A DNA stretch of 64,000 nucleotides from Piezodorus guildinii (taxonomy: Eukaryota; Arthropoda; Insecta; Hemiptera; Pentatomidae), in NCBI GenBank assembly GCA_023052935.1, contig CM041294.1:10712414-10776413 (forward strand), in the 5' to 3' direction. The translations under genes and the position numbers were made by a program. Below the pieces are notes generated by a model. It did not search any database and was not told where the DNA came from. It saw only the letters and a list, made by a program, of their open reading frames with translations. Below are positions 1 to 64,000 of the stretch, piece after piece (within the stretch, counting starts at the first letter, position 1; the number at the start of each line of letters is the position of its first letter).

Positions 1-378
1 AGATCAACAACTTGTTTTTTAATATTTTAATTAATAATTTATAAATGGGTGATTTTCTCGTCTCAACCTACGATTCTCTGTAACGGGATGTGCTGGATTG
101 AAGCATGTTTTTTGTTTTATTATTTTCAATTATGAACCTTTTTAATCAAACGAAACAAAATTACCCACTCCCCTTAAAATTTGAGGGCTTTCGTTTCAAG
201 AAATTTAGAATTCGAATAACTAATAAAAAACAATCCATTTGTCAGAAACCATTGGACCACCATTTTGATAAATTTTGAAATTGGACTTTAAAATACTAGG
301 TACGATGGTAAAATAATAACACCTAGACGTTGATATCAGCTGGTTAATTTTGGCAGCCGTATGCATATGACCGTAATG
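1..378. other. No gene seen
   Basis: AT-rich sequence. The last 50 bases contain GATATCAGCTGGTTA, a piece of an unclassified repeat also seen in reverse near 38530-38565 and in part near 55873. Confidence 0.4.
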
Positions 379-1244
379 CACAGTAGGCAATATGACCGAT
401 TTAGGTGGACAAAATTCTGAAACTTGACCTTTAGGGCCCCAGGTAACGGGGAAAAATTTTTTTAAATTATAAGAAAAAATGATGAAAACTAATTAATTTT
501 TTGACACGATTGGCGAGTGCACAGTAGTCAAACATCAAATTTATTTGCTAAAATCTAAAACTTCCCTATATTTCACGTTTGAAGTCTCAGAATACGGGAA
601 AAACAATACAAAATATCTAATTATGACTCGGAGTTGCTAAAACCTGCTAATAGATGTATTTTATACCATTTAGGAAATTTTTGAAATTGTAGATAGTAAA
701 CTTTTGATTCGGAGTATTATGTCTGAAAAAAATTATGTATCACCCAAAACGCAAAAATTCTTTGTAATATCCAAAGACTAGAAGGATTGATGAAACAAAT
801 CCTACAAACAAATCCTTGGGGTAACTTGGGAGTTATATAGTTTTTCGTTATTGAATAGGGGCATACATTTACAAATTGCTAAATTAACTCTACTGGTGAG
901 ATTGCAATGTATATTCAATTACGATTTTGGAAATATAATGTCTTACCTGTCTCAACAATGTCCATTGTTAAATAAAATCAAAAAGACTTTGCTCTAAATA
1001 AACCTTAAACACAATAAATGACCATCGAATAAAAATAATCCCACTGCCGGTTATTAGGCACTTATGTGAACAGGAATGATTCATTTATTTAATATTTATT
1101 TGTAAAAACGGTATTTAATTACGGTGGCGGGAAAAATTAGTATTAATGGTCTTGCCAACTAATAATAAATAGGTGAAGCACTGGAAAATTCCAAACTTTT
1201 GACTTGACTTTTGTCCACCTAAATTGGGGATTTGGCCCACTGTG
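379..1244. mobile_element. Non-autonomous DNA transposon with inverted ends (CACAGTRGGC...)
   Basis: The left end CACAGTAGGCAATATGACCG is matched in inverted form by the right end, where both share ATTTAGGTGGACAAAA next to CACAGTGGGC. The right 270 bases recur at 23765-24014. There is no transposase frame. A terminal CAGT(G/A) is compatible with hAT elements, but no convincing 8-bp target duplication is visible. AGCCG occurs on both sides. Confidence 0.6.
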
Positions 1245-1689
1245 AGCCGGTTAAAAGTAATTTTATTCAATAACTCATGTAAAAATGTATTTGTGTTTTT
1301 AACCGAGAAACCACGATTAATTATGAAAAGGAGAAAAACATTTATTGAGAATCAGTAAAGTGCGATTATAATAGATTTTAAAAAAATGTTTATTTTTATA
1401 TAAATTATAATAGATGCGATTCCACCAAAAGTCGGTTGTTATCTCAAATAATCATAACTGACATTGATTATTTCAAAATCTGCAACTGACAGTATTATTA
1501 TTGTAATAATAAATTTTAACTTCCATCAGTAATTAAAAATGTATACCTGCCCGACTATTACCACTGCTCCCTGACATGGTCATAAACAGAATTGTTTTTC
1601 ATTTATTCTAATAATTATTTAATTGTATGAATGTGATCTCAAATAATCATTATTATTTTTCATATAAGGGCAAACTGTAACTCATCCGG
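1245..1689. other. Unclassified repeat fragment and AT-rich DNA
   Basis: The first about 80 bases (GCCGGTTAAAAGTAATT followed by TCAATAACTCA) resemble 55890-56000 and 56370-56450. The rest shows nothing recognisable. Confidence 0.35.
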
Positions 1690-1696
1690 ATGAAAA

Positions 1697-2690
1697 TCTG
1701 GTGCACTTAACTCCGTTTTTAGATCAATTTATAAATTTTCAAGAAGAGAAATGATAAAAGATTGAAGAATTAACTATCGTACTTTGAGTTTCAATAAAAA
1801 CATATATTTTATTAAATAATCTATTACATTCACATGAATCAGTTAGTTTTATTGGCTTTCCTTAGCTCTCAATTAAATTTTACAATTTTGTTTATAAGAT
1901 AAAAAAAATTCTAAAATATTTAGCTTTCCAACGGTCTATTAATGTTCGTGTGTTCGAAAACACAAAATATGTTTGCATGTTTCCCCTTTAGTTAGATATC
2001 AAAGTCGTTCATCTTATATATATTTTTTTTGTTTTTTTATCCATGGTTAATTTTTCCAAATCTACAAAATTAAAAGTACTTTAGAGGAATAAAAAATTAC
2101 TGCATTTAAGCCCTGTCAGACTATTTTAATCAGAACGAAACCTATGGTATTAAACTCAAGGTTGATACAAGGAGTTAAATCAAAATCGTAAAGCGGTTTT
2201 TAAAAATATTTTATAATGGTCCAAAATGCTTGGTGTAATGTGGTTTGCCAATTTCGATGAAAAAGTTGCATTACCATCTCAAGCAAATACGTTTCTAAAG
2301 TATGAAATTTAAGTTTTATAAAATTCTTGACAATCCTCCGAGGCGTCTGAAAAGATGGCCTCGAGACCTTCTAGTTTAGAAAAGTTACAGGAGTGCTGCC
2401 ATTGGGTAGTTCTTCTTTAAGTCTGTATCACGCCATTTATCTTTTGTCATCTATATATTTACTTGTTGTACTTTGAAGTACAGTTGTAAATTTCAATAAA
2501 TGATGTTATAATAATATATTTTTTTTTTTATAAAACTTATCGTTTTCGATATAGACTAATCACACACACACACCTTTTTGCGGGACTTGGTCATTTGGAT
2601 TCAAGAGACCCTAAAACGTGTATTTCCGGTGACAACTCAAATTAGAGAAAAATTATATATATTACGTAAATATAGGTAAGTGAAAGTAAA
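1697..2690 (+). mobile_element. Helentron-like interspersed element, copy H1
   Basis: It begins TCTGGTGC after a run of A and ends GGTAAGTGAAAGTAAA. It carries the family landmarks: GCATTTAAGCCCTGTCAGAC, the CA-repeat followed by CCTTTTTGCGGGACTTGG, and AAAACGTGTATTTCC. It is split by a LINE 3' fragment at 2324-2525. Confidence 0.7.
2324..2525 (+). mobile_element. 5'-truncated LINE 3' end inserted in H1
   Basis: The sequence matches the 3' untranslated region of the LINE at 2849-3295 (shared TCCTCCGAGGC, GTACAGTTGTAAATTTCAAT). It ends in a T/A-rich tail. TTTTATAAAA at 2314-2323 and 2526-2535 is a clean target-site duplication, and joining the flanks restores the H1 consensus. Confidence 0.8.
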
Positions 2691-2848
2691 TTTCTTTAAT
2701 AATAAAGAAATCATTATGACGTAATAAATTGTATTGCTATTTACAACATTAGTACATGTAAAAAGAGGAAAATATATATAAGAAAGATGGAGTTTGTTTC
2801 TTTTCTAATCCAGTGGTAGCACTCCAATTAGGATTTGAAGTCACAAAG

Positions 2849-3295
2849 CTCAGTTACACAACCATTATTAGACATATCTGGACATATGGCATAGAGCTAT
2901 GGGGCTCCACTAAACCATCGAATTCCTCCCGCATCCAATCCTTGCAATCCAAAATCCTTCGACAAATCCTAGACGCTCCTTACTTTGTTGCCAACAAACT
3001 CATCCATAGAGACCTGAATATCCCACTCGTTGCAGAAATCGCCAAAAAGATACACCTCCTTTCATTCCAAATTACCAGCCCATACAAACCCGCTTGTCCG
3101 TATCCTCTCATCGACACATAATCCCGATAATCCTCCGAGGCATCTGAAAAGGCGGTAGCCTCGAGACCTGCTACCGCTGGGTAGATTCTTCTCATGTCCT
3201 TTTCAAGCCAATTGTCTGTAAATATCTCATTTACTTATTGTACTATGTAAATTGTACAGTTGTAAATTTCAATAAAATAATTTTAAAAAAAAAAA
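2849..3295 (+). mobile_element. 5'-truncated Jockey-like LINE (C-terminal part of RT frame and 3' UTR)
   Basis: The frame encodes IIRHIWTYGIELWG and LQSKILRQILDAPYF, the C-terminal region of the reverse transcriptase frame seen at 9647-11494. AATAAA and an A-tract follow. AGTCACAAAG occurs at 2839-2848 and 3296-3305 as the target duplication. Confidence 0.85.
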
Positions 3296-3493
3296 AGTCA
3301 CAAAGTCCTGGGCCCATATTCTTATGACCATTATCAGGAATTGAAGGATTGGCATACAAAGATAGTTAGGTTGGAAGACAGTAACAAACGGAGCATTAAG
3401 GTCAATATGAATTAGTTTGTTCTTGACTAAGGAGAATTGAGCATTTTACGGTGGATTTAGGACTGTATGGAATCGGTATGGGAAGGCTAAAAA

Positions 3494-4360
3494 ATATTGT
3501 GCGGGGAACAAACGACTTTCACTTACCTCCGTTTTTAGAATCATTTAAATAATTTTCAAATACAGTTAGAGATAAAAATTAGTGAAACCATTAAAGAATT
3601 AATTAAATGGAATTTCTATAGAAACATGTGTTTTATTAAAAAATCTATTAGATTATTATCTAAAATAATCAGTTAGTTTTATCAGCTTTTCATCACTCTC
3701 TACTAACTTTTAAAAGTTTGTGTATGAGAAAATATTTTTTTCTAAAATCTCAAGCTTTCCAACGGTATATGATACATGTATATTACTGTTCTTATGTTTT
3801 AAAACAAAAAAATATATGTTTTCAGTTTTCTCTTTAGGTGGGTATCGAATTTATTCAATTTATATATTTACCTGTTTTTTATCAGTGGTAACAAGATAAT
3901 ATAGTTATTTTTATAGAATGGACAAAATTAAAGGTACTTTAGAAAAAGAAATTTTAAAATATTGGCATTTAAGCCCTGTCAAACCATTTTAATCCAAATA
4001 AAACCTACATGATATTAAAGCTCATTAAATTTTACATCGATATAGCGAGTTTTAACAAAATCGTTAAAACCGTTTTCGAGAAAATCGAAAAAAGGTTCAA
4101 AATGCATAGTATAAAGTAGCTCTTCTGGTAAGCCGATTTTCATGAAAAAGATTTTGTAACGTCTCGGGCGTATAGTTGTCTTAATTATGTAATTTTAGTT
4201 TCATAGGACCTACCGTTTCCGCCCGGGAGTTACCACACACACAGACCTTTTTGCGGGACTTGGTTATTTGGACTCAGGTGTGTTTCCGTTGAAAACTGGA
4301 ATTCGAAATTTTTCACGATCGCAATACTTTGTCTTAATATATATAGTAAGTGAAAGTAAA
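3494..4360 (+). mobile_element. Helentron-like element, copy H2
   Basis: It is nearly complete in structure: the left subterminal GACTTTCACTTACC, the landmark TTAAGCCCTGTCA, GCGGGACTTGGTTATTTGG, and the right end ATATATAGTAAGTGAAAG. It has no open frame. Confidence 0.75.
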
Positions 4361-5303
4361 AAGAGAAATCTGTCATTATTGTTTTAAAATTAGATTTTCT
4401 TTTTTACCATAAAGGTTAATTTAAAATGTAATGTCATATTTTACATTTTGACACTTAGGTAAAGATTATACAAATCCAAAACGTTTTAATTATTTTAAAA
4501 TCACACGTAATATCTTCAACCACTTGGGCCAACAGTCTCCTAACAAAATTATCTTCCAAATGTTTCAAATTTGGGTAATTGATTCAGCGCTTACCCTGAC
4601 AAAGTAATCATTCCAACAGATAATTGATATTTTATAATTTGTTAATCGAATTCATATATTTGTTGTTACTTTAATCAGTACCAGTCCGGTTTGGAGACTT
4701 AACCTATAAACATACAGTAGATGTTTGAATGTGCATATAATTATTGATCATTCACTACAGCCACTTGCAGATAATATATATAATTATGGCTAGATATAAT
4801 CAAAAGATCGCGGGTTCTTTACACGACTATTGCTAACTGTGTTGAGGTCAGACCTTAAGAGAAACAGGACAATTTCATCGCTGCCCGGTTCTAAGCCTGC
4901 GCTCTGTCAATTAATTTGGGCGGGGCGTTCGGATCTCATCTAGTTTTATCTTTGCTGCCAAGAAATTACTACTCATTTGGAAAATTCGCGATAATCTTTG
5001 CGATCCAATACGGCTTGTTAATTGGAAATAAAATGTTACCATATGCCATTGACCCCAATATTAATTCAATCTCGTAGGTACAACACTTTCCATTTGTTAA
5101 CGAGAAGCAGTGGCGGATCCACTACGGGAGAAGTATTTTAACACTAGAAATACGGGAACATTAACCTATATGAAAAAAGGCATGAAAGCAGTCAAAATGA
5201 CTGCATTGAGAAAAAATAACTAATGCGCAAAGAAATTTGTTTAACAGTAATTTTTAATATATTTTATATCACTTACAGTCATATAGCAAGTTATTAATAA
5301 CTA
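4361..5303. other. No gene seen
   Basis: AT-rich, unassigned. AGTGGCGGATCCACTACGGG near 5109 resembles ends of cut-and-paste transposons. AGTCAAAATGAC near 5192 resembles piggyBac-type subterminal sequence and lies beside the piggyBac relic. Confidence 0.3.
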
Positions 5304-5763
5304 TTAACAGTCAAAAACAACTGTTATGTTTTTCCCTGGTTGATAGCAAGCTTGATTGTTTTCAATAAACTTGTCCCATATTTCCGAAATCAAGGAAAAT
5401 TTATTTGTTGGGATGCGTGTACTTCTTTCAGTCCGTTTGTCAAAACGAATAAATCGTAGAATTTGCTTGAACGTATCTCGGGACACAGTTCTTCTGAAAA
5501 ATTCGGGACCACACTTGACTGACCATAAATAACTTAGTTTTAAATGTTTTGCCTCGTAGGCTCCACTAGCATATAAAATGTCAATAAATGCACGTATTTT
5601 CGGGAGTGTAGTTGTCAAATTGTAATCCAAAATTCGGCGAGCTTCTTCTTCTGTGCATTTTTTTTTTATGTTTCATAATATAATCATTTATCATCAAGGA
5701 AAATGCACTGACAATATTATTTGCCATAACGTTTCTTCTTGTGCAGGCTGTTGGCCCTGTCAC
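5304..5763 (-). pseudogene. piggyBac-type transposase fragment
   Basis: On the minus strand, LPKIRAFIDILYASGAY, LSYLWSVKCGPEFFRRTVSR and DTFKQILRFIRFD are typical of the N-terminal half of DDE_Tnp_1_7 (piggyBac) transposases. An upstream part (TRRNVMANNIVSAFS) is in another frame, so there is a frameshift near 5670. The frame ends before the first catalytic aspartate region is complete. It is a dead relic. Confidence 0.8.
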
Positions 5764-5769
5764 ACCCTC

Positions 5770-5890
5770 GAAAATATATTGATTTTGATGACCCTAAAAA
5801 GTGTATTTCTGTTCAAAACTCAACTTTGAAAATTTTCACGACCGCAATACTTCTCTTACTATATATTTCATACATAGGTAAGTGAAGATT
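5770..5890 (+). mobile_element. Helentron-like 3' end fragment
   Basis: It matches the last about 120 bases of the family (CCCTAAAAAGTGTATTTC, AAAATTTTCACGACCGCAAT, GGTAAGTGAAG). It abuts the piggyBac relic. Confidence 0.6.
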
Positions 5891-6699
5891 AAATAGAATT
5901 TTCTGTTAATTTCTAAAAAAGTTTTATTTATCAGTCATCTTACACCTTAGCCGTGTACATAGAGAGGGGCGTATCCAAAAAATATACGAACACTGTACTC
6001 ACTAGATTAAAATAATCTATTTCAACACCGATAGTATGAAAAAGCTATATAAATTATAAGCTATATAAATAAATTATTAATAGGCCTCGAAACGGGCAGA
6101 GGCAAATTAGCGAAAAGTATCCTCTGTACGTCAACTGGTTGATTATGGAAGTACAGATCTCGTACTTTTTTGTGAGTATCTGCCCATTTCTATTTGTACA
6201 GGCTGTACCTAGTACAAGTAGTATTAGTCAGTTGGTAAACTGGTAGATTTCTATTTATTCTGATCGATTATTACTTTGTTGCGAAACGACTCTTATCGTC
6301 ACTTATCGAAAGAACTTGGATAATCTATTTCCCAATCGCAGAAGCCAAAGCCTCGCCTTTATATAAATCCTTACGTGACAGTTCCGAAGCCTGCTCCAGC
6401 TCCAGCTCCAGCTCCTGCCGCTGGAACAGACCGCACGCACTTGGTTGTCACGCTTCCTTCACAGCTCGGTCACTGGGTCCTCCTCGAGGGTGGCTCTACG
6501 ATCCAAGAACTGTCGTCGGGGCAGGGTGTTCAGGTCGGGAGGGAAACTATCCAAACTATCCAAGAGTTTTCGAGGATATTGTCATCACTGGCAAAAGTTC
6601 TTCAGGAATAATGACCAAAAGAAATTATAATCAGGCTGTAAGGCGGCCGATAGAAGTGAAACCGTTTTTTAATTTGCGATTTACACTGGAATTTCGTTG
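5891..6699. other. No convincing gene; TATATAAA near 6360 with a small open frame
   Basis: The stretch holds a short inverted motif (AAGCTATATAAATTATAAGC) and a TATA-like TATATAAA at 6360-6367. A 78-codon frame follows that begins with GTG and contains a PAPAPAPAPA run. There is no in-frame ATG and no recognisable domain, so I do not call it a gene. Confidence 0.3.
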
Positions 6700-7325
6700 G
6701 AAGGAAGAGTACGTTTGAAATGAAATGAAAAAACGTCTTTATTATCCTGGGACTAAAGTCTCTTAAGAATAAAATAAAATACATAATTGATGACCGGAAA
6801 ACTTTGGTCATGGCTTGGAATAACATATTACTAAACTAGAAAAATAGTACAGGTCGTAATATATATACATCTTTACAAGTCAGACTCACAGAATGAAATA
6901 AAAAATAAAAATAAAATAACGAAAAAAAAAACAAAAACAGAAATAGCTAATTCATCAGTGATAATTTAAGTAATATAAACACACACAAAAAAATACAATA
7001 GTGATAATTGGAATTTATAGCATCTGCAGTTGTTTGTTTGACTGGGTAAGGAGAAGGTGGTTGAAAAAGAGCGATTTGAAGGAGGAAGTCGTCCTTACAT
7101 GACGGAACTCAGGAGGGATAGAATTCCAAAGAGAGGTTGCTTTGGCTAGAAAGGACTTGTCAGAGGACGGGATCTGGTAGAACGGGACTGAATTGATGAT
7201 TTAAATTGAATTGATTGGAAGATATAGCTGGGACGATGAGTTCTGATAACCTGGTAGAGGAAGGAAGCTAGGAAATACTGGCATCTGTAACGAGGATAAA
7301 GCCACCTTAACTCGGCGTAATACTG
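6700..7325 (-). mobile_element. CR1/L2-like LINE 3' end
   Basis: The minus-strand translation of about 7015-7325 includes SFLAKATSLWNSIPPEFRHV and SSFKSLFFNHLL, the typical C-terminus of CR1/Jockey-related reverse transcriptase frames, with one frameshift. The 3' UTR runs to an AATAAAGACG and TTTCA-type tail near 6710. Confidence 0.7.
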
Positions 7326-8400
7326 GGTTATATTGTGTGTACGTAGATATTTATACGTTTATAAAATTAGATTATGTTGAGGACTCTGTTTTGTTATTAT
7401 TGTTTTATTTAATTGTAAAACATCGTCATCTTGTAGAGATATATCATCTTGAATTGTGCCATCGTGATCTGAATGTGAAGATATTTTAAAATATAGTCCA
7501 TATTCAAATTCATAACCTTCTAGACTGAATTCTATTGGGTTGTTTCACATGAAATGTAAAACGAAAAAGTATTCTTATATACCTGCGACAAAACATAGTG
7601 TTATATTTTAAAATACACTTAATCGACCTAAAGAAATAGATGGAATTATGTTCATAGTTTAACAATGGTCAACTTCAGCTAAAAAAATTTGTCTAACAAT
7701 CGGGAAATAATTTTCTTACGTTCATAAAAATTATTTTCGATAAATTAGCTTTCTATAATACTACTTTAACCAAAAATATTTTGGATAGGCGTAAATGATA
7801 TTTTGTTTGTAGTGATTAGAAGTAATGCTGTATAAAAAATATAACAAACAAAAAATTAATAACAAACACAGCCATCCAGGTCCACTTCATTATTTTTTTT
7901 TATGGGGGAGGAGGCAGTCACACATTGCCTGTCGTAGTAGATTTCGCAGAAGTTGGAAGTTGAATACATTTAGCAATCGTAATGAAAGGGTCTTCATGAC
8001 ACCCTAACCTCAAATTGGCCAGCCAGCGGTGATAGCTATTCCCTGGCAAAAACGGTTGACAGCTCCCCATGTTTTCTTTAGACGAGGGTAAACATTGGGC
8101 TATATATTGCCAGTCTGCCGATCGATACCTGTCCAAAGCTCATCAGAGTACACTACGTACCACGGTGACTATTTTATTAGTTCAAAAGTAATCATTATTT
8201 CAGACATATTATGGAATGTTTGTAGGTGAGTAACACTAGTAAATGTGCACACAGAGATAACCTCAGTTTCTCTTCTAAGCAAAATCAAACATTTTTTTTT
8301 TTTTTTTAATTAGTAATGAAATAAACATTGTGCTTAATAGAAATCTATATAATTAAAATGCATTTTATGTTTATGCAGTGTTTATGCTCGACGTAGCTCA
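7326..8400. other. No gene seen; one mariner-type end
   Basis: ATTGGGTTGTTTCACATGAA at about 7536-7555 equals the inverted end of the mariner at 14500-15399, but no partner end is present. A moderately GC-rich patch at 7900-8160 has short open frames in both directions and no recognisable product. Confidence 0.4.
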
Positions 8401-8405
8401 GTAAT

Positions 8406-8444
8406 GCCCTGATGATGGCACACAGGTTTGAGCCGAAACTTCGG
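8406..8444 (+). ncRNA. Hammerhead-ribozyme-like core (degenerate)
   Basis: GCC-CTGATGA-TGGC...GCC-GAAAC gives stem I 5' strand, core, stem II and core. The sequence after GAAAC is TTCGG rather than GTCGGC, so stem I and the cleavage site look mutated. Confidence 0.4.
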
Positions 8445-8984
8445 AAAAATCAAAATATTCTTAATTAAAACGACTGAATTTCATTTACTTCTACCTACGA
8501 TACTAAAATACATTTAATTTTTAAATTTCATATTTCTATAATAATATGATTAAGATATTCTTCTCAATTTAGTTTTACTAAGATTTTAATATTGACAGTA
8601 AGATCATCATGAATTTTCTTGGTATTTTAAAATATTTTCAAACAAAGTGATGTTTTAATAATATTTACAATTCTCGATATTTTATTGTCGAGATAATTAA
8701 TATATTCATGATATTAATTTTATATACAGTAAGAGGTAAGTTCTAAGACATAGTTTATCTACCATGTCTTTACTCGTTACATTTTCAACTGATTGTAATT
8801 CAATTAAATTTTAAAATAACGATATCATAAATTTCGATATTTTTTGTCGATATTAACCAGTATCGATAACGTTCACGGAAATTGATATCGATATCTTATT
8901 GTTAGTGGACAGGTATACACAGACCGCTGCGCATGCGCCAGTCTAGAGCATGTTGATAACGCGAACCGTCCCCATGGTAACGAA
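8445..8984. other. AT-rich DNA with a palindromic CpG motif
   Basis: No gene is visible. TGCGCATGCGC at 8928-8938 matches the NRF-1/erect-wing type site, just upstream of the LINE. Several GATATC/CGATAT motifs, including TATCGATA at 8861-8868, precede it. Confidence 0.3.
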
Positions 8985-9645
8985 ATCAAATAAAAAATTT
9001 TCCTACCTTTATCCCGTTGAGGCCGGTGTTCCTCAAGGCAGTGTCTTGGGACCCGACCTCTACATCCTTTACACTGCTGATATTCCTACACATCCTGATA
9101 CCTTTCTGGCAACTTTTGCAGACGAAACCGCCATCCTATCATCCAGTTCCAATCCTGAAACAGCATCCTTAAACCTACAGAGACACCTTTTCCTTATCGA
9201 ACACTGGTGTAATAACTGGCGTGTAAAGGTGAACGAAGCCAAATGTAAACACATAACCTTTACTCTTAGACGAAAATCCTGTCCGCCAGTTTATTTCAAC
9301 TCATTACCGATTCCTCTCTCAGATACAGTCCGGTATCTTGGCTTACTGTTAGACAAAACATTGACTTGGAACCCAAGAACTCAACCGACGATTAGGACAG
9401 TTATACCGACTACTCAACAGAAAATCTGAGCTTACAGTTGACAACAAATTATTAATCTACAAGACAATACTGAAGCCAATCTGGACCTACGGACTTGAAC
9501 TGTGGGGGACAGCTAAACGTACTAACATCAAACGCATTTAATCCTTTCAATCCAAAGTCCTTCGTACATACTCCTTATTATGTCTCTAACTATACCTTGC
9601 ACCACGACCTTAATGTTTCATTTATTTCAGACCTAATTCCATCCA

Positions 9646-11777
9646 TATCTGGCAGAGGACCAGGCATCCTGATGACAGGAAATCATACAATTATTATTGT
9701 AAATTAGTTAAAAATAGATTGACAACCTACAGATCCCAATCCTATAATTCCTATCTTTCCTCATTATCCACTTGTGACCATTCCCTCTGGAAAGCAACTA
9801 AAAAAATCCTTAAATACCATCATATCTCTCATCCTCTCCAACGTCATGATGGTTCCTGGGCCTCGTCAGATGAGACTAGAGCAGAGGAATTTGCTAAACA
9901 TCTTGCAAACACATTCACTCCTCATCCTGAAATTAATTCTACCCATACAGCTGCAGTTGAAGAATCCCTCTCCTCGCCGATTCCTCTCTCTTTGCCTCCT
10001 AAAGCTGTCAACCCCTCTGAGGTCAAATTCCTAATCGATAAACTTAAACCTCGAAAATCTCCTGGATTTGATCTCCTCACTTCCCAAATCATTAAAGAAC
10101 TTCCCAAAAAGGCTATAGTATTCCTGACCTACATATATAACTGCATCCTCCGAACAACCCATTTTCCTCTGATGTGGAAACACTCAACCATTATACTTTT
10201 CCTTAAACCGGGCAAACCTGTTAATCATACCTCATCCTATAGACCAATCAGCTTGCTCCCTATACTTTCCAAATTATTTGAGAAAATCCTTCTGAAACGC
10301 ATCCTTCCGTTAATCCAACTCGACAAAATCCCATCTCACCAGTTTGGTTTCCGCTCAGGCCACTCCACTGTTCACCAAGGTCTTCGAGTTGTTGACCACA
10401 TATCCTATGCCCTTGAAAGCAAGCAATATTGCACAGGTGCCTTTCTGGACATAGCACAAGCATTCGACCGGGTGTGGCACGATGGCTTGCTTTTCAAACT
10501 AAAAACCCTATTACCTCAAGCCCTATATCTAATCCTTCGATCCTACCTATCTAACCGCTCGTTTCGAGTCCGTTGTGGTTCTGAATTCTCAATTTGTTAT
10601 CCGATAGAAGCCGGTGTTCCACAAGGTAGTGTCCTCGGTCCTATACTCTACATCTTATTCACCTCAGACATTCCCACCTTACCCGAAAACTTCCTGGCAA
10701 CATTTGCCGATGATACAGCTATCCTCTCATCCCATCCAGATCCTGTTACGGCATCCTCAAACCTCCAATCACATCTCGATCTGATTGAAAAGTGGTGCAA
10801 TCATTGGCGCATCAAAGTCAATGAATCAAAAAGCAAGCAAGTCACCTTTACCCTTCGACGCAGATCCTGCCCTTTTGTCCATTTTAACTCTATTCCTCTC
10901 ACCTTTTCTGACACAGTCAAATACCTTGGTTTCCTCTTAGACAAAAGACTGACATGGAACCCCCATACTAGACTCAAACGACAAGAACTCAATCGACGAT
11001 ATGGCCAGCTATATAGACTACTAAACAGAAAATCTCATCTCTCAACGGACAACAAACTCTTAATTTACAAGACTATTCTTAAACCAATTTGGACCTACGG
11101 ACTTGAACTGTGGGGAACAGCAAAAGTTTCGAATATCAAACGTATCCAATCCTTTCAGTCTAAAGTCCTTAGAACAATAGTAGATGCCCCATATTATGTC
11201 ACCAACAAAACCTTACACCATGACCTGAATATCTCATTTGTCCTTGATCTAATCCCATCCAAATTCTCAATCTTCCATCAGAAGCTTACTCACCTTCCTA
11301 ATCCCTTGGCAAACTCCCTATCTAGTTCCAAACATCCCTATAACCCTCCTCGTAGGTTGAAGCGGCAGTGGCCCAGAGATCTTTTGTATGTGGCTCTAGC
11401 GCCCTCGCGCAGCCTCCACTGGCACTCAAGACCAGTGACGCAGCTGAATGAGAGGCGCTGGGATCTTCTGGCATTGTGCCTCGACATCCACTAGTGGATC
11501 TCGAGGTTTGATTCAGTGATCCCAGGGGCAGTTTGTAAATATTGTAAATAGGTATGAATGTGAACAAGATTGTTATTATTATTTTCTTTATAGTACTTAT
11601 TTAATTTTGTGTATATATTTTTTTCTTTTATTTGCTTAGTCTTTATTAATTTTTTTCTCTTTAATTTTATTTCCAATGTACATATGGTATGAATGATTTA
11701 TTCTATCTCTAATACTCATTGCCCAGAAGGTGGCAGATTGTATTATCTCTTAATAAAACAAATTAAAAAAAAAAAAA
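9646..11777 (+). mobile_element. Jockey-like LINE, inner copy B
   Basis: This is a 2.1 kb 5'-truncated insertion into copy A, with an AATAAAACAAATT plus A-tract tail and an 11-bp duplication of AATTCCATCCA on both sides. The intact frame suggests a fairly recent insertion. Confidence 0.85.
9647..11494 (+). CDS. Jockey-like LINE reverse transcriptase, inner copy B (5'-truncated, frame intact)
   Basis: The open frame of about 615 codons covers a linker (WQRTRHPDDRKSYNY) and then the full reverse transcriptase: SYRPISLLPILSKLFEKIL, HQFGFRSGHST, GAFLDIAQAFDRVWHDGLL with the first catalytic D, EAGVPQGSVLGPILYI, and FADDTAILSS with the catalytic DD pair. The thumb-like YLGFLLDKRLTWNP and WTYGLELWG follow. 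It copies LINE RNA into the target site by target-primed reverse transcription. The endonuclease and ORF1 are missing because the copy is 5'-truncated, so it cannot move alone. The frame is read from the junction at 9646; no start codon of its own is expected. The 3' UTR and A-tail end at 11777. Confidence 0.9.
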   Translation: MWQRTRHPDDRKSYNYYCKLVKNRLTTYRSQSYNSYLSSLSTCDHSLWKATKKILKYHHISHPLQRHDGSWASSDETRAEEFAKHLANTFTPHPEINSTHTAAVEESLSSPIPLSLPPKAVNPSEVKFLIDKLKPRKSPGFDLLTSQIIKELPKKAIVFLTYIYNCILRTTHFPLMWKHSTIILFLKPGKPVNHTSSYRPISLLPILSKLFEKILLKRILPLIQLDKIPSHQFGFRSGHSTVHQGLRVVDHISYALESKQYCTGAFLDIAQAFDRVWHDGLLFKLKTLLPQALYLILRSYLSNRSFRVRCGSEFSICYPIEAGVPQGSVLGPILYILFTSDIPTLPENFLATFADDTAILSSHPDPVTASSNLQSHLDLIEKWCNHWRIKVNESKSKQVTFTLRRRSCPFVHFNSIPLTFSDTVKYLGFLLDKRLTWNPHTRLKRQELNRRYGQLYRLLNRKSHLSTDNKLLIYKTILKPIWTYGLELWGTAKVSNIKRIQSFQSKVLRTIVDAPYYVTNKTLHHDLNISFVLDLIPSKFSIFHQKLTHLPNPLANSLSSSKHPYNPPRRLKRQWPRDLLYVALAPSRSLHWHSRPVTQLNERRWDLLALCLDIH

Positions 11778-12239
11778 AATTCCATCCAAATTTTCCAAAT
11801 TCCACTAGAACCTCATTCATCATCCTAATCCTCTAGCTCAATCCCTATCCAGCTCCACTAATCCATACAACCCATCTAGAAGGTTGAAACGGCAGTGGCC
11901 CCGCGACCTTTCGTAAATATATTGAAGTTCTAGCACTGGCTAGATTCTCCACTCAATGTGATGTATGTATGAATGTGTGTATGTGCATATAGGTACAAGT
12001 GATTTCTTGACTTTATTGTATTGATTCATTATTGTGTATATAATTTATTGTTAATTTATGCTGTGTAAATATTGTATGAATGTAGTATGTATGATATCTT
12101 TCACCACTACTTTTGATGTCCAAATTGGGACAGATTGTAATTTTACTCAATAAAAATTGTTGTTGTTGTTGTTGTACCTCTGCCAAAAATTGCATAACAC
12201 GCGTAAAGAGGTTATAACTAAACACGGGAGCTGGTATCG

Positions 12240-12345
12240 CCACAGATAGGTCCCCCTCTCCCAGAGTGATCCTACCCCAGCCGGGTTTGACCCCAGCGCC
12301 CTACCCACTGCCACAACCCGTCCCTCTAAGACACACAAGAGTTGA
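12240..12345 (-). mobile_element. tRNA-like SINE fragment
   Basis: On the minus strand, GGCAGTGGGTAGGGCGCTGG resembles an A box region and GGGGTCAAACCCGGC a B box, in the layout of tRNA-derived SINEs. It is degenerate. Confidence 0.4.
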
Positions 12346-12960
12346 GAAGGCCCAACCTAGATCCGCTTTGACGAAAACAGAAGAAAGCTGTCACGAGCGA
12401 GCGCTGCCGGCTGACAGGCTCCGCTGGTCATTATCACTTTCCGAAATTAATCGATAGCTCGTTGCTCGTTGCTCGCTAATCCAATAGTTACTGTGTCCTC
12501 CAACCGTGTCCGGCGTTATAGTCCTTGCTTAGTCATAAATAGGAAATCATTCTTATATTTATCATTTCATATAGTGTCATAACTAGGCCGCTTACTGTTC
12601 TGGTATCGACGGATACGAGGGGAGATTCATTGAGAACAGTGCGTAGTGCAGAGTGGTGTGGCAGGAAATCAGATTACCTTTCATTTTTATTCCATAACAT
12701 GCACTTACGAACTTTTTTTCTTTCCCATACAATGAATTTCCACTTTATTATAAAAGTTTTTCATTTTTTTTCCTCTTAAACTACAATCCGTTATTTATTA
12801 TTTATGATTAACAATAATGTACTCTAAATAAATATATAGGGCAGATGATTCCTCGTAATGTCATCCATAATAATGTAATAATGATATAATATGAAGGATC
12901 ATAAGTATCTTAAATGGTGTTCTCTGGAGCAAAGAGGTGTCGTTTCTGACGAAAAAGAAA
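12346..12960. other. No gene seen
   Basis: The left half is relatively GC-rich and contains a triple GCTCGTT repeat near 12450. The right half is AT-rich. A promoter or untranslated exon could lie here, but nothing proves it. Confidence 0.3.
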
Positions 12961-13477
12961 TCTGGTGCGAGCAACACACGACTTTCACTTACCTCCATTT
13001 TTAAAATCAATGAAAGAATTTTCAAATACAGTTAGAGATAAAAATACGTGAAACTATTAGGGAATTAATCAAATTGAATTTATATAGAAACATGTGTTTT
13101 ATTAAAAAATCATACATGTATATTACTGCTCTTATGTTCAAAAACGAATAATTGCATTAAAAAAATATGTTTTCTGTTTTCTCTTTTAGTTGGGTATCGA
13201 ATTTATTCAATTTATAAATTTACCTGTTTTTCATCAGCGTTAACAAGATAATATAGTTATTTTTATTGAATCTACAAAATTAAAGGTACTTTAGGGGAAG
13301 AAAATTTTGAAAGAAAGTTTTTGAGAAAATCGAAAAAAGGTGCAAAATGTAGGGTATAAAGTGCCTCTTCTGGTAGGCTCATTTTGATGAAAAAAGTTTT
13401 GTCACGTCTCGGGCGTATAGTTGTCTGAAATATGAAATTTCAGTTTCATAGGACTTACCGTTTCCGCCCGGGAGTTA

Positions 13478-13511
<34 letters not shown>

Positions 13512-13606
13512 CTTTTTGCGGGACTTGGTTATTTGGACTCAGGGGACCCTAAAACGTGTATTTCCCTTGAAAACTGGAATTCGAAAATTTTCACGATCGC
13601 AATACT

Positions 13607-13696
<90 letters not shown>

Positions 13697-13708
13697 AGTG
13701 AAAGTAAA
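12961..13708 (+). mobile_element. Helentron-like element, copy H3, with expanded CA and TA microsatellites
   Basis: It starts TCTGGTGCGAGCAACACACG and ends TATAGTAAGTGAAAGTAAA. The internal CA run lies at about 13479-13508. A TA run of about 85 bases at 13610-13694 sits where other copies have a short TATATA in the 3' palindrome. Confidence 0.8.
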
Positions 13709-13719
13709 AATATTTACCA

Positions 13720-13990
13720 CTCCTTCCTCTTAGGGACCACTTTGTATGGGGCGGAAACATGGACAGTGCTAAAATCGTCTGAAAGAAGATTGTTAGCTCT
13801 GGAGATGGACTTTTGGAGAAGAGTCTGCGGCATATCGAGGCTGAAAAGAATCCCTAATGTTGAAATAAGAAAACAAATAGGGGCTGAGCTGAACATCTTG
13901 AATGAGATATCAAAGAAGATAGTCATATGGTATAGCCATATTATGAGGAGGGACGAGACACGATGGCCATATTGTTTATAGAATTGTATG
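13720..13990 (+). mobile_element. RTE-like LINE fragment (RT C-terminus)
   Basis: The frame encodes LYGAETWTVLKSSERRLLAL, then FWRRVCGISRLKRI and IWYSHIMRRDETRWP. This is the characteristic region after the reverse transcriptase in RTE-related retrotransposons (YGAETW..., RI.N.EIR, GHIMRR). It is truncated at both ends. Confidence 0.8.
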
Positions 13991-14499
13991 TAGAATATGA
14001 AGAGCGCAGTGCGGTGGTAAAAAAAAACAAACTTAAAGATGATTCGTCTCATACCATATTATTATCACTTGTTATCTACTAAGATATTAGTTATTGTTAA
14101 AAAAAAATAAATAAATAAATATGAAACTCACCACTATAGACGTGTGTCCAAATGTAGCGTGATTATACATAAGACTCAAGACGAGAAACTTCATAATCAT
14201 GTTGTATGGTTTATGAGAGGATATGAAGTTCACTTCCGTTTCTCACGGGTAAACTGAGTACCACTGCAATAGTATATTATAAAAATACAACTTATAATGG
14301 ACATATTAAATATTAATATAATTTTACACAATAAGCTTATTTTCTTAAAAAAATTTTATTATGTATAATTTTTATTCAATTCATGTATCCACATATATGT
14401 ATGCGTTATTTATTATCTAATCGTAAGTTGGATGGTGTAAAGTTATATCTCAAAGTTAATTCAAGTAATTAAACGTTAACTTGCACACACCGCGTAGTA
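13991..14499. other. No gene seen
   Basis: AT-rich, with an AAATAAATAAATA stretch near 14105. No repeat family was recognised. Confidence 0.35.
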
Positions 14500-15399
14500 T
14501 TGGGTTGTTTCACATGTAATGTCCGTTTTTATAGTTTCTGAAATACATAAAGGATTTTGCAGGTCTCTGTTGTTTTCTTCCGAATGTTTACATATTTAAA
14601 GTAAACAGTTACTAATCCTCTACCTTTGTATTATAAATATTAGCTTTCCAATCAATTACCCACTTTTTAGTATACCTCCAAATATGAACATGGAAACACG
14701 CGATTTTCGAGTAATATTTTTGTACGAATTCAAACTCGGCCATTCAGCCGCTAGAAATATTTGCAAGGCGTTTGGGGAAGGGAGTGTTAATGAATGGACC
14801 ATTGGTTTGCTAAGTTTTCAGCAGGAGGTACCGACTCGGAAAACTTGCCCGAGGAAGACCTCCGTCCGTAACAGACAAAGATGTCCTCAAACATACAGTA
14901 GAAGGAAACCCCTACCAAACAGTTAAAGGACTCTTAGCACAACTAAATGCAAGTGCATCTACCGTTTCCAGACATTTAAAGTGTATTGGGAAAGTAAAAA
15001 AGCTCGATACATGGGTACCTCATGATCTCACTGAGCGGCAGCAAGACCCCATGTTTCAAAACATACCGTGCAAAAACTGAAAGAAATAGGCTACGAAGTT
15101 CTTCCGCACCCACCATATTCTCCCGACTTGTCACCAACTACCTGTTCAGGAATTTAGAATACTTCGTCAAAGGAAAACTTTTTGAAAATGATGATCAAGT
15201 GAACAGTGCGTTTTCAGATTTTGTTTTACTTCAAAGCTCAGATTTTTTTTAATTCGGGGATAAAAATTTGGTGTCACGTTCGGAAAAGTGTGTAGAAAAA
15301 GAAGGTAAATACTTCGAATAAAATTATCTTGTTTTCATATCGTATTTTTAATAAAAATCCTTTACATTGAAAACGGACATTTCATGTGACACAACCCAA
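14500..15399 (+). mobile_element. Mariner element, internally deleted, with intact inverted ends
   Basis: The ends TTGGGTTGTTTCACATG and CATGTGACACAACCCAA are inverted repeats of about 30 bases, flanked by TA on both sides (14498-14499, 15400-15401). The frame at 14684-14926 (FKLGHSAARNICKAFGEGSV) is a mariner N-terminus. Out-of-frame remnants (GKVKKLDTWVPHDL; YFVKGKLFENDDQVNSAFS) follow. At 900 bp it is shorter than the usual 1.3 kb, and most of the catalytic core is lost. Confidence 0.9.
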
Positions 15400-15735
15400 T
15401 AAAATCTTAAAGCATGCACATTGCATTATTTTTTGTTAGAACAAGTCCGAAACTAGAAACCAAGGAGTCTGACATTTTTTCGAACACAACGGAATCGTCA
15501 GAAAAATGTGTAGCCAGTTCAAAAGAGCAGGCGCAGAAAATCAAGTTGGATAGGTTAGAGAAATAGGGGAATGGAACTATTAAATAAGTGATAACCTTGC
15601 TGCGTCCAGGTGTGAGGAGGTTACGGGCGTCAGGGTAGTTAGTTGAGAATATATATGTTTTCTTGTAAATGATATAGCCAACATACAATACCAAATATTG
15701 TATTCAGAACTCCTTGATCGTACAAACCTCTTAGG
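15400..15735. other. 5' flank of the roadblock-like gene
   Basis: No repeat or domain is visible. The promoter of the roadblock-like gene should lie here or, if a non-coding exon exists, further left. No clear TATA box or initiator was found. Confidence 0.3.
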
Positions 15736-15768
15736 ATGGATGTAGACTACGCCTTAGAGGAAGACCTG
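15736..15768 (+). CDS. Roadblock-like gene, coding exon 1
   Basis: The ATG at 15736 opens eleven codons (MDVDYALEEDL) and runs into a donor CTG/GTAAGC. The 79-bp intron that follows has a good branch site (GCTAAC near 15784) and the acceptor GTGTTGCAG at 15839-15847. The join is phase 0 and keeps the roadblock frame open, which is why this ATG is preferred. The sequence CTCTTAG just before the ATG could itself be an acceptor, so an upstream untranslated exon is possible. The exon is too short to be identified by homology alone. Confidence 0.6.
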
Positions 15769-18700
15769 GTAAGCGATATACATGCTAACTAGCTAGCCTA
15801 TATCCAGCCCACAAGTAGTACAATAATGAACATGGAACGTGTTGCAGAACGGACGAAGGGAGAAGGTCACCGCGTACGAGCAGATCTTCAGCAGGCTACT
15901 AAAGTATCGAGGGGTCATAGGAGTTACTGTCCTCATCAAAGATAGTAAGTTATCTAACCATTTTCATCACCTATAATTTTTCATAAGTTTTTACTTTCAC
16001 TTACTATATATAGTAAGGGGAAGTATTGCGATCGTGAAAATTTTCGAATTCCAGTTTTCAACGGAAATACACGTTTTAGGGTCCCCTGAATCCAAATAAC
16101 CAAGTCCCGAAAAAAGGTCTGTGTGTGTGTGTGTGTCTGTGGTAACTCCCGGGCGGAAACGGTAAGTCCTATGAAACTGAAATTTCATATTTAAGACACC
16201 TATACGCCCGAGACGTGACAAAACTTTTTTCATCAAAATGAGCCTACCAGAAGATGCACTTTATACCATGCATTTTGCACCTTTTTTCGATTTTCTCAAA
16301 AACGGTTCCGACGATTTTGATTAAACTCGCTATATCGATGTAAAATTGAATGGGCTTTAATATCATGTAGGTTTTATTTAGATAAAAATGGTTTGACAGA
16401 GCTTAAATGCCGATATTTTAATTTTTCTTCCTCTAAAGTACCTTTAATTTTGTAGATTCAATAATAATAACTAGATTATCTTGTTAACGCTGATGAAAAA
16501 CTGGTAAATATATAAATTGAATAAATTCGATACCCAACTAAAGGAGAAAACAGAAAAAATATTTTTTTTAATGCAATTTTTCGTTTTTGAACATAAGACC
16601 AGTAATATACATGTATGATATACCGTTGGAAAGCTAAAGATTTTAGAAATATTATCATCTCATACACAAGCTTTTAAAAGTTAATAGAGAGTGATGAAAT
16701 GAACATAACACTAACTGATTATTTTAGATAATAATATAATAGATTTTTTAATCAAACACATGTTTCTATAGAAATTTAATTTAATTTATTACTTTCACTT
16801 ACTATATATAGTAAGGGGAAGTATTGCGATCGTGAAAATTTTCGAATTCCAGTTTTCAACGGAAATACACGTTTTAGGGTCCCCTGAGTCCAAATAACCA
16901 AGTCCCGAAAAAAGGTCTGTGTGTGTGTGTGTGTGTGTGGTAACTCCCGGGCGGAAACGGTAAGTCCTATGAAACTGAAATTTCATATTTCAGACAACTA
17001 TACGCCCGAGACGTGACAAAACTTTTTTCATCAAAATGAGCTTACCAGAAGAGGCACTTTATACCATGCATTTTGCACCTTTTTTCGATTTTCTCGAAAA
17101 CAGTCCCGACGGTTTTGATTAAACTCGCTATATCGATGTAAACTTTAATGGGCTTTGATATCATGTAGGTTTTATTTGGATAAAAATGGTCTGACAGGGC
17201 TTAAATGCCGATATTTTAAATTTTCTTCCCCTAAAGTACCTTTAATTTTGTAGATTCAATAACAATAACTAGATTATCTTGTTAACGCTGATGAAAAACA
17301 GGTAAATATATAAATTTAATAAATTCGATACCCAACTAAAGGAGAAAACAAAAAAAAAAAATGTTTTCAATGCAATTTTTCGTTTATGAAAAGTTAATAG
17401 GGAGTGATGAAATGAACATAAAACTATTATTTTAGATAATAATATAATAGATTTTTTAATAAAACACATGTTTCTTGGTAAATAACAGCTGAATATGCAA
17501 GTCGAGTGAATTTGATAAACAACTAAAGGAGAAAAGTGCAAACAAAATTTTTTTTGTTTTTGAAGTATTTTGGGTGCATCATATTTTTTTATGAAACTTA
17601 TGTTTCTATAGAAATTTAATTTAATTAATTAGTTTCTTTTATTTTCATCTCTAAATGTATTTGAAAACTCTTTAATCGATTTTAAGAACGGAGGTAAGGG
17701 AAATTCGTGTGTTGTCTTGAGATTTTTTTTCGTTATCGGGGTACAAAAATGTTCCTTGCACTTTTTACAAGAGGCTAAATGCTAAACAATTAAACTAACA
17801 AATTAGTTACTTGTGTGTTTGTGTGTATGATAAGTACGATTTTCTTTAGTTGTTTGGTTTTCGGTTCGAAAATAAATAAAGGTAATATTTCTAAATGACT
17901 ATTATCAGAATAAAAATCGCGAAATATAAAAACATTATTAAAAATGTACTAGTGTTATTATAACCAAAATACTGCCAATATTTTTTTTTTTTTTTTAATG
18001 TATCATCATTCCTTAAACTTTTTCTGAGCGCTCTCACTAGTTGGCTCGCGGGCCTCACAGTAAGGAGATGGTGGCTCTGAGTAAATCTCAAAAAAGTATA
18101 TCAGCCCTTAGAATAGATGCCTGCAATGACATTCAACAAAAACTGCCACTGGCCACACCCCTAAGACTCCAACAACTAATACCTACCTCCTCCCAGAGAT
18201 CGTCCAGTCCAGCATCCCGATGGCGAAGGCGGAGCCGATGGCCGAGAAGTGGATGTCGGTCTTCCACCGCCTCGACCGAGACGTGCGGGACATGGACCCC
18301 CAAGACATGCTCCTCACCCTTCAGGTCTCCACCAAGAACCACGAGGTCGTCATGGCCTTCGGTAACTCAGCATACCTAAGTACATTAATGGATAGCACAA
18401 TAAGTAGATCATAATATCAGTATGTTAACGGGGTCACCTGTGGTGTAGTGGCTAGCATAACAGATTTCTATGACCAAGGTTGCGGGTTCAAACCTGACAG
18501 ATGACCCTAGGATTTCTTATTCCCGTTAAATACTTTTTAGTTAAGCAGTCCTTCAGAGTGGACGTAAAAAGGTGGTCCAGAGCCTTTGCGATGTCAGGTA
18601 TTCGTTAAAGACCCTTATCCTAATTAATCCTGAAAGGTAAAATTTAGAACTCCCACTGTAGTATTGTCTTATTAGCCACAGTAACATAAAGGTGACGTTA

Positions 18701-21285
18701 AATAAATAAACAAACAACAGTATATTAACATAGTAATATCTGGTAACATCATTAAACTAACTGGGTGGGTTAATGGGTTCAAAACCGCAGGTGGTCCTAG
18801 GATTTGTTAATGGGAGTGAAAAATCCTTAGTTATGCCGTCCTTCAGCGGGGGCGTTAAAAGGTGGTCCCGAGCCTGTGCGATGTCAGGTACTCGTTAAAG
18901 ATCCCTATCCTAATAAAACCTGAATAGGCAAAATTTAGGACTCCCACTGTAGCATCGTCCGATTAGCCATAGTAGCATAAAGTGACATTAAATAAATAAA
19001 TAAACTAACCGGGTGTAAATCGAAAGAAACAGAGTCTGCATTCAAGGCCAACAAAAAAAAATGTTTTTATTCATTTAACGTCACCTAATGCTGTTTTGGC
19101 TAGCCAGGCGATGCTGCAGTGGGAGTCCTGTATTTTGCCTGTCTAGGTTTAATTACTAAAGGAATCTTTAACGGGTACCTGACGTTTCAAAGACTCGGGA
19201 CTACCTTTTTACGCCCCCTTCAAAGGACGGCAAAGCTAAGGATTTTCGTTCCCATTAAAGCCTTTTTCCAGGTTTAATCACGCTACTTTAGGCGCAGAAG
19301 GCTGTTATGCAAGCTACTACACTGCAGGCGAATCCGCAACAAAAAAGTAACGTGTCTCTAAGTTAAGGCAAAACGCAATTCCAACCAACTTCTTTTTGAA
19401 GTCGGATATAGAATATGAAAGTCTACTCCTCCCAGATATAGTTCGATGGAGAAATAAAATGTAGGCTATATAGATAGATAGTCAACGCTATCCCGTACTT
19501 AACTACATTAATGGATGGCAAAATAAGTATATTATAACATTATATTAACGTAGAACTGCCATTAAGCTGGGTATATAGCAAAAAGGATCTGGAGATTTAA
19601 GGTAGCTATTCTGCCTTCAAAGCCAAAAAAAAAAAAAAAATATTCATTTAAAGTCACGATGGCGACGATTGAACCAGGCGATGCTGCACTGGGATTCCTA
19701 TATTTTGCCTGTCTAGGTTTAATTACTAAACGGTACCGAACCACCTTTTTACGCCCCCTCCAAAGAACGGCATAGCTAAGGATTTTCGCTCCCATTAAAA
19801 ACCTCGATCAGATTTAAACACGCGACTTTGGACATAGAAGGCTGTTATAACTAGCCACTAAACCAAACGTGACCCTGCACTTCTAACCAACTTCTTTTAG
19901 AAGTCCGACATTTAAATCTATTCCTCTCTTATATATAGCTTGAGGTGCCCTAATTTAGACTTTAAATGTACGTATTGATGGATAGTTAACTTATTCTTGA
20001 AATTGACTACTTTGGTGATGAGAAACAATTCACGGTCAACATTCCACAAAAACCATTTTGTTTACGAAGCAAAACCAGCTTAATTATATCTATTCCCTCT
20101 CTCTAGGAAATACCAACACCTCGTGAAGAAGAAGTTCGCCAATCATCGTCCATCAGCTGAGCCTGGAGTCGGCATTCCGAAGGAGCTGAAGGAGAAGGCT
20201 AGCTCGAGGCTGAGCAGGCTACAGGACAAGCCGGGCGACCCGAGGAGCATCATCGAGAGCTTCCGGTCTGTCCTCGAGCTAAGGAAGATGTAAGTCGGCG
20301 ATCCATACCTTTCCGTATCTTTGTTTGCTGAGGCTGTGGTGGCGGGAAGGATAAGGCATCTACCGAGCAATCTCGTGTCAGAAGGCTTCCGATAAAATTT
20401 CATCCTAGTGGGAAGGATTTTACTTCGTGACAGCCCCGCGAAATGAATCCAGACCTTCTTACTCGGTACAAATTAGAAGGGCACACTGAAGGACATATCG
20501 GTATGTTGAGATGGGAAGAGAGATGGCCGAGCAATGTTGTGATGACCTGAGCAATGCTCAGCAACCAAACGACCGAAAAATCGGAATAAAATAATCACGA
20601 GTTTGCGTATTGGTGCCGGGGGGCTATTCACTCGACATTAATCCTCACACTTAACCCTTGCCCCGAGAAACCGCCGTATAGCCTTCAGAGGCGAGGTAGT
20701 GCAAAAAAAAAAATCGGTGCGATGCCGTAGCAGTCAAGTAACTAACTGGCCTCAAAGTGGTGCAAGTTTTATGCCGTTCTGGGCCGATTAAAATTTATTT
20801 ACTAGCAGTCCCATGGAATGAATCTCTATACTTAATTTTGTATTAGACTCTTACGTATATAGGATAATACTGCCCGTTAGCCAATATTAGATAGAAGGGT
20901 GCGTAAAACATTTGAAAGGTTAAAGTCTAAAAGATTTTTTACGTTACGTTACCCTCCATTATCTAATTTTTCTGCATTTTATATCTATTTACGGTTTTGG
21001 AACATTTCCGTTTTTATGTTAGACTGTTTACTTACGCATCAGATTTCGTTGGCCTTGGCTATTCGGAGTCACGGAGAGCTTAAATTTTGATTCCATTTAG
21101 CGAGTTTATGAAAAAAATCGTTAGAGCCGTTTTAGAAAATCGTAAAAAGGTGCAAAATGCATGGTATAAAGTGGCTCTTCTGGTTAACTGATTATGGAAG
21201 TTTCTGTTACATCTCGGGCGTATAGTTTTATCAAATATGAAATTTCAGGTTTTTAAGATTTTTAGTTTTTGCGCTAGACTTACCG

Positions 21286-21348
<63 letters not shown>

Positions 21349-24300
21349 ACACACAGATTTATTTCCGTTGAAAACTGGAATTCTAAAATGTTCACGATCG
21401 CAATACTTTCCCTTACTATATATCTCATACATAGGTAAGAGAAAGTAATAATAGTAAAAAAAAATAATTATTTAAAATTATAGCTGATGAAAGTGGTTAG
21501 ATAACTTACTATCTTTGATGAGGACAGTAACTCCTATGACCCCTCGATACTTGAGTAGCCTGTTGAAGATCTGCTCGTACTCGGTCACATTCATTTGATT
21601 TTGATGAAAAAGTTTTTATAACACCTTAGGCGTATATTTATCTTAAATATGAAATTTCAGTTTCATAGGATTATTCGTTTACGCGCGGGAGTTACCACAT
21701 CGACACAGAAACAGACACAGACACACGTACACATATATTTAACTTTGATCAGATACAACTTCAAAAATGCTAAATTAAAATTAATTGTCGACTAACTTGT
21801 TGTAATTTTTAAAGGACTTCATTTGTTCCTCTGTAGATAACTATAAGTGTGATGATTTGTTTGACATGTCTATTGATATTATCAACAACTCCACATCATG
21901 CGATAGCACACATGATACACCTCATAGTGTTGCACATCCCACAGACCTGGAGAAACGAATGGCCGCGATCCAACGAGATTAATAAAAGTTATGAAACACC
22001 TCTTTCCTTTTACCGAACGGATCTTAATATATAGCCGACCCTCCCGAACACTAAGGAACCTTGTTACGTATCCAAACATTCGTCATCGGCTAACAGCGCT
22101 GTCTTTGACTATCTAAGGGGCCTATCTCCTTGCGAGATCGATTTCAAAACGGTTCTTGTGAATACAGGAGGGTGTTGGAGGGGTTTGGAGTCGTTATGTA
22201 AGAAATTAACCTTCCTAATTTAAATTCGAAAGGAAAAGAAGATTGTCTGGTGAGGTGAGAAACGATATCTGTTTTAGTAATACAAGAAGATCAAAACATG
22301 GTTGAGGGTGCACTCATAAAAAAAAAAAGTTTCGGCCTACCTTGTGGGCCTTTTATCAAAGGTAAGAAAGACAAGATAACAACGAATACAATCAAAACAA
22401 AAAATACTAAAAATCTGGTGCGCGCAACACGCGACTTTCACTTACCTCCATTTTGTTAAAATAAATATTTAATACAGTTAGAGATAAAAACTGTTAAAGA
22501 ATTAATTACACTGAGTTTCGATAGAAACATGTCTTTTATCAAACAATCCATTATATGATTATCTACAAGAATCAGTTAGTTTTGTCCGCCTGTTATTGCT
22601 CTCAATTACATTTAATAACTATATGTATAAGATAATTTTTTTTCTCCAAAATCTTCAGCTTTTCAAAGGTATATTACTTTATTATTATTATTATTACTGT
22701 TCTTGAGTTCCTAAACCGAAAAATTACATACAATTTTTTTTTGCTTATCTGTCCTTAGTAGATTATCGTATTTGTTTCAACTTATATATTTTAACATTTT
22801 TTTATTAATTCTATTTCTCATTGAGGCCTATTGTATAACCGTTTAATTTGGTTTTACGAGTTTAAACTCTGCCGGAACGGACCTAGACGATTAGAAACAT
22901 TTCTGGACTTTCTGGACCGAGGCTTGGCGAAGAAGAAGTAGCAAAACATTTTCTAAAGCCCCAACTCTTCAAAAGAAGGTGACGGTCACTGTTTTGTGGC
23001 CTTCATTTCTTTTAATACACTACAGCTTCTTAAACCCTCGAGAAACAATCAATGCCGAATCGAATTGTAGCCAAATTAATACGATTGGCAAATTAACAGA
23101 TTGGCAATAATGAAGTTTTCTTTGGTAAATCGGTCCATTTGGTAAATGAAAATGCCCGGTCACATGTTTCACGTGTGACGTCATTGGAGTTTGGATTTGA
23201 AACTCTGCCACATCTGTCCTATTCTTCGGACCTCACGCCTACAGTTATGATTTTATTTTACACCTAGGCATGATTTTATCATACTTAGGCAGCAAACAAT
23301 ATTTTGGATATATGGAATTAGATAACGCATTTCTGGAGTTTATCAATTCTAAAGATGAGAAATTCTCCTCGGAGGAAATTGAAAAGTTACCTAACATGTT
23401 GGCAGAAGTGTATTAACATCAGTGGTATAGATTTTAATTAAACAAAACAGTTGTAAACCTTTCCTTTTTTTTTAAACTAAAATCGTGCGTTATTGTTATT
23501 GGGAACCCTGTACATGTTGTAAATCCAGAATGAGATATATATATTTTTTAATCTACAGTTTCTTCATTCATATAATATTACTTTTAGAAACTCGATAGCT
23601 TTTGACCGGAATTAGTTTGATTTTTGTGCAAAATGTTTACACAACCGTACCTCGCGTTGCATACATTGCAATGAGGGATCGGATGAAATGTCATGTGGGT
23701 GAAATCCGCCCATTCTATATTCTACAAATTTTCAATAATAACGATAGTTACAACTGTAATTTATATAAAAGCAAAAAGACTTTGCTCTAAATACACCTTG
23801 AACAGAATAAATGACCATCGAATAAAAATAATCCCACTGCCTGTTATTAGGCACTTGTGTGAACAGAAATGATTCATTCATTTACTATTTATTTGTAAAC
23901 ACGGTATAGCGGGAAATATCAGTGTTAAGGGTCTTGCCAACTAATAATAAAAAGTTGAAGCACTGGAATATTCCAAACTTTTATCCACCTAAATTGGTGA
24001 TTTTGCCCACTGTGCGTCACTGGTAGAATGTTAGAACTGCAAGCTATGTCCTGAGTGTATATAATATAAAGTAGTGAATACATATGATTCATATTTATTT
24101 ATTTGACTCCAGACATTTATGGCTCCTGCTACATAGTTGCATAATCTGATGACCCTAGTGGCATAAAACGATATGAATTAAAAAAAAAACTTAAAATTGT
24201 GTTGCAGATTTCAGATGATAACAAGGCAGAGGTCATCTAAGTAACGATTAGGGTTGAATGAAAGGAGTGAGGGAGTCTACGATTGTGGCTGCATGAATTT

Positions 24301-27300
24301 GTTTGGCCTGGGCAATCGGAACCTAGATACGGACTTGGGTGCCTAAATACCCTTGGTATGGCATGACCCTTACATACGCTACCCCCGGACTCCAAGTAAG
24401 GCAGAAAGACTTTGGCAAGGTATAACAAACGAGGCCGGAGAGCTTTGCACGTCGGGCACCGCAGGTTAGAGTGGCGGTGCCGAATTGATGTGAGTCGTGC
24501 GGCAGCCAGTGCCCCGCGGGTGTGAAGATTGGAGGTGTGCGAGGCGATGTATCATGTTCTTCATAACTGGTTTCATCTGTCGTATCTCAGGCTAATGGAG
24601 GTCTCTCCCTGTCGGTGGTTGATGGAGTGCTCTCCTGTGGTCTTAGTGTCGGTGGCGGATCTAAGTTGGCCAGCTGATCTATTTGAACAAATTACCTGCA
24701 AATTATCTGTTTGATTTATGTATAATACTCGTATACTCGGGCGAATGGGCTATCGCTTAGTAAACATATAGCAATAATAATCGACTTGACAATATCGATA
24801 GCGCTATAAATTACTGAATAAAAAATACGGTCGAATCAGAAGTTCAAATTTTTATGCAAAACTTAAGATGAATTAAATTAAAAAATCAGCTTAATGAGAA
24901 TAGACAACAACCTAACCTAAAATATTTACAATAACAATCTGGTAAGCGCGAAAATGTCTGTGTGAGAGTGTGTGTGGTCTAGAACGAAAACAAATTGTCG
25001 AACAAAACTAAAATTTATGACAAATATAATTTTAAAATACGCTGACCGGAAAGGCTACTTTATACCATGAATATTGCACTTTTTTTTTCCGATTTCCACA
25101 AAACCGGCTGTAACGATTTTAATTAAACTCGTTATATCGATTTAAAATTTCTTCTTCTTCTTTGACTTCCTGTTCGTGCCATAACTAGCGTCGAAGATCC
25201 GCTATCCAATGCAGCCATACTCCTCGGTCCCTATGAAGCCGCTTCATTTCTTGCAGTGTTTTGCCTCTCTTCTCTCCAATCCGCTAAATATATTCTTGAT
25301 AAGAAATTCTAGGACGGCCTCTCGGCCTCCACCCAGTGGGTCGAGCTTCCAGAACTTTTCGTAGCTTTCTCTCCTCCTTCATCCCACAAACGTGGCCAAA
25401 CCACTTCAATTGTTGATTCTCCAATGTCTTAAGTTCCGGCACCTCTAGATCTTCTCTAACGCGTTCATTCAAGACGTGGTCCCTTCTGGTTTTTCCAGCA
25501 GATCTCCGCAGGAACTTCATCTGCTTCATTGTTGCTTTCCATAAAACATATGGGTTGCATTTTTCGTAGCTGGCTCACGGACTATAAACCCAGTTCGCTC
25601 CTACGCTGAAATAACATAATAAATAATATCCCACCACAGCCGGGTGTGAACCCAGGAGCCAAAGCTTAACAGTCCAGCGTCCTACCACTAGACCGCACAC
25701 TCCAAACATAATCCATTCTATCTAGAATGGTGGATTGTGACTAGTCATTGAGAGACTTACTTTCAAAAAGTTGCAATATCGAAGATTCAGTGTAGGTGTA
25801 GCCCGCAATGGAGGACAGAGGTTGGATGAAGTGGCATTGTTTCTAATTCACTTTCGGATCGCCTGACATTTCGGAGATGACATGTTAAAAAAAAAGTTAG
25901 TGACAGGCAGCAGGTAAAAGGCTGACTGACAAATGCCAAGGTTCCTTCCGATATCGGGGGATTGTTGACCCTACGTCTCAAATTGTAGCCTGCTTGCAAA
26001 CAATTTGACGTTAGCAGTACTGTATATGGGTTAACAAAGGGTCGGCCAATAAGAATAAAACCTATATGGTAAAAAAGTCTATTAAACTTTACATCGATAC
26101 AGGGAGTTTAATCAAAATAGCCGTTTTTGAGAAAATCGTTAAAAGGTGCAAAATGCATGGTATAATGTGGCTCTACTGGTTCGCCGATTTTGATGAACAA
26201 GTTTTTGTAACGTCTCGGGCGCATAGTTGTCCTAAATATTAAATTTCAGTGTCGTGAAAATTTTAGTTTTTGAACTAGAATTACCTACCATATACTCAAA
26301 CACAGGCGGTAGGCCGAATTCGGTGAAATAGTTGCTGTAACAGCTCAGGTGTAAAGGCTTTAAAAATATAAAATTTCAGTTTTATACATGTTATCGTTCT
26401 CCAGCTATACTTACCACACACACAGACCATTTTGCGGGAATAGGTTGTTAACTCAGGAAACCCTTATTTTCGTTAAAAATGCAATTCGAAAATTTTCACA
26501 ATCGCAATACTTCCCCTTCTATATATTTCATATATAGGTAAGTCAAAGTAAAAAGAGCACAAAACTACCCGTTGCACTCCTGTATAACAATCTTTAAAAT
26601 CGCCTCGGAAGATTGTCAGAAATATGTGAGTTTAGCATTAAAAATATTTCTGACTATTTCGGAACACTCACTGTGACAAATGGAATGCATGATTTTCTTA
26701 TAAAAGAAATATGGGGGTCATGTAGGATTTTTTAGATTGTAAGGTTTGAATGCGGGAGAAATCAGATAGTTCAGAAGATTCCTCAGACGATTCCATATTT
26801 CCAGATGGGTCTGATCATGGCAACATAAATGCACATTTTTTGTAACAGAGTGCAAGTCATGAACGTTTGTAAAGTAAGTTGTAGTAATCGGTATCTACGA
26901 GCAGATTCTGGTCGTTCAAGTCTTGTATGAGGATTCCAAGTAAAACGTTTGTCAAGATGGAGTCGTATGGAAGGTGTCGGGTCCGTTCTTCAGGAATGAT
27001 AAAGCAAATATTAAGTTGAGAATAACCCGCCGATACAATACCAGAACCTGCTGTGAAAGTACTTTAACATATTTATTTTGAATTATTAATTGATTAGTAA
27101 AGTAGTTTCGTCAAAATCAATACGTAATACTCCGATCATAAATAATAAATACTTATATATTTTTTAAGGTGGTAAATTGTCATAAGGAAGGTATGAACAT
27201 CAGCTTTAAGTGGGCCCATGTTGACGTTGTTAGGAACGAACTAGCGGATGAAGCGGCGGCAAGAGACACCGCTCTCCCGATAGCATACGACAAGGCGTCG

Positions 27301-28880
27301 ATCAGCGCCATCAAACACTTACTGTCAATGAATACAAGGCAGAAGTGGAATACGAAATGGGCCATCTCAACAAAAGGTAGATTACACCTATGACTTCATT
27401 AAAACAATTGACGATCGAACTAAACTTAAAAAAATATCTTACAAACTGACACGATTCCTGGAGGAGCCAAAAGCTATTTATTTCGATTCAAACTAACAGA
27501 CGACAAAATCTGTAAGTGTGACGGTATAATCGAACAGACATGCGACCATCTTTTATTCGATTTCAGTAAAACTGGACAAACATAGACGCAAACTGATCTC
27601 AACAGTCCTACTTAACGGAGACCAATGGCCGCCTTCCAAGTGTGACCTTCTTACAAAATATTTTTTCAAAATTTGATGAATTTGTGGACCTGGTGGACTA
27701 TGCAGAATTAGAGAAATAGCAACAGGCAATGACTCGTTATTAATTTTTTTTTTTTTTACTTTCACTGTTACTAATACTAGTCAATTAGTTAGTTTGTATT
27801 ATTTCGTTAAGTAGTTATAACAAATGATTAACTTATCAGTTAATATTTATTAGTTTTATTTACCAGTTATCATTATACATTTTTATATTCTATAACTTAA
27901 TGCTCTGTAACTTAATTTATATTATGTCATAAAAATACGCGTTGTAAATAAGATGGTACGCGTATAAATAAATGCACCCATTGCAGGGTTACTGTAAACC
28001 GTAAGGTTGTATTTAAATAATTCTAAAAGACGACGCAGAGAGTTATGCAAGCCAGTGTTGCGGCTACAGAACGCCTAAGGGTCCGCGAGCGACCACTCCT
28101 ACACACGAAGTAGCTTCCTTCAAGTCGAAAGGATAATATTTTAACTTCCTTCATTATTGCCTCTGTCGTTCCAGGTTTCAGAGGTTCCACGTAACTGGTT
28201 TCAGTTACATCCATACAAGATCAAGAATATAAATTACAATGAGAAACGAATACAGATGGCCGATATAGACAATAATAGCCTAACTAGTCGAGAGGGTTGA
28301 GCGTAAGACAGATGCATTCGTAAAATATTGAGGATAATTCCTCCCGTTAATACTTCGGCCATAAATATGAGTAACGTCGCTTCTGGTTGATACTAATCAC
28401 TTTAATCATCGCATCGCTAATAAGTATAAACTAAGGTAGTGCTACAACTACTGAAGGATCTTAGGTTAACTACTGTTTCTAGGCCAATGACATATTTAAC
28501 TGTTAATTGATTCCCTAAGACGTACGCTACTGAAATTTCTTATTTAAAACAGTTATTTGCCTGGAAAATAATTGGAAACTCCTGTGACTATTGTGATCTA
28601 CATAACAATTTGATATTTTTATATTATTTAATCTAAAAGATGTTTCCAGCGAAACAATATCATTCTTTAAAGTTTTTTCAAGTATAAAATTATTTAATAA
28701 TTCTTTATTCGATTTTAACACTCGAGGTAGGTGAATGTCGTCTGTTGACCGCACCAGATTTTAATTTTACTACGGAAAATGTTTTAGTATAATTTAGAAC
28801 TAAATTATATATGTAATTAGTTCTTGAGAGTTCTTAAGAAGAAAATAAATCCTGGATTTTGATAAAAGTTAACAACGGCA

Positions 28881-28974
<94 letters not shown>

Positions 28975-31900
28975 ACTTTGTAGTATACGCATAATTGCTT
29001 GCTTATTGACTAAACCTTAGATAACTTAAATTATCAAAAGTCGAGAAAAAATCAACATTATTTTTAAATACTAATTATTTTTAAATACTGAAGGAATTAG
29101 TCCGGGTGGCGGTCATTAAATGAAACAACTGAATAGTTTCAACTATTTTATTGTTTGCCAACGTTTCGACCCCCATTGTGGGTCATCATCAGGACTAAAA
29201 AGATACAAAAAGGATACATTTAAAATAAGATTAAAAATACTATTCTTAAAAAAATAACTATTGCGCTAGAGAATGTCAATATTATAACATAAAAAGAACT
29301 AGATGTGTAAAGAAATCAATTAATTAAATTACAATGATAAAGGTATACTAATGAGAGCTATACAGACCAGATAATGACTAAAGATAATGTACAAATATAT
29401 AAGAAAAAATTACATGAAATAAAAAACATTAAAAAAATAGAGTACAGTGGAGATACGTACCGTCTGGTAGGCGAGTGGAAATTAGGTACAATTTGGTAAT
29501 ATGGAATATAGGCAAGTAGATAGGAATGTACGTACAAAAGGTTGGGTAAAATGGAAAATACGTACCACATTTCTAGACGGGATTTTTGGTATTTTTAAAT
29601 ACCATTCGAAATCGGCCAGTCCCTGCTCAACATTTTTCATTTTTGTGATTTTTTTTCCATCCCTTCTTGAATAAAAAACCGTAGATAAAATATTATTCTG
29701 GCTAATAATTTTGATGTTGCAGCCATTTTAAGTCAGCTTCACGGCTGAAAACATGTATTGGGAAAATCATTCTGATTCCGTAATTTTGTAGATATCATTT
29801 TAAAACAAAAACTAACAATAAGTTAATGAGATGCTTTGCATTTTTTGTTTCTAGAACTTATTACCTAAATAATGAAAAAATTGGTTTAAAAAAATCTCGA
29901 AATGAGGTAAAAAACGAGACTTTTAGCGGGTTAAAAATATAGAGAGAAAAAGGAAATGAAATATGAAATAGAAAAATGAAATATTTTTAGCTTGCATTAT
30001 GATCGGTACATTGATAAATAATTTTTCGATTTACTTTGATTCTAATCCTTGATCCTATGAATATATTTCTATAGATATCCTAAGATAGATTTGCGAAGCT
30101 TGAGTAAGTGGTGTTGCTTTAAAAATTATTACAAAAACTAACAATAAGTTAATGAGATGCTTTGCATTTTTGTTTCTATTGTAGAACTTATTACCTAAAT
30201 AGTAAAAAAAATGGTTTAAAAAACTCTGGAAATGAGGTAAAAAACGAGACTTTTAGCAGGTTAAAAATATATAAATATATAAAGAAAAAGAAAATGAAAT
30301 ATGAAATAGAAAAATGAAATATTTTTAGCTCGCATTACGATCGGTACATTGATAAACAATTTTACGATGTACTTTGATTCTAATCCTTGATCCTGTGAAT
30401 ATATTTCTCTAGATATCCTAAGATAGATTTGCGGAGCTTGAGTAAGTGGTGTTGCTTTGATCTTTACTTTTTACTTTGGCCTAGAAGCTGGGCTTAGCAA
30501 TGGCAGAGGAAACAGAGCGGAAAAATCACTGTCACTGCTATTTTATATCAATCCAACTTCAAACAACACTCAAATATTGATTTCTTATATTTTTTAGATA
30601 ATATTAAAAGTAGCAACGTGGTGTAGAGGGTAGGCCACTTGGCTACTTTTTTCTAGTCTACGGGTTCGAACCCGGCTGTGGCATAATTATTTATTAATTA
30701 TTGACATGGATATGTGTATATATTACATTCCCCCTAAACAATGTATCAGATACGACACGCTTTAGCTCTATTGGTATACGATCAAAAGTTTTACGATAGT
30801 TTCCTCGTATATATACATATTTATATTACATTATTCGCAAGGATCTATAAGAAATGTAAATGATAAAATTACCAATGTACCATTGTATATTTCCTTATCT
30901 TATAGTAGATTAATTTAACTCAATCCCTCCTAGACTGAGAAAAACAATAGGTTATATACACAGAGATATCTATTATCTATTGTTTTTCCCGTTAAAAGTA
31001 AGTATGCGCCATTAGAGATGATACCACTGGGGAATGCAGAAGGTCAAACAACTAGTAATTGCGGAGCTTGTACCCCGCCAGTATAATTGAGTTGATGGCT
31101 GATATATGATATGATATGATTATATGAAGATAGAATTCCTAGAGTTAATAGGCGCTAAACCGATTAGTATGGCGAGGAGTCGATGGGAGGATCGTCTCAG
31201 GTATGTATTCGGGGGCTTGTGCTTGGGTTTGGATGATGATCATGGAGGAAACATTTGGTTGTATCGGCATCCAAGTTTGTGGTTCGCTAAGCCTGTTATT
31301 ATTGTTGTTTTTTTTCAGTGAGGAGGAAATACTGGTACCAGTTACTACTTCCACTTACCTTTGTTTATTTGTTTAACGTCACTTTATGCTGCTATGGCTA
31401 ATCGGACGATGCTACAGTGGGAGTCCTAAATTTTGCCTATCCAGGTTTTATTAGTAACGTCCCCTCCGAAGGACGGCGTAACTGAGGATTTTTTACTCCA
31501 ATTAAAAAATCCTAGGACCACCTGCGGGTTTGAACCCGTGACCTTTAGCATGGGAGGCTGTTACGCTAGCCACCCAGTTTTATGTTCACAAGTTATCCCT
31601 ACCCACTTACCTTTGTATGAAACATAAGGGAAAGTATTGCCATCGTGAAAATTCCAAAATTTCAATTCCAGTTTTCAACAGAAATACATGCTTTTGGGTA
31701 CGCTGAGTGTCCAAATGACAATGCCCCGCAAAATGGTCTGCATGTATATGTGTGTGTGGTAAGTCCAGTAAGAAAACGAAAAGTCTTATGAAACTGAAAT
31801 TTCATATTCAAGAAAACTATACGCCTGAGATGTTACTGCAACCTTTTCATCAAAATCAGCTAACCAGAAGATGCGCTTTATGTACTTTCCACTTCTTTAC

Positions 31901-34900
31901 GATTTTCTCAAAAACGGTTCTGACGATTATGATTAAGCTCTCTATATCGATATAAAATATAATGGACTTTAATATTATGTAGGTATCATTGTGATTTAAA
32001 TAGTCCGTCAAGGCCGAAATGCCGATATTTTAAGTTGTCTTCCTCTGAAATATACTTAATTTTGTAGATTCTATAAAAATAACCCTATCATCGTTTTAGC
32101 ACTGATAAAAACAGATAAATATGTATAATTCAATGAATTCGATGAATTTTATAAAAAATTAAAGAAGAAAGGAGCAAACATAATTTTTAATGTAATTTTG
32201 TATTTTAGAAAATAAGAACAGTAATATACACGTATACTATACCATTGGAAAGCTAAAGATCATCGAAGAAATATTATTTTATACAAATAATTGTAAAAGC
32301 TAACAGAGAGTGATGACAAGCCGATAAAAATAACCGATTTTCGTAGATAATAATATAATATGAGGAAGATGGTTGGGGGTGCGGTCATAAATTAGAAAAC
32401 ACATTTAAAATAAGTGTTATTTTAATTATGTGCCAACATTTCGGCCTACAATGTGGGCCTTCATCAGGGCTAAAATAAACAAGATAACAACCAATGTAAT
32501 ATTACAATATATTATATAATTAAATATTACATTGGTTATCTTGTTTCTTTTAGCCCTGATGAAGGCCCACATTGTAGGCCGAAACGTCGGCACATAATTA
32601 AAATAACACTTATTTTAAATGTGTGTTTATAATTTTTGACCGCACCCTCAACCATCTTCCTCATCTAATTTCTCAACGGTCAACAAAACTCCATCATTAA
32701 TATATAATACATTATTATTTAAGAAAACACATTTTTCTATTGAAACAAGAGATAATTAATTCTTTAACAATTTATTTTCATCTCTAAAAGTATTTAATAA
32801 TTGTTAAATACATTATAACAACGAAGGTAAGTGAAAGTCGTGTGTTGGGCGCGCCACATTTTATTTCCTAGTTATAATGAAGCTATTTCATCACAATATT
32901 TTATAACATATCATACGGTTGAGGATTTATAATTATGCCTGTTTATTGCAGCTAATAAGGAAGGGAATCCATTGGGTAAGGTACCGAGCTATTAACTTCC
33001 CAATCTTAGATTGGAGACTGTATATGAGAGGTTATTATGCAATCTGAGTCTTGTGCCGACTTGGTGATCGGCTGACCCTACGAGGGTTCACCTAGCCTCA
33101 ATAAAGTGGCTCCTCTAACATAGATGGTAGCAATGCTGAATGCTGATTCGATTTCGGCTAAATCACAACCTTGCACAAACATCGCCTAAGAATAAATGCG
33201 TTCTTTACACAGTACGGTGCCCATTATCAGTGATTTTGTCTATTACATCCAATATCATACTACTAACAAAGAATGTTTGAAGGTCGTGTCGAAATGAAAC
33301 GTTAGACTCTAGATAACTGACTAGAAACATCTCTACAACCCAAAAAAGGAAGCTTATTACTATCCTCACAAACGCACGAACTTCTACAGACATACGCTTG
33401 TTAAGATTAAATCGAAATTACAGACGCCCGTTACGTGATGACTAACTAAAGCCTACTTTGCAAATCCGACTTGCACAAACATCGAGATACTCAGCTTATA
33501 CCCCCCGCGCACTAAATCAACTTAATAACCATCCAATTAAAACATTCCTGATAATGAAGCCGTACTATAACTATGGCATAGGGACAGGCAGGCAGAGCTG
33601 AGAGAAGACAGGCAGTGGAGATAAGGCAGTAAATTATAGCCGCTGCTCTGCGGTCAAGGTCCTACACGGGTTGGCGCAACACTTTCCCCAGAACACACCC
33701 TCCGCAGTCCTCAAGTCTCACCTTGGTTCTTCCAAGTCTGCGCCGTCGGGTGAGGACACAGCTCGGGACAAGGGAACGCACTCAGCTGGCTATTGGGTTC
33801 GCTATCGAAGGAATCTTTATCTTCTCGGCACAATCCGAAATTCGTTTACGAGGACGTGCGCAGGATTTTGGTAAGGGAGACTCTAGCCATGTCAAGCCTA
33901 CTTTCGTTACGGAGGTACAAGTGTGTTGAAAATATAACTTTTTTTTTTTCTAACACTACTTTATAGTTAAAAAATAAATAAATAAAACTCATGATCTGCC
34001 AAGTTTTTTCCCCAATTTGGGTACCCAATTTAAAGAGACTGGGTATGCCCCAGGAGGGTCTTCATACCCTAGGGTTGCCCCCCCCCTCACCCCTTCCGGC
34101 TCTATTAGCAGCATAAATAATATTGGGCCACAGCCGGGATTCGAACCCAGAACCCAGAGAACAGTAGACTAGTGCTCTATCCACTATAATACGCCGCTCT
34201 CTCTAAAATTATGGTAAGAAGAATACAATAACATTAATGACCAAATATCGAGGGGCCAAGGAGGTATCGCCTCTTATCCTATAGTTTTATTTATATATTT
34301 TTTTCTCTCTTCTTTACAACTTTGTGATTGTTTTTTTAAATGTATTCTGACTAGATATACACTATTGTAACATATTTATTATTATTAACGGACTAAATCC
34401 TAGAATTAAGTTTATTTTCCTATTTCTATTCAGGATGTTGCATAACCGTCTCGTCATATTGTGAGACAAGATACCTACTACTGTGAAACAAAAAAGTTCT
34501 TATGACCCTTAGCCCGATTCTAAACGGTTACAAAGGAAAATAAATTTTTTAGTTTTCTGCTGTTATCAATAGTTTATACCAGAAAAACTCAAATATATCT
34601 ACTAGTTATGCACGCACAGAAAAACAAGTGCTACCAAATGAAAAAAGGAAAAAATTCCCATGAGGTTAAGAAGCCAAACTTCAAAATGAGAAAGTAATTT
34701 TCACACAATGTCATGCAGAAAATTAAATTTTAATATTTTTATAAAAACATTCGGACATTTCATAAAACTGTTGCTCTTCTATTGTTAGGTTATAAATCTT
34801 CCGGATCTCAGAAAAACTTCTTCATTTAATTATGTTTAAAATGGTGCAGAACAAACCTACCTTGAAAAATCAACTAAGGATGCGAGGAAGCAAGAATTAA

Positions 34901-37900
34901 AAAAAAAAAGGACCAAACAGAAAATTTGTGTTTTGTAAGTGAAATTCAGAAGCTCATTAACGCTTTGTCATATCGCGGTAGCCGATACTAGATTTGAAGA
35001 GAAACAAAGAAGTTGATATGGCCCATAATGGTCCGATTGTCAAAGGTTAGGGAGAAAATTTGAATTATGAGATTTGTCTGTTCAATGACCACATTCGATG
35101 AAAACCATGGACAACAGCAAAAATCTCAAAATTTGATTTTCCTCGCTAACCGTTGAATCAAATATTGTCTCCCGCAATATGACTTGATTTGTTTATTTAT
35201 TTAACATCCCTTAACGCTGCTGTGGCTAACCGGACGATGCTACAATAGGAGTCCTGAATTTTTCCTATCCAGATTTTATAAGAGATCTTTAACCAGTACC
35301 TGACATCGCACAGGCTCGGGACGACCTTTTAACGTCCCCTCCGAAGGAGGCAATACTGAGGAGTTTTTACTTCTATTAAAAAATGCTAGGACCACTAGCG
35401 GGTATGAACCCGGGACTTTTAATATGACTTGATATTCATAAGACACATATTAAACACAAATTTTATTTTCGGCTTTTTTCTTTTTTTTTTTAATTCTTGC
35501 CTCCTCGCATTCTCGCCTCCCAAGTAAAAGGTTTGTTTTACACAATTTTTTTTTTTTACAGGTTTGTTTTAAATAAAATGAAATTAATAACTTTTTCTGA
35601 GATCCGGACAATGTAAAATAAAACACTAGAAGAGTGATAGCCACTTGGAATTTTGGAATATCCTTTGAAATGTTGTTGTTGTTTTGGTTTTAAGGGCAAA
35701 AAACTGCGAGTGGTTATTATTGTCCAAAACAACTTCAGAAGACGATTAACTTACCTATGATGAAGAGAAAAAAAAATTATAATAAATAAATAAAAAATAA
35801 TAATAAATAAAAAAATATAAAAATAATAAAATAAATAAATAAATAAAAATTGTGAGTAAAATATCAAAAAGTGCCTAAAATAGGCTGAATGTGTTAAATG
35901 AGGTGATATAAAGGAATGTTCTTCCCCAATTGAATGACACCATCGACGGCCCGATCACTATCGCTCAATGCCTTAGAGACCTTACGTGGTAAGTTACATT
36001 TTACAAATTCCCTACTGTAACGAGGACACTCTTCAAAAATATCACTTACTGTGAGGGTCACTTTACACAGTTGACATCGAGGTGGATCCCTTCGTGCCAT
36101 GAGGTGCTCAAGAGTGAGTCCTTTGAAATGTTTAAGTTTAATTTTCTGCGTGACGTTGAGCGACACTCACTTCCTCATTTTGAGGGTTTGATTTGAACTT
36201 TTTTGTTACCCTAGAGATCTAGTATCTGCTCATACTATATGACGAGGCATTTATAACATACCCTGTATGCATATCAATTTGAAAATTAAATACATGCTTA
36301 GAATTGAATACGAAAACCCTTCGTATGCCCTAGGCTTATTTAATTTGCTTCACTCACAATGTTGAATTTGTCTGTGTAGAACTTGTGATTCTAATTAAAA
36401 GCCAATACTTTACAAATATTTAGCGTTAAGTTCATTTTAAATTATTTCCCAATGACATCTCGCGAACCCGCTGGGATGTGTAGACCAACCACTGCTCTAA
36501 GCGAAATATGTTAGATTAAGGGTAGAATTTCAGCTAGATTCTTATCAAAATCATAAGAAAAATTAATAGTATTATGTTTAATTAAATACATTATTCTTAT
36601 TAAACCAATTTGTCAATTATTAAATACTTTTTTTTATATGAGAAAAACAAACACGAGATAATCTGTTAAATAAGAGAGTTATCTGATCTCGGTCACCTTC
36701 GACTGATTAACCACGGGAGATAAAGATGTGTGTTAACATACGGTCGACCTTACACCGTAGGGCGTGGCCCACATGTTTGCCACATCGCCCCAATATTTTG
36801 TAAATTATTGATGTCATTAAAATACGGTAAATTAATTATTCTGACGATATTAAAAAAAAATTCAAATTAATATTTGTCAGTTTATCGCAAACATATTGTA
36901 ATGGTGTTTTTGACAGGTGCGTTGTAAGTCAAGTGGTTCCCTTATCGATTTGATGTTGATGTTGTATTGATAAAGTTAATTGAATTTTAATCTAAAGAGT
37001 CAATATGGTTAATTAGCACGGTGGCAGTAAGCGCTTCAGCTCTATAAGTCATTTAGGCTTACTGGGGTACCTTTCATTTGTATGCATTGATACTTGGTTA
37101 ATAGTCTGATGCGGAAAACAAACACCTTTCACTTACCTCATTTGTTTAAAGCAATATTGTATAATGTTAGATTTGAAAAAACCCTGCAAATTATTACAGA
37201 ATGGTTTATTATTTCCAAACAACTATATAAAGGTATGACTGTTTATATAGCTGTTAATAGGCAATTAGCTAAATTGAAAAGCAAAAAAGAATCCAAAATT
37301 ATATCACAAATATTTTTACTTTCACTTACTATATATAGTAAGGGAAAGTATTGCGATCGTGAAAATGTTCGAATTCCATTTTTCAACGGAAATACACATT
37401 TTAGGATCCCCTGAGTCCAAATAACCAAGTCCCGCAAAAAGGTCTGTGTGTGTGTGGATAACTCCCGGGCGAAAACGGTAAGTTCTATGAAACTGAAATT
37501 TCATATTTAAGACAAATATACGCCCGAGACGTTACAAAACATTTTTCATCAAAATGAGCTTACACACAGAAGAGCCACTTTATACCATGCATTTTGCATC
37601 TTTTTTCGATTTTCTCGAAAACTGTTCCGACGATTTTGATTAAACTCGCTATATCGATGTAAAATTGAATGTGCATTAATATATATAATGTAGGCTTTAT
37701 TCTGATTAAAATAGTCTGACAGGGCTTAAATGCCGATATTTTAAATTTTCTTCTTTTAAAGTACCTTTAATTTTGTTGATTTTATAAAAAATCATCTTGT
37801 TACTACTGATGAAAAACAGCTAAATATGAAATCTGAGCGAATTTGAAAAGCAACTAAAGGAGAAATCTGAAAAAATATTTTTTTAATGCAATTTTTTGTT

Positions 37901-40134
37901 TTTCAACATAAGAGTAGTAATATACATTGTATGATATACCGTTGGAAAGCTAAAGATTTTAGAAAAAATATTATCTTATACTCAAGCTTTTAAAAGTCGA
38001 TAGAGAGCGATAAAAACAAGATAAAACTAACTGATTATTTTAGATAATAATATAATAGATTTTTTAATAAAACACATGTTTCTATATAAATTCAATTTAA
38101 TTAATTCTTTAATAGTTTCACGTATTTTTTTATCCCTAACTGTATTTGAAAATTCTTTCATTGATTTTAAAAATGGAGGTAAGTGAAAGTCGTGTGTTGC
38201 CCGCACCAGATTTTTTTCCCCCTCTATTATCAATAATAGCCGGCTTATGAGGGAATCACAACTCCTATTATTATAACAAGATGTTGCTTGAGCATGTATG
38301 ATCTTTTCGATTTGTCTTTATCTTCAATAATAACCGAGTTTTTGTGGAATTACATCCCAATTTGTTCCTTGAATATATAGATCAACTTTTTTTTTTTTTT
38401 TCTCTTAACAGCGCTTTACTAATTCTAAAGCACTCTCTATCTTCGAAAATAACAGTTACAAGCGTATATATAGGTAACATTTCAATTTATTTTCCTTTAT
38501 CCTGTAACTGAATTAAATAAATTTCCATCGGCCGCCATTTTAAAACTAACCAGCTGATATCAACGACTAGGGGTTAGGATCATTGTTGTATCTCCTAGTA
38601 TTTTTTTGGCGAATAAAAAAAAAAATGGTCTATTAGATTGAGAGAAATGCCACGGACGGCGTACGGCGGACAAATGGATTTTTTTTTTTATTCTTCATTC
38701 GGGTTCTACGTATCTTGAAACTTAAACCCACAATTTTTGGGGAGGTGTCTTTTTTTTTTTTACAAAAGTTCATTATTGAAAATAATGAACCAAAAGAATT
38801 AAATCCGATTTTGATGAACATTGAGAATATAACAATTGTTAGTAATAAGAATACTAAAATGTCTAAGTACTATATTAATTACGTTTATGCCCAATGCTTA
38901 ACTGGACATAATCTCTCATACCTTTGTATATAACATAGTTTTTTTTTTTTTTTTTTGCTTGTTAATGGTAAATTATACATCTTTAAGTCTGTTTTTATCT
39001 TCAGAAAAAATAATTTCCTAAACTTTTTATTTCGTTCTTTTCTCCTTTAGATGGTTTTAAAATTGTACATTTATCCATTTTTTATCAATGCTAAATTAAA
39101 AATGAAATGATTATTTTTTCGAATCTACAAAATTAATGGTTCTTTAGAAGAAGAAAATTTAAAATATCGACATTTCAGCCCTGTCAGACTATTTCAATCA
39201 GAATTAAAACTACTTAAATGAAAGCCCATTAAACTTAATATCTCTAACGCGAGTTTGATCAAAATCGTTAAAGCCGTTTTTAAGAGAATTTTAAAAAGGT
39301 GCCTAATACAAGGTTTAAACTCCTGAGGGCCGTTATTGGTGTATACATCTCGTGCGTATAGTTGTCTTAAATATGAAATTTCAGTTACGTGCAACTTTTC
39401 GTTTTCGTGCCAGAGTTACACATACACACACAGACCTTTTTTACGGGAACCTGTTCTTTGGACTCAGAGGAACCTAAACCGCATATTTCCGTTGAAAACT
39501 GCAATTCTAAAATTTTCACGATCTCAATACTTTCCCTTACATATGTAAGGGAAAATAAAAACAACTCATTAATAATAATATGTTATCTATTATTATTTTA
39601 ACATTTTTTTTATTCATTTCTTTCTTATTTACAAGGATTTGGAAAGATATGCCGGAGATGCTCTTGCCCAAGTTCGATCCTCGACTCAGTGAAGCATCGG
39701 AATCGCGAGAGCTGGAATACCTCAAAGAGCTCCAGAAGATTCCGCCACTGAGAGGACCCAGGAGGAAGGGCAGGGAGCTGGAGATCTTCTACCACTTCCT
39801 GTCCAGGTGCAAGGTCGGTCCTCCGGACCCCAAGACTGGCAAGTGCAAGTGGACCTGGATCGGGAAGCCCGTCTTGGAGGACTTCGGCCCGCCCAACGTC
39901 CTCACTTTGGAGATGGCCAAGGAGTTCACCGAGACCCACGAGGAGGTCGAGAAGGCGATAGACGACATCAATGCGATAGTCGAGGACAAAGCTCTCCTTG
40001 ATAACGAGCAGAGGGAGATCTTGCAGAAGAAGATCCAGCGGAGGAAGATCAAGATCTTGCTGAAGAAGATGGAGGAGTTGAGGAGGAAGAGGTTGGACAG
40101 AAGGTGGAAGCACGGGTGTTTCAGGAAGCGTTAG
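15736..40134 (+). CDS. Roadblock/LC7-domain protein (dynein light chain roadblock-like) with long C-terminal extension; 5 exons
   Basis: Exons are 15736-15768, 15848-15944, 18197-18361, 20107-20289 and 39636-40134, each bounded by AG and GT. The first about 105 residues align with the roadblock/LC7 fold of dynein light chains: YEQIF..LLKYRGVIGVTV matches the first helix and strand, and VRDMDPQ...LTLQV matches the family signature VRDIDPQNDLTFL. KYQHLV fits the last strand. Canonical family members are about 97 residues and bind dynein intermediate chain as dimers. Here a further stretch of about 210 residues follows, basic and predicted helical, ending in a K/R-rich coiled-coil-like tail. I do not recognise this extension. 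Phases agree at junctions 1/2 (0), 2/3 (1) and 4/5 (2), but exon 3 ends in phase 1 while exon 4 needs phase 2. The exon total is 977 nt, one short of a 325-residue frame. Introns are 79, 2252, 1745 and 19346 bp. A cytoplasmic or axonemal dynein role is inferred from the domain only. Confidence 0.72.
15848..15944 (+). CDS. Roadblock-like gene, exon 2 (first helix and first strand)
   Basis: The acceptor TTGCAG lies before 15848 and the donor A/GTAAGT begins at 15945. The exon has 32 codons plus one base. It encodes YEQIFSRLLKYRGVIGVTVL, which corresponds to the start of the roadblock fold ([21 protein letters not shown] in vertebrate light chains, quoted from general knowledge of the family). 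A second copy of this exon with part of its flanking intron lies at 21510-21594 on the opposite strand. Confidence 0.75.
15990..16788 (-). mobile_element. Helentron-like element, copy H4 (intron 2)
   Basis: Minus orientation. The palindrome CTTACTATATATAGTAAG lies next to the 3' terminus, and the family landmarks follow in order. The left end is missing where H5 begins. Confidence 0.75.
16789..17717 (-). mobile_element. Helentron-like element, copy H5 (intron 2)
   Basis: It is arranged head-to-tail with H4 and over 90 percent similar to it by eye. The terminal part near 17460-17640 is rearranged, with a partial internal duplication (CATGTTTCT occurs twice). It ends at GGAGGTAAGGGAAATTCGTG. 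Confidence 0.7.
17718..18196. other. Intron 2 remainder
   Basis: AT-rich; nothing recognised apart from the pyrimidine tract and acceptor of exon 3. Confidence 0.35.
18197..18361 (+). CDS. Roadblock-like gene, exon 3 (signature VRDMDPQ)
   Basis: The acceptor CCTCCTCCCAG ends at 18196 and the donor G/GTAACT begins at 18362. The reading frame starts with two bases that complete the codon begun in exon 2. It encodes a helix (MAEKWMSVFHRLDRD) followed by VRDMDPQDMLLTLQVSTKNH, which matches the second half of the roadblock domain without gaps. The exon is clearly GC-richer than the surrounding intron. It ends one base into a codon, which conflicts with the start of exon 4. Confidence 0.78.
18431..18718 (+). 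mobile_element. SINE-A copy, tRNA-derived
   Basis: It starts GGGTCACCTGTGGTGTAG. The A box is TGGTGTAGTGGCTAGC and the B box GCGGGTTCAAACC. The body contains GATGTCAGGTATTCGTTAAAG and it ends in an AAATAAATAAAC tail. This is the best plus-strand representative of the family in the window. Confidence 0.85.
18762..19007 (+). mobile_element. SINE-A copy, 5'-truncated
   Basis: It begins around the B box (GGGTTCAAAACC) and keeps GATGTCAGGTACTCGTTAAA, ACTCCCACTGTAGC and the AAATAAATAAAT tail. Confidence 0.8.
19062..19345 (-). mobile_element. SINE-A copy
   Basis: Reverse orientation: the tail complement TTTATTCATTTAACGTCAC, the body GCAGTGGGAGTCC, and GAAGGCTGTTATGCAAGC as the complement of the A box region. 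Confidence 0.75.
19640..19875 (-). mobile_element. SINE-A copy, diverged
   Basis: TATTCATTTAAAGTCACG, CACTGGGATTCC and GAAGGCTGTTATAACTAGCC match the family in reverse. About 40 bases are deleted in the middle. Confidence 0.7.
20107..20289 (+). CDS. Roadblock-like gene, exon 4 (end of domain and start of extension)
   Basis: A polypyrimidine acceptor (CCCTCTCTCTAG) precedes 20107 and a perfect donor AT/GTAAGT follows 20289. The open frame KYQHLVKKKFANHR continues through a lysine/arginine-rich helical stretch to ELRKM. KYQHLV occupies the place of the last roadblock strand. The frame needs two bases from exon 3, but exon 3 supplies one. Read directly from exon 3, translation would stop after six codons (TGA at 20123-20125). 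An alternative in-phase acceptor exists at 20155-20156 but would drop the last strand. Confidence 0.72.
20290..21069. other. Intron 4, left part
   Basis: No gene. Two loosely similar segments (CGCGAAATGAATCCAGAC near 20440 and CATGGAATGAATCTCTAT near 20813, each followed by AGAAGGG) suggest an unclassified repeat. Confidence 0.3.
21070..21448 (+). mobile_element. Helentron-like element, copy H6 (right half)
   Basis: It has GTGCAAAATGCATGGTATAA, an expanded CA run at about 21286-21356, GAAAACTGGAATTC and the end TAGGTAAGAGAAAGTAAT. Confidence 0.7.
21286..21356. repeat. CA microsatellite within H6
   Basis: About 35 CA units with a few interruptions, placed where the element consensus has a short CACACACA. 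Confidence 0.9.
21510..21594 (-). pseudogene. Inverted copy of roadblock-like exon 2 with its own ATG and donor
   Basis: On the minus strand this reads ATG AAT GTG ACC GAG..., giving MNVTEYEQIFNRLLKYRGVI followed by GVTVLIKD, and then a donor A/GTAAGT. About 75 bases of exon and about 40 bases of following intron are nearly identical to 15865-15985. The two visible coding differences are AGC/AAC and CTA/CTC. Upstream of the ATG the similarity stops at a Helentron-like fragment. No minus-strand exons 3-5 exist in the window, so this is most simply an orphan exon left by an inverted duplication. It could instead be the first exon of a rearranged paralogue or allele. Confidence 0.7.
21597..21735 (+). 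mobile_element. Helentron-like fragment, H7
   Basis: It matches the family from TTTGATGAAAAAGTTTTTAT through GGCGTATA to GCGCGGGAGTTACCACA and a degenerate CA region. It begins directly at the inverted exon copy. Confidence 0.65.
21736..22290. other. Intron 4, no gene recognised
   Basis: A moderately GC-rich stretch at about 21880-22200 has short open frames on both strands. None shows a domain or splice context I can support. Confidence 0.3.
22291..22400 (-). mobile_element. Penelope-like end fragment with degenerate hammerhead region
   Basis: GGTTGAGGGTGCACTCATAA followed by AGTTTCGGCCTACCTTGTGG and CCTTTTATCAAAGG is an eroded version of the arms at 32350-32470. Confidence 0.45.
22414..22800 (+). 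mobile_element. Helentron-like element, copy H8 (left part)
   Basis: It starts TCTGGTGCGCGCAACACGCG after a run of A, followed by ACTTTCACTTACCTCC. It is truncated on the right. Confidence 0.7.
22905..23511 (+). mobile_element. Mariner relic (second type)
   Basis: Translated pieces KTFSKAPTLQKKVTVTV, LLKPSRNNQCRI, then MELDNAFLEFINSKDEKFSS and EEIEKLPNMLAEVY match the order of a mariner transposase from the middle to the C-terminus, with frameshifts. The right end TTATTGGGAACCCTGTA is a mariner-type inverted end next to TA. Confidence 0.7.
23765..24014 (+). mobile_element. Right part of the CACAGT inverted-end transposon
   Basis: It is a direct match to 970-1244 (ATGACCATCGAATAAAAATA; AGCACTGGAA.ATTCCAAAC) ending TTTTGCCCACTGTG. 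By eye identity is about 85 percent. Confidence 0.75.
24015..24955. other. Intron 4, no gene recognised
   Basis: The patch at 24230-24720 is GC-richer than its surroundings but has only frames of about 60 codons without recognisable domains. TATCGATA lies at 24792-24799. Confidence 0.3.
24956..25152 (-). mobile_element. Helentron-like fragment, H9
   Basis: Reverse-orientation matches include the GTGTGTGTGG repeat, TACTTTATACCATGAATATT and AAACTCGTTATATCGAT. Confidence 0.6.
25153..25555 (-). mobile_element. RTE-like LINE 3' end
   Basis: The minus-strand frame at 25284-25529 reads KFLRRSAGKTRRDHVLNE, QLKWFGHVCGMKEERKLRKV and GWRPRGRPRISYQEYI. This is the classic C-terminal tail of RTE-related frames (WFGHV.RM, GRRPRGRPR..W.D.I). 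A GAA-type tail complement (TTCTTCTTCTTTG) marks the 3' end. Confidence 0.8.
25616..25708 (-). mobile_element. SINE-B copy, tRNA-derived, partial
   Basis: The reverse strand reads GTGGTAGGACGCTGGACTG and GGGTTCACACCCGGCTGTGG, an A box and B box followed by the family's GGCTGTGG...ATTATTTATTA. Confidence 0.6.
25709..26049. other. Intron 4, nothing recognised
   Basis: Mixed composition, with only a short open frame on the minus strand that has no domain. Confidence 0.3.
26050..26551 (+). mobile_element. Helentron-like element, copy H10 (right part, internally duplicated)
   Basis: The family's AAATTTCAGT...ACTTACC segment occurs twice in tandem (about 26240 and 26380). It then runs to CCATTTTGCGGGAATAGG and the end TATAGGTAAGTCAAAGTAAA. 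Confidence 0.65.
26552..27164. other. Intron 4, nothing recognised
   Basis: No open frame or repeat family was recognised. Confidence 0.3.
27165..28010 (+). mobile_element. LINE 3' part with RNase H remnant
   Basis: The first frame gives NISFKWAHVDVVRNELADEA, the RNase H motif (W.H....NE.AD..A) of I/Jockey/R1-type LINEs. After a frameshift, SYLFRFKLTDDKICKCDGII and EQTCDHLLFD match the usual C-terminal tail. An AT-rich 3' UTR follows to about 28010. Confidence 0.75.
28011..28530. other. Intron 4; small minus-strand frame of unknown nature and a SINE-B-like piece
   Basis: A 63-codon minus-strand frame (ATG near 28214, MDVTETSYVEPLKPGTTEAI) has no recognised relatives. 28440-28490 (AAGGATCTTAG, CTGTTTCTAGGCCAA) matches the body of SINE-B at 42295-42360. 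Confidence 0.35.
28531..28758 (-). mobile_element. Helentron-like left-end fragment, H11
   Basis: In reverse, CGAGGTAGGTGAATGTCGTC and GCACCAGA, followed by T-rich flank, match the family's 5' terminus. Confidence 0.6.
28883..28970. repeat. TA microsatellite
   Basis: About 44 TA units without interruption. No Helentron-like hairpin context is obvious on its flanks. Confidence 0.95.
29090..29200 (-). mobile_element. Penelope-like end with hammerhead-like core
   Basis: The reverse strand reads GTC-CTGATGA-TGACCC-ACAAT-GGGGGTC-GAAAC-GTTGGC (29157-29195). Stem II is GACCC/GGGTC and stem I is GTC/GGC with one G-U pair. The terminal GGTGGCGGTCATTAAA matches the other ends of this family. Confidence 0.65.
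29201..29801. other. Intron 4, nothing recognised
   Basis: AT-rich. The sequence next to the hammerhead-bearing end may belong to the same element, but no frame survives. Confidence 0.3.
29802..30460. repeat. Tandem duplication of a unit of about 325 bp
   Basis: 29802-30126 and 30127-30460 share AACAATAAGTTAATGAGATG, AAACGAGACTTTTAGC, GATCGGTACATTGATAAA and ATCCTAAGATAGATTTGCG in the same order and orientation, with few differences. Confidence 0.85.
30605..30700 (+). mobile_element. SINE-B copy, tRNA-derived
   Basis: The A box region is CGTGGTGTAGAGGGTAGGCC and the B box ACGGGTTCGAACCCGG, followed by CTGTGGCATAATTATTTATT. Only the tRNA-like head is present. Confidence 0.75.
30701..31357. 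other. Intron 4, no gene
   Basis: AT-rich with a GATATGATATGATAT stretch near 31105. A 65-codon frame from 31124 contains SRWEDRLRYVFGG, faintly like LINE tails, but this is not enough to call. Confidence 0.3.
31358..31595 (-). mobile_element. SINE-A copy
   Basis: In reverse: the tail TTTATTTGTTTAACGTCACT, CTACAGTGGGAGTCC, the B box complement GGGTTTGAACCCGTGACC, and GGAGGCTGTTACGCTAGCC. Confidence 0.85.
32343..32672. mobile_element. Foldback pair of Penelope-like ends with two hammerhead-like cores
   Basis: Two arms of about 150 bases are inverted around a short AT-rich centre near 32508. Each arm runs AGGAAGATGGTTG.GGGTGCGGTC, then AACACATTTAAAATAAGTG, then the hammerhead-like core. The right arm (32553-32591, plus) keeps GCC-CTGATGA-AGGCC...GGCC-GAAACGTC-GGC. 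The left arm (32432-32470, minus) has GAAATGTT. Confidence 0.8.
32553..32591 (+). ncRNA. Hammerhead-ribozyme-like core, best preserved copy
   Basis: In order: stem I 5' strand GCC, core CTGATGA, stem II GGCC/GGCC, core GAAA, self-complementary ACGT as a minimal stem III, cleavage triplet GTC, stem I 3' strand GGC. This is the layout of minimal type I hammerheads, which are known from Penelope-like elements and thought to act as dimers. Activity is inferred only. Confidence 0.6.
32859..33989. other. Intron 4; one weak exon candidate at 33691-33870
   Basis: Most of the stretch is unremarkable. At 33691-33870 an open frame (RERTQLAIGFAIEGIFIFSA) is bounded by ACTTTCCCCAG and G/GTAAGG. The flanking phases (1 and 1) do not fit the phase 2 exon 4/5 junction, so it is not placed in the gene. 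Confidence 0.3.
33990..34205 (-). mobile_element. SINE-B copy, tRNA-derived
   Basis: The reverse strand has the A box TAGTGGATAGAGCACTAGTC and the B box GGGTTCGAATCCCGGCTGTG, then AATATTATTTATG. The body (ACCCTAGGG, GGGGTGAGGGGG) precedes the left end. Confidence 0.75.
34206..34764. other. Intron 4, nothing recognised
   Basis: AT-rich, no repeat family identified. Confidence 0.3.
34765..35645. mobile_element. Inverted-repeat DNA element with nested SINE-A
   Basis: Arms of about 180 bases at 34765-34945 and 35445-35645 share CCGGATCTCAGAAAAA, AACAAACCT and GAGGAGGCAAGAATTAAAAA in inverted orientation. The centre holds the SINE-A copy at 35190-35425. No transposase was seen. Confidence 0.65.
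35190..35425 (-). mobile_element. SINE-A copy
   Basis: In reverse: TTTATTTATTTAACATCCC, CGGACGATGCTACAATAGG, CTGACATCGCACAGGCTCGG and a degenerate B box GGGTATGAACCCGGG. Confidence 0.8.
35646..35893. other. Low-complexity AT-rich stretch
   Basis: 35774-35852 is almost entirely AATAAATA-type repeats. Confidence 0.6.
35894..36170 (-). mobile_element. LINE C-terminal fragment
   Basis: The minus-strand frame of about 90 codons reads RRDPPRCQLCKVTLTVSDIF then EECPRYSREFV. The C..C...LTV.HI...CP.Y pattern is the C-terminus of I/Jockey-type LINE frames. No 5' part is present. Confidence 0.75.
36171..37104. other. Intron 4, nothing recognised
   Basis: AT-rich, no repeat family or frame supported. 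Confidence 0.3.
37105..37180 (+). mobile_element. Helentron-like left-end fragment
   Basis: AAACACCTTTCACTTACCTC and the following bases match the 5' subterminal region. It sits head-to-head with H13. Confidence 0.45.
37315..38210 (-). mobile_element. Helentron-like element, copy H13 (complete)
   Basis: It begins TTTACTTTCACTTACTATAT, with the 3' hairpin palindrome CTTACTATATATAGTAAG, and ends GGTAAGTGAAAGTCGTGTG then GCACCAGA followed by T-rich flank. At about 895 bp it is the best reference copy. Confidence 0.85.
38211..38999. other. Intron 4; unclassified repeat piece
   Basis: 38500-38567 (GGCCGCCATTTTAAAACTAA, GCTGATATCAACG) is the reverse of sequence at 325-365 and near 55873. The rest is AT-rich. 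Confidence 0.35.
39000..39558 (+). mobile_element. Helentron-like element, copy H14 (right part)
   Basis: It has ATTTCAGCCCTGTCAGAC, CTTTTTTACGGGAACC and CCGTTGAAAACTGCAATTC, ending in a degenerate TTACATATGTAAGGGAAAAT just before exon 5. Confidence 0.65.
39636..40134 (+). CDS. Roadblock-like gene, terminal exon 5 (C-terminal extension)
   Basis: The acceptor TTTCTTATTTACAAG ends at 39635. The first base completes the ATG codon split by the exon 4 donor, so the phase fits exactly. The exon encodes about 165 residues and ends at TAG. Notable stretches are a proline-rich segment (IPPLRGPRRKGRE), KTGKCKWTWIGKPV, and a terminal helix rich in K, R and E with a basic end (RRKRLDRRWKHG). I recognise no known family in it. 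It is strongly GC-rich compared with the flanking intron, as are the other exons of this gene. A poly(A) signal follows 12 bases after the stop. Confidence 0.75.
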
Positions 40135-40146
40135 CAGTCGTCAAGG

Positions 40147-40152
40147 AATAAA
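40147..40152 (+). promoter_or_regulatory. Poly(A) signal of the roadblock-like gene
   Basis: AATAAA lies 12 bases after the stop codon of exon 5, so the 3' untranslated region would be very short. The similarity to interspersed SINE-A begins about 35 bases later. Confidence 0.55.
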
Positions 40153-40184
40153 TTGATGATAAATGTCATAATATTTATTTTAGG

Positions 40185-40455
40185 CATGTCAGACTTAGGC
40201 CTTAGTTTGTTTGGCTGCAGTGGGAGCCCTAAATTTGGCTTTCCAGGTTTAATTGGCATAGGGATTTAAATGAGCAACAGACATCGCATAGGCTCAGAAC
40301 CACCATGTTACATCTCTTCCGAAGGAAAACATTACCAAGTATGTATTCCTGTTAAAACAATCTATGGCCTTCTTTCAGATTTGGAGATTTAACCCCCCCC
40401 CCCTAAAGCATAGAATGCTCTTATTGTAGTCGTCAGTACATCACAGGTGACCCTT
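40185..40455 (-). mobile_element. SINE-A copy, strongly diverged
   Basis: CAGTGGGAGCCCTAAATTTG, CAACAGACATCGCATAGGCTC and CACAGGTGACCC mark the family in reverse. Confidence 0.55.
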
Positions 40456-40469
40456 GGCAAAAAAGCTTA

Positions 40470-40722
40470 GGTTTGTTTGTTTATTCGTTTAACGTCACTT
40501 TTATGCTACTATGGCTAATCGGACGATGCTACAGTGGGAGTCCTAAATTTTGCCTATTCAGATTTTATTAGGATAGGGATCTTTAACGAGTACCTGACAT
40601 CGCACAGGCTCGGGACCACCTTTTAACGTCCCCTCCGAAGGACGGTATAACTAAGGATTTTTTACTCCCATTAAAAATCCTAGGGCCACCCCAGGTTTGA
40701 ACCCACGACCTTTGGCATAGCT
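40470..40722 (-). mobile_element. SINE-A copy
   Basis: In reverse: TTTATTCGTTTAACGTCAC, ACAGTGGGAGTCC, CTGACATCGCACAGGCTCGG and the B box complement GGTTTGAACCCACGACC. Confidence 0.85.
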
Positions 40723-40745
40723 TAGGTATATCAGACGTCTTAGTC

Positions 40746-41333
40746 TGCTTAGTTTGTTTATTCATTTAACGTCACTTTATGCTGCTGTGGCTAGTCGGAC
40801 AATGCTACATTGGGAGCCCTAAATTTTGCTTATCCAGGTTTAATTATGAAAGGAAACTTTAACGAGTACCTGACATCGCACAGATTCGGGACCACTAGGT
40901 TACGTCCCCTCCGAAGGGCGGCATACTTCTTCCAGTGGCGCGACAGGCCGTGCAGGCCCTGGGCCTCGCGGTGTAATATCCTGGGAGATTAAATCCACGT
41001 TTCTCGATGCATTTTGTAGTGTAGGGTCATCACTCCCTATGCCAAATTTTTGGGAGTGGCCACCATTTATCTGACGGGTGTCACATACCCGGGAGAGAAT
41101 CTGTGAGTGAATCCCCATTTAATTACATCGTTATAAAAGTCCCACCACCGAGACTGGGATTCGAACTCACAACCTTTAGCTAACCACACAGCCACGGGCT
41201 TCCCCTAAGCAAAGGACGGCATAACCTGGGGTTTTTTTCTTCTATAAAAAAATTGTTACAGCAATCTGTCGATTTTGAACATGCCACCTTTGGCGTACAA
41301 GGGTATATGCTAGCCACTACAAAACAAGTGACC
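40746..41333 (-). mobile_element. SINE-A copy interrupted by SINE-C
   Basis: SINE-A sequence runs 40746-40927 and resumes at about 41211 (AAAGGACGGCATAACC ... GCTAGCCACTAC...AAGTGACC). CGGCATA occurs on both sides of the insertion. Confidence 0.75.
40928..41210 (-). mobile_element. SINE-C copy, tRNA-derived, nested in SINE-A
   Basis: It begins CTTCTTCCAGTGGCGCGACA, the complement of a GAAGAAG tail. The reverse strand B box is GAGTTCGAATCCCAG. GGCGCGACAGGCC and ATCACTCCCTA are shared with 54650-54917. Confidence 0.75.
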
Positions 41334-42279
41334 CCCAACTCTTAGGCCTTTTGCTTGAGAAGCAGTAGTGTATTCATACAGGAGTAGAGCGGAAGATGTT
41401 TTAAATGGTTTATAACTGGTTAATTATAGAATCAAACAAAAGTATTAATTTGTATAAAAGTTCATTAACCAAAGATCAAAATATTTTATCAGACCTGTTA
41501 CAACAATATCATTAGGGTCTCACAAGATGCATGGTAACCACTACACTAAAAACATTGTAGCCAAAAATTATAGAAGTAGTGGTGAGAGATAAGAATCTAT
41601 TAAAAAAAAAAAAAAAACTATAAAACAAAAACTATTTATGCTTCCAACTATGTATGAAATATTTAATTTTATATGTACATTATCACAGTTTAGAGAAGAG
41701 CTCATCTGTGGTGTAATAGTTGGGCATATACCTTATAACCTAAGGCCACGTTCATACACGCAAATAGCCTATGATTTTTATGGAGGAAAAAAAGGAAATA
41801 TATGGGCCTAGCTGGCATGCCAGGTACTCGTTAAAGATCCCTATGATAATTAAACTTGGATAGGTAAAATTTAGGACTCCCACTGTAGCATCTGATTGGA
41901 ATAGGATAAAGGTGGAGTTAAATGAATCTAATGTAATAAACAAAATTCAAACAGTGTTGAGTAAAACATATATTACATTTCCAAACTAATTACTCCCAAC
42001 CAACCGTTTAATGAATGTTCTTCACCTACGAAAATATAGTTAGATATTCACTGATTTACAGTACTCCTAGTTATAATAAATGCTGATTATTATCAAAATC
42101 GTCATTTACAATAATAACATTTCTTAGCTTAATTGAAGCTTACAATTACTATGTACTTTAATCGCTTCGATTAAACACATAAAACTACACTATATTGCTG
42201 TTAAGAAAGATAAATAAATAACCAGATAGATTTTATACTTACATAAATATTGTTTTGATTTTACGCCTAGAAAAAAAAA
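41334..42279. other. No gene; contains one SINE-A
   Basis: AT-rich except for the SINE-A at 41712-41945. Confidence 0.4.
41712..41945 (+). mobile_element. SINE-A copy, internally deleted
   Basis: CATCTGTGGTGTAATAGTTG stands for the A box, then GGTACTCGTTAAAGATCCC and GGACTCCCACTGTAGCATC. The B box region is lost. Confidence 0.65.
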
Positions 42280-42505
42280 AAAAAAATCCTGTACCACTAC
42301 AACCCATGAAGGATCTTGGGCTCAGTACATATAGAAATTCGTACTGTTTCTAGGCCAACGGCAGTGCAATCAGGCGATTAAGCCATACACTAGTGTTGCC
42401 CCCCGACTGTAAATAAATAATATTCTGCCACAGCCGAGAATTGAACCCAGGACCCGGAGCATAACAGACTAGCGCTCTATCCACTAGACCACCTCCCTAG
42501 ATAGA
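42280..42505 (-). mobile_element. SINE-B copy, tRNA-derived, near full length
   Basis: The reverse strand begins GGGAGGTGGTCTAGTGGATA then GAGCGCTAGTCTGTTATG, with the B box CTGGGTTCAATTCTCGGC. The body contains CTAGAAACAGTACG and CCAAGATCCTTCATGGG. Confidence 0.8.
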
Positions 42506-43207
42506 ATCATCTTGAAATTGCCCAAAATTCAGGCCAAAAGTTTAGCTCAATAAATTATGTTTACTTAATTAGAGGGTTTCCATGACTGCACCCACAACCA
42601 ATTTCTCCTAAATTAACACAAATATAATTTCTGTTGATTTTCCAAACTCCACTATTTTCTGCTGGGAAATGTAACAATTACATCAGTCCATAATCTGCTT
42701 ATGTCATAAATCTGCATAAGTAAAATTATAGCTTTTGTACCAATTTGTAAGTTTTTTTTTTTTTTTTTTAAAATCATTATGAATAAGTTTATTTTCATGA
42801 AGAAGCTATTAAATTTGTTTATACAATTTTTTCTTTTCATCTTCTTAAACACACAATATGAAATTTTAACAGTAGTAATATAAAAAAAATTAAGAAAGAC
42901 AATGTCAAAAGTTATTTGTTTTATTAATATGCCCAGCCTATAGGCCTAACAGGCAACAAGAAATAATTAAAAGATTATTTATAATAGAATTTGTTGCATA
43001 GATTAAAATAATAAGGTTGGTGAAATAATATTGTATTTTCAGCAGCAGGCCTATAAAGTAAGATACTTAATGAGCTAAAATTGTATTAAGCTAATAAAAT
43101 AATCAAAACTATTTTTTTTAAATATATATAAACCAATTTACATTTTATATGAATATTTTACTTGGAGAAGTGACCATATTTAACATTTCTATAATGAAAA
43201 AAAAAAA
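42506..43207. other. No gene; Penelope-like end scrap
   Basis: 42572-42615 (TTTCCATGACTGCACCCACA, ACCAATTTCTCC) matches the terminus of the hammerhead-bearing family. The rest is AT-rich. Confidence 0.4.
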
Positions 43208-43940
43208 TCTGGTGCAGGCAACAGACAACTTTTCTTGGTTCAATACCATGTTTGTTAAAATCAATTTAACAACAAACAAACAGAATTTAAAAAGGTTTAA
43301 AGAATGATATTTATTTCCGTCGGAAACATATGTTTTAGATTAAACAATTTAAAATTATTTACAACAATCAGTTAATTTTATCTGCTTTCTATCGCTCTCC
43401 ATTAAATTTTACAACTTTGTGTATAATATATTTTTTTTTCAAAATTTTTAGATTTCCAATGGTATATTATACAGATATATTACGGTCATTAAAAAAAAAA
43501 AAAAAAAAAAAAATTACATTATCCAATTTATTTTATTTTATATGATTTATCCAAATTATATATTATTCTTTTTTGTCAATTCTAACAACATTAAATGTTT
43601 AATTTTTTTTAATCTACAAAATTTAAAATACTTTAGAGGAAGAAAATTTAAACTATAAGCATTTAAGCCGTCAGACAATTTTGTATATTGTTTATAATGT
43701 TATAGCGAGTTTAATGAAAAATGTTAGAGCCGTTTTTGAGAAAATCGTAAAAAGATGCAAAATGCATAGTATAAAGTTGCTCTCCTAATTGTTCAATTTT
43801 AATGGAAAAGTCACACTATTTCAGGCATAGATGCCCAGCATAAATTATGAAATTTTAGTTTTATAAAACTTATTGTTTTCGTAATAGACTTACCTCACAT
43901 GAACACACACACAGAGGCCTTTTTGTGGGATTAGGTCATT
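43208..43940 (+). mobile_element. Helentron-like element, copy H15, diverged
   Basis: It starts TCTGGTGCAGGCAACAGACA after a run of A. It has CATTTAAGCCGTCAGAC, GATGCAAAATGCATAGTATA and GGCCTTTTTGTGGGATTAGG. The 3' hairpin is missing. Confidence 0.65.
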
Positions 43941-46900
43941 TTGGCATACAAAATTGCAAATTTGATGAAACCAGTATACAATTAGGAAGGGAAGAAATGA
44001 TATTATTCCATTTCAGAATTTTAAAATGCACCCATAGCTACCTGTTTTGTGCTTGACAAGCCTCCATTCTGTAGTACAAAGGCCATGATGTAACCATGAA
44101 TAGGAAGAAAACCAAGCACGAGGTTGAGAGAAAAGCTCTGGAAACGCCTGAAGTCCTCTTTTCTCCCAGTGGTGTGCCATCTGTGTTAACAATTCCAAAT
44201 GCTCATTGTAAATACTGTACATACCTCAGCATAGTTTTAAAGTATATTTTTTATTTGATTATTTTCTTCCATTAAATATTTATTTTATGATTTTTATTGC
44301 TAGGTTTTACTTAAATTATGTTTCTGTAAATATCATATGAATGAATCTCAAAGCTATTTTCAATGTCCTCTATAAGACAGGATGAAATATAATTCAATAC
44401 TTTACACAATATTGTTTTTAGGAATATCTAATAAAAAACTATATTTCATTAATTATAGCTATAATTTTAATATTGTATAAATCTATGTGTGCTTTTAAAA
44501 TCTCAATTTATTTTGTTATGATATATATAAATATGAACATTTTTTAAAAAGATATTTCACCTTTCAGGTAATTTTACTTTATCTAAATAATCCTGCAAAT
44601 GTATGCCTCCAAGCTACAAATACTTACTTCTGTCTTCAATGAGACAAATTTTAATATTACTGAATTAAAATTGTTTTTAAATTAAAATTATAGCATTACA
44701 TGCAAATTTCTATAACTTACTTTAACTATCTAATTATTAATGGAACAAATAAAAAGAAATATTGAAAATGTTATATTTTGCTAATTACATTTCATAAAAT
44801 TATTGTCATTTCCATTTATATCCCATTAGACCTATGTGATATTGATAAAAGACATACATCATAACAAACTACAACATATATTAAACACCTATTGCTGTAC
44901 ACACAGTATAGCCTCTTTAGCTTACATAATTGAAGTTGATAAGTACAGAAAATGTTGGACTATAGAGTAAACCCCTCCACTAATAAAAAAAAAAAAAACT
45001 GTTCCTGGATCAAAGGTATAACATCGCATAATTCTAATAGAATTTCAATACAGTTAATAATACAAGGCAAAATTATAAATATTTATACTAAATGAGAGTG
45101 ATCAATAATAAACAAAACAATCAGCATTTAAAATTTAATTATTTATAATGAAAATAGTTTTTTCTTAATTTTTTATAGGTCAATACATTTTTTTTTTTAA
45201 ATTATATCTAGATATATGGAACTACAATAAATGCTGAAATTTAAATCATTTCAACATATATTATTGGGACCAAAGTGGATTTATTTACTTTTTTAACTCT
45301 TTAATAACCATAAATATTGATTAATAACAGTTTGCAACCTCATAGGGATGCTTTGATACATTTAAATTAGCATGTACAGCTGTTCTTAAATTTATGTTTG
45401 CTCTGAATGCTAAATGATTTTGTTCACTGTATTTATTACCTTTAGTATGGTTGAAAAATGAAGTTTAGGAATCGAGAACATTACCAAAGGAATATAAAAC
45501 AAACTCATTAAATATAATGTACTCTTTCAAACCATTTTCTTCAGATTAATCTTTGTAAAATTACACCTCATGAATGATTAATGACCCTTCAAACTACTGT
45601 AAAGATACTATCAATCTGTCTTCACAAGATTGTTTCTTTCGAACCTGCTTGAATTTCTCAAATGTCTAATTAATTTCACAATACTTGAGCAGAAATAAAA
45701 GAATTTTTAATTTAAAGCAAGAATTTTTAATTAAGTTTTCTTAATTAGTGGACAATAATTATGAAATAAGTCCTAACATTATAACTTTTTACCCACCCAT
45801 CTTCTATACTTCAAATCAGATAAATAGTACATCGAGAGAACATAGACATCTCTGTAAATGTAATCGATCTGCATTATTGGTACTTAATCAACATAGGCAA
45901 TATTAAATATTATCTAATTTGATTGCTTACATATTTGTGGTAGGTTATAATAGATTCTCTATTAATAGTAGAGTTCTCATTGTCAACATATAGATAAAAT
46001 TATACAACTGAATACATAAATTTACATAACTTTAAGATATACTATTTAAAACATAATCCCAAAATATAAAATGATTTAAGTCTTAAGATATGCTATTTAA
46101 TCTACCATAAATCATAACCAATTAATTGAAAAGTTGGAATGTATGTTTTGGTTATAGAGTATACCTTGAAGAAATACAAAACCTGAATTTATGCATTGCA
46201 CACTTCTTCCTAACATTTATATTTGTATAGAGAAAAATATGCAATTACGTTTTCTGTTAATAATACAATAGTAAATATTGCACTACACAAAGGAATTAAC
46301 ATAGCTGATATGAATTATAAATACTTCAGGCATTTGAAATTTCGATTTCTTACAGGACCATTTTCAAATTATGAATTACTGTACAACGCCCTGATCATAA
46401 AATTAAACTATTCGGTATAGCAGCTTCCAAAACGTTTTCTCACCATTTGTTTGTTTTCAAGTTGTGGGCGATCATGCGCAGTATATCTGTTGGAACCAAA
46501 ACAATATATTGCGCATGCTTGGTCTAACAATTAAGCAAGGAGAAAACAACTTTAAACCGTTTCTGAAGACATATAACTAATTTTAAATGTATTATAAAAA
46601 GTATTGTTTTTACTTCAGTAAATAAAAAAGTAATTTTTAAACATACAAAAACACGTCTTTTAACTTGTATTTAAAATAATTATTTTATTGTTGTATACAT
46701 ACAAAATATGAATTGATGATCATTCGACTTTAAAACAACTTTAATATAAAATTAAAAATATATATTATATCTAAAATAATCTTCCTATACTTATTAATGT
46801 TTAATCTTGTAATTTAAATCTTAGTTTCATATGTTTTCTAACAATAGGGTTAGTGAGGTGTGGGCCAGCCTGTAAGAGAAACCAAACGTAACCTGACATG

Positions 46901-47534
46901 TCGAATTTTGTGGTAGTTGTATGAGCTGTGCTATTGTTTAAAAGTGGAATACATTCAAAACACTATTAATCCTCATTTTTGCCAAGAATATTTCACATAT
47001 TCTGTACAAAGGTGAGTACTATTCTGCCATACTCCAGTTGATAAATGTTAAAGCTTTTATGTATTAAAATTAATTTCAAAAACTATATTTATCATGTAAA
47101 CATTTTCCTCGTTCTTGAACTTATTTATTTACGTTTTAACTATTTTAATCATTTAAAAAATTTAAGAATCTATTATCTATGATATAATTTCTTCGCAGTT
47201 AGCTTTGGTTTAGTGTCTAACGAATAATTAGATATATTAAAATTCAATTTAGGTTATGGAAAAGGTGAAATACATATATATTAGTGTTTTGATTTAATTG
47301 TTTTCCCAATTGGTAATTAATAAAAATATGCATTTATTAACTATATCTAAAATGAAAGTAGTTTTTACTATCCTGATTTCCTTTTAATGAATTCAGTTTT
47401 AAGCAGCAATAGTAATAGTCTAATATGCAGGATCTTAAATTAATGTTTTCATTATTTATTTTTTTGTTAAAAAAAAAATACATCCCTGACATTTTTTATT
47501 AAATTATTTTGGTTCTATATTATTAAGATATTCC
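43941..47534. other. AT-rich desert, no gene supported
   Basis: This is the longest repeat-poor stretch of the window. A minus-strand frame of 69 codons at 44013-44222 (MAHHWEKRGLQAFPELF) is somewhat GC-richer, but other frames are open too and there is no domain. An imperfect hairpin with CATGCGC near its centre lies at about 46436-46566. Confidence 0.4.
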
Positions 47535-47955
47535 ATAAAGTTAGAATCGGTCATAATTACTCCGAGAAATTTGAGGTGCGATCGGGTTTGTAACTGGATG
47601 CCTCCCTTTAACCTGTTTTATTTAATATAGCTTTAGAATATGTCATAGAAAAGGCGATGTGTACCGAGAAAGGTTGAAATATTGGTGATAAGATTCCTGT
47701 TTTAGGGTATGCCGATGATTTGGTACTGCTAGGTGAAGACACGGAAACTATACAATTAAATACAAGTGTGTTAATAATAACCGGTAAAGAAATAGGGCTT
47801 GAAATAAATACCGATTAGACGAAATATGTGATTAGTAGCAGACACGGTGGCGATCTTATTGATATTGATATATCAGGGCATACTTTTGAACACGTAGAGA
47901 AATTCAAGTATTTAGGTTCAACGATAACAAGAAAAAAATGAAGTCCAGGAAGAAA
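47535..47955 (+). mobile_element. RTE-like LINE fragment with YADD box
   Basis: The translation gives VRIGHNYSEKFEVRSGL, LFNIALEYVIEKAM, GYADDLVLLGEDTETIQL and FKYLGSTITRKK, with in-frame stops. The catalytic YADD is preserved. The same element is represented by scraps at 61800-61920 and 62470-62535. Confidence 0.8.
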
Positions 47956-48430
47956 TAAAGTCCCGGACTCGTTGGGCAGGTGTAAGTGGAACATTATTTG
48001 ATGGCAGTTGTGGGCATGATGTTGAGGATTAAGGTTTAAGGTAATCTCTTAGGTCTCACTTTGACACAATTCTGCAATGGATTCTAGGTGTGGCTGCAGT
48101 GCTTGGTGCGTCATTGCTTACTGATGATGATAAAGGTGTCATCTCCGCATGTGGCGAGGGCAGTGGAGGCGAAATAGATACTTAAGAGACATATTTTATT
48201 TGGTGGTGACGTGAAATTTTAGGCCAGTCATCTCAATTACAGTAATTCATGTTAGAGACCTTGCATTTAGGCCTAAGCGGCGGCACATCATTAGTTTCCT
48301 TATACCTATTATTATAAAACTGCTAAATCTATCCTCATTAGTGAAATCTGCAAGATTTCTGATTTTCTTACAGTTTGAGCAAGCAAGGAAGTAGGTTTTA
48401 ATAGTCTGTAAGCGTTTAATTGAATACCGG
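47956..48430. other. No gene seen
   Basis: Probably a continuation of the decayed LINE in its first 200 bases (GAGGATTAAGG, CAATGGATTCTAGGTGTGGC), then unassigned. Confidence 0.3.
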
Positions 48431-50075
48431 TATATAGCTTTTTTCAGTCAAATTCATAATTTTTTCAGTCAATTTCATAATTTCTTGTACCCATTTTATA
48501 AAGTTAATTTAATGAGGTTTTGCTACCAAGAACTTAAATTTTTATTAAATCTCGTTGTTGTTTATCCATTTATCGTCACTTTATGTTACTGTGCTTAATC
48601 CGACGGTGCAGCGGGAGTCCTAAGTTTTTCCTATCCAGGTTTACTCTTAAGTAAACCTGGGTAGGCAAAACTTAGGGATCTTTTACGAGTTCCACTTATT
48701 AAACCTTTTAAGAGTCATCTGTGGTGCACAAATATAGAAGGATCTGCTGGTTTTAGACTTGCGACCTTAAGCATAGAAGGCTGTTATGCTAGCCACTACT
48801 CCACAGGTGACCCTAAATGCATTCAACAAGGTGTTTGAATCTTCCGGGTTTAAATACGTGACTTTGGACATATTAATCTTTAACTCCTTGCTGAATACAT
48901 CCAGGGTCACCTGTGGATTAGTGGCTAGCATAACAGCCTCTTTTAAAGGACGAAATAACCAAGAATTTTTACTCCCTAAAAGCAAATATAGGGCCATCTG
49001 ATAGGTATGAACTAGTGATCTAGTGGATAAAAGGATGTTATGCTAGCCACTGCACCACAGGTGACCCTCGATGCATTAAAAAAGAATGTTTAAATCTGCC
49101 GGGTTAGAACCCGTGACCTTAGACATATTAATCCTTAACACCTTTTTGAATGCATAAAGGGTCACCTGTGGAGTAGTGGCTAGCAAAACAGCCTCTTTTA
49201 AAGGACAGAATAACCATGGATGTTTACTCCCTAAAAGGAAATATAGGGCCATATGCTTGTTTTGAACTTTCAAAACGGTGTTAAGGATTAATATGTCTAA
49301 GGTCACAGTTTCAAACCCGGCAGATTTAAACATTCTTTTTTAATGCATCGAGGGTCACCTGTGGAGTAGTGGCTAGCATAACATCCTTCTATCCCCTATA
49401 TCGCGAGTTCATACTTGGCAGATGGCCCTATGTTTGTTTTTAGGGAGTAAAAATCCTTGGTTATTTCGTCCTTTAAAAGAGGCTTTTATGCTAGCCACTA
49501 ATCCACAGGTGACCCTGGATGTATTAAGCAAGGAGTTAAAGATTAATATGTCCAAAGTCACGTGTTTAAACCCGGAAGATTCAAACACCTTGTTGAATGC
49601 ATTTAGGGTCACCTGTGGAGTAGTGGCTAGCATAACAGCCTTCTATGCTTAAGGTCGCAAGTCTAAAACCAGCAGATCCTTCTATATTTGTGCACCACAG
49701 ATGACTCTTAAAAGGTTTAATAAGTGGAACTCGTAAAAGATCCCTAAGTTTTTCCTACCCAGGTTTACTTAAGAGTAAACCTGGATAGGAAAAACTTAGG
49801 ACTCCCGCTGCACCGTCGGATTAAGCACAGTAACATAAAGTGACGATAAATGGATAAACAACAACGAGATTTAATAAAAATGTTAAGTTCTTGGTAGCAA
49901 AACCTCATTAAATTAACTTTATAAAATGGGTACAAGAAATTATGAATTTGACTGAAAAAAATATATGAATTTGACTGAAAAAATTATGAATTTGACTGAA
50001 AAAATTATGAATTTGATTGAAAAAATTATGAATTTGACTGAAAAAATTATGAATTTGACTGAAAAAAGCTATATA
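48431..50075. mobile_element. Foldback element FB1 built from inverted SINE-A heads with 21-bp repeat arms
   Basis: The ends TATATAGCTTTTTTCAG and CTGAAAAAAGCTATATA are inverted. Inside each end lie tandem 21-bp units (core CAGTCAAATTCATAA): two on the left and about six on the right. The next inward parts (GTTAATTTAATGAGGTTTTG, SINE-A tail and body) are inverted copies of each other. The centre (about 48780-49640) holds seven tRNA-like heads (GGTCACCTGTGGAGTAGTGG) in both orientations. There is no transposase. Confidence 0.85.
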
Positions 50076-50296
50076 TCATATTTTAGTAGAAATATCGATT
50101 TATTTAGAAATCAATACATTAACAGAATACCTTTCTGCAAAAACATATGTTGATTCTGAGGTTAATGAAAGGTACAGGTTTATAATTGAAACTGTTTATT
50201 TAGAAGTAATTCAAATATTTACGGAAAATAGAAGTGAATCGGAATAAATAGTTGTTATTTAAAAACCTCTTCTAAATGGTTCTAAATAGTAGATGT

Positions 50297-50426
50297 GTTC
50301 CCTCGTCGCTTTGAGGTCGGGTAGAGCATGCGCTGTACACCTGTTCCGTTCCAACAGATCCCGACCAGAACGATGAACGAGAGCTCTGTCAGATCTCTAA
50401 ACAAAAATATAAAGCGATGAGGGAAC
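50297..50426. repeat. Hairpin element of about 130 bp upstream of Nap1
   Basis: The ends GTTCCCTCGTCGCTTT and AAAGCGATGAGGGAAC are inverted repeats with 15 of 16 bases matching. Inside are GGTCGGG/CCCGACC and CTGTT/AACAG pairs and the motif GCATGCGC. Confidence 0.7.
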
Positions 50427-50919
50427 AGACCTCACGGGTAAATCAATGTGTAATTTTCCCATTGTGGTTTATTTATTGTCACTTTCGATAATCCATATCA
50501 GCCTTCTTGACAAGCGTTGCTACGAAACAGAATCATGTTCGGTCTTTATTGTACAGTTGTTGTTGTATCTTAACATTTTCTTAGTATACTTAGGATGAAA
50601 ATATTTTTATTTTCCATTATATATATATTTTTTGAATTAATGTATTGAACATTTTGTTTGTGTGTTTACAAAATACTGTTTAATAAAATTACGAGAACTA
50701 GTCAGGTTATTATTTGTAGCCATATGGTTTGTTTTTATACGATTGATTTGGGTTGTTAATTGTCATATGAAAGCTTAAAGTATTGAAGGTGTTTTGAAAT
50801 AGTTTATTTGATACTGTTGTAACAGTATTGATACATTCTATTGGGAACGTTTCCGTTTCATTAGAGTGTTGGATAGACGATGGCTATGACTTGAAACTTT
50901 TTTGGTAGGCTCAAGTTTG

Positions 50920-50936
50920 TTTTTCAACTTTTCAGG
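50920..50936 (+). promoter_or_regulatory. Probable splice acceptor in the Nap1 5' untranslated region
   Basis: The T-rich tract TTTTTCAACTTTTCAG ends at 50935, 19 bases before the Nap1 ATG. It is a strong acceptor match and suggests a non-coding first exon upstream. I could not identify the matching donor with confidence. Confidence 0.4.
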
Positions 50937-50954
50937 AAAGCGTAGTTGAGAAGA

Positions 50955-52004
50955 ATGCCGACAGAAGACTACAAAGAAGCCGACGAAAACGAGGACGAGG
51001 ATCTGTCTAGGAGGCCGATACCGCTCTACCAGATCCTCCCCACTCCCATCCGCAAGAGGATTAAGGCCTTGAAGAAGTTGCAATTCCAGACCATCCAGCT
51101 GGAGGCCAAGTTCTTCTGCGACGTCCACAAGCTCGAAGGCAAGTACAGCAAGGCCTTCGCGCAGCTGTACCAGAAGAGAGAGAACATCGTCAAGGGCACC
51201 GTGGAGCCCACTGATGAGGACTGCGACTTCAACGAAGGGTACGACACCCCGGACGACGAGGAGCCCGTCATCAAGGAACTGCGGAGCAAGCTGACCATCA
51301 CCAAGCTCGTGGAAGACGGGGCCACCGGGATACCAGAGTTCTGGCTCACGGTCTTCAAGAACATCGACATCCTCAACGACATGATCCAGTCCCACGACGA
51401 GCCCATCCTCCGCCACCTCATCGACATCACCTCCTCTCTCCGGGACGACGAGCGCATGGGCTTCGTCCTCCACTTCCACTTCTCCCAGAACCCCTACTTC
51501 ACCAACACCGTCCTCACCAAGGAGTACCAGATGAAGTGCGCCCCTGACCCGGAGAGCCCTTGGACCTTCGAGGGCCCAGAGATAATCGGAGCTTCCGGGT
51601 GCACCATCAACTGGAACAAGGGGATGAACGTGACGGTGAAGACTGTGCAGAAGAGGCAGAAGCACAAGTCCGGAGGAGCAGTGAGAACCATCATCAAGAC
51701 CGTCCAGAACTCGTCCTTCTTCAACTTCTTCACCCCGCCGACGATCCAGGAGGACCAGGAGGGCACTGAAGAGATCCAGGAGTTGCTGGAGAACGACTAC
51801 GAGATCGGGAGCTTCATCCGGGAGAAGATCATCCCGCACGCCGTCCTCTACTACACGGGCGAGGCGGTGGACATCGAGACGGAGGAGGAGATGGAAGAGG
51901 ACGAGGAAGGTCGTGACAACGAGGACGAGTCGGAAGAAGGAGAGTCCCAGGGGAAGCAGGACTCGGAGGAGGGCAGCGCGGAGGGGGAGACTGACGACGA
52001 GTAG
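50955..52004 (+). CDS. Nap1: Nucleosome assembly protein 1 (NAP family histone chaperone), single coding exon
   Basis: The 349-residue protein covers the whole NAP fold. The N-terminus is acidic; a helical dimerisation region follows (IRKRIKALKKLQFQ, then EAKFFCDVHKLEGKY). Next comes the central earmuff domain with FWLTVFKN, GFVLHFHFSQNPYF and the hallmark SSFFNFFTPP. The acidic tail of about 50 residues is rich in E and D. NAP1 proteins chaperone H2A-H2B and shuttle between cytoplasm and nucleus. The length is close to the usual 350-400 residues and there is no internal stop. The start is the first ATG in frame; the open frame extends only a few codons further upstream. Animal Nap1 genes normally have several coding introns, so an uninterrupted frame suggests a retrocopy, or a lineage that lost its introns. 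The codons are GC-rich, unlike the flanks. No poly(A) tract or target duplication remains visible. Confidence 0.93.
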   Translation: MPTEDYKEADENEDEDLSRRPIPLYQILPTPIRKRIKALKKLQFQTIQLEAKFFCDVHKLEGKYSKAFAQLYQKRENIVKGTVEPTDEDCDFNEGYDTPDDEEPVIKELRSKLTITKLVEDGATGIPEFWLTVFKNIDILNDMIQSHDEPILRHLIDITSSLRDDERMGFVLHFHFSQNPYFTNTVLTKEYQMKCAPDPESPWTFEGPEIIGASGCTINWNKGMNVTVKTVQKRQKHKSGGAVRTIIKTVQNSSFFNFFTPPTIQEDQEGTEEIQELLENDYEIGSFIREKIIPHAVLYYTGEAVDIETEEEMEEDEEGRDNEDESEEGESQGKQDSEEGSAEGETDDE

Positions 52005-52039
52005 CGTATAGAGTATGTAGTCATGTTCAAATTGGGGAG

Positions 52040-52045
52040 AATAAA
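52040..52045 (+). promoter_or_regulatory. Poly(A) signal of Nap1
   Basis: AATAAA lies 35 bases after the Nap1 stop codon, in sequence that is AT-rich again. Confidence 0.55.
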
Positions 52046-52744
52046 CTATAGTACTCTAGTCTACTTCATTCATAACTATACTTGTATCTCTTAAGTCTCC
52101 ATTCATCAACTTCATTCATATATAGAATTATCAATGGTTGACCGTGAAATGAATATTGAAGAAGATAAGGCAGGGGTGGCAGTCAAGAAAGGGACAGGAA
52201 GTAGTGATATTAATAGTTCCTTCACTGATTTCTCTTCTAGTTTTGACCGCTACACGAACCATCTCATCCTTGATATTCATTCATATTAATACATTAATCA
52301 TTTTCAATATGAGGTTTATTCCCTGATATTTTCATTTATTTTTATTTTTTTAGAGATAATTCCGGATATGTATAATTGATTTTTTTTTTGTTCCGGTGAG
52401 GTAGTGTTGGAACGTACTGCGCATGTCCTGCCTTATCTATAAACTTGGAGGGAATTATTGATAAGAATTTTCTCCTTATACGTACCTAACCAAGTTCAGC
52501 CATAATTTTACTGTTACATCTTTAACTTTAATCTTTTAATTTCCTTAAACTTAAGAGAAGGATGCCCTTAATGGTGGTGAAAACCCTATCAAAATCCGTC
52601 CAGGGGCTTAGAAGGAGTTAGGGGGAACGAATAAATATAAAATGATAACGCGATTTCGGTTTCCACTAACTCCTTCTGAACCACAAGACGGATTTTGATA
52701 CGGTTTTCATTTCACCATCATTAAGGGCATTCTTTCCAGAAGGT
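52046..52744. other. No gene; short hairpin element at 52555-52740
   Basis: Arms of about 65 bases (GCCCTTAATGGTGGTGAAAA, TATCAAAATCCGTC, AGAAGGAGTTAG) are inverted around about 52645. This looks like a MITE-type hairpin. Confidence 0.6.
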
Positions 52745-52960
52745 TTATAAGTAAAATATTTTGCAATTTGGTTTTTCTTTGATCGGCAAAAATACATTTT
52801 CTGTAACCAAGTCGTCAAAAACATATTTCTGAAATAGTAACATCGGTGTATGATATACCGTGGAAAAGCGCAAGAATTTAAAAAAGTTTATGTACAATAA
52901 AAAGAAATTGTAAGAGTTGATATTAAGTTGTTGAAAGCTCATAAACTTATGAGATTATGT
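52745..52960 (-). mobile_element. Helentron-like internal fragment, H16
   Basis: TGTATGATATACCGTGGAAA and nearby sequence match the family's left half in reverse. It is strongly diverged. Confidence 0.45.
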
Positions 52961-53329
52961 TATCTCTAATGTTATGATGAGGAAGGTTATAGTGAACGTA
53001 CAGGTTATATTATTGCATACAGTACTGGAGATTTCACAAATAATATTAAGTAGCATATGTTATGTAAGTTGTAAAAATAAATAGAAGCTTGTTAAAAAAT
53101 AACGTTGCTGATAATAAATTATACTTTTAGATCATTTAATAAAAACTTTAATTTCACTGTAAACTAAACGGGACTCCCATGGAAAGTAAATTAACTTGTA
53201 AAATATTCATTTGCAATATAAAATATTGATATACTGAACAAAACATGAACCGTTTAGCATAACAAACAAATAAACTTAACCAATGTTTGATATTTGACCA
53301 ATTTATATATTTTTTATAATGAAGTGCTA
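52961..53329. other. No gene seen
   Basis: AT-rich, nothing recognised. Confidence 0.35.
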
Positions 53330-53452
53330 CCTACAACTGGGTAGTTCTTCCTCAAGACATTTTCATGACTTTTTATTTTCATTCTACATATTTACTTATT
53401 GTATTCTTTAGTACAGTTGTAAATTACTATACATTACATTAAAAAAAAAAAA
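53330..53452 (+). mobile_element. LINE 3' end fragment
   Basis: GCTACCTACAACTGGGTAG, TTACTTATTGTA and GTACAGTTGTAAATT followed by an A-tract match the 3' UTR of the LINE at 2849-3295. Confidence 0.75.
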
Positions 53453-53667
53453 TATTTTCTATTTCTGCCGGTGATTAAATATAATAAAGAATGGTCGTTA
53501 TATAATAAAGATAATATTTTATTGCTAATTGCACTTTTTTGTTACGATGAACGCATACTTCCAATGCGATAAACTCTTAATCGGTCAAACTAAAGTTTTT
53601 TAAACATTAATGACATCACATTTTAATTGCACCCTGACGAAGCAAGGGCGGTTCGCATGTTTTATAT

Positions 53668-53955
53668 ATATTTATTTATTTAACGTCACTTGATGCTACT
53701 ATGGCTAATCGGACGATGCTACAGTGGGAGTTTTAAATTTTGCCTATCCAGGTTTTATTAGGATAGGGATCTTTAACGAGTACCTGACATCGCACAGGCT
53801 CGGGACCACCTTTTAACGTCCCCTCCGAAGGACGGTGTAACTAAGTATTTTTTACTCCCATTAAAAAATCCTAGGACCACCTGCGGATTTGAACCCGTGA
53901 CCTTTGGCATGGGAGGCTGTTACGCTAGCCACCCAGCTACAAGTGATCCCAGTTT
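53668..53955 (-). mobile_element. SINE-A copy, full length
   Basis: In reverse: TTTATTTATTTAACGTCACT, CGGACGATGCTACAGTGGG, CTGACATCGCACAGGCTCGG, the B box complement GGATTTGAACCCGTGACC, and GGAGGCTGTTACGCTAGCC. Confidence 0.88.
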
Positions 53956-54004
53956 TATATATATTTAGAAAGAGAGAGGGGAGAGAGAGATTCCCAGTTG
54001 TAGG

Positions 54005-54112
54005 AACACATTTATAATTTTGGCAAAAAGATGTATAGCCAAGCTAGGCTCTATTTGTATGGGGAAGCCCCAAAGACAAAATAAAATTTCTATTCTATTC
54101 TATTCATTTATA
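54005..54112 (+). mobile_element. LINE 3' end with TATTC-repeat tail
   Basis: ATGGGGAAGCCCCAAAGACA then AAATAAAATTTC and (TATTC)n is a typical CR1/Jockey-type 3' terminus. It is severely 5'-truncated. Confidence 0.55.
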
Positions 54113-54636
54113 ATTTTGAGGCTATTCCTTGGAGAATGTTGAATTTAAAAAATGTTAGACACCATAATATTCAACAAAGCCTTAATTATATATATATATT
54201 TTGATTAAATTTATCTTTATCTAGATTTAGGTAAAACCTATTTTATTGCCTTATCGAATTAACGTTTTATCTTTTTACTGCACGTTTATTTATTTTTAAT
54301 CAGAGTTCTTAGCTTCATAAAACTAGATCAGGTGCTAAGCTTTCCGTGTATTATGGTTGTAAATTAATAAATAAAAGTATATAAATGGGTCGTCTGGTAA
54401 ATACCAGCTTTGGCGGATGCGAAATATTACATAAATGAATAAAAATATTAGTTCTTTGTCCCTAGTTTGGTTTCGACCGTGTCTTCAACTTCTTCAGCAA
54501 CGTTTCATCTGACATACTGCAGACCTCTTCACGTCCTGAAGTTTATTTAAATCTAGAACCTAGTTTTCTGGGCAGATGATGACTTCTCCATACCCTTCAT
54601 ATTTGATTGGTGGACCGTCGTATTCGGTTCTGGTTT
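54113..54636. other. No gene seen
   Basis: AT-rich, unassigned. Confidence 0.35.
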
Positions 54637-55143
54637 GTTTCTTCATTTAACTTCTTCTTCTTCAATTGGCGCGACAGGCCGCGGAGATCCTTCGTCGAGC
54701 GATGTAGATTCCAAATCGTGATTCTTAATTATATGTTATAGGGTGGGGACATTACTCCCTAAGCATATTTTTGTAAAAAGAAACCAGTTGGCTGACGGTC
54801 TAACATACCCAGGGTTGTGAGTGAATCCCATTTAATTATATGCTTGAAAAAGCCCTCCCGGGACTGATAACGTTTGACCTAGCTGGAGGCGTGCTAGCCA
54901 CATCGTCGCAGGCTCGGATAATCGGATGATGATACATTGGGACTCTTAAATTATGCTTATCCACGTTTAATTGGAATAGGAATCATTAACGAGTAGCTCA
55001 TATCGTACAGACTAGGGACCACCATTTTAAGTCCCTCCGAAGAACGGCTTAACTCATTATTTATACCCCAAATCCTATAACCATTAGCCCGCAAAATTGG
55101 TCATTACGACTGTTGTGCTAGCCACTACACCACAGGTGTGACC
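54637..55143 (-). mobile_element. SINE-A copy interrupted by SINE-C
   Basis: The SINE-A tail complement CTTCATTTAAC is split by SINE-C (about 54650-54917) and resumes at GGATAATCGGATGATGATAC. It ends GCTAGCCACTACACCACAGG. Confidence 0.75.
54650..54917 (-). mobile_element. SINE-C copy nested in SINE-A
   Basis: It begins TTCTTCTTCTTCAATTGGCG then CGACAGGCC. It shares ATTACTCCCTA and GTGAGTGAATCCC with 40928-41210. The B box region is degraded. Confidence 0.75.
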
Positions 55144-56294
55144 GCTAGTGTTCGCTTTTGACCTTCTGGTATATTTTTTATGTCCAGTTAGTGCAGGTAC
55201 GATAATTCCCTTAACTTTTATTAACCTATGTTAAATTTTCTTGAACCTTTCATTATTTCTATTCCTCATCGTTCGTATACTTATTCTGTCAGGTTTTACA
55301 TTTGTTCAGCTCTTTTGTTTTATCGAACTCTAGTGTGACTCGTGTTTTATACAACAGTTTATCATGTTTCGTATTTTTATTTCTTCACAAAAACTTATTG
55401 TTATATGATGAGTTATGCCCGTATTTCTCAATACACGAATAGGAAAGTTTCAGACCCCACATAGAGGAGCATCCAGGAACTGTCGTTGAAGGGGTTGGCG
55501 CATTGTGTTAACACTAGCTCCGACCACGTGCGAACCTCACATCGAGCCTGGTTCTTTCCCTTGCTTATTGTGAGTGCTGCTGCATTCGATATGGGAAGTA
55601 AGCTGGATCCCAGTGGTCGGAAATGGTCTTTATGACAACTATCATTGTTAGCCACCACGTTCTCCTTCGAGATCTTCAGGAAGTTGCGCGGTATTGTTGT
55701 ATTTGTTATAATTAACATTAACTCTTTACATTCGGGAAGAGCTCCGATTGTAATTAACAGCAAATTGATAATTGTCAATTTATACTCATATTGGATGCAT
55801 ACAAAAATTTATATTGGTTTATTCTTTTTAACAATGAATCTTTTCATCTCCCAAAAATAAAAAAATAAAAAATCAGCTGTTCAGTTTTAAGATGGCGGCC
55901 GATTAAAAGTGATTCAATTCAATAACTCAGTTATTTTTGAAGATAGAGATACAATTTAGCAGTGTTTTTTAACCAAAAAAATGTGAATAATTGTATAAAT
56001 GAGAAAAAAAAAATGAAATAATAATAATTTCGTTACTTATTCTGGGAAAAGCCCCTTTATAATAATAAAATATACAATAATGAGAGTATTACTGTTTTAG
56101 AGTAAGATTTAAAAAAATAAAGAAATATGCAGTGAATATTAAGTAAAAAAGAAACAATAAGAGAAATTTTACACATAAATACGCGCATAACTTTGTTATT
56201 TTTGACGATAGAGAAAAGTATGTTGAGAATTGTAGAATCAGTAAAGGACGATAAACAAAAAAGAAAAGGGAAAATGAAAACAATTGAAATCTCG

Positions 56295-56367
<73 letters not shown>

Positions 56368-57175
56368 CTTGTAACCACGTTATTTTCGAAGATAGAGAAA
56401 CATTCATAATTGTTTCTTAACCAAAACAATAAAAAATTGGTGGTTTTAGTGCCATTTAATAGAGAATTAAATTTTCAACTAAATGAAAAAATAATCATTG
56501 AAATTGGTATAAAACTGGCTTAGATATTGCGTTTTGAAATCTCTGTTAGTGACATGGTATGAACCTTTGAATTTTTGCTTTTTATATTACTCATCAACTG
56601 CTATATAATCAGTTTTACCCTAATATGGTTTTTTGGAAATAATAAACCATTGTGTAATAATTTGCAGCGTTTTTTTTATTATTAGCAACTATTTGCGGCC
56701 GAAAATTTTCACAGTAGAATATCTACTGAATTGTCATGGAAACTATTAAAATGTTATCTGTGTAGAATACCTAAAATTTCTTAGCCAATTCGGAAGTATG
56801 ATATTTTAGTATTTCTAGAAAGTAAACTGAAAGACTCTTAAAATTATTAATTTATGTATATATTACATATTTAAATCTTCATTTTTGTCCTAATATAAAT
56901 AAATATCCATCTTTAAAACGCTTTATATATATTTGATGTCTGTGGCGGTCGTGAGGAAGTGGATAACTCAAGTTATATAAAAATGAGTTAACTCCACGTA
57001 TCTCTCCCTCAGACCGTCTCCCACGTCGTGTTAAATTGGTTAAAGAAATTTCAGGTGGAAAGAAAGCTGTATGTTAATTATTACATTTTGGTTATTACGT
57101 AAAACTTTAAGTCACTTCCCTGTAAAATGGAAGATTTCGACTTAACCACTTATTCACGACTGCCATATATACTGA
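55144..57175. other. No gene supported; unclassified repeats and TA microsatellite
   Basis: A minus-strand frame of 116 codons (55428-55778; contains KGKNQARCEVRTWSELV) is unidentified and starts in AT-rich sequence. 55873-56010 and 56370-56450 carry the ATGGCGGCCGATTAAAAGTG repeat. The remainder is AT-rich. Confidence 0.4.
56297..56363. repeat. TA microsatellite
   Basis: Two TA runs around a short ATTATATAA interruption. Confidence 0.9.
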
Positions 57176-58372
57176 CAGATATAGCTTTTTTCAGTCGAAT
57201 TCATAATTTTGTTCAGTCAAATTCATAATTTTTTCAATCAAATTCATAATTTTTTCAGTCAAATTCATAATTTTTTCAGTCAAATTCATATTTTTTTCAA
57301 TCAAATTCATAATTTTTTCAGTCAATTTCATAATTTCTTGTACCCATTTTATACAGTTAATTTAATGAGGTTTTGCTACCAAGAACTTAACATTTTTATT
57401 AAATCCAGTTATTTATCCATTTAACGTCACTTAATGTTTACTAGTGGCTTAATCCGACGGTGCAGCGGGAGTCTTGAGATTGGCCTATCCAGGTTTACTT
57501 AAGAAAGGGATCTTTTACGAGTTACACTTATTAAATCTTTTAAGAGTCATCTGTGGTGCACAAATATAGGACGATCTGCTGGTTTTAGACTTGCGACCTT
57601 AAGCATAGAAGGCTGTCATGCTAGCCACTACTCCACAGGTGACCCTTTATGAATTCAGGTGTTTTAATCTGCCGGGTTTGAACTCATGACCTTAAACATA
57701 TTGTCCTTAACACCTTTTTGAAATCTTAAAGGGTCACCTGTGGAGTAGTGGCTAGCATAACAGCTCTCTCTGCTTAAAGTCGAAAGTTCAAAACCAGCAG
57801 ATAGCTCTATATTTGGTTTAGGGAGTAAAAATCCATGGTTATTTCGTCCTTTAAAAGAGGCTGTTATGTTAGCCACTACTCCACAGGTGACCCTGGATGC
57901 ATTCAGCAAGGTGTTAAAGAATAATATGCCCAAGGTCACGGGTTCAAACCCGGCAGATTCAAACACCTTGTTGAATGCATTGAGGGTCACCTGTGGAGTA
58001 GTGGCATAACAGCCTTCGATGCTTAAGGTCGCAAGTCTAAAACCAGCAGATCGTCCTATGCACCACAGATGACTCTTAAAAGATTTAATAAGTGTAACTC
58101 GTAAAAGATCCCTATGTTAAGTAAACCTGGGCAGGCAAAACTCCTGCGGCACCGTCGGATTAAGCACAGTAACATAAAGTGGCGTTAAATGGATAAACAA
58201 CAACAAGATTTAATAAAAATGTTAAGTTCTTGGTAGCAAAACTTCATTAAATTGACTGTATAAAATGGGTACAAGAAATTATGAAATTGGCTGAAAAAAT
58301 TATGAATTTGATTGAAAAAATTATGAATTTGACTGAAAAAATTATGAATTTGACTGAAAAAAGCTATATAAT
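57176..58372. mobile_element. Foldback element FB2, relative of FB1
   Basis: It has the same inverted ends (GATATAGCTTTTTTCAGTC; GACTGAAAAAAGCTATATA) and the same 21-bp arm units: about seven on the left and four on the right. The same inward inverted order follows. The centre holds four SINE-A-type heads in alternating orientation (about 57605, 57730, 57858, 57985). Confidence 0.85.
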
Positions 58373-58610
58373 CTTCATAATAACCCATTGAAGAACTGAA
58401 ATATGACAATCCACAATGTTAAATCTTGTGGAACTTCAAAAATACAGTTTTTGTTTTTCTGAATAGATTTTTGGTTTAGTAGTAATGAATCTAATCTTTA
58501 GAGGTAACATATATATTTCTATTACTGAAAACTGAAGCAATTACTTCAATTAAAAAAAATAGCAACTAGTGAAAATAATGAGAAGTGATTGTAGTAAACA
58601 ATATTTTAAT
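58373..58610. other. No gene seen
   Basis: AT-rich flank between FB2 and the hammerhead-bearing sequence. Confidence 0.35.
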
Positions 58611-58613
58611 TTT

Positions 58614-58653
58614 GCCGACGTTTCGGCTAACATATGTGAGCCATCATCAGGGC
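58614..58653 (-). ncRNA. Hammerhead-ribozyme-like core
   Basis: The reverse strand reads GCC-CTGATGA-TGGCT...AGCC-GAAACGTC-GGC. Stem I (GCC/GGC), stem II (GGCT/AGCC), both core strands and a GTC triplet are intact. The surrounding Penelope-like end is not otherwise preserved. Confidence 0.6.
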
Positions 58654-58718
58654 AGAAATTAGCAATGGCAAGAATATACTTTAACTTAAAAAAATGCTTA
58701 ATAAGGATAAGACAAGAG

Positions 58719-58752
<34 letters not shown>

Positions 58753-59247
58753 TGGAACTTGGATCAAGGCAAACAGGAAGTGTTATCACACAGACTATCA
58801 AATTATCCTAAATATATTATTACAGTATTGTTAATAGTAGTTATTTATTATATTTAGTAGAATTTTAAGCCCGCCATAATTGTTTTTATTATTTTTGTTG
58901 TATGGAGGGAAAGATCATTTTTTCCCCTGTCGGACCGCCACTATAGGTTATATCTGAATAATGCAAATTTTTCTTTTTCTTTTCTTACTAAGTGAATTTA
59001 TTAGAAATTCTGGTATCTATTTATGGCACAATTATGTACATAAAAAAGTCTCTTCCTTAAAAAAAAACTTTCTATTTGGTAAATGAAGGTAAGGAACAAA
59101 AAAGTCAATATGTTTTCTGTGGAAGAGCAACGGATGTTACAAGATGGATGTATCTTCTTCTTGGGCGTTATAATGTGGATAATACTATGTCTATTATTTT
59201 ACAGCCGAGAAGTTAATGCCGAATCCAGTCATCACAACACCTAATTA
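58654..59247. other. No gene; 29-base poly(T)
   Basis: A T run at about 58722-58750 may be the complement of a retroelement tail. No frame was supported. Confidence 0.35.
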
Positions 59248-59610
59248 TGCAGAAACTTAATTTATTTATTGTTTGCCAACGTTTCGGCTTGAATTTAGGC
59301 CATCTTCAGGGGCGATATAAGTTTTAAAATATAGACATAGATTTAGAAAGAAAAGAATTTTTATTTTTCAAAATTACAGTAAATACAAATAAAAATTTAC
59401 AGATTACAAAATAAAATAACATTATTTAAATTTTTAAACCTAAAATCAGACGCTTTAAATCTATTAATAAAATCATTAATACAATTAATATTAAATTTTA
59501 AAAATAAAATCAGATGATTCTAGGATATAGGCCGAAACGTTGGCACAAATAAATTAAGTTTCAGGTAAATTGAGTATTTTGATGACTGCACCCAGAATCA
59601 ACTTCTGGAT
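59248..59610. mobile_element. Inverted pair of Penelope-like ends
   Basis: AAACTTAATTTATT...TTTGCCAACGTTTCGGC at 59252-59288 is inverted at 59531-59566. The left arm (minus, 59275-59313) has CTGAAGA in place of CTGATGA. The right arm keeps only GCCGAAACGTTGGC. The terminus TGATGACTGCACCCAGAATC matches the other family ends. Confidence 0.65.
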
Positions 59611-60541
59611 TTAATTCCACCTTCTATGCTCTAGTTGCTTTGTGCTCGAAGAGAGGACCTTTACATTGAGATCTATTTAAAAAGTCACTCACCTGGTCCA
59701 TTCCTTATTATACCCATCTGATGATAACCTTATGAATTAGGTTTATTTTGATTTGTTTCCGAAACTCATGCACTTAAATGCAGCCTATCGATACTGCCTA
59801 ACTATCGATAATCGATCCTTAGCTCGATACTTATGTCTTCGTGATGTTGAACCTTGCAGTATAATGGTCACCTTCTCATACAAAACAGAACTCTGTTCAC
59901 ATATTTCTGTTCGCGTGGCTTAATTTTCTCAAGGAGCAATTATTTTTGTCAAAATTGTAAAGACTAATCTTAATTAAATATAACGTTGTACATTCCTGGA
60001 TCATTTTTTAATTAATTAATCATTATTATTGTTTGTTTTTTTTACTTTAATTTTTGATTGTACCAATTTAAGTACTTTTGTTATTTGGTAACCTAATAAT
60101 TTATTTTTTTTTAAACTAATAATCAATTATTTGTTAGTTACTGTTGCCTAATAGTTCTTTCTTATATACCCGTAGGTTAAATATAGATATAGTATCTTGG
60201 CGTTGATGACCTTTGGGTTTTACCTTATGACCTGAAAACCAAAACAAACAAACAAATGTTCACGGGGCTCATTCCAGCTCATGTTACCGCGGAGTGACAC
60301 AAAATCACATTAATTGACCTCTTCTCTTTTTCTTCTTAGTTCGATTTTTTGTTTTCAGCTCTAAACCTTCATTTGAATAATCCATGTTTCCTATGATGGT
60401 ACCGCCCATCGTACCCTTCAGTGAACTGAGTGTTCCATCAGCTCTGCACTTCATCAGCCGCTGGCTACAACTTACAAGACTGCGATCAATCACCTTTCGC
60501 CTTCGATACTTGTTTCCTTAGGCTTCCATCGAAGAGGAACC
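59611..60541. other. 3' flank of the ankyrin gene
   Basis: Two TATCGATA motifs lie at 59786-59793 and 59803-59810. A small minus-strand frame at 60305-60493 (ending RTKKKKRRGQLM) follows the ankyrin stop and probably lies in its 3' UTR. Confidence 0.35.
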
Positions 60542-61315
60542 TCATGAGTTGAGGAGCCTGAGCACAAGCAGTAAGCAGACCTCCAGTAGCAGCAGTATCG
60601 GACAGGCCTGAACCTCGACCGGCCAGGACACCTCGTGCGGCAAAACATCCTTCGACCTGCTCCACTCGAGGATCGCCACCGCAGACTCCTTCTGCTGGTT
60701 CACCAGAGCCATCGACAGCGGAGTCGCCCCGAAGACGTTCCTCGCCTCCGGATCCGCCCCTCGCTGCAGAAGCCACCGCACCGCAGAGGTACGTCCGTAG
60801 AGCGCTGCCTTGTGCAGAGCAGTGTCCCCGCTCTCCGTCTTGGCAGATACGTCTCCCCCGTGATCCACCAGCACTTCCATCACTTCCAGGTTCCCGGAGG
60901 CCGCCGCGTAGTGCAATGGCGTCTCTCTCGTATCTCTGTACAGCGTACCCGAGCTGTTGAGGACGTCCCTGGTTCTTATGTCGGCGTCCTGCCCCGCCTC
61001 CAGGAGGTACTTCACCAAGTCGACCTCACCATTCTTCGCCGCCAGGTGCAGGATAGTCTCTCCGTGTAGATTACATACTTTAATATCTGCAATATTTACG
61101 TCCAAATCTTTTCGTACATAATCCTGATCCAATTTCCTTAAAACCTTCTCCTTACTTGACAGTATTGAATCGGAATCTCGACGTTGGATGTTCCCTGAGA
61201 GAATGTCGATAGCCTCTTCCGCGATAAAGCCAGCTTGAGATCGCAACATCTTCACTTCTCTATTTTGGAAATACATCTCGGCCAGGATCGTGCTTCCCAA
61301 CAGGAACACACCCAT
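60542..61315 (-). CDS. Ankyrin-repeat protein, terminal coding exon
   Basis: The frame encodes 257 residues. A hydrophobic start (MGVFLLGSTILAEMYF) is followed by a charged linker and then by four ankyrin repeats: GETILHLAAKNGEVDLVKYL, RETPLHYAAASGNLEVMEVL, GDTALHKAALYGRTSAVRWL and a weaker fourth starting FGATPLSMAL. The TPLH-type helix signature and the GAD..A turn are intact in the central repeats. The ATG sits directly after a minus-strand acceptor (TTTTGTTTTAG), so it may be an internal methionine with more exons to the right. The C-terminus is a leucine-rich run ending LRLLNS. This could be a membrane tail, or it could result from a frame slip, because another frame stays open to 60486 and ends in a more ordinary basic tail. 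Ankyrin repeats are generic protein-binding modules, so no specific function can be assigned. Confidence 0.85.
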   Translation of the reverse strand: MGVFLLGSTILAEMYFQNREVKMLRSQAGFIAEEAIDILSGNIQRRDSDSILSSKEKVLRKLDQDYVRKDLDVNIADIKVCNLHGETILHLAAKNGEVDLVKYLLEAGQDADIRTRDVLNSSGTLYRDTRETPLHYAAASGNLEVMEVLVDHGGDVSAKTESGDTALHKAALYGRTSAVRWLLQRGADPEARNVFGATPLSMALVNQQKESAVAILEWSRSKDVLPHEVSWPVEVQACPILLLLEVCLLLVLRLLNS

Positions 61316-62111
61316 CTAAAACAAAAGGATATTTTTTGTTTTAATTTTACTTAATTAAACAGTTTGTTTTGTAATTAAAGGTAGAAATAAATGAAAGATG
61401 GTCTACTTTTTTTGGATATGATGATGTACTAAATTGAGTAACAAATGATTAGAAGAAGAGTTAATTATATTAATTAAGATTGCTATTCACACCAAATACC
61501 ACGTCATTTTGAACTTTTTTGTCATATTATATTGATTTGTAGGAAGTTAATGAGTCTGTTTCTATTCTAACAATCAACTGAGCAATGAACTATGGATGCA
61601 GAAGAAAGGAGGAATAAGTTAGATTTTATCGGACCATTCTTTTCGGATGGAAATCAGTATCTAAAAAAATCCCGAAAAACAAAATAGTGTTGGGTCCTTC
61701 AGATGTGAGTAAGCTGAAATCTGCTGTTTATTATCAACTAGATTTCTCCATTTTGTGTTTTAGCAAATCTGAAGTGAACTTAGTAGCAGTGTTTGTCTCG
61801 GAAACATTCAATAAAATTAGAATCGGTCGTAATTATTCCGAGTGGTTTGAAACTAGGCGACTCTCTTTCACCTCTTTAATTTAATTTATCAGTAGAATGC
61901 TTCAGAAGGAAGGTGATAAATATTTAAATCCGTTGTTAAAAAAAAATGTAGTTCTAAGGTAGCCAGGATTCTTGTAGTTTCGCAAAGGAGGAGGGGAGGG
62001 GGGAGAGTGCAGGAATCAGATTTAAAATCCTTAGGGCGTCGAAGGATGTCTCCCCTTTTTTAAAACAGTCTAAATTCAAACTTTAATTCCGTGCTTAAAA
62101 GCAAAAACATC
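61316..62111. other. Upstream intron of the ankyrin gene; LINE scrap
   Basis: 61795-61885 encodes FNKIRIGRNYSEWFE, matching the RTE-like LINE at 47541-47580 (VRIGHNYSEKFE). The rest is AT-rich. A purine-rich GGAGGAGGGGAGGGGGGAGAG stretch lies near 61986. Confidence 0.5.
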
Positions 62112-62300
62112 TGGGACGGGATGGCTGAGTGGGTTAGCTCGCCTTGCTTTGACCCAGTAACCACAGATAGCCATACAAATATAATTAATTATTACGAGTT
62201 CTTGTCTCGGTGTCGGGGAGAGGGGGGAAGGGGCCTTTTAACTCGGCGATAATCCCCTGACTTCAGCACCTGGCCCACGAAACCTCCACATAGTCTCCAA
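62112..62300 (+). mobile_element. tRNA-Ser/Leu-like SINE fragment
   Basis: GGATGGCTGAGTGGGTTAGC is an A box region of tRNA-Ser/Leu type. CTTGCTTTGACCCAGTAACC follows, but no B box remains. It is not a functional tRNA because it cannot form the acceptor or T arms. Confidence 0.45.
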
Positions 62301-62469
62301 AAATGAGATAGGGGTAAAAAAAAGTCTACAACCTTAATTTTTATCCAATCACCTAATTTACGTTTATCATTTGATTTATCTATTTTTCCCAAAACATTTT
62401 AGAGGGACCGCGTCCTTGAGTTTATTGGTTAATGTTGAGTGAACACGTGAAACTATACACTAACACTAG

Positions 62470-62535
62470 TACGTTAGGGTAAACCGGTAAAGGGATAGAA
62501 TGTGAATAAATACGGACAAGACGAAATATATATAG
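62470..62535 (+). mobile_element. RTE-like LINE scrap
   Basis: AACCGGTAAAGGGATAGAAT then GAATAAATACGGACAAGACG matches 47782-47835 (ACCGGTAAAGAAATAGGGC). It ends where the 21-bp array begins. Confidence 0.6.
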
Positions 62536-62537
62536 CA

Positions 62538-62745
62538 TTTCCAAGTCAATTGTAACCTTTTCCAAGTCAAATGTAACTTTTTCCAAGTCAAATGTAACCT
62601 TTTCCAAGTCAAATGTAACCCTTTCCATTTCAAATGTCACCTTTTCCAAGTCAAATGTAACCATTTCCATTTCAAATGTCACCTTTTCCATTTCAAATGT
62701 TACCTTTTCCAAGTCAAATGTCACCTTTTTCTTCACTTCTAGCCT
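62538..62745. repeat. 21-bp minisatellite, about 10 units
   Basis: The unit TTTCCAAGTCAAATGTAAC plus flanking T alternates with a TTTCCATTTCAAATGTCAC variant. The period is 21 bases, so it stays open and encodes a KVTFDLE heptad on the minus strand, which is a by-product of the period. Confidence 0.9.
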
Positions 62746-62955
62746 TAAATATTCCGTTTTATTTATTTATTTATTGAAAAATAATTAGTTTAATTAAAAT
62801 TATGACTTTTTTAATAATTTTGGCATATCATATCATGTTTTTTTGTTTTGTTTTTAGATATTTGATATCAAATTCTGTTTTTTACGAACTAATATTTAAA
62901 AAAATATTTAGTTTTTAAAATAGTTGTTGATTTTGAATTTTTAGAGGGGAGGGAT
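62746..62955. other. AT-rich spacer
   Basis: Nothing recognised between the minisatellite and the satellite. Confidence 0.4.
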
Positions 62956-64000
62956 GGTTTTTTGGGAATAATTAATGTGTTTTCGGGTATTATAATTACG
63001 TTTTTCGAGATGTCTTTTTAATCGCTCGCGTGCATATTAACTCGCATTTACTTTTAATGTTTTTGATTGATATAGGGATTAATTAATGTGTTTTCGGGTA
63101 TTATAATTACGTTTTTCGAGCTGTATTTTTTATCGCTCGCGTGCATATTAACTCGCATTTACTTTTAATGTATTTTATTGACATAGGGATAAATTATCGT
63201 GCGTTCGGGTGGTTATGATTACGTTTTTCGAGCTCTATCTTTTATCGCTCATGCGTATTTCAACTTGCATTTACTTTTAATGTTTTTTATTGATATGGGC
63301 ATTAATTGTTGTGCTTTCGGGTAGTTATGATTACGTTTTTCGAACTGTATTTTTTATTGCTCATAGGTATTTCAACTCGCATTTACTTTTAAAGTTTTTT
63401 ATTGATATAGGAATTAATTAATTGTGTTTTCGGGTATTATAATTACGTTTTTCGAGATGTATTTTTTATCGCTCGCGTGCAAATTAATTCGCATTATTTT
63501 TAATGATCTTTATTGATATAAGGATTGATTAATGTGCTTTCGGGTGGTTATGATTACGTTTTTCGAGCTGTATTTTTTATCGCTCATGCGTATTTCAACA
63601 CGCATTTACTTTTAATGTTTTTTATTGATATAGGATTAATTAATGTGCTTTCGGGTGGTTATGATTACGTTTTTCGAGCTGTATCTTTTATCGGTCATGC
63701 GTATTTCAACTCGCATTTACTTTTAATGTTTTTTATTGATATAGGGATTAATTAATGTGCTTTCGGGTGGTTATGATTACGTTTTTCGAGCTGTATCTTT
63801 TATCGTCATGCGTATTCAACTCGCATTACTTTTAGTTTTTTATTGATATAGATAATTAATGTCTTTCGGGTTATGATTACGTTTTTCGAGCTGTATTTTT
63901 TATCGCTCATGGATATTTCAACTCGTATTTTTTTTAGTATTTATGATTTAGGATTAATTATTGTGCTTTCGGGTGGTCATGATTATGTTTTTGATTGATA
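62956..64000. repeat. Satellite with a unit of about 112 bp, at least 10 copies, running off the window
   Basis: TTACGTTTTTCGA recurs with the first A of TACG at 62998, 63109, 63221, 63333, 63445, 63556, 63667, 63779 and 63879, and as a variant (TTATGTTTTT) at 63985. Most spacings are 111-112 bases. Two variants exist: TATTATAATTACG with CGCTCGCGTGCATATTAA, and GGTTATGATTACG with CTCATGCGTATTTCAAC. Confidence 0.95.

Follow-up and report, generated by a model that had tools for sequence, protein, structure and literature searches.

The hammerhead-like motifs of the window, i.e., the whole stretch of 64,000 nucleotides analyzed here (G000:C3:10712414-10776413), are best read as parts of the ends of endonuclease-bearing Penelope-like elements (EN+ PLEs). 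Spliced sense RNA of these elements would be copied with priming on both strands of the target, an exon joined to itself would give rise to tandem arrays, and cleavage of the RNA as dimers would be possible; we give this reading a probability of about 0.85. Hammerheads in PLEs are of an already known kind, and the initial annotation was right to regard the motifs as Penelope-like ends with minimal hammerheads: full elements of the GACCC family carry the motif, a tail, a frame with reverse transcriptase (RT) and GIY-YIG parts and a second motif. What is new here is the architecture, namely the position at a splice site, the spliced head-to-head copies and the arrays of exon units, and it may be partly in print. 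In the literature searched, no earlier report of a PLE hammerhead at a splice site, of spliced head-to-head copies or of exon-unit arrays was found; part of this may be contained in Cervera and De la Pena (2014) or in Lunse (2017).

Hammerhead-like motifs in the window

The GGCC-family motif at 32553..32591 (+) scored 62.7 bits (E 4.5e-14) with covariance model R1, which was built from alignment A2 (14 motifs, all from loci outside the window). Its stem I pairs GCC with GGC (32553-32555/32589-32591), the core occupies 32556-32562 and stem II GGCC lies at 32564-32567/32577-32580; cleavage is predicted after C32588. Directly 5' of the motif is the 3'-splice-site-like sequence TTTCTTTTAG. The inverted partner, a GAAATGTTGGC variant of the same family, is located at 32429..32473 (-; 58.8 bits, E 4.4e-13) and is referred to as 32467-. 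A GACCC-family motif was found at 29154..29198 (29192-; 67.4 bits, E 2.6e-15), and a spliced copy of the GGCTC family, with its leader exon joined after G8406, at 8403..8448 (8409+; 43.3 bits, E 4.7e-9). The other two motifs are a GGCTC-like one at 58611..58656 (-; 57.9 bits, E 7.8e-13) and one with CTGAAGA at 59272..59316 (59309-; 36 bits, E 3.8e-7). Two sites had been overlooked by the initial annotation: a decayed GGCC-family motif, TTGATAAAAGG..GGCCGAAAC, with a worn 3'-splice-site region at 22326..22352 (-; R1 23.3 bits, E 7e-4), and the weak 3' half of a motif at 59505-59547 (+; R1 E 0.19).

The six sites claimed earlier were all found in place and are hammerhead-like. R1 recovered each of them (E 2.6e-15 to 3.8e-7), and a descriptor (CTGANGA, one A/T, at least three stem II pairs, GAAA, NTH and at least two of three stem I pairs) matched six times in the window and not once in any of 200 dinucleotide shuffles. 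The Rfam covariance-model hit that the annotation had sought did not appear: a scan of the window gave no hit at gathering, and no hammerhead family matched even with E allowed up to 10. Since a model made outside the window recovers all six motifs, we read this silence as Rfam lacking the stem-III-less form. The strongest Rfam hits below threshold, MIR841 and mir-2513 at 32414-32609, are not microRNAs; they are the palindrome itself.

The core CUGANGA ... GAAA ... NUH is present in all six motifs, with TTC as NUH in 8409+. CTGATGA, described as common to all six, was seen in every copy except 59309- with its CTGAAGA; position 7 of the hammerhead core is free. Likewise, GAAAC followed by GTC or GTT and GGC holds for all copies apart from 8409+, which reads GAAAC-TTC-GGA. 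The canonical hammerhead core has no extra A/T ahead of stem II. In the six window copies stem II is not flush on the core, one extra A/T being placed between CTGANGA and the stem, and only three flush stem II pairs are left in 8409+ and 59309-. The motif monomer has no stem III. ACGU alone could pair between two copies, and it deviates in two copies of the window (8409+ and 32467-).

For alignment A1 (14 distinct motifs, window copies included) two-sided changes were found in six of the eight pairs, which was equalled by 0/500 shuffles. Of its cells 87.4% pair, compared to a shuffled mean of 75.3% (equalled by 0/500), and pairing fell to 15.7-42.3% when the partner was slid. A2, with motifs from other loci only, was weaker than A1, with two-sided changes in two of eight pairs (equalled by 257/500 shuffles); 89.3% of its cells were paired, and paired cells together with the covariation score were equalled by 1/500. 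The compensated stem II variation reported from the window was thus confirmed with the window copies and found weaker without them, and random substitution in stem II, named as refuting, is not what the pairing in A1 and A2 shows. The paired variation favors an RNA function, short of proof, because the motif families are few and share ancestry. Folds of the six window motifs were mostly unremarkable, with z-scores from -0.45 to -2.73 (the latter for 58611..58656), and in some of them the core pairs with the CGUC/CGUU side, which is an inactive shape for a single copy.

The genome scanned comprised 1,203,173,040 bases in 434 contigs; judging by a NAP1-like frame of the window that is 97% identical to a protein of Nezara viridula, the host is probably a stink bug, either this species or a close one. 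The pattern CTGATGAN{6,30}GAAAC had 37,343 matches (18,713 + 18,630) vs. 1,605 for the reversed pattern (793 + 812). The tail of one family, searched as a 40-mer with at most two mismatches, had 5,554 + 5,539 matches, and its control 0. Sixteen pattern matches on viral contigs were judged by eye to be chance resemblances without four flush stem II pairs.

The parent element and the splice site in front of the motif

PLEs of the same genome were found to contain an RT-GIY-YIG frame of 991-994 aa flanked by two such motifs. The GACCC-family element of locus L119 has a leader, a GT..AG intron at 342-615 (274 nt, GTACGT..TTTTTAG), exon 2 from 616, the motif at 618, the tail at 696, an open frame at 698-3679 (994 aa) and a second leader-intron-motif-tail set at 4264-4637. 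Locus L120, of a sister subfamily, has the same plan and a frame of 991 aa. Leader, 3' splice site and motif are found on both sides of the frame in L119 and L120, i.e., as direct pLTRs, and the long frame has its first ATG 137 nt past the motif start. A search of the genome for the ORF start gave 143 matches (142/1,956 candidates scored), some falling within open frames of 990-1,001 aa.

The 994-aa frame has 14 homologues at E <= 0.001 (7,986 candidates scored), with a best identity of 35% in the multiple alignment. The precomputed Pfam domains PF00078, PF28514, PF26215, and PF01541 occur in various of these homologues, PF28514 in all 14 and PF00078 in 10. Both the RT motif YxDD (Y.DD) and the GIY-YIG residues C..C, Y.G.T, R, H, E, and N were invariant in seven aligned proteins including that of L119. 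On the L119 frame itself, GIY-YIG PF01541 was found below the cut-off (20.2 vs. 22.6 bits), Pfam gave no RT hit, and a PDB sequence search with the frame gave 0 hits. We classify the full elements of the GACCC family as EN+ PLEs. The GGCC and GGCTC families are tied to PLEs by motif, tail and layout, the coding element being known for the GACCC family only. PLEs may carry an extra tail of 30-40 bp and hence have two 3' end points. Among the few 3' end points inspected, one end in L025 was found at CTTCAG and the other about 41 nt further. A target-site duplication (about 8-10 bp expected of PLEs) was not evident by eye at 32355-32669, the sole site inspected.

Two PLE families of the genome were found first through GIY-YIG, in L057 (G000:C1:83780500-83789000) and L058 (C7:2037000-2046900), with frames of 952-961 aa. 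Their hammerhead cores are broken (CAGAAGA in L057 and TTGAAAA in L058). The relic motif of L058 is located directly after TTTTCAG, and L058 sits within a tandem head-to-head palindrome with a spacing of 3.3 kb.

The RNA 5' end and splicing were read from genomic copies. The window contains a solo unspliced pLTR of the GACCC family at 29088..29583 (-; the 5' limit is approximate, by eye), read in comparison with L119 and composed of pre-leader sequence, leader exon, intron, motif and a tail ending ...TTCCTTCAG. Leader exon 1 (29461..29483, -; 23 nt, AATTTCCACTCGCCTACCAGACG, with AGTTTCC... in other copies) was placed with leader-joined copies, and the intron of 266 nt directly 5' of the motif (29195..29460, -; GTACGT...TTTTTAG) is missing from those copies. 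Unspliced GACCC copies, 29192- among them, have the leader exon A(A/G)TTTCCACTCGCCTACCAGACG followed by GTACGT, and TATCTTTTTAG precedes the motif; in other GACCC copies the leader was found joined exactly, as ...CCAGACG|CCCTGATGA. The leader-joined 25-mer had 1,410 copies in the genome (712 + 698, at most one mismatch; control 0). For the GGCTC family, a 65-nt GTAATA..TTAATAG intron comes after ...CTCAGTAATG in L043 (unspliced); the same exon end is joined directly to CCCTGATGA in the spliced copies L031-, L043:557 and window 8409. The leader exon of the latter lies at 8377..8406 (+, start approximate) and has the same end as the exon that precedes the intron in L043.

In these two families, both of which have spliced and unspliced copies, the first two exon nucleotides after the 3' splice site precede the putative ribozyme. 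The G of stem I is supplied either by the upstream exon or by the AG of the intron. Copies of the GGCC family, 32553..32591 included, come after TTTTAG, and this family is probably a third with the motif at the exon start. Introns in PLEs were reportedly described by Arkhipova in 2003. The 5' borders of 221 GACCC motifs were sorted, taken from 63 genomic stretches and the window with array loci picked, so that the counts are not genome proportions: 218 belonged to four expected types (154 short-donor, 31 leader, 19 unspliced, and 14 long-donor) and three were other. As many copies are spliced, sense RNA is a likely template.

Head-to-head pairs and tandem exon arrays

The GGCC-family motifs 32553..32591 and 32467- belong to a head-to-head inverted pair at 32355..32669, with tails outward and 5' parts meeting mid-way; its arms are 96% (32396-32488/32535-32627) and 89% (32355-32398/32626-32669) complementary. 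In a second pair at 59208..59606, also with tails outward, 59309- faces the 3' half at 59505-59547 (+), and the arms 59208-59267/59547-59606 are 77% complementary. Neighbors within 1 kb were head-to-head vs. tail-to-tail in the ratio 19:0 for the family-tail list (100 places), 13:0 for the motif-pattern list (61 places), and 30:0 for the list of leader-joined 25-mers (100 places), the three lists being the first places on C1 and overlapping one another. At longer range a single opposite pair was counted per list: the ratio was 14:1 in the 61-place list for neighbors up to 3 kb apart (the opposite pair being +-), and 27:1 in the 100-place list for neighbors up to 10 kb apart.

Arms were surveyed in 33 loci; L089 and L107 gave no arm, L097, L110, and L117 one each, and L105+ was cut by an indel. 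Among the leader-joined arms, 21/23 start at -57/-58 from the cleavage site with the same AGTTTCC; this is where the ruler ends, and the letters beyond differ by eye from the upstream sequence in L119. In 26/30 pairs the middle contains, in addition to two complete leaders, another -1 to 22 nt, and both arms are leader-joined in 10/19 of the pair loci surveyed. Arms of one pair start at different places in L098, L100, L106, and L107, and short palindromic fillers were seen at some junctions (AGCGCT in L102).

In L108 (G000:C1:17074690-17075760) the 5' end of a leader copy is joined inside the PLE ORF, as if the enzyme had jumped RNA. L122 (G000:C1:32286820-32287300) contains leader-joined copies about 175 bp apart with the same truncation point beside ORF-start sequence.

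At the ORF-start loci, units that each bear a single motif follow one another, with as many as 17 unit intervals on one strand, and many of these arrays are mirror-image. Unit lengths were mostly 293-297 or 338-341 bp. The L119 exon measures, from the 3' splice site, 296 nt to donor CTCCAG|GTGACT and 340 nt to donor AAAAAG|GTAACA, and that of L120 294 and 338 nt; in each element the two donors lie inside the ORF. Array intervals with L119-type loop letters were 296 in 46/72 cases and 340 in seven, while those with L120-type letters were 294 in 40/54, 293 in 11, and 338 in two. Because unit lengths equal exon lengths in two subfamilies, we read the array unit as the exon joined to itself. In a complete element some 3.6 kb lies between the borders so joined; two pLTRs of one element already permit one such join. 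Exon repeats of this kind may come from back-splicing or from splicing across elements in tandem, or RNAs so formed may have been copied again later. A 67-aa frame in the 296-bp units is not a separate small gene: it represents the initial coding portion of the PLE ORF.

Units within one array differ little (locus means 0-0.9%, largest pair 2.4%) compared to units of different loci (mean 4.7%, minimum 0), and such near-identity favors repeated copying of one template. The L094 array has units in the order short, long, long, short, short, which weakens an origin from one single-exon circle alone. The array ends inspected in L025 fall in the tail region.

That the arrays are simply satellite DNA expanded through unequal exchange fits the near-identity of units within an array, and we consider it very improbable, since the units match spliced-exon lengths in two subfamilies, joining borders that are far apart in the element, and since arrays are often mirror-image, occur at many separate places and end, where inspected in L025, in the tail region. 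An origin of the inverted pairs by self-priming on antisense RNA or a hairpin, as proposed for bdelloid Penelope elements (PMC3846280), is a somewhat better candidate, and still an improbable one. Head-to-head pairs with palindromic junctions are the layout given there, and the palindromic fillers agree with it. However, antisense RNA would retain introns, yet 31/221 motifs are leader-joined at GT/AG borders, and often on both arms of a pair. The unequal arm starts in four loci are unlike a copied-back hairpin, and the Penelope-like protein of the anole, PAc (Poseidon of Anolis carolinensis), cleaves and extends both DNA strands in vitro (PMC11167929).

Possible cleavage and proposed mechanism

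Minimal PLE hammerhead variants that cleave as dimers were reportedly described by Cervera and De la Pena in 2014 and by Lunse, Weinberg and Breaker in 2017. The motifs here resemble them in the stem-III-less type I form, the palindromic GAAACGTY and the tandem layout. Two copies of GAAACGTY may pair via ACGT as a shared stem III, and repeats in one RNA could therefore cleave as dimers; a review (PMC6466107) describes this for PLE dimers. Leader-joined arms read through the motif. Of the array-arm 5' ends, 7/25 fall 3-8 nt upstream of the scissile bond (binomial P 2.4e-6, set up on 24 arms vs. the 25 arms listed, two of which, in L112, are shortened by an indel). These ends were set aside as cleavage ends, since a stop at stem II is an equally good explanation given the offset of 3-8 nt. 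In one case, L121, a leader copy abuts a piece made up of leader and ribozyme, which ends in ...GAAACGTT + GAC; this junction is suggestive of a captured 5' cleavage product.

According to the preferred reading, the RNA of a GACCC pLTR would start at AGTTTCC with a short leader exon, which an intron separates from an exon starting 2 nt before the stem-III-less motif; 3' of the motif come the tail, where reverse transcription would start, and the RT-GIY-YIG frame. Mature, often spliced sense RNA would serve as template. On each of the two strands of a single target break, reverse transcription would begin in the tail and proceed as far as the RNA 5' end. The two run-off cDNAs would then meet head-to-head, tails outward, as at 32355-32669 and 59208-59606. 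Joining of an ORF-internal donor to the 3' splice site ahead of the ribozyme would give exon repeats and, from these, tandem arrays resembling retrozymes, in which two motifs may pair via the palindrome ACGU as a shared stem III with dimer cleavage as a possible outcome. The motif, the identity of the GACCC PLEs, the splice borders in two families, the leader 5' end, the head-to-head layout and the exon-length units are the sequence-based parts of this reading; both-strand priming, dimer cleavage and the mode of exon repetition we infer.

A tentative extension, to which we give rather less than even odds, is that the PLE yields retrozyme-like elements by splicing. The hammerhead exon would be back-spliced (or cut by the hammerhead and ligated), and the resulting circle (294-296 or 338-340 nt) would be copied in repeated rounds by the PLE enzyme from both sides of a break and inserted as mirror-image arrays; L121 would be a captured 5' cleavage product. 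If so, splicing, stem I and self-cleavage could all make use of one RNA junction thanks to the ribozyme at the 3' splice site, and there would be a route from autonomous PLEs to animal retrozymes.

A resemblance by chance, with no ribozyme ancestry, would fit the lack of a hammerhead match in Rfam and is hardly credible, as the full motif is absent from all 200 shuffles, genome matches far outnumber those of the reversed pattern, and the 16 viral-contig matches lack four flush stem II pairs by eye. The motif may instead be kept mainly as a protein-binding, coding or splice-site sequence with ribozyme activity dispensable. We regard this as unlikely and nevertheless as the most serious of the competing explanations. 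It would accommodate the extra core base, the missing stem III and monomer folds mostly little better than shuffles, as well as the broken cores of L057 and L058; in the anole, the motif did not cleave in the absence of protein and dead mutants were still inserted (PMC11167929). On the other hand, the three abundant families have retained most of the core letters, with stem II varying in a paired way.

Compared with Penelope/Poseidon and PAc, as presented in PMC11167929 and PMC3846280, the elements are alike in the RT and GIY-YIG frame, the direct pLTRs, the hammerhead at the border of pLTR and ORF, the tail, the inverted head-to-head copies and the retained introns. In PAc the start codon is located at stem II with the cut site 26 bp on (PMC11167929), which would fit the same extra core base. 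They differ in that hammerhead matches here number tens of thousands with many copies spliced, and in the placing of the hammerhead, 2 nt into an exon after a 3' splice site and well ahead of the first ATG; no mention of this position was found in the parts of the two papers examined.

Animal non-LTR retrozymes are described (PMC7229834, PMC7761336) as non-coding, with canonical hammerheads and no motif naming a parent, PLEs being the suspected mover. The arrays resemble them in tandem units of about 300 bp (150-450 bp being the span expected of retrozymes) with one type I hammerhead each. In contrast to the canonical type I hammerhead of retrozymes, the units carry the minimal PLE motif only, and in contrast to their non-coding nature, the units are a PLE exon including the open start of its ORF. 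In two subfamilies the exact length of an exon links the retrozyme-like arrays to the element they come from. What minimal hammerheads do in PLEs is, in the words of PMC7761336, 'still a mystery', and PMC3846280 leaves open whether sense or antisense, spliced or unspliced RNA is the PLE template. With tens of thousands of motif copies in the genome, both the role and the type of template become testable by counting, and start and jump points of the copies map RNA ends in the germ line.

The window was found to contain several other features. A 626-aa frame at 9614-11494 (+) resembles, by eye, a LINE (jockey-type) reverse transcriptase. An inverted repeat of 613 nt at 48538-49881 is 97% complementary with 118 nt between the arms, and a tandem repeat of about 111 bp is located at 62879-63935. 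At 50946-52004 (+) there is an uninterrupted NAP1-like frame of 352 aa with 97% identity to a Nezara viridula protein.
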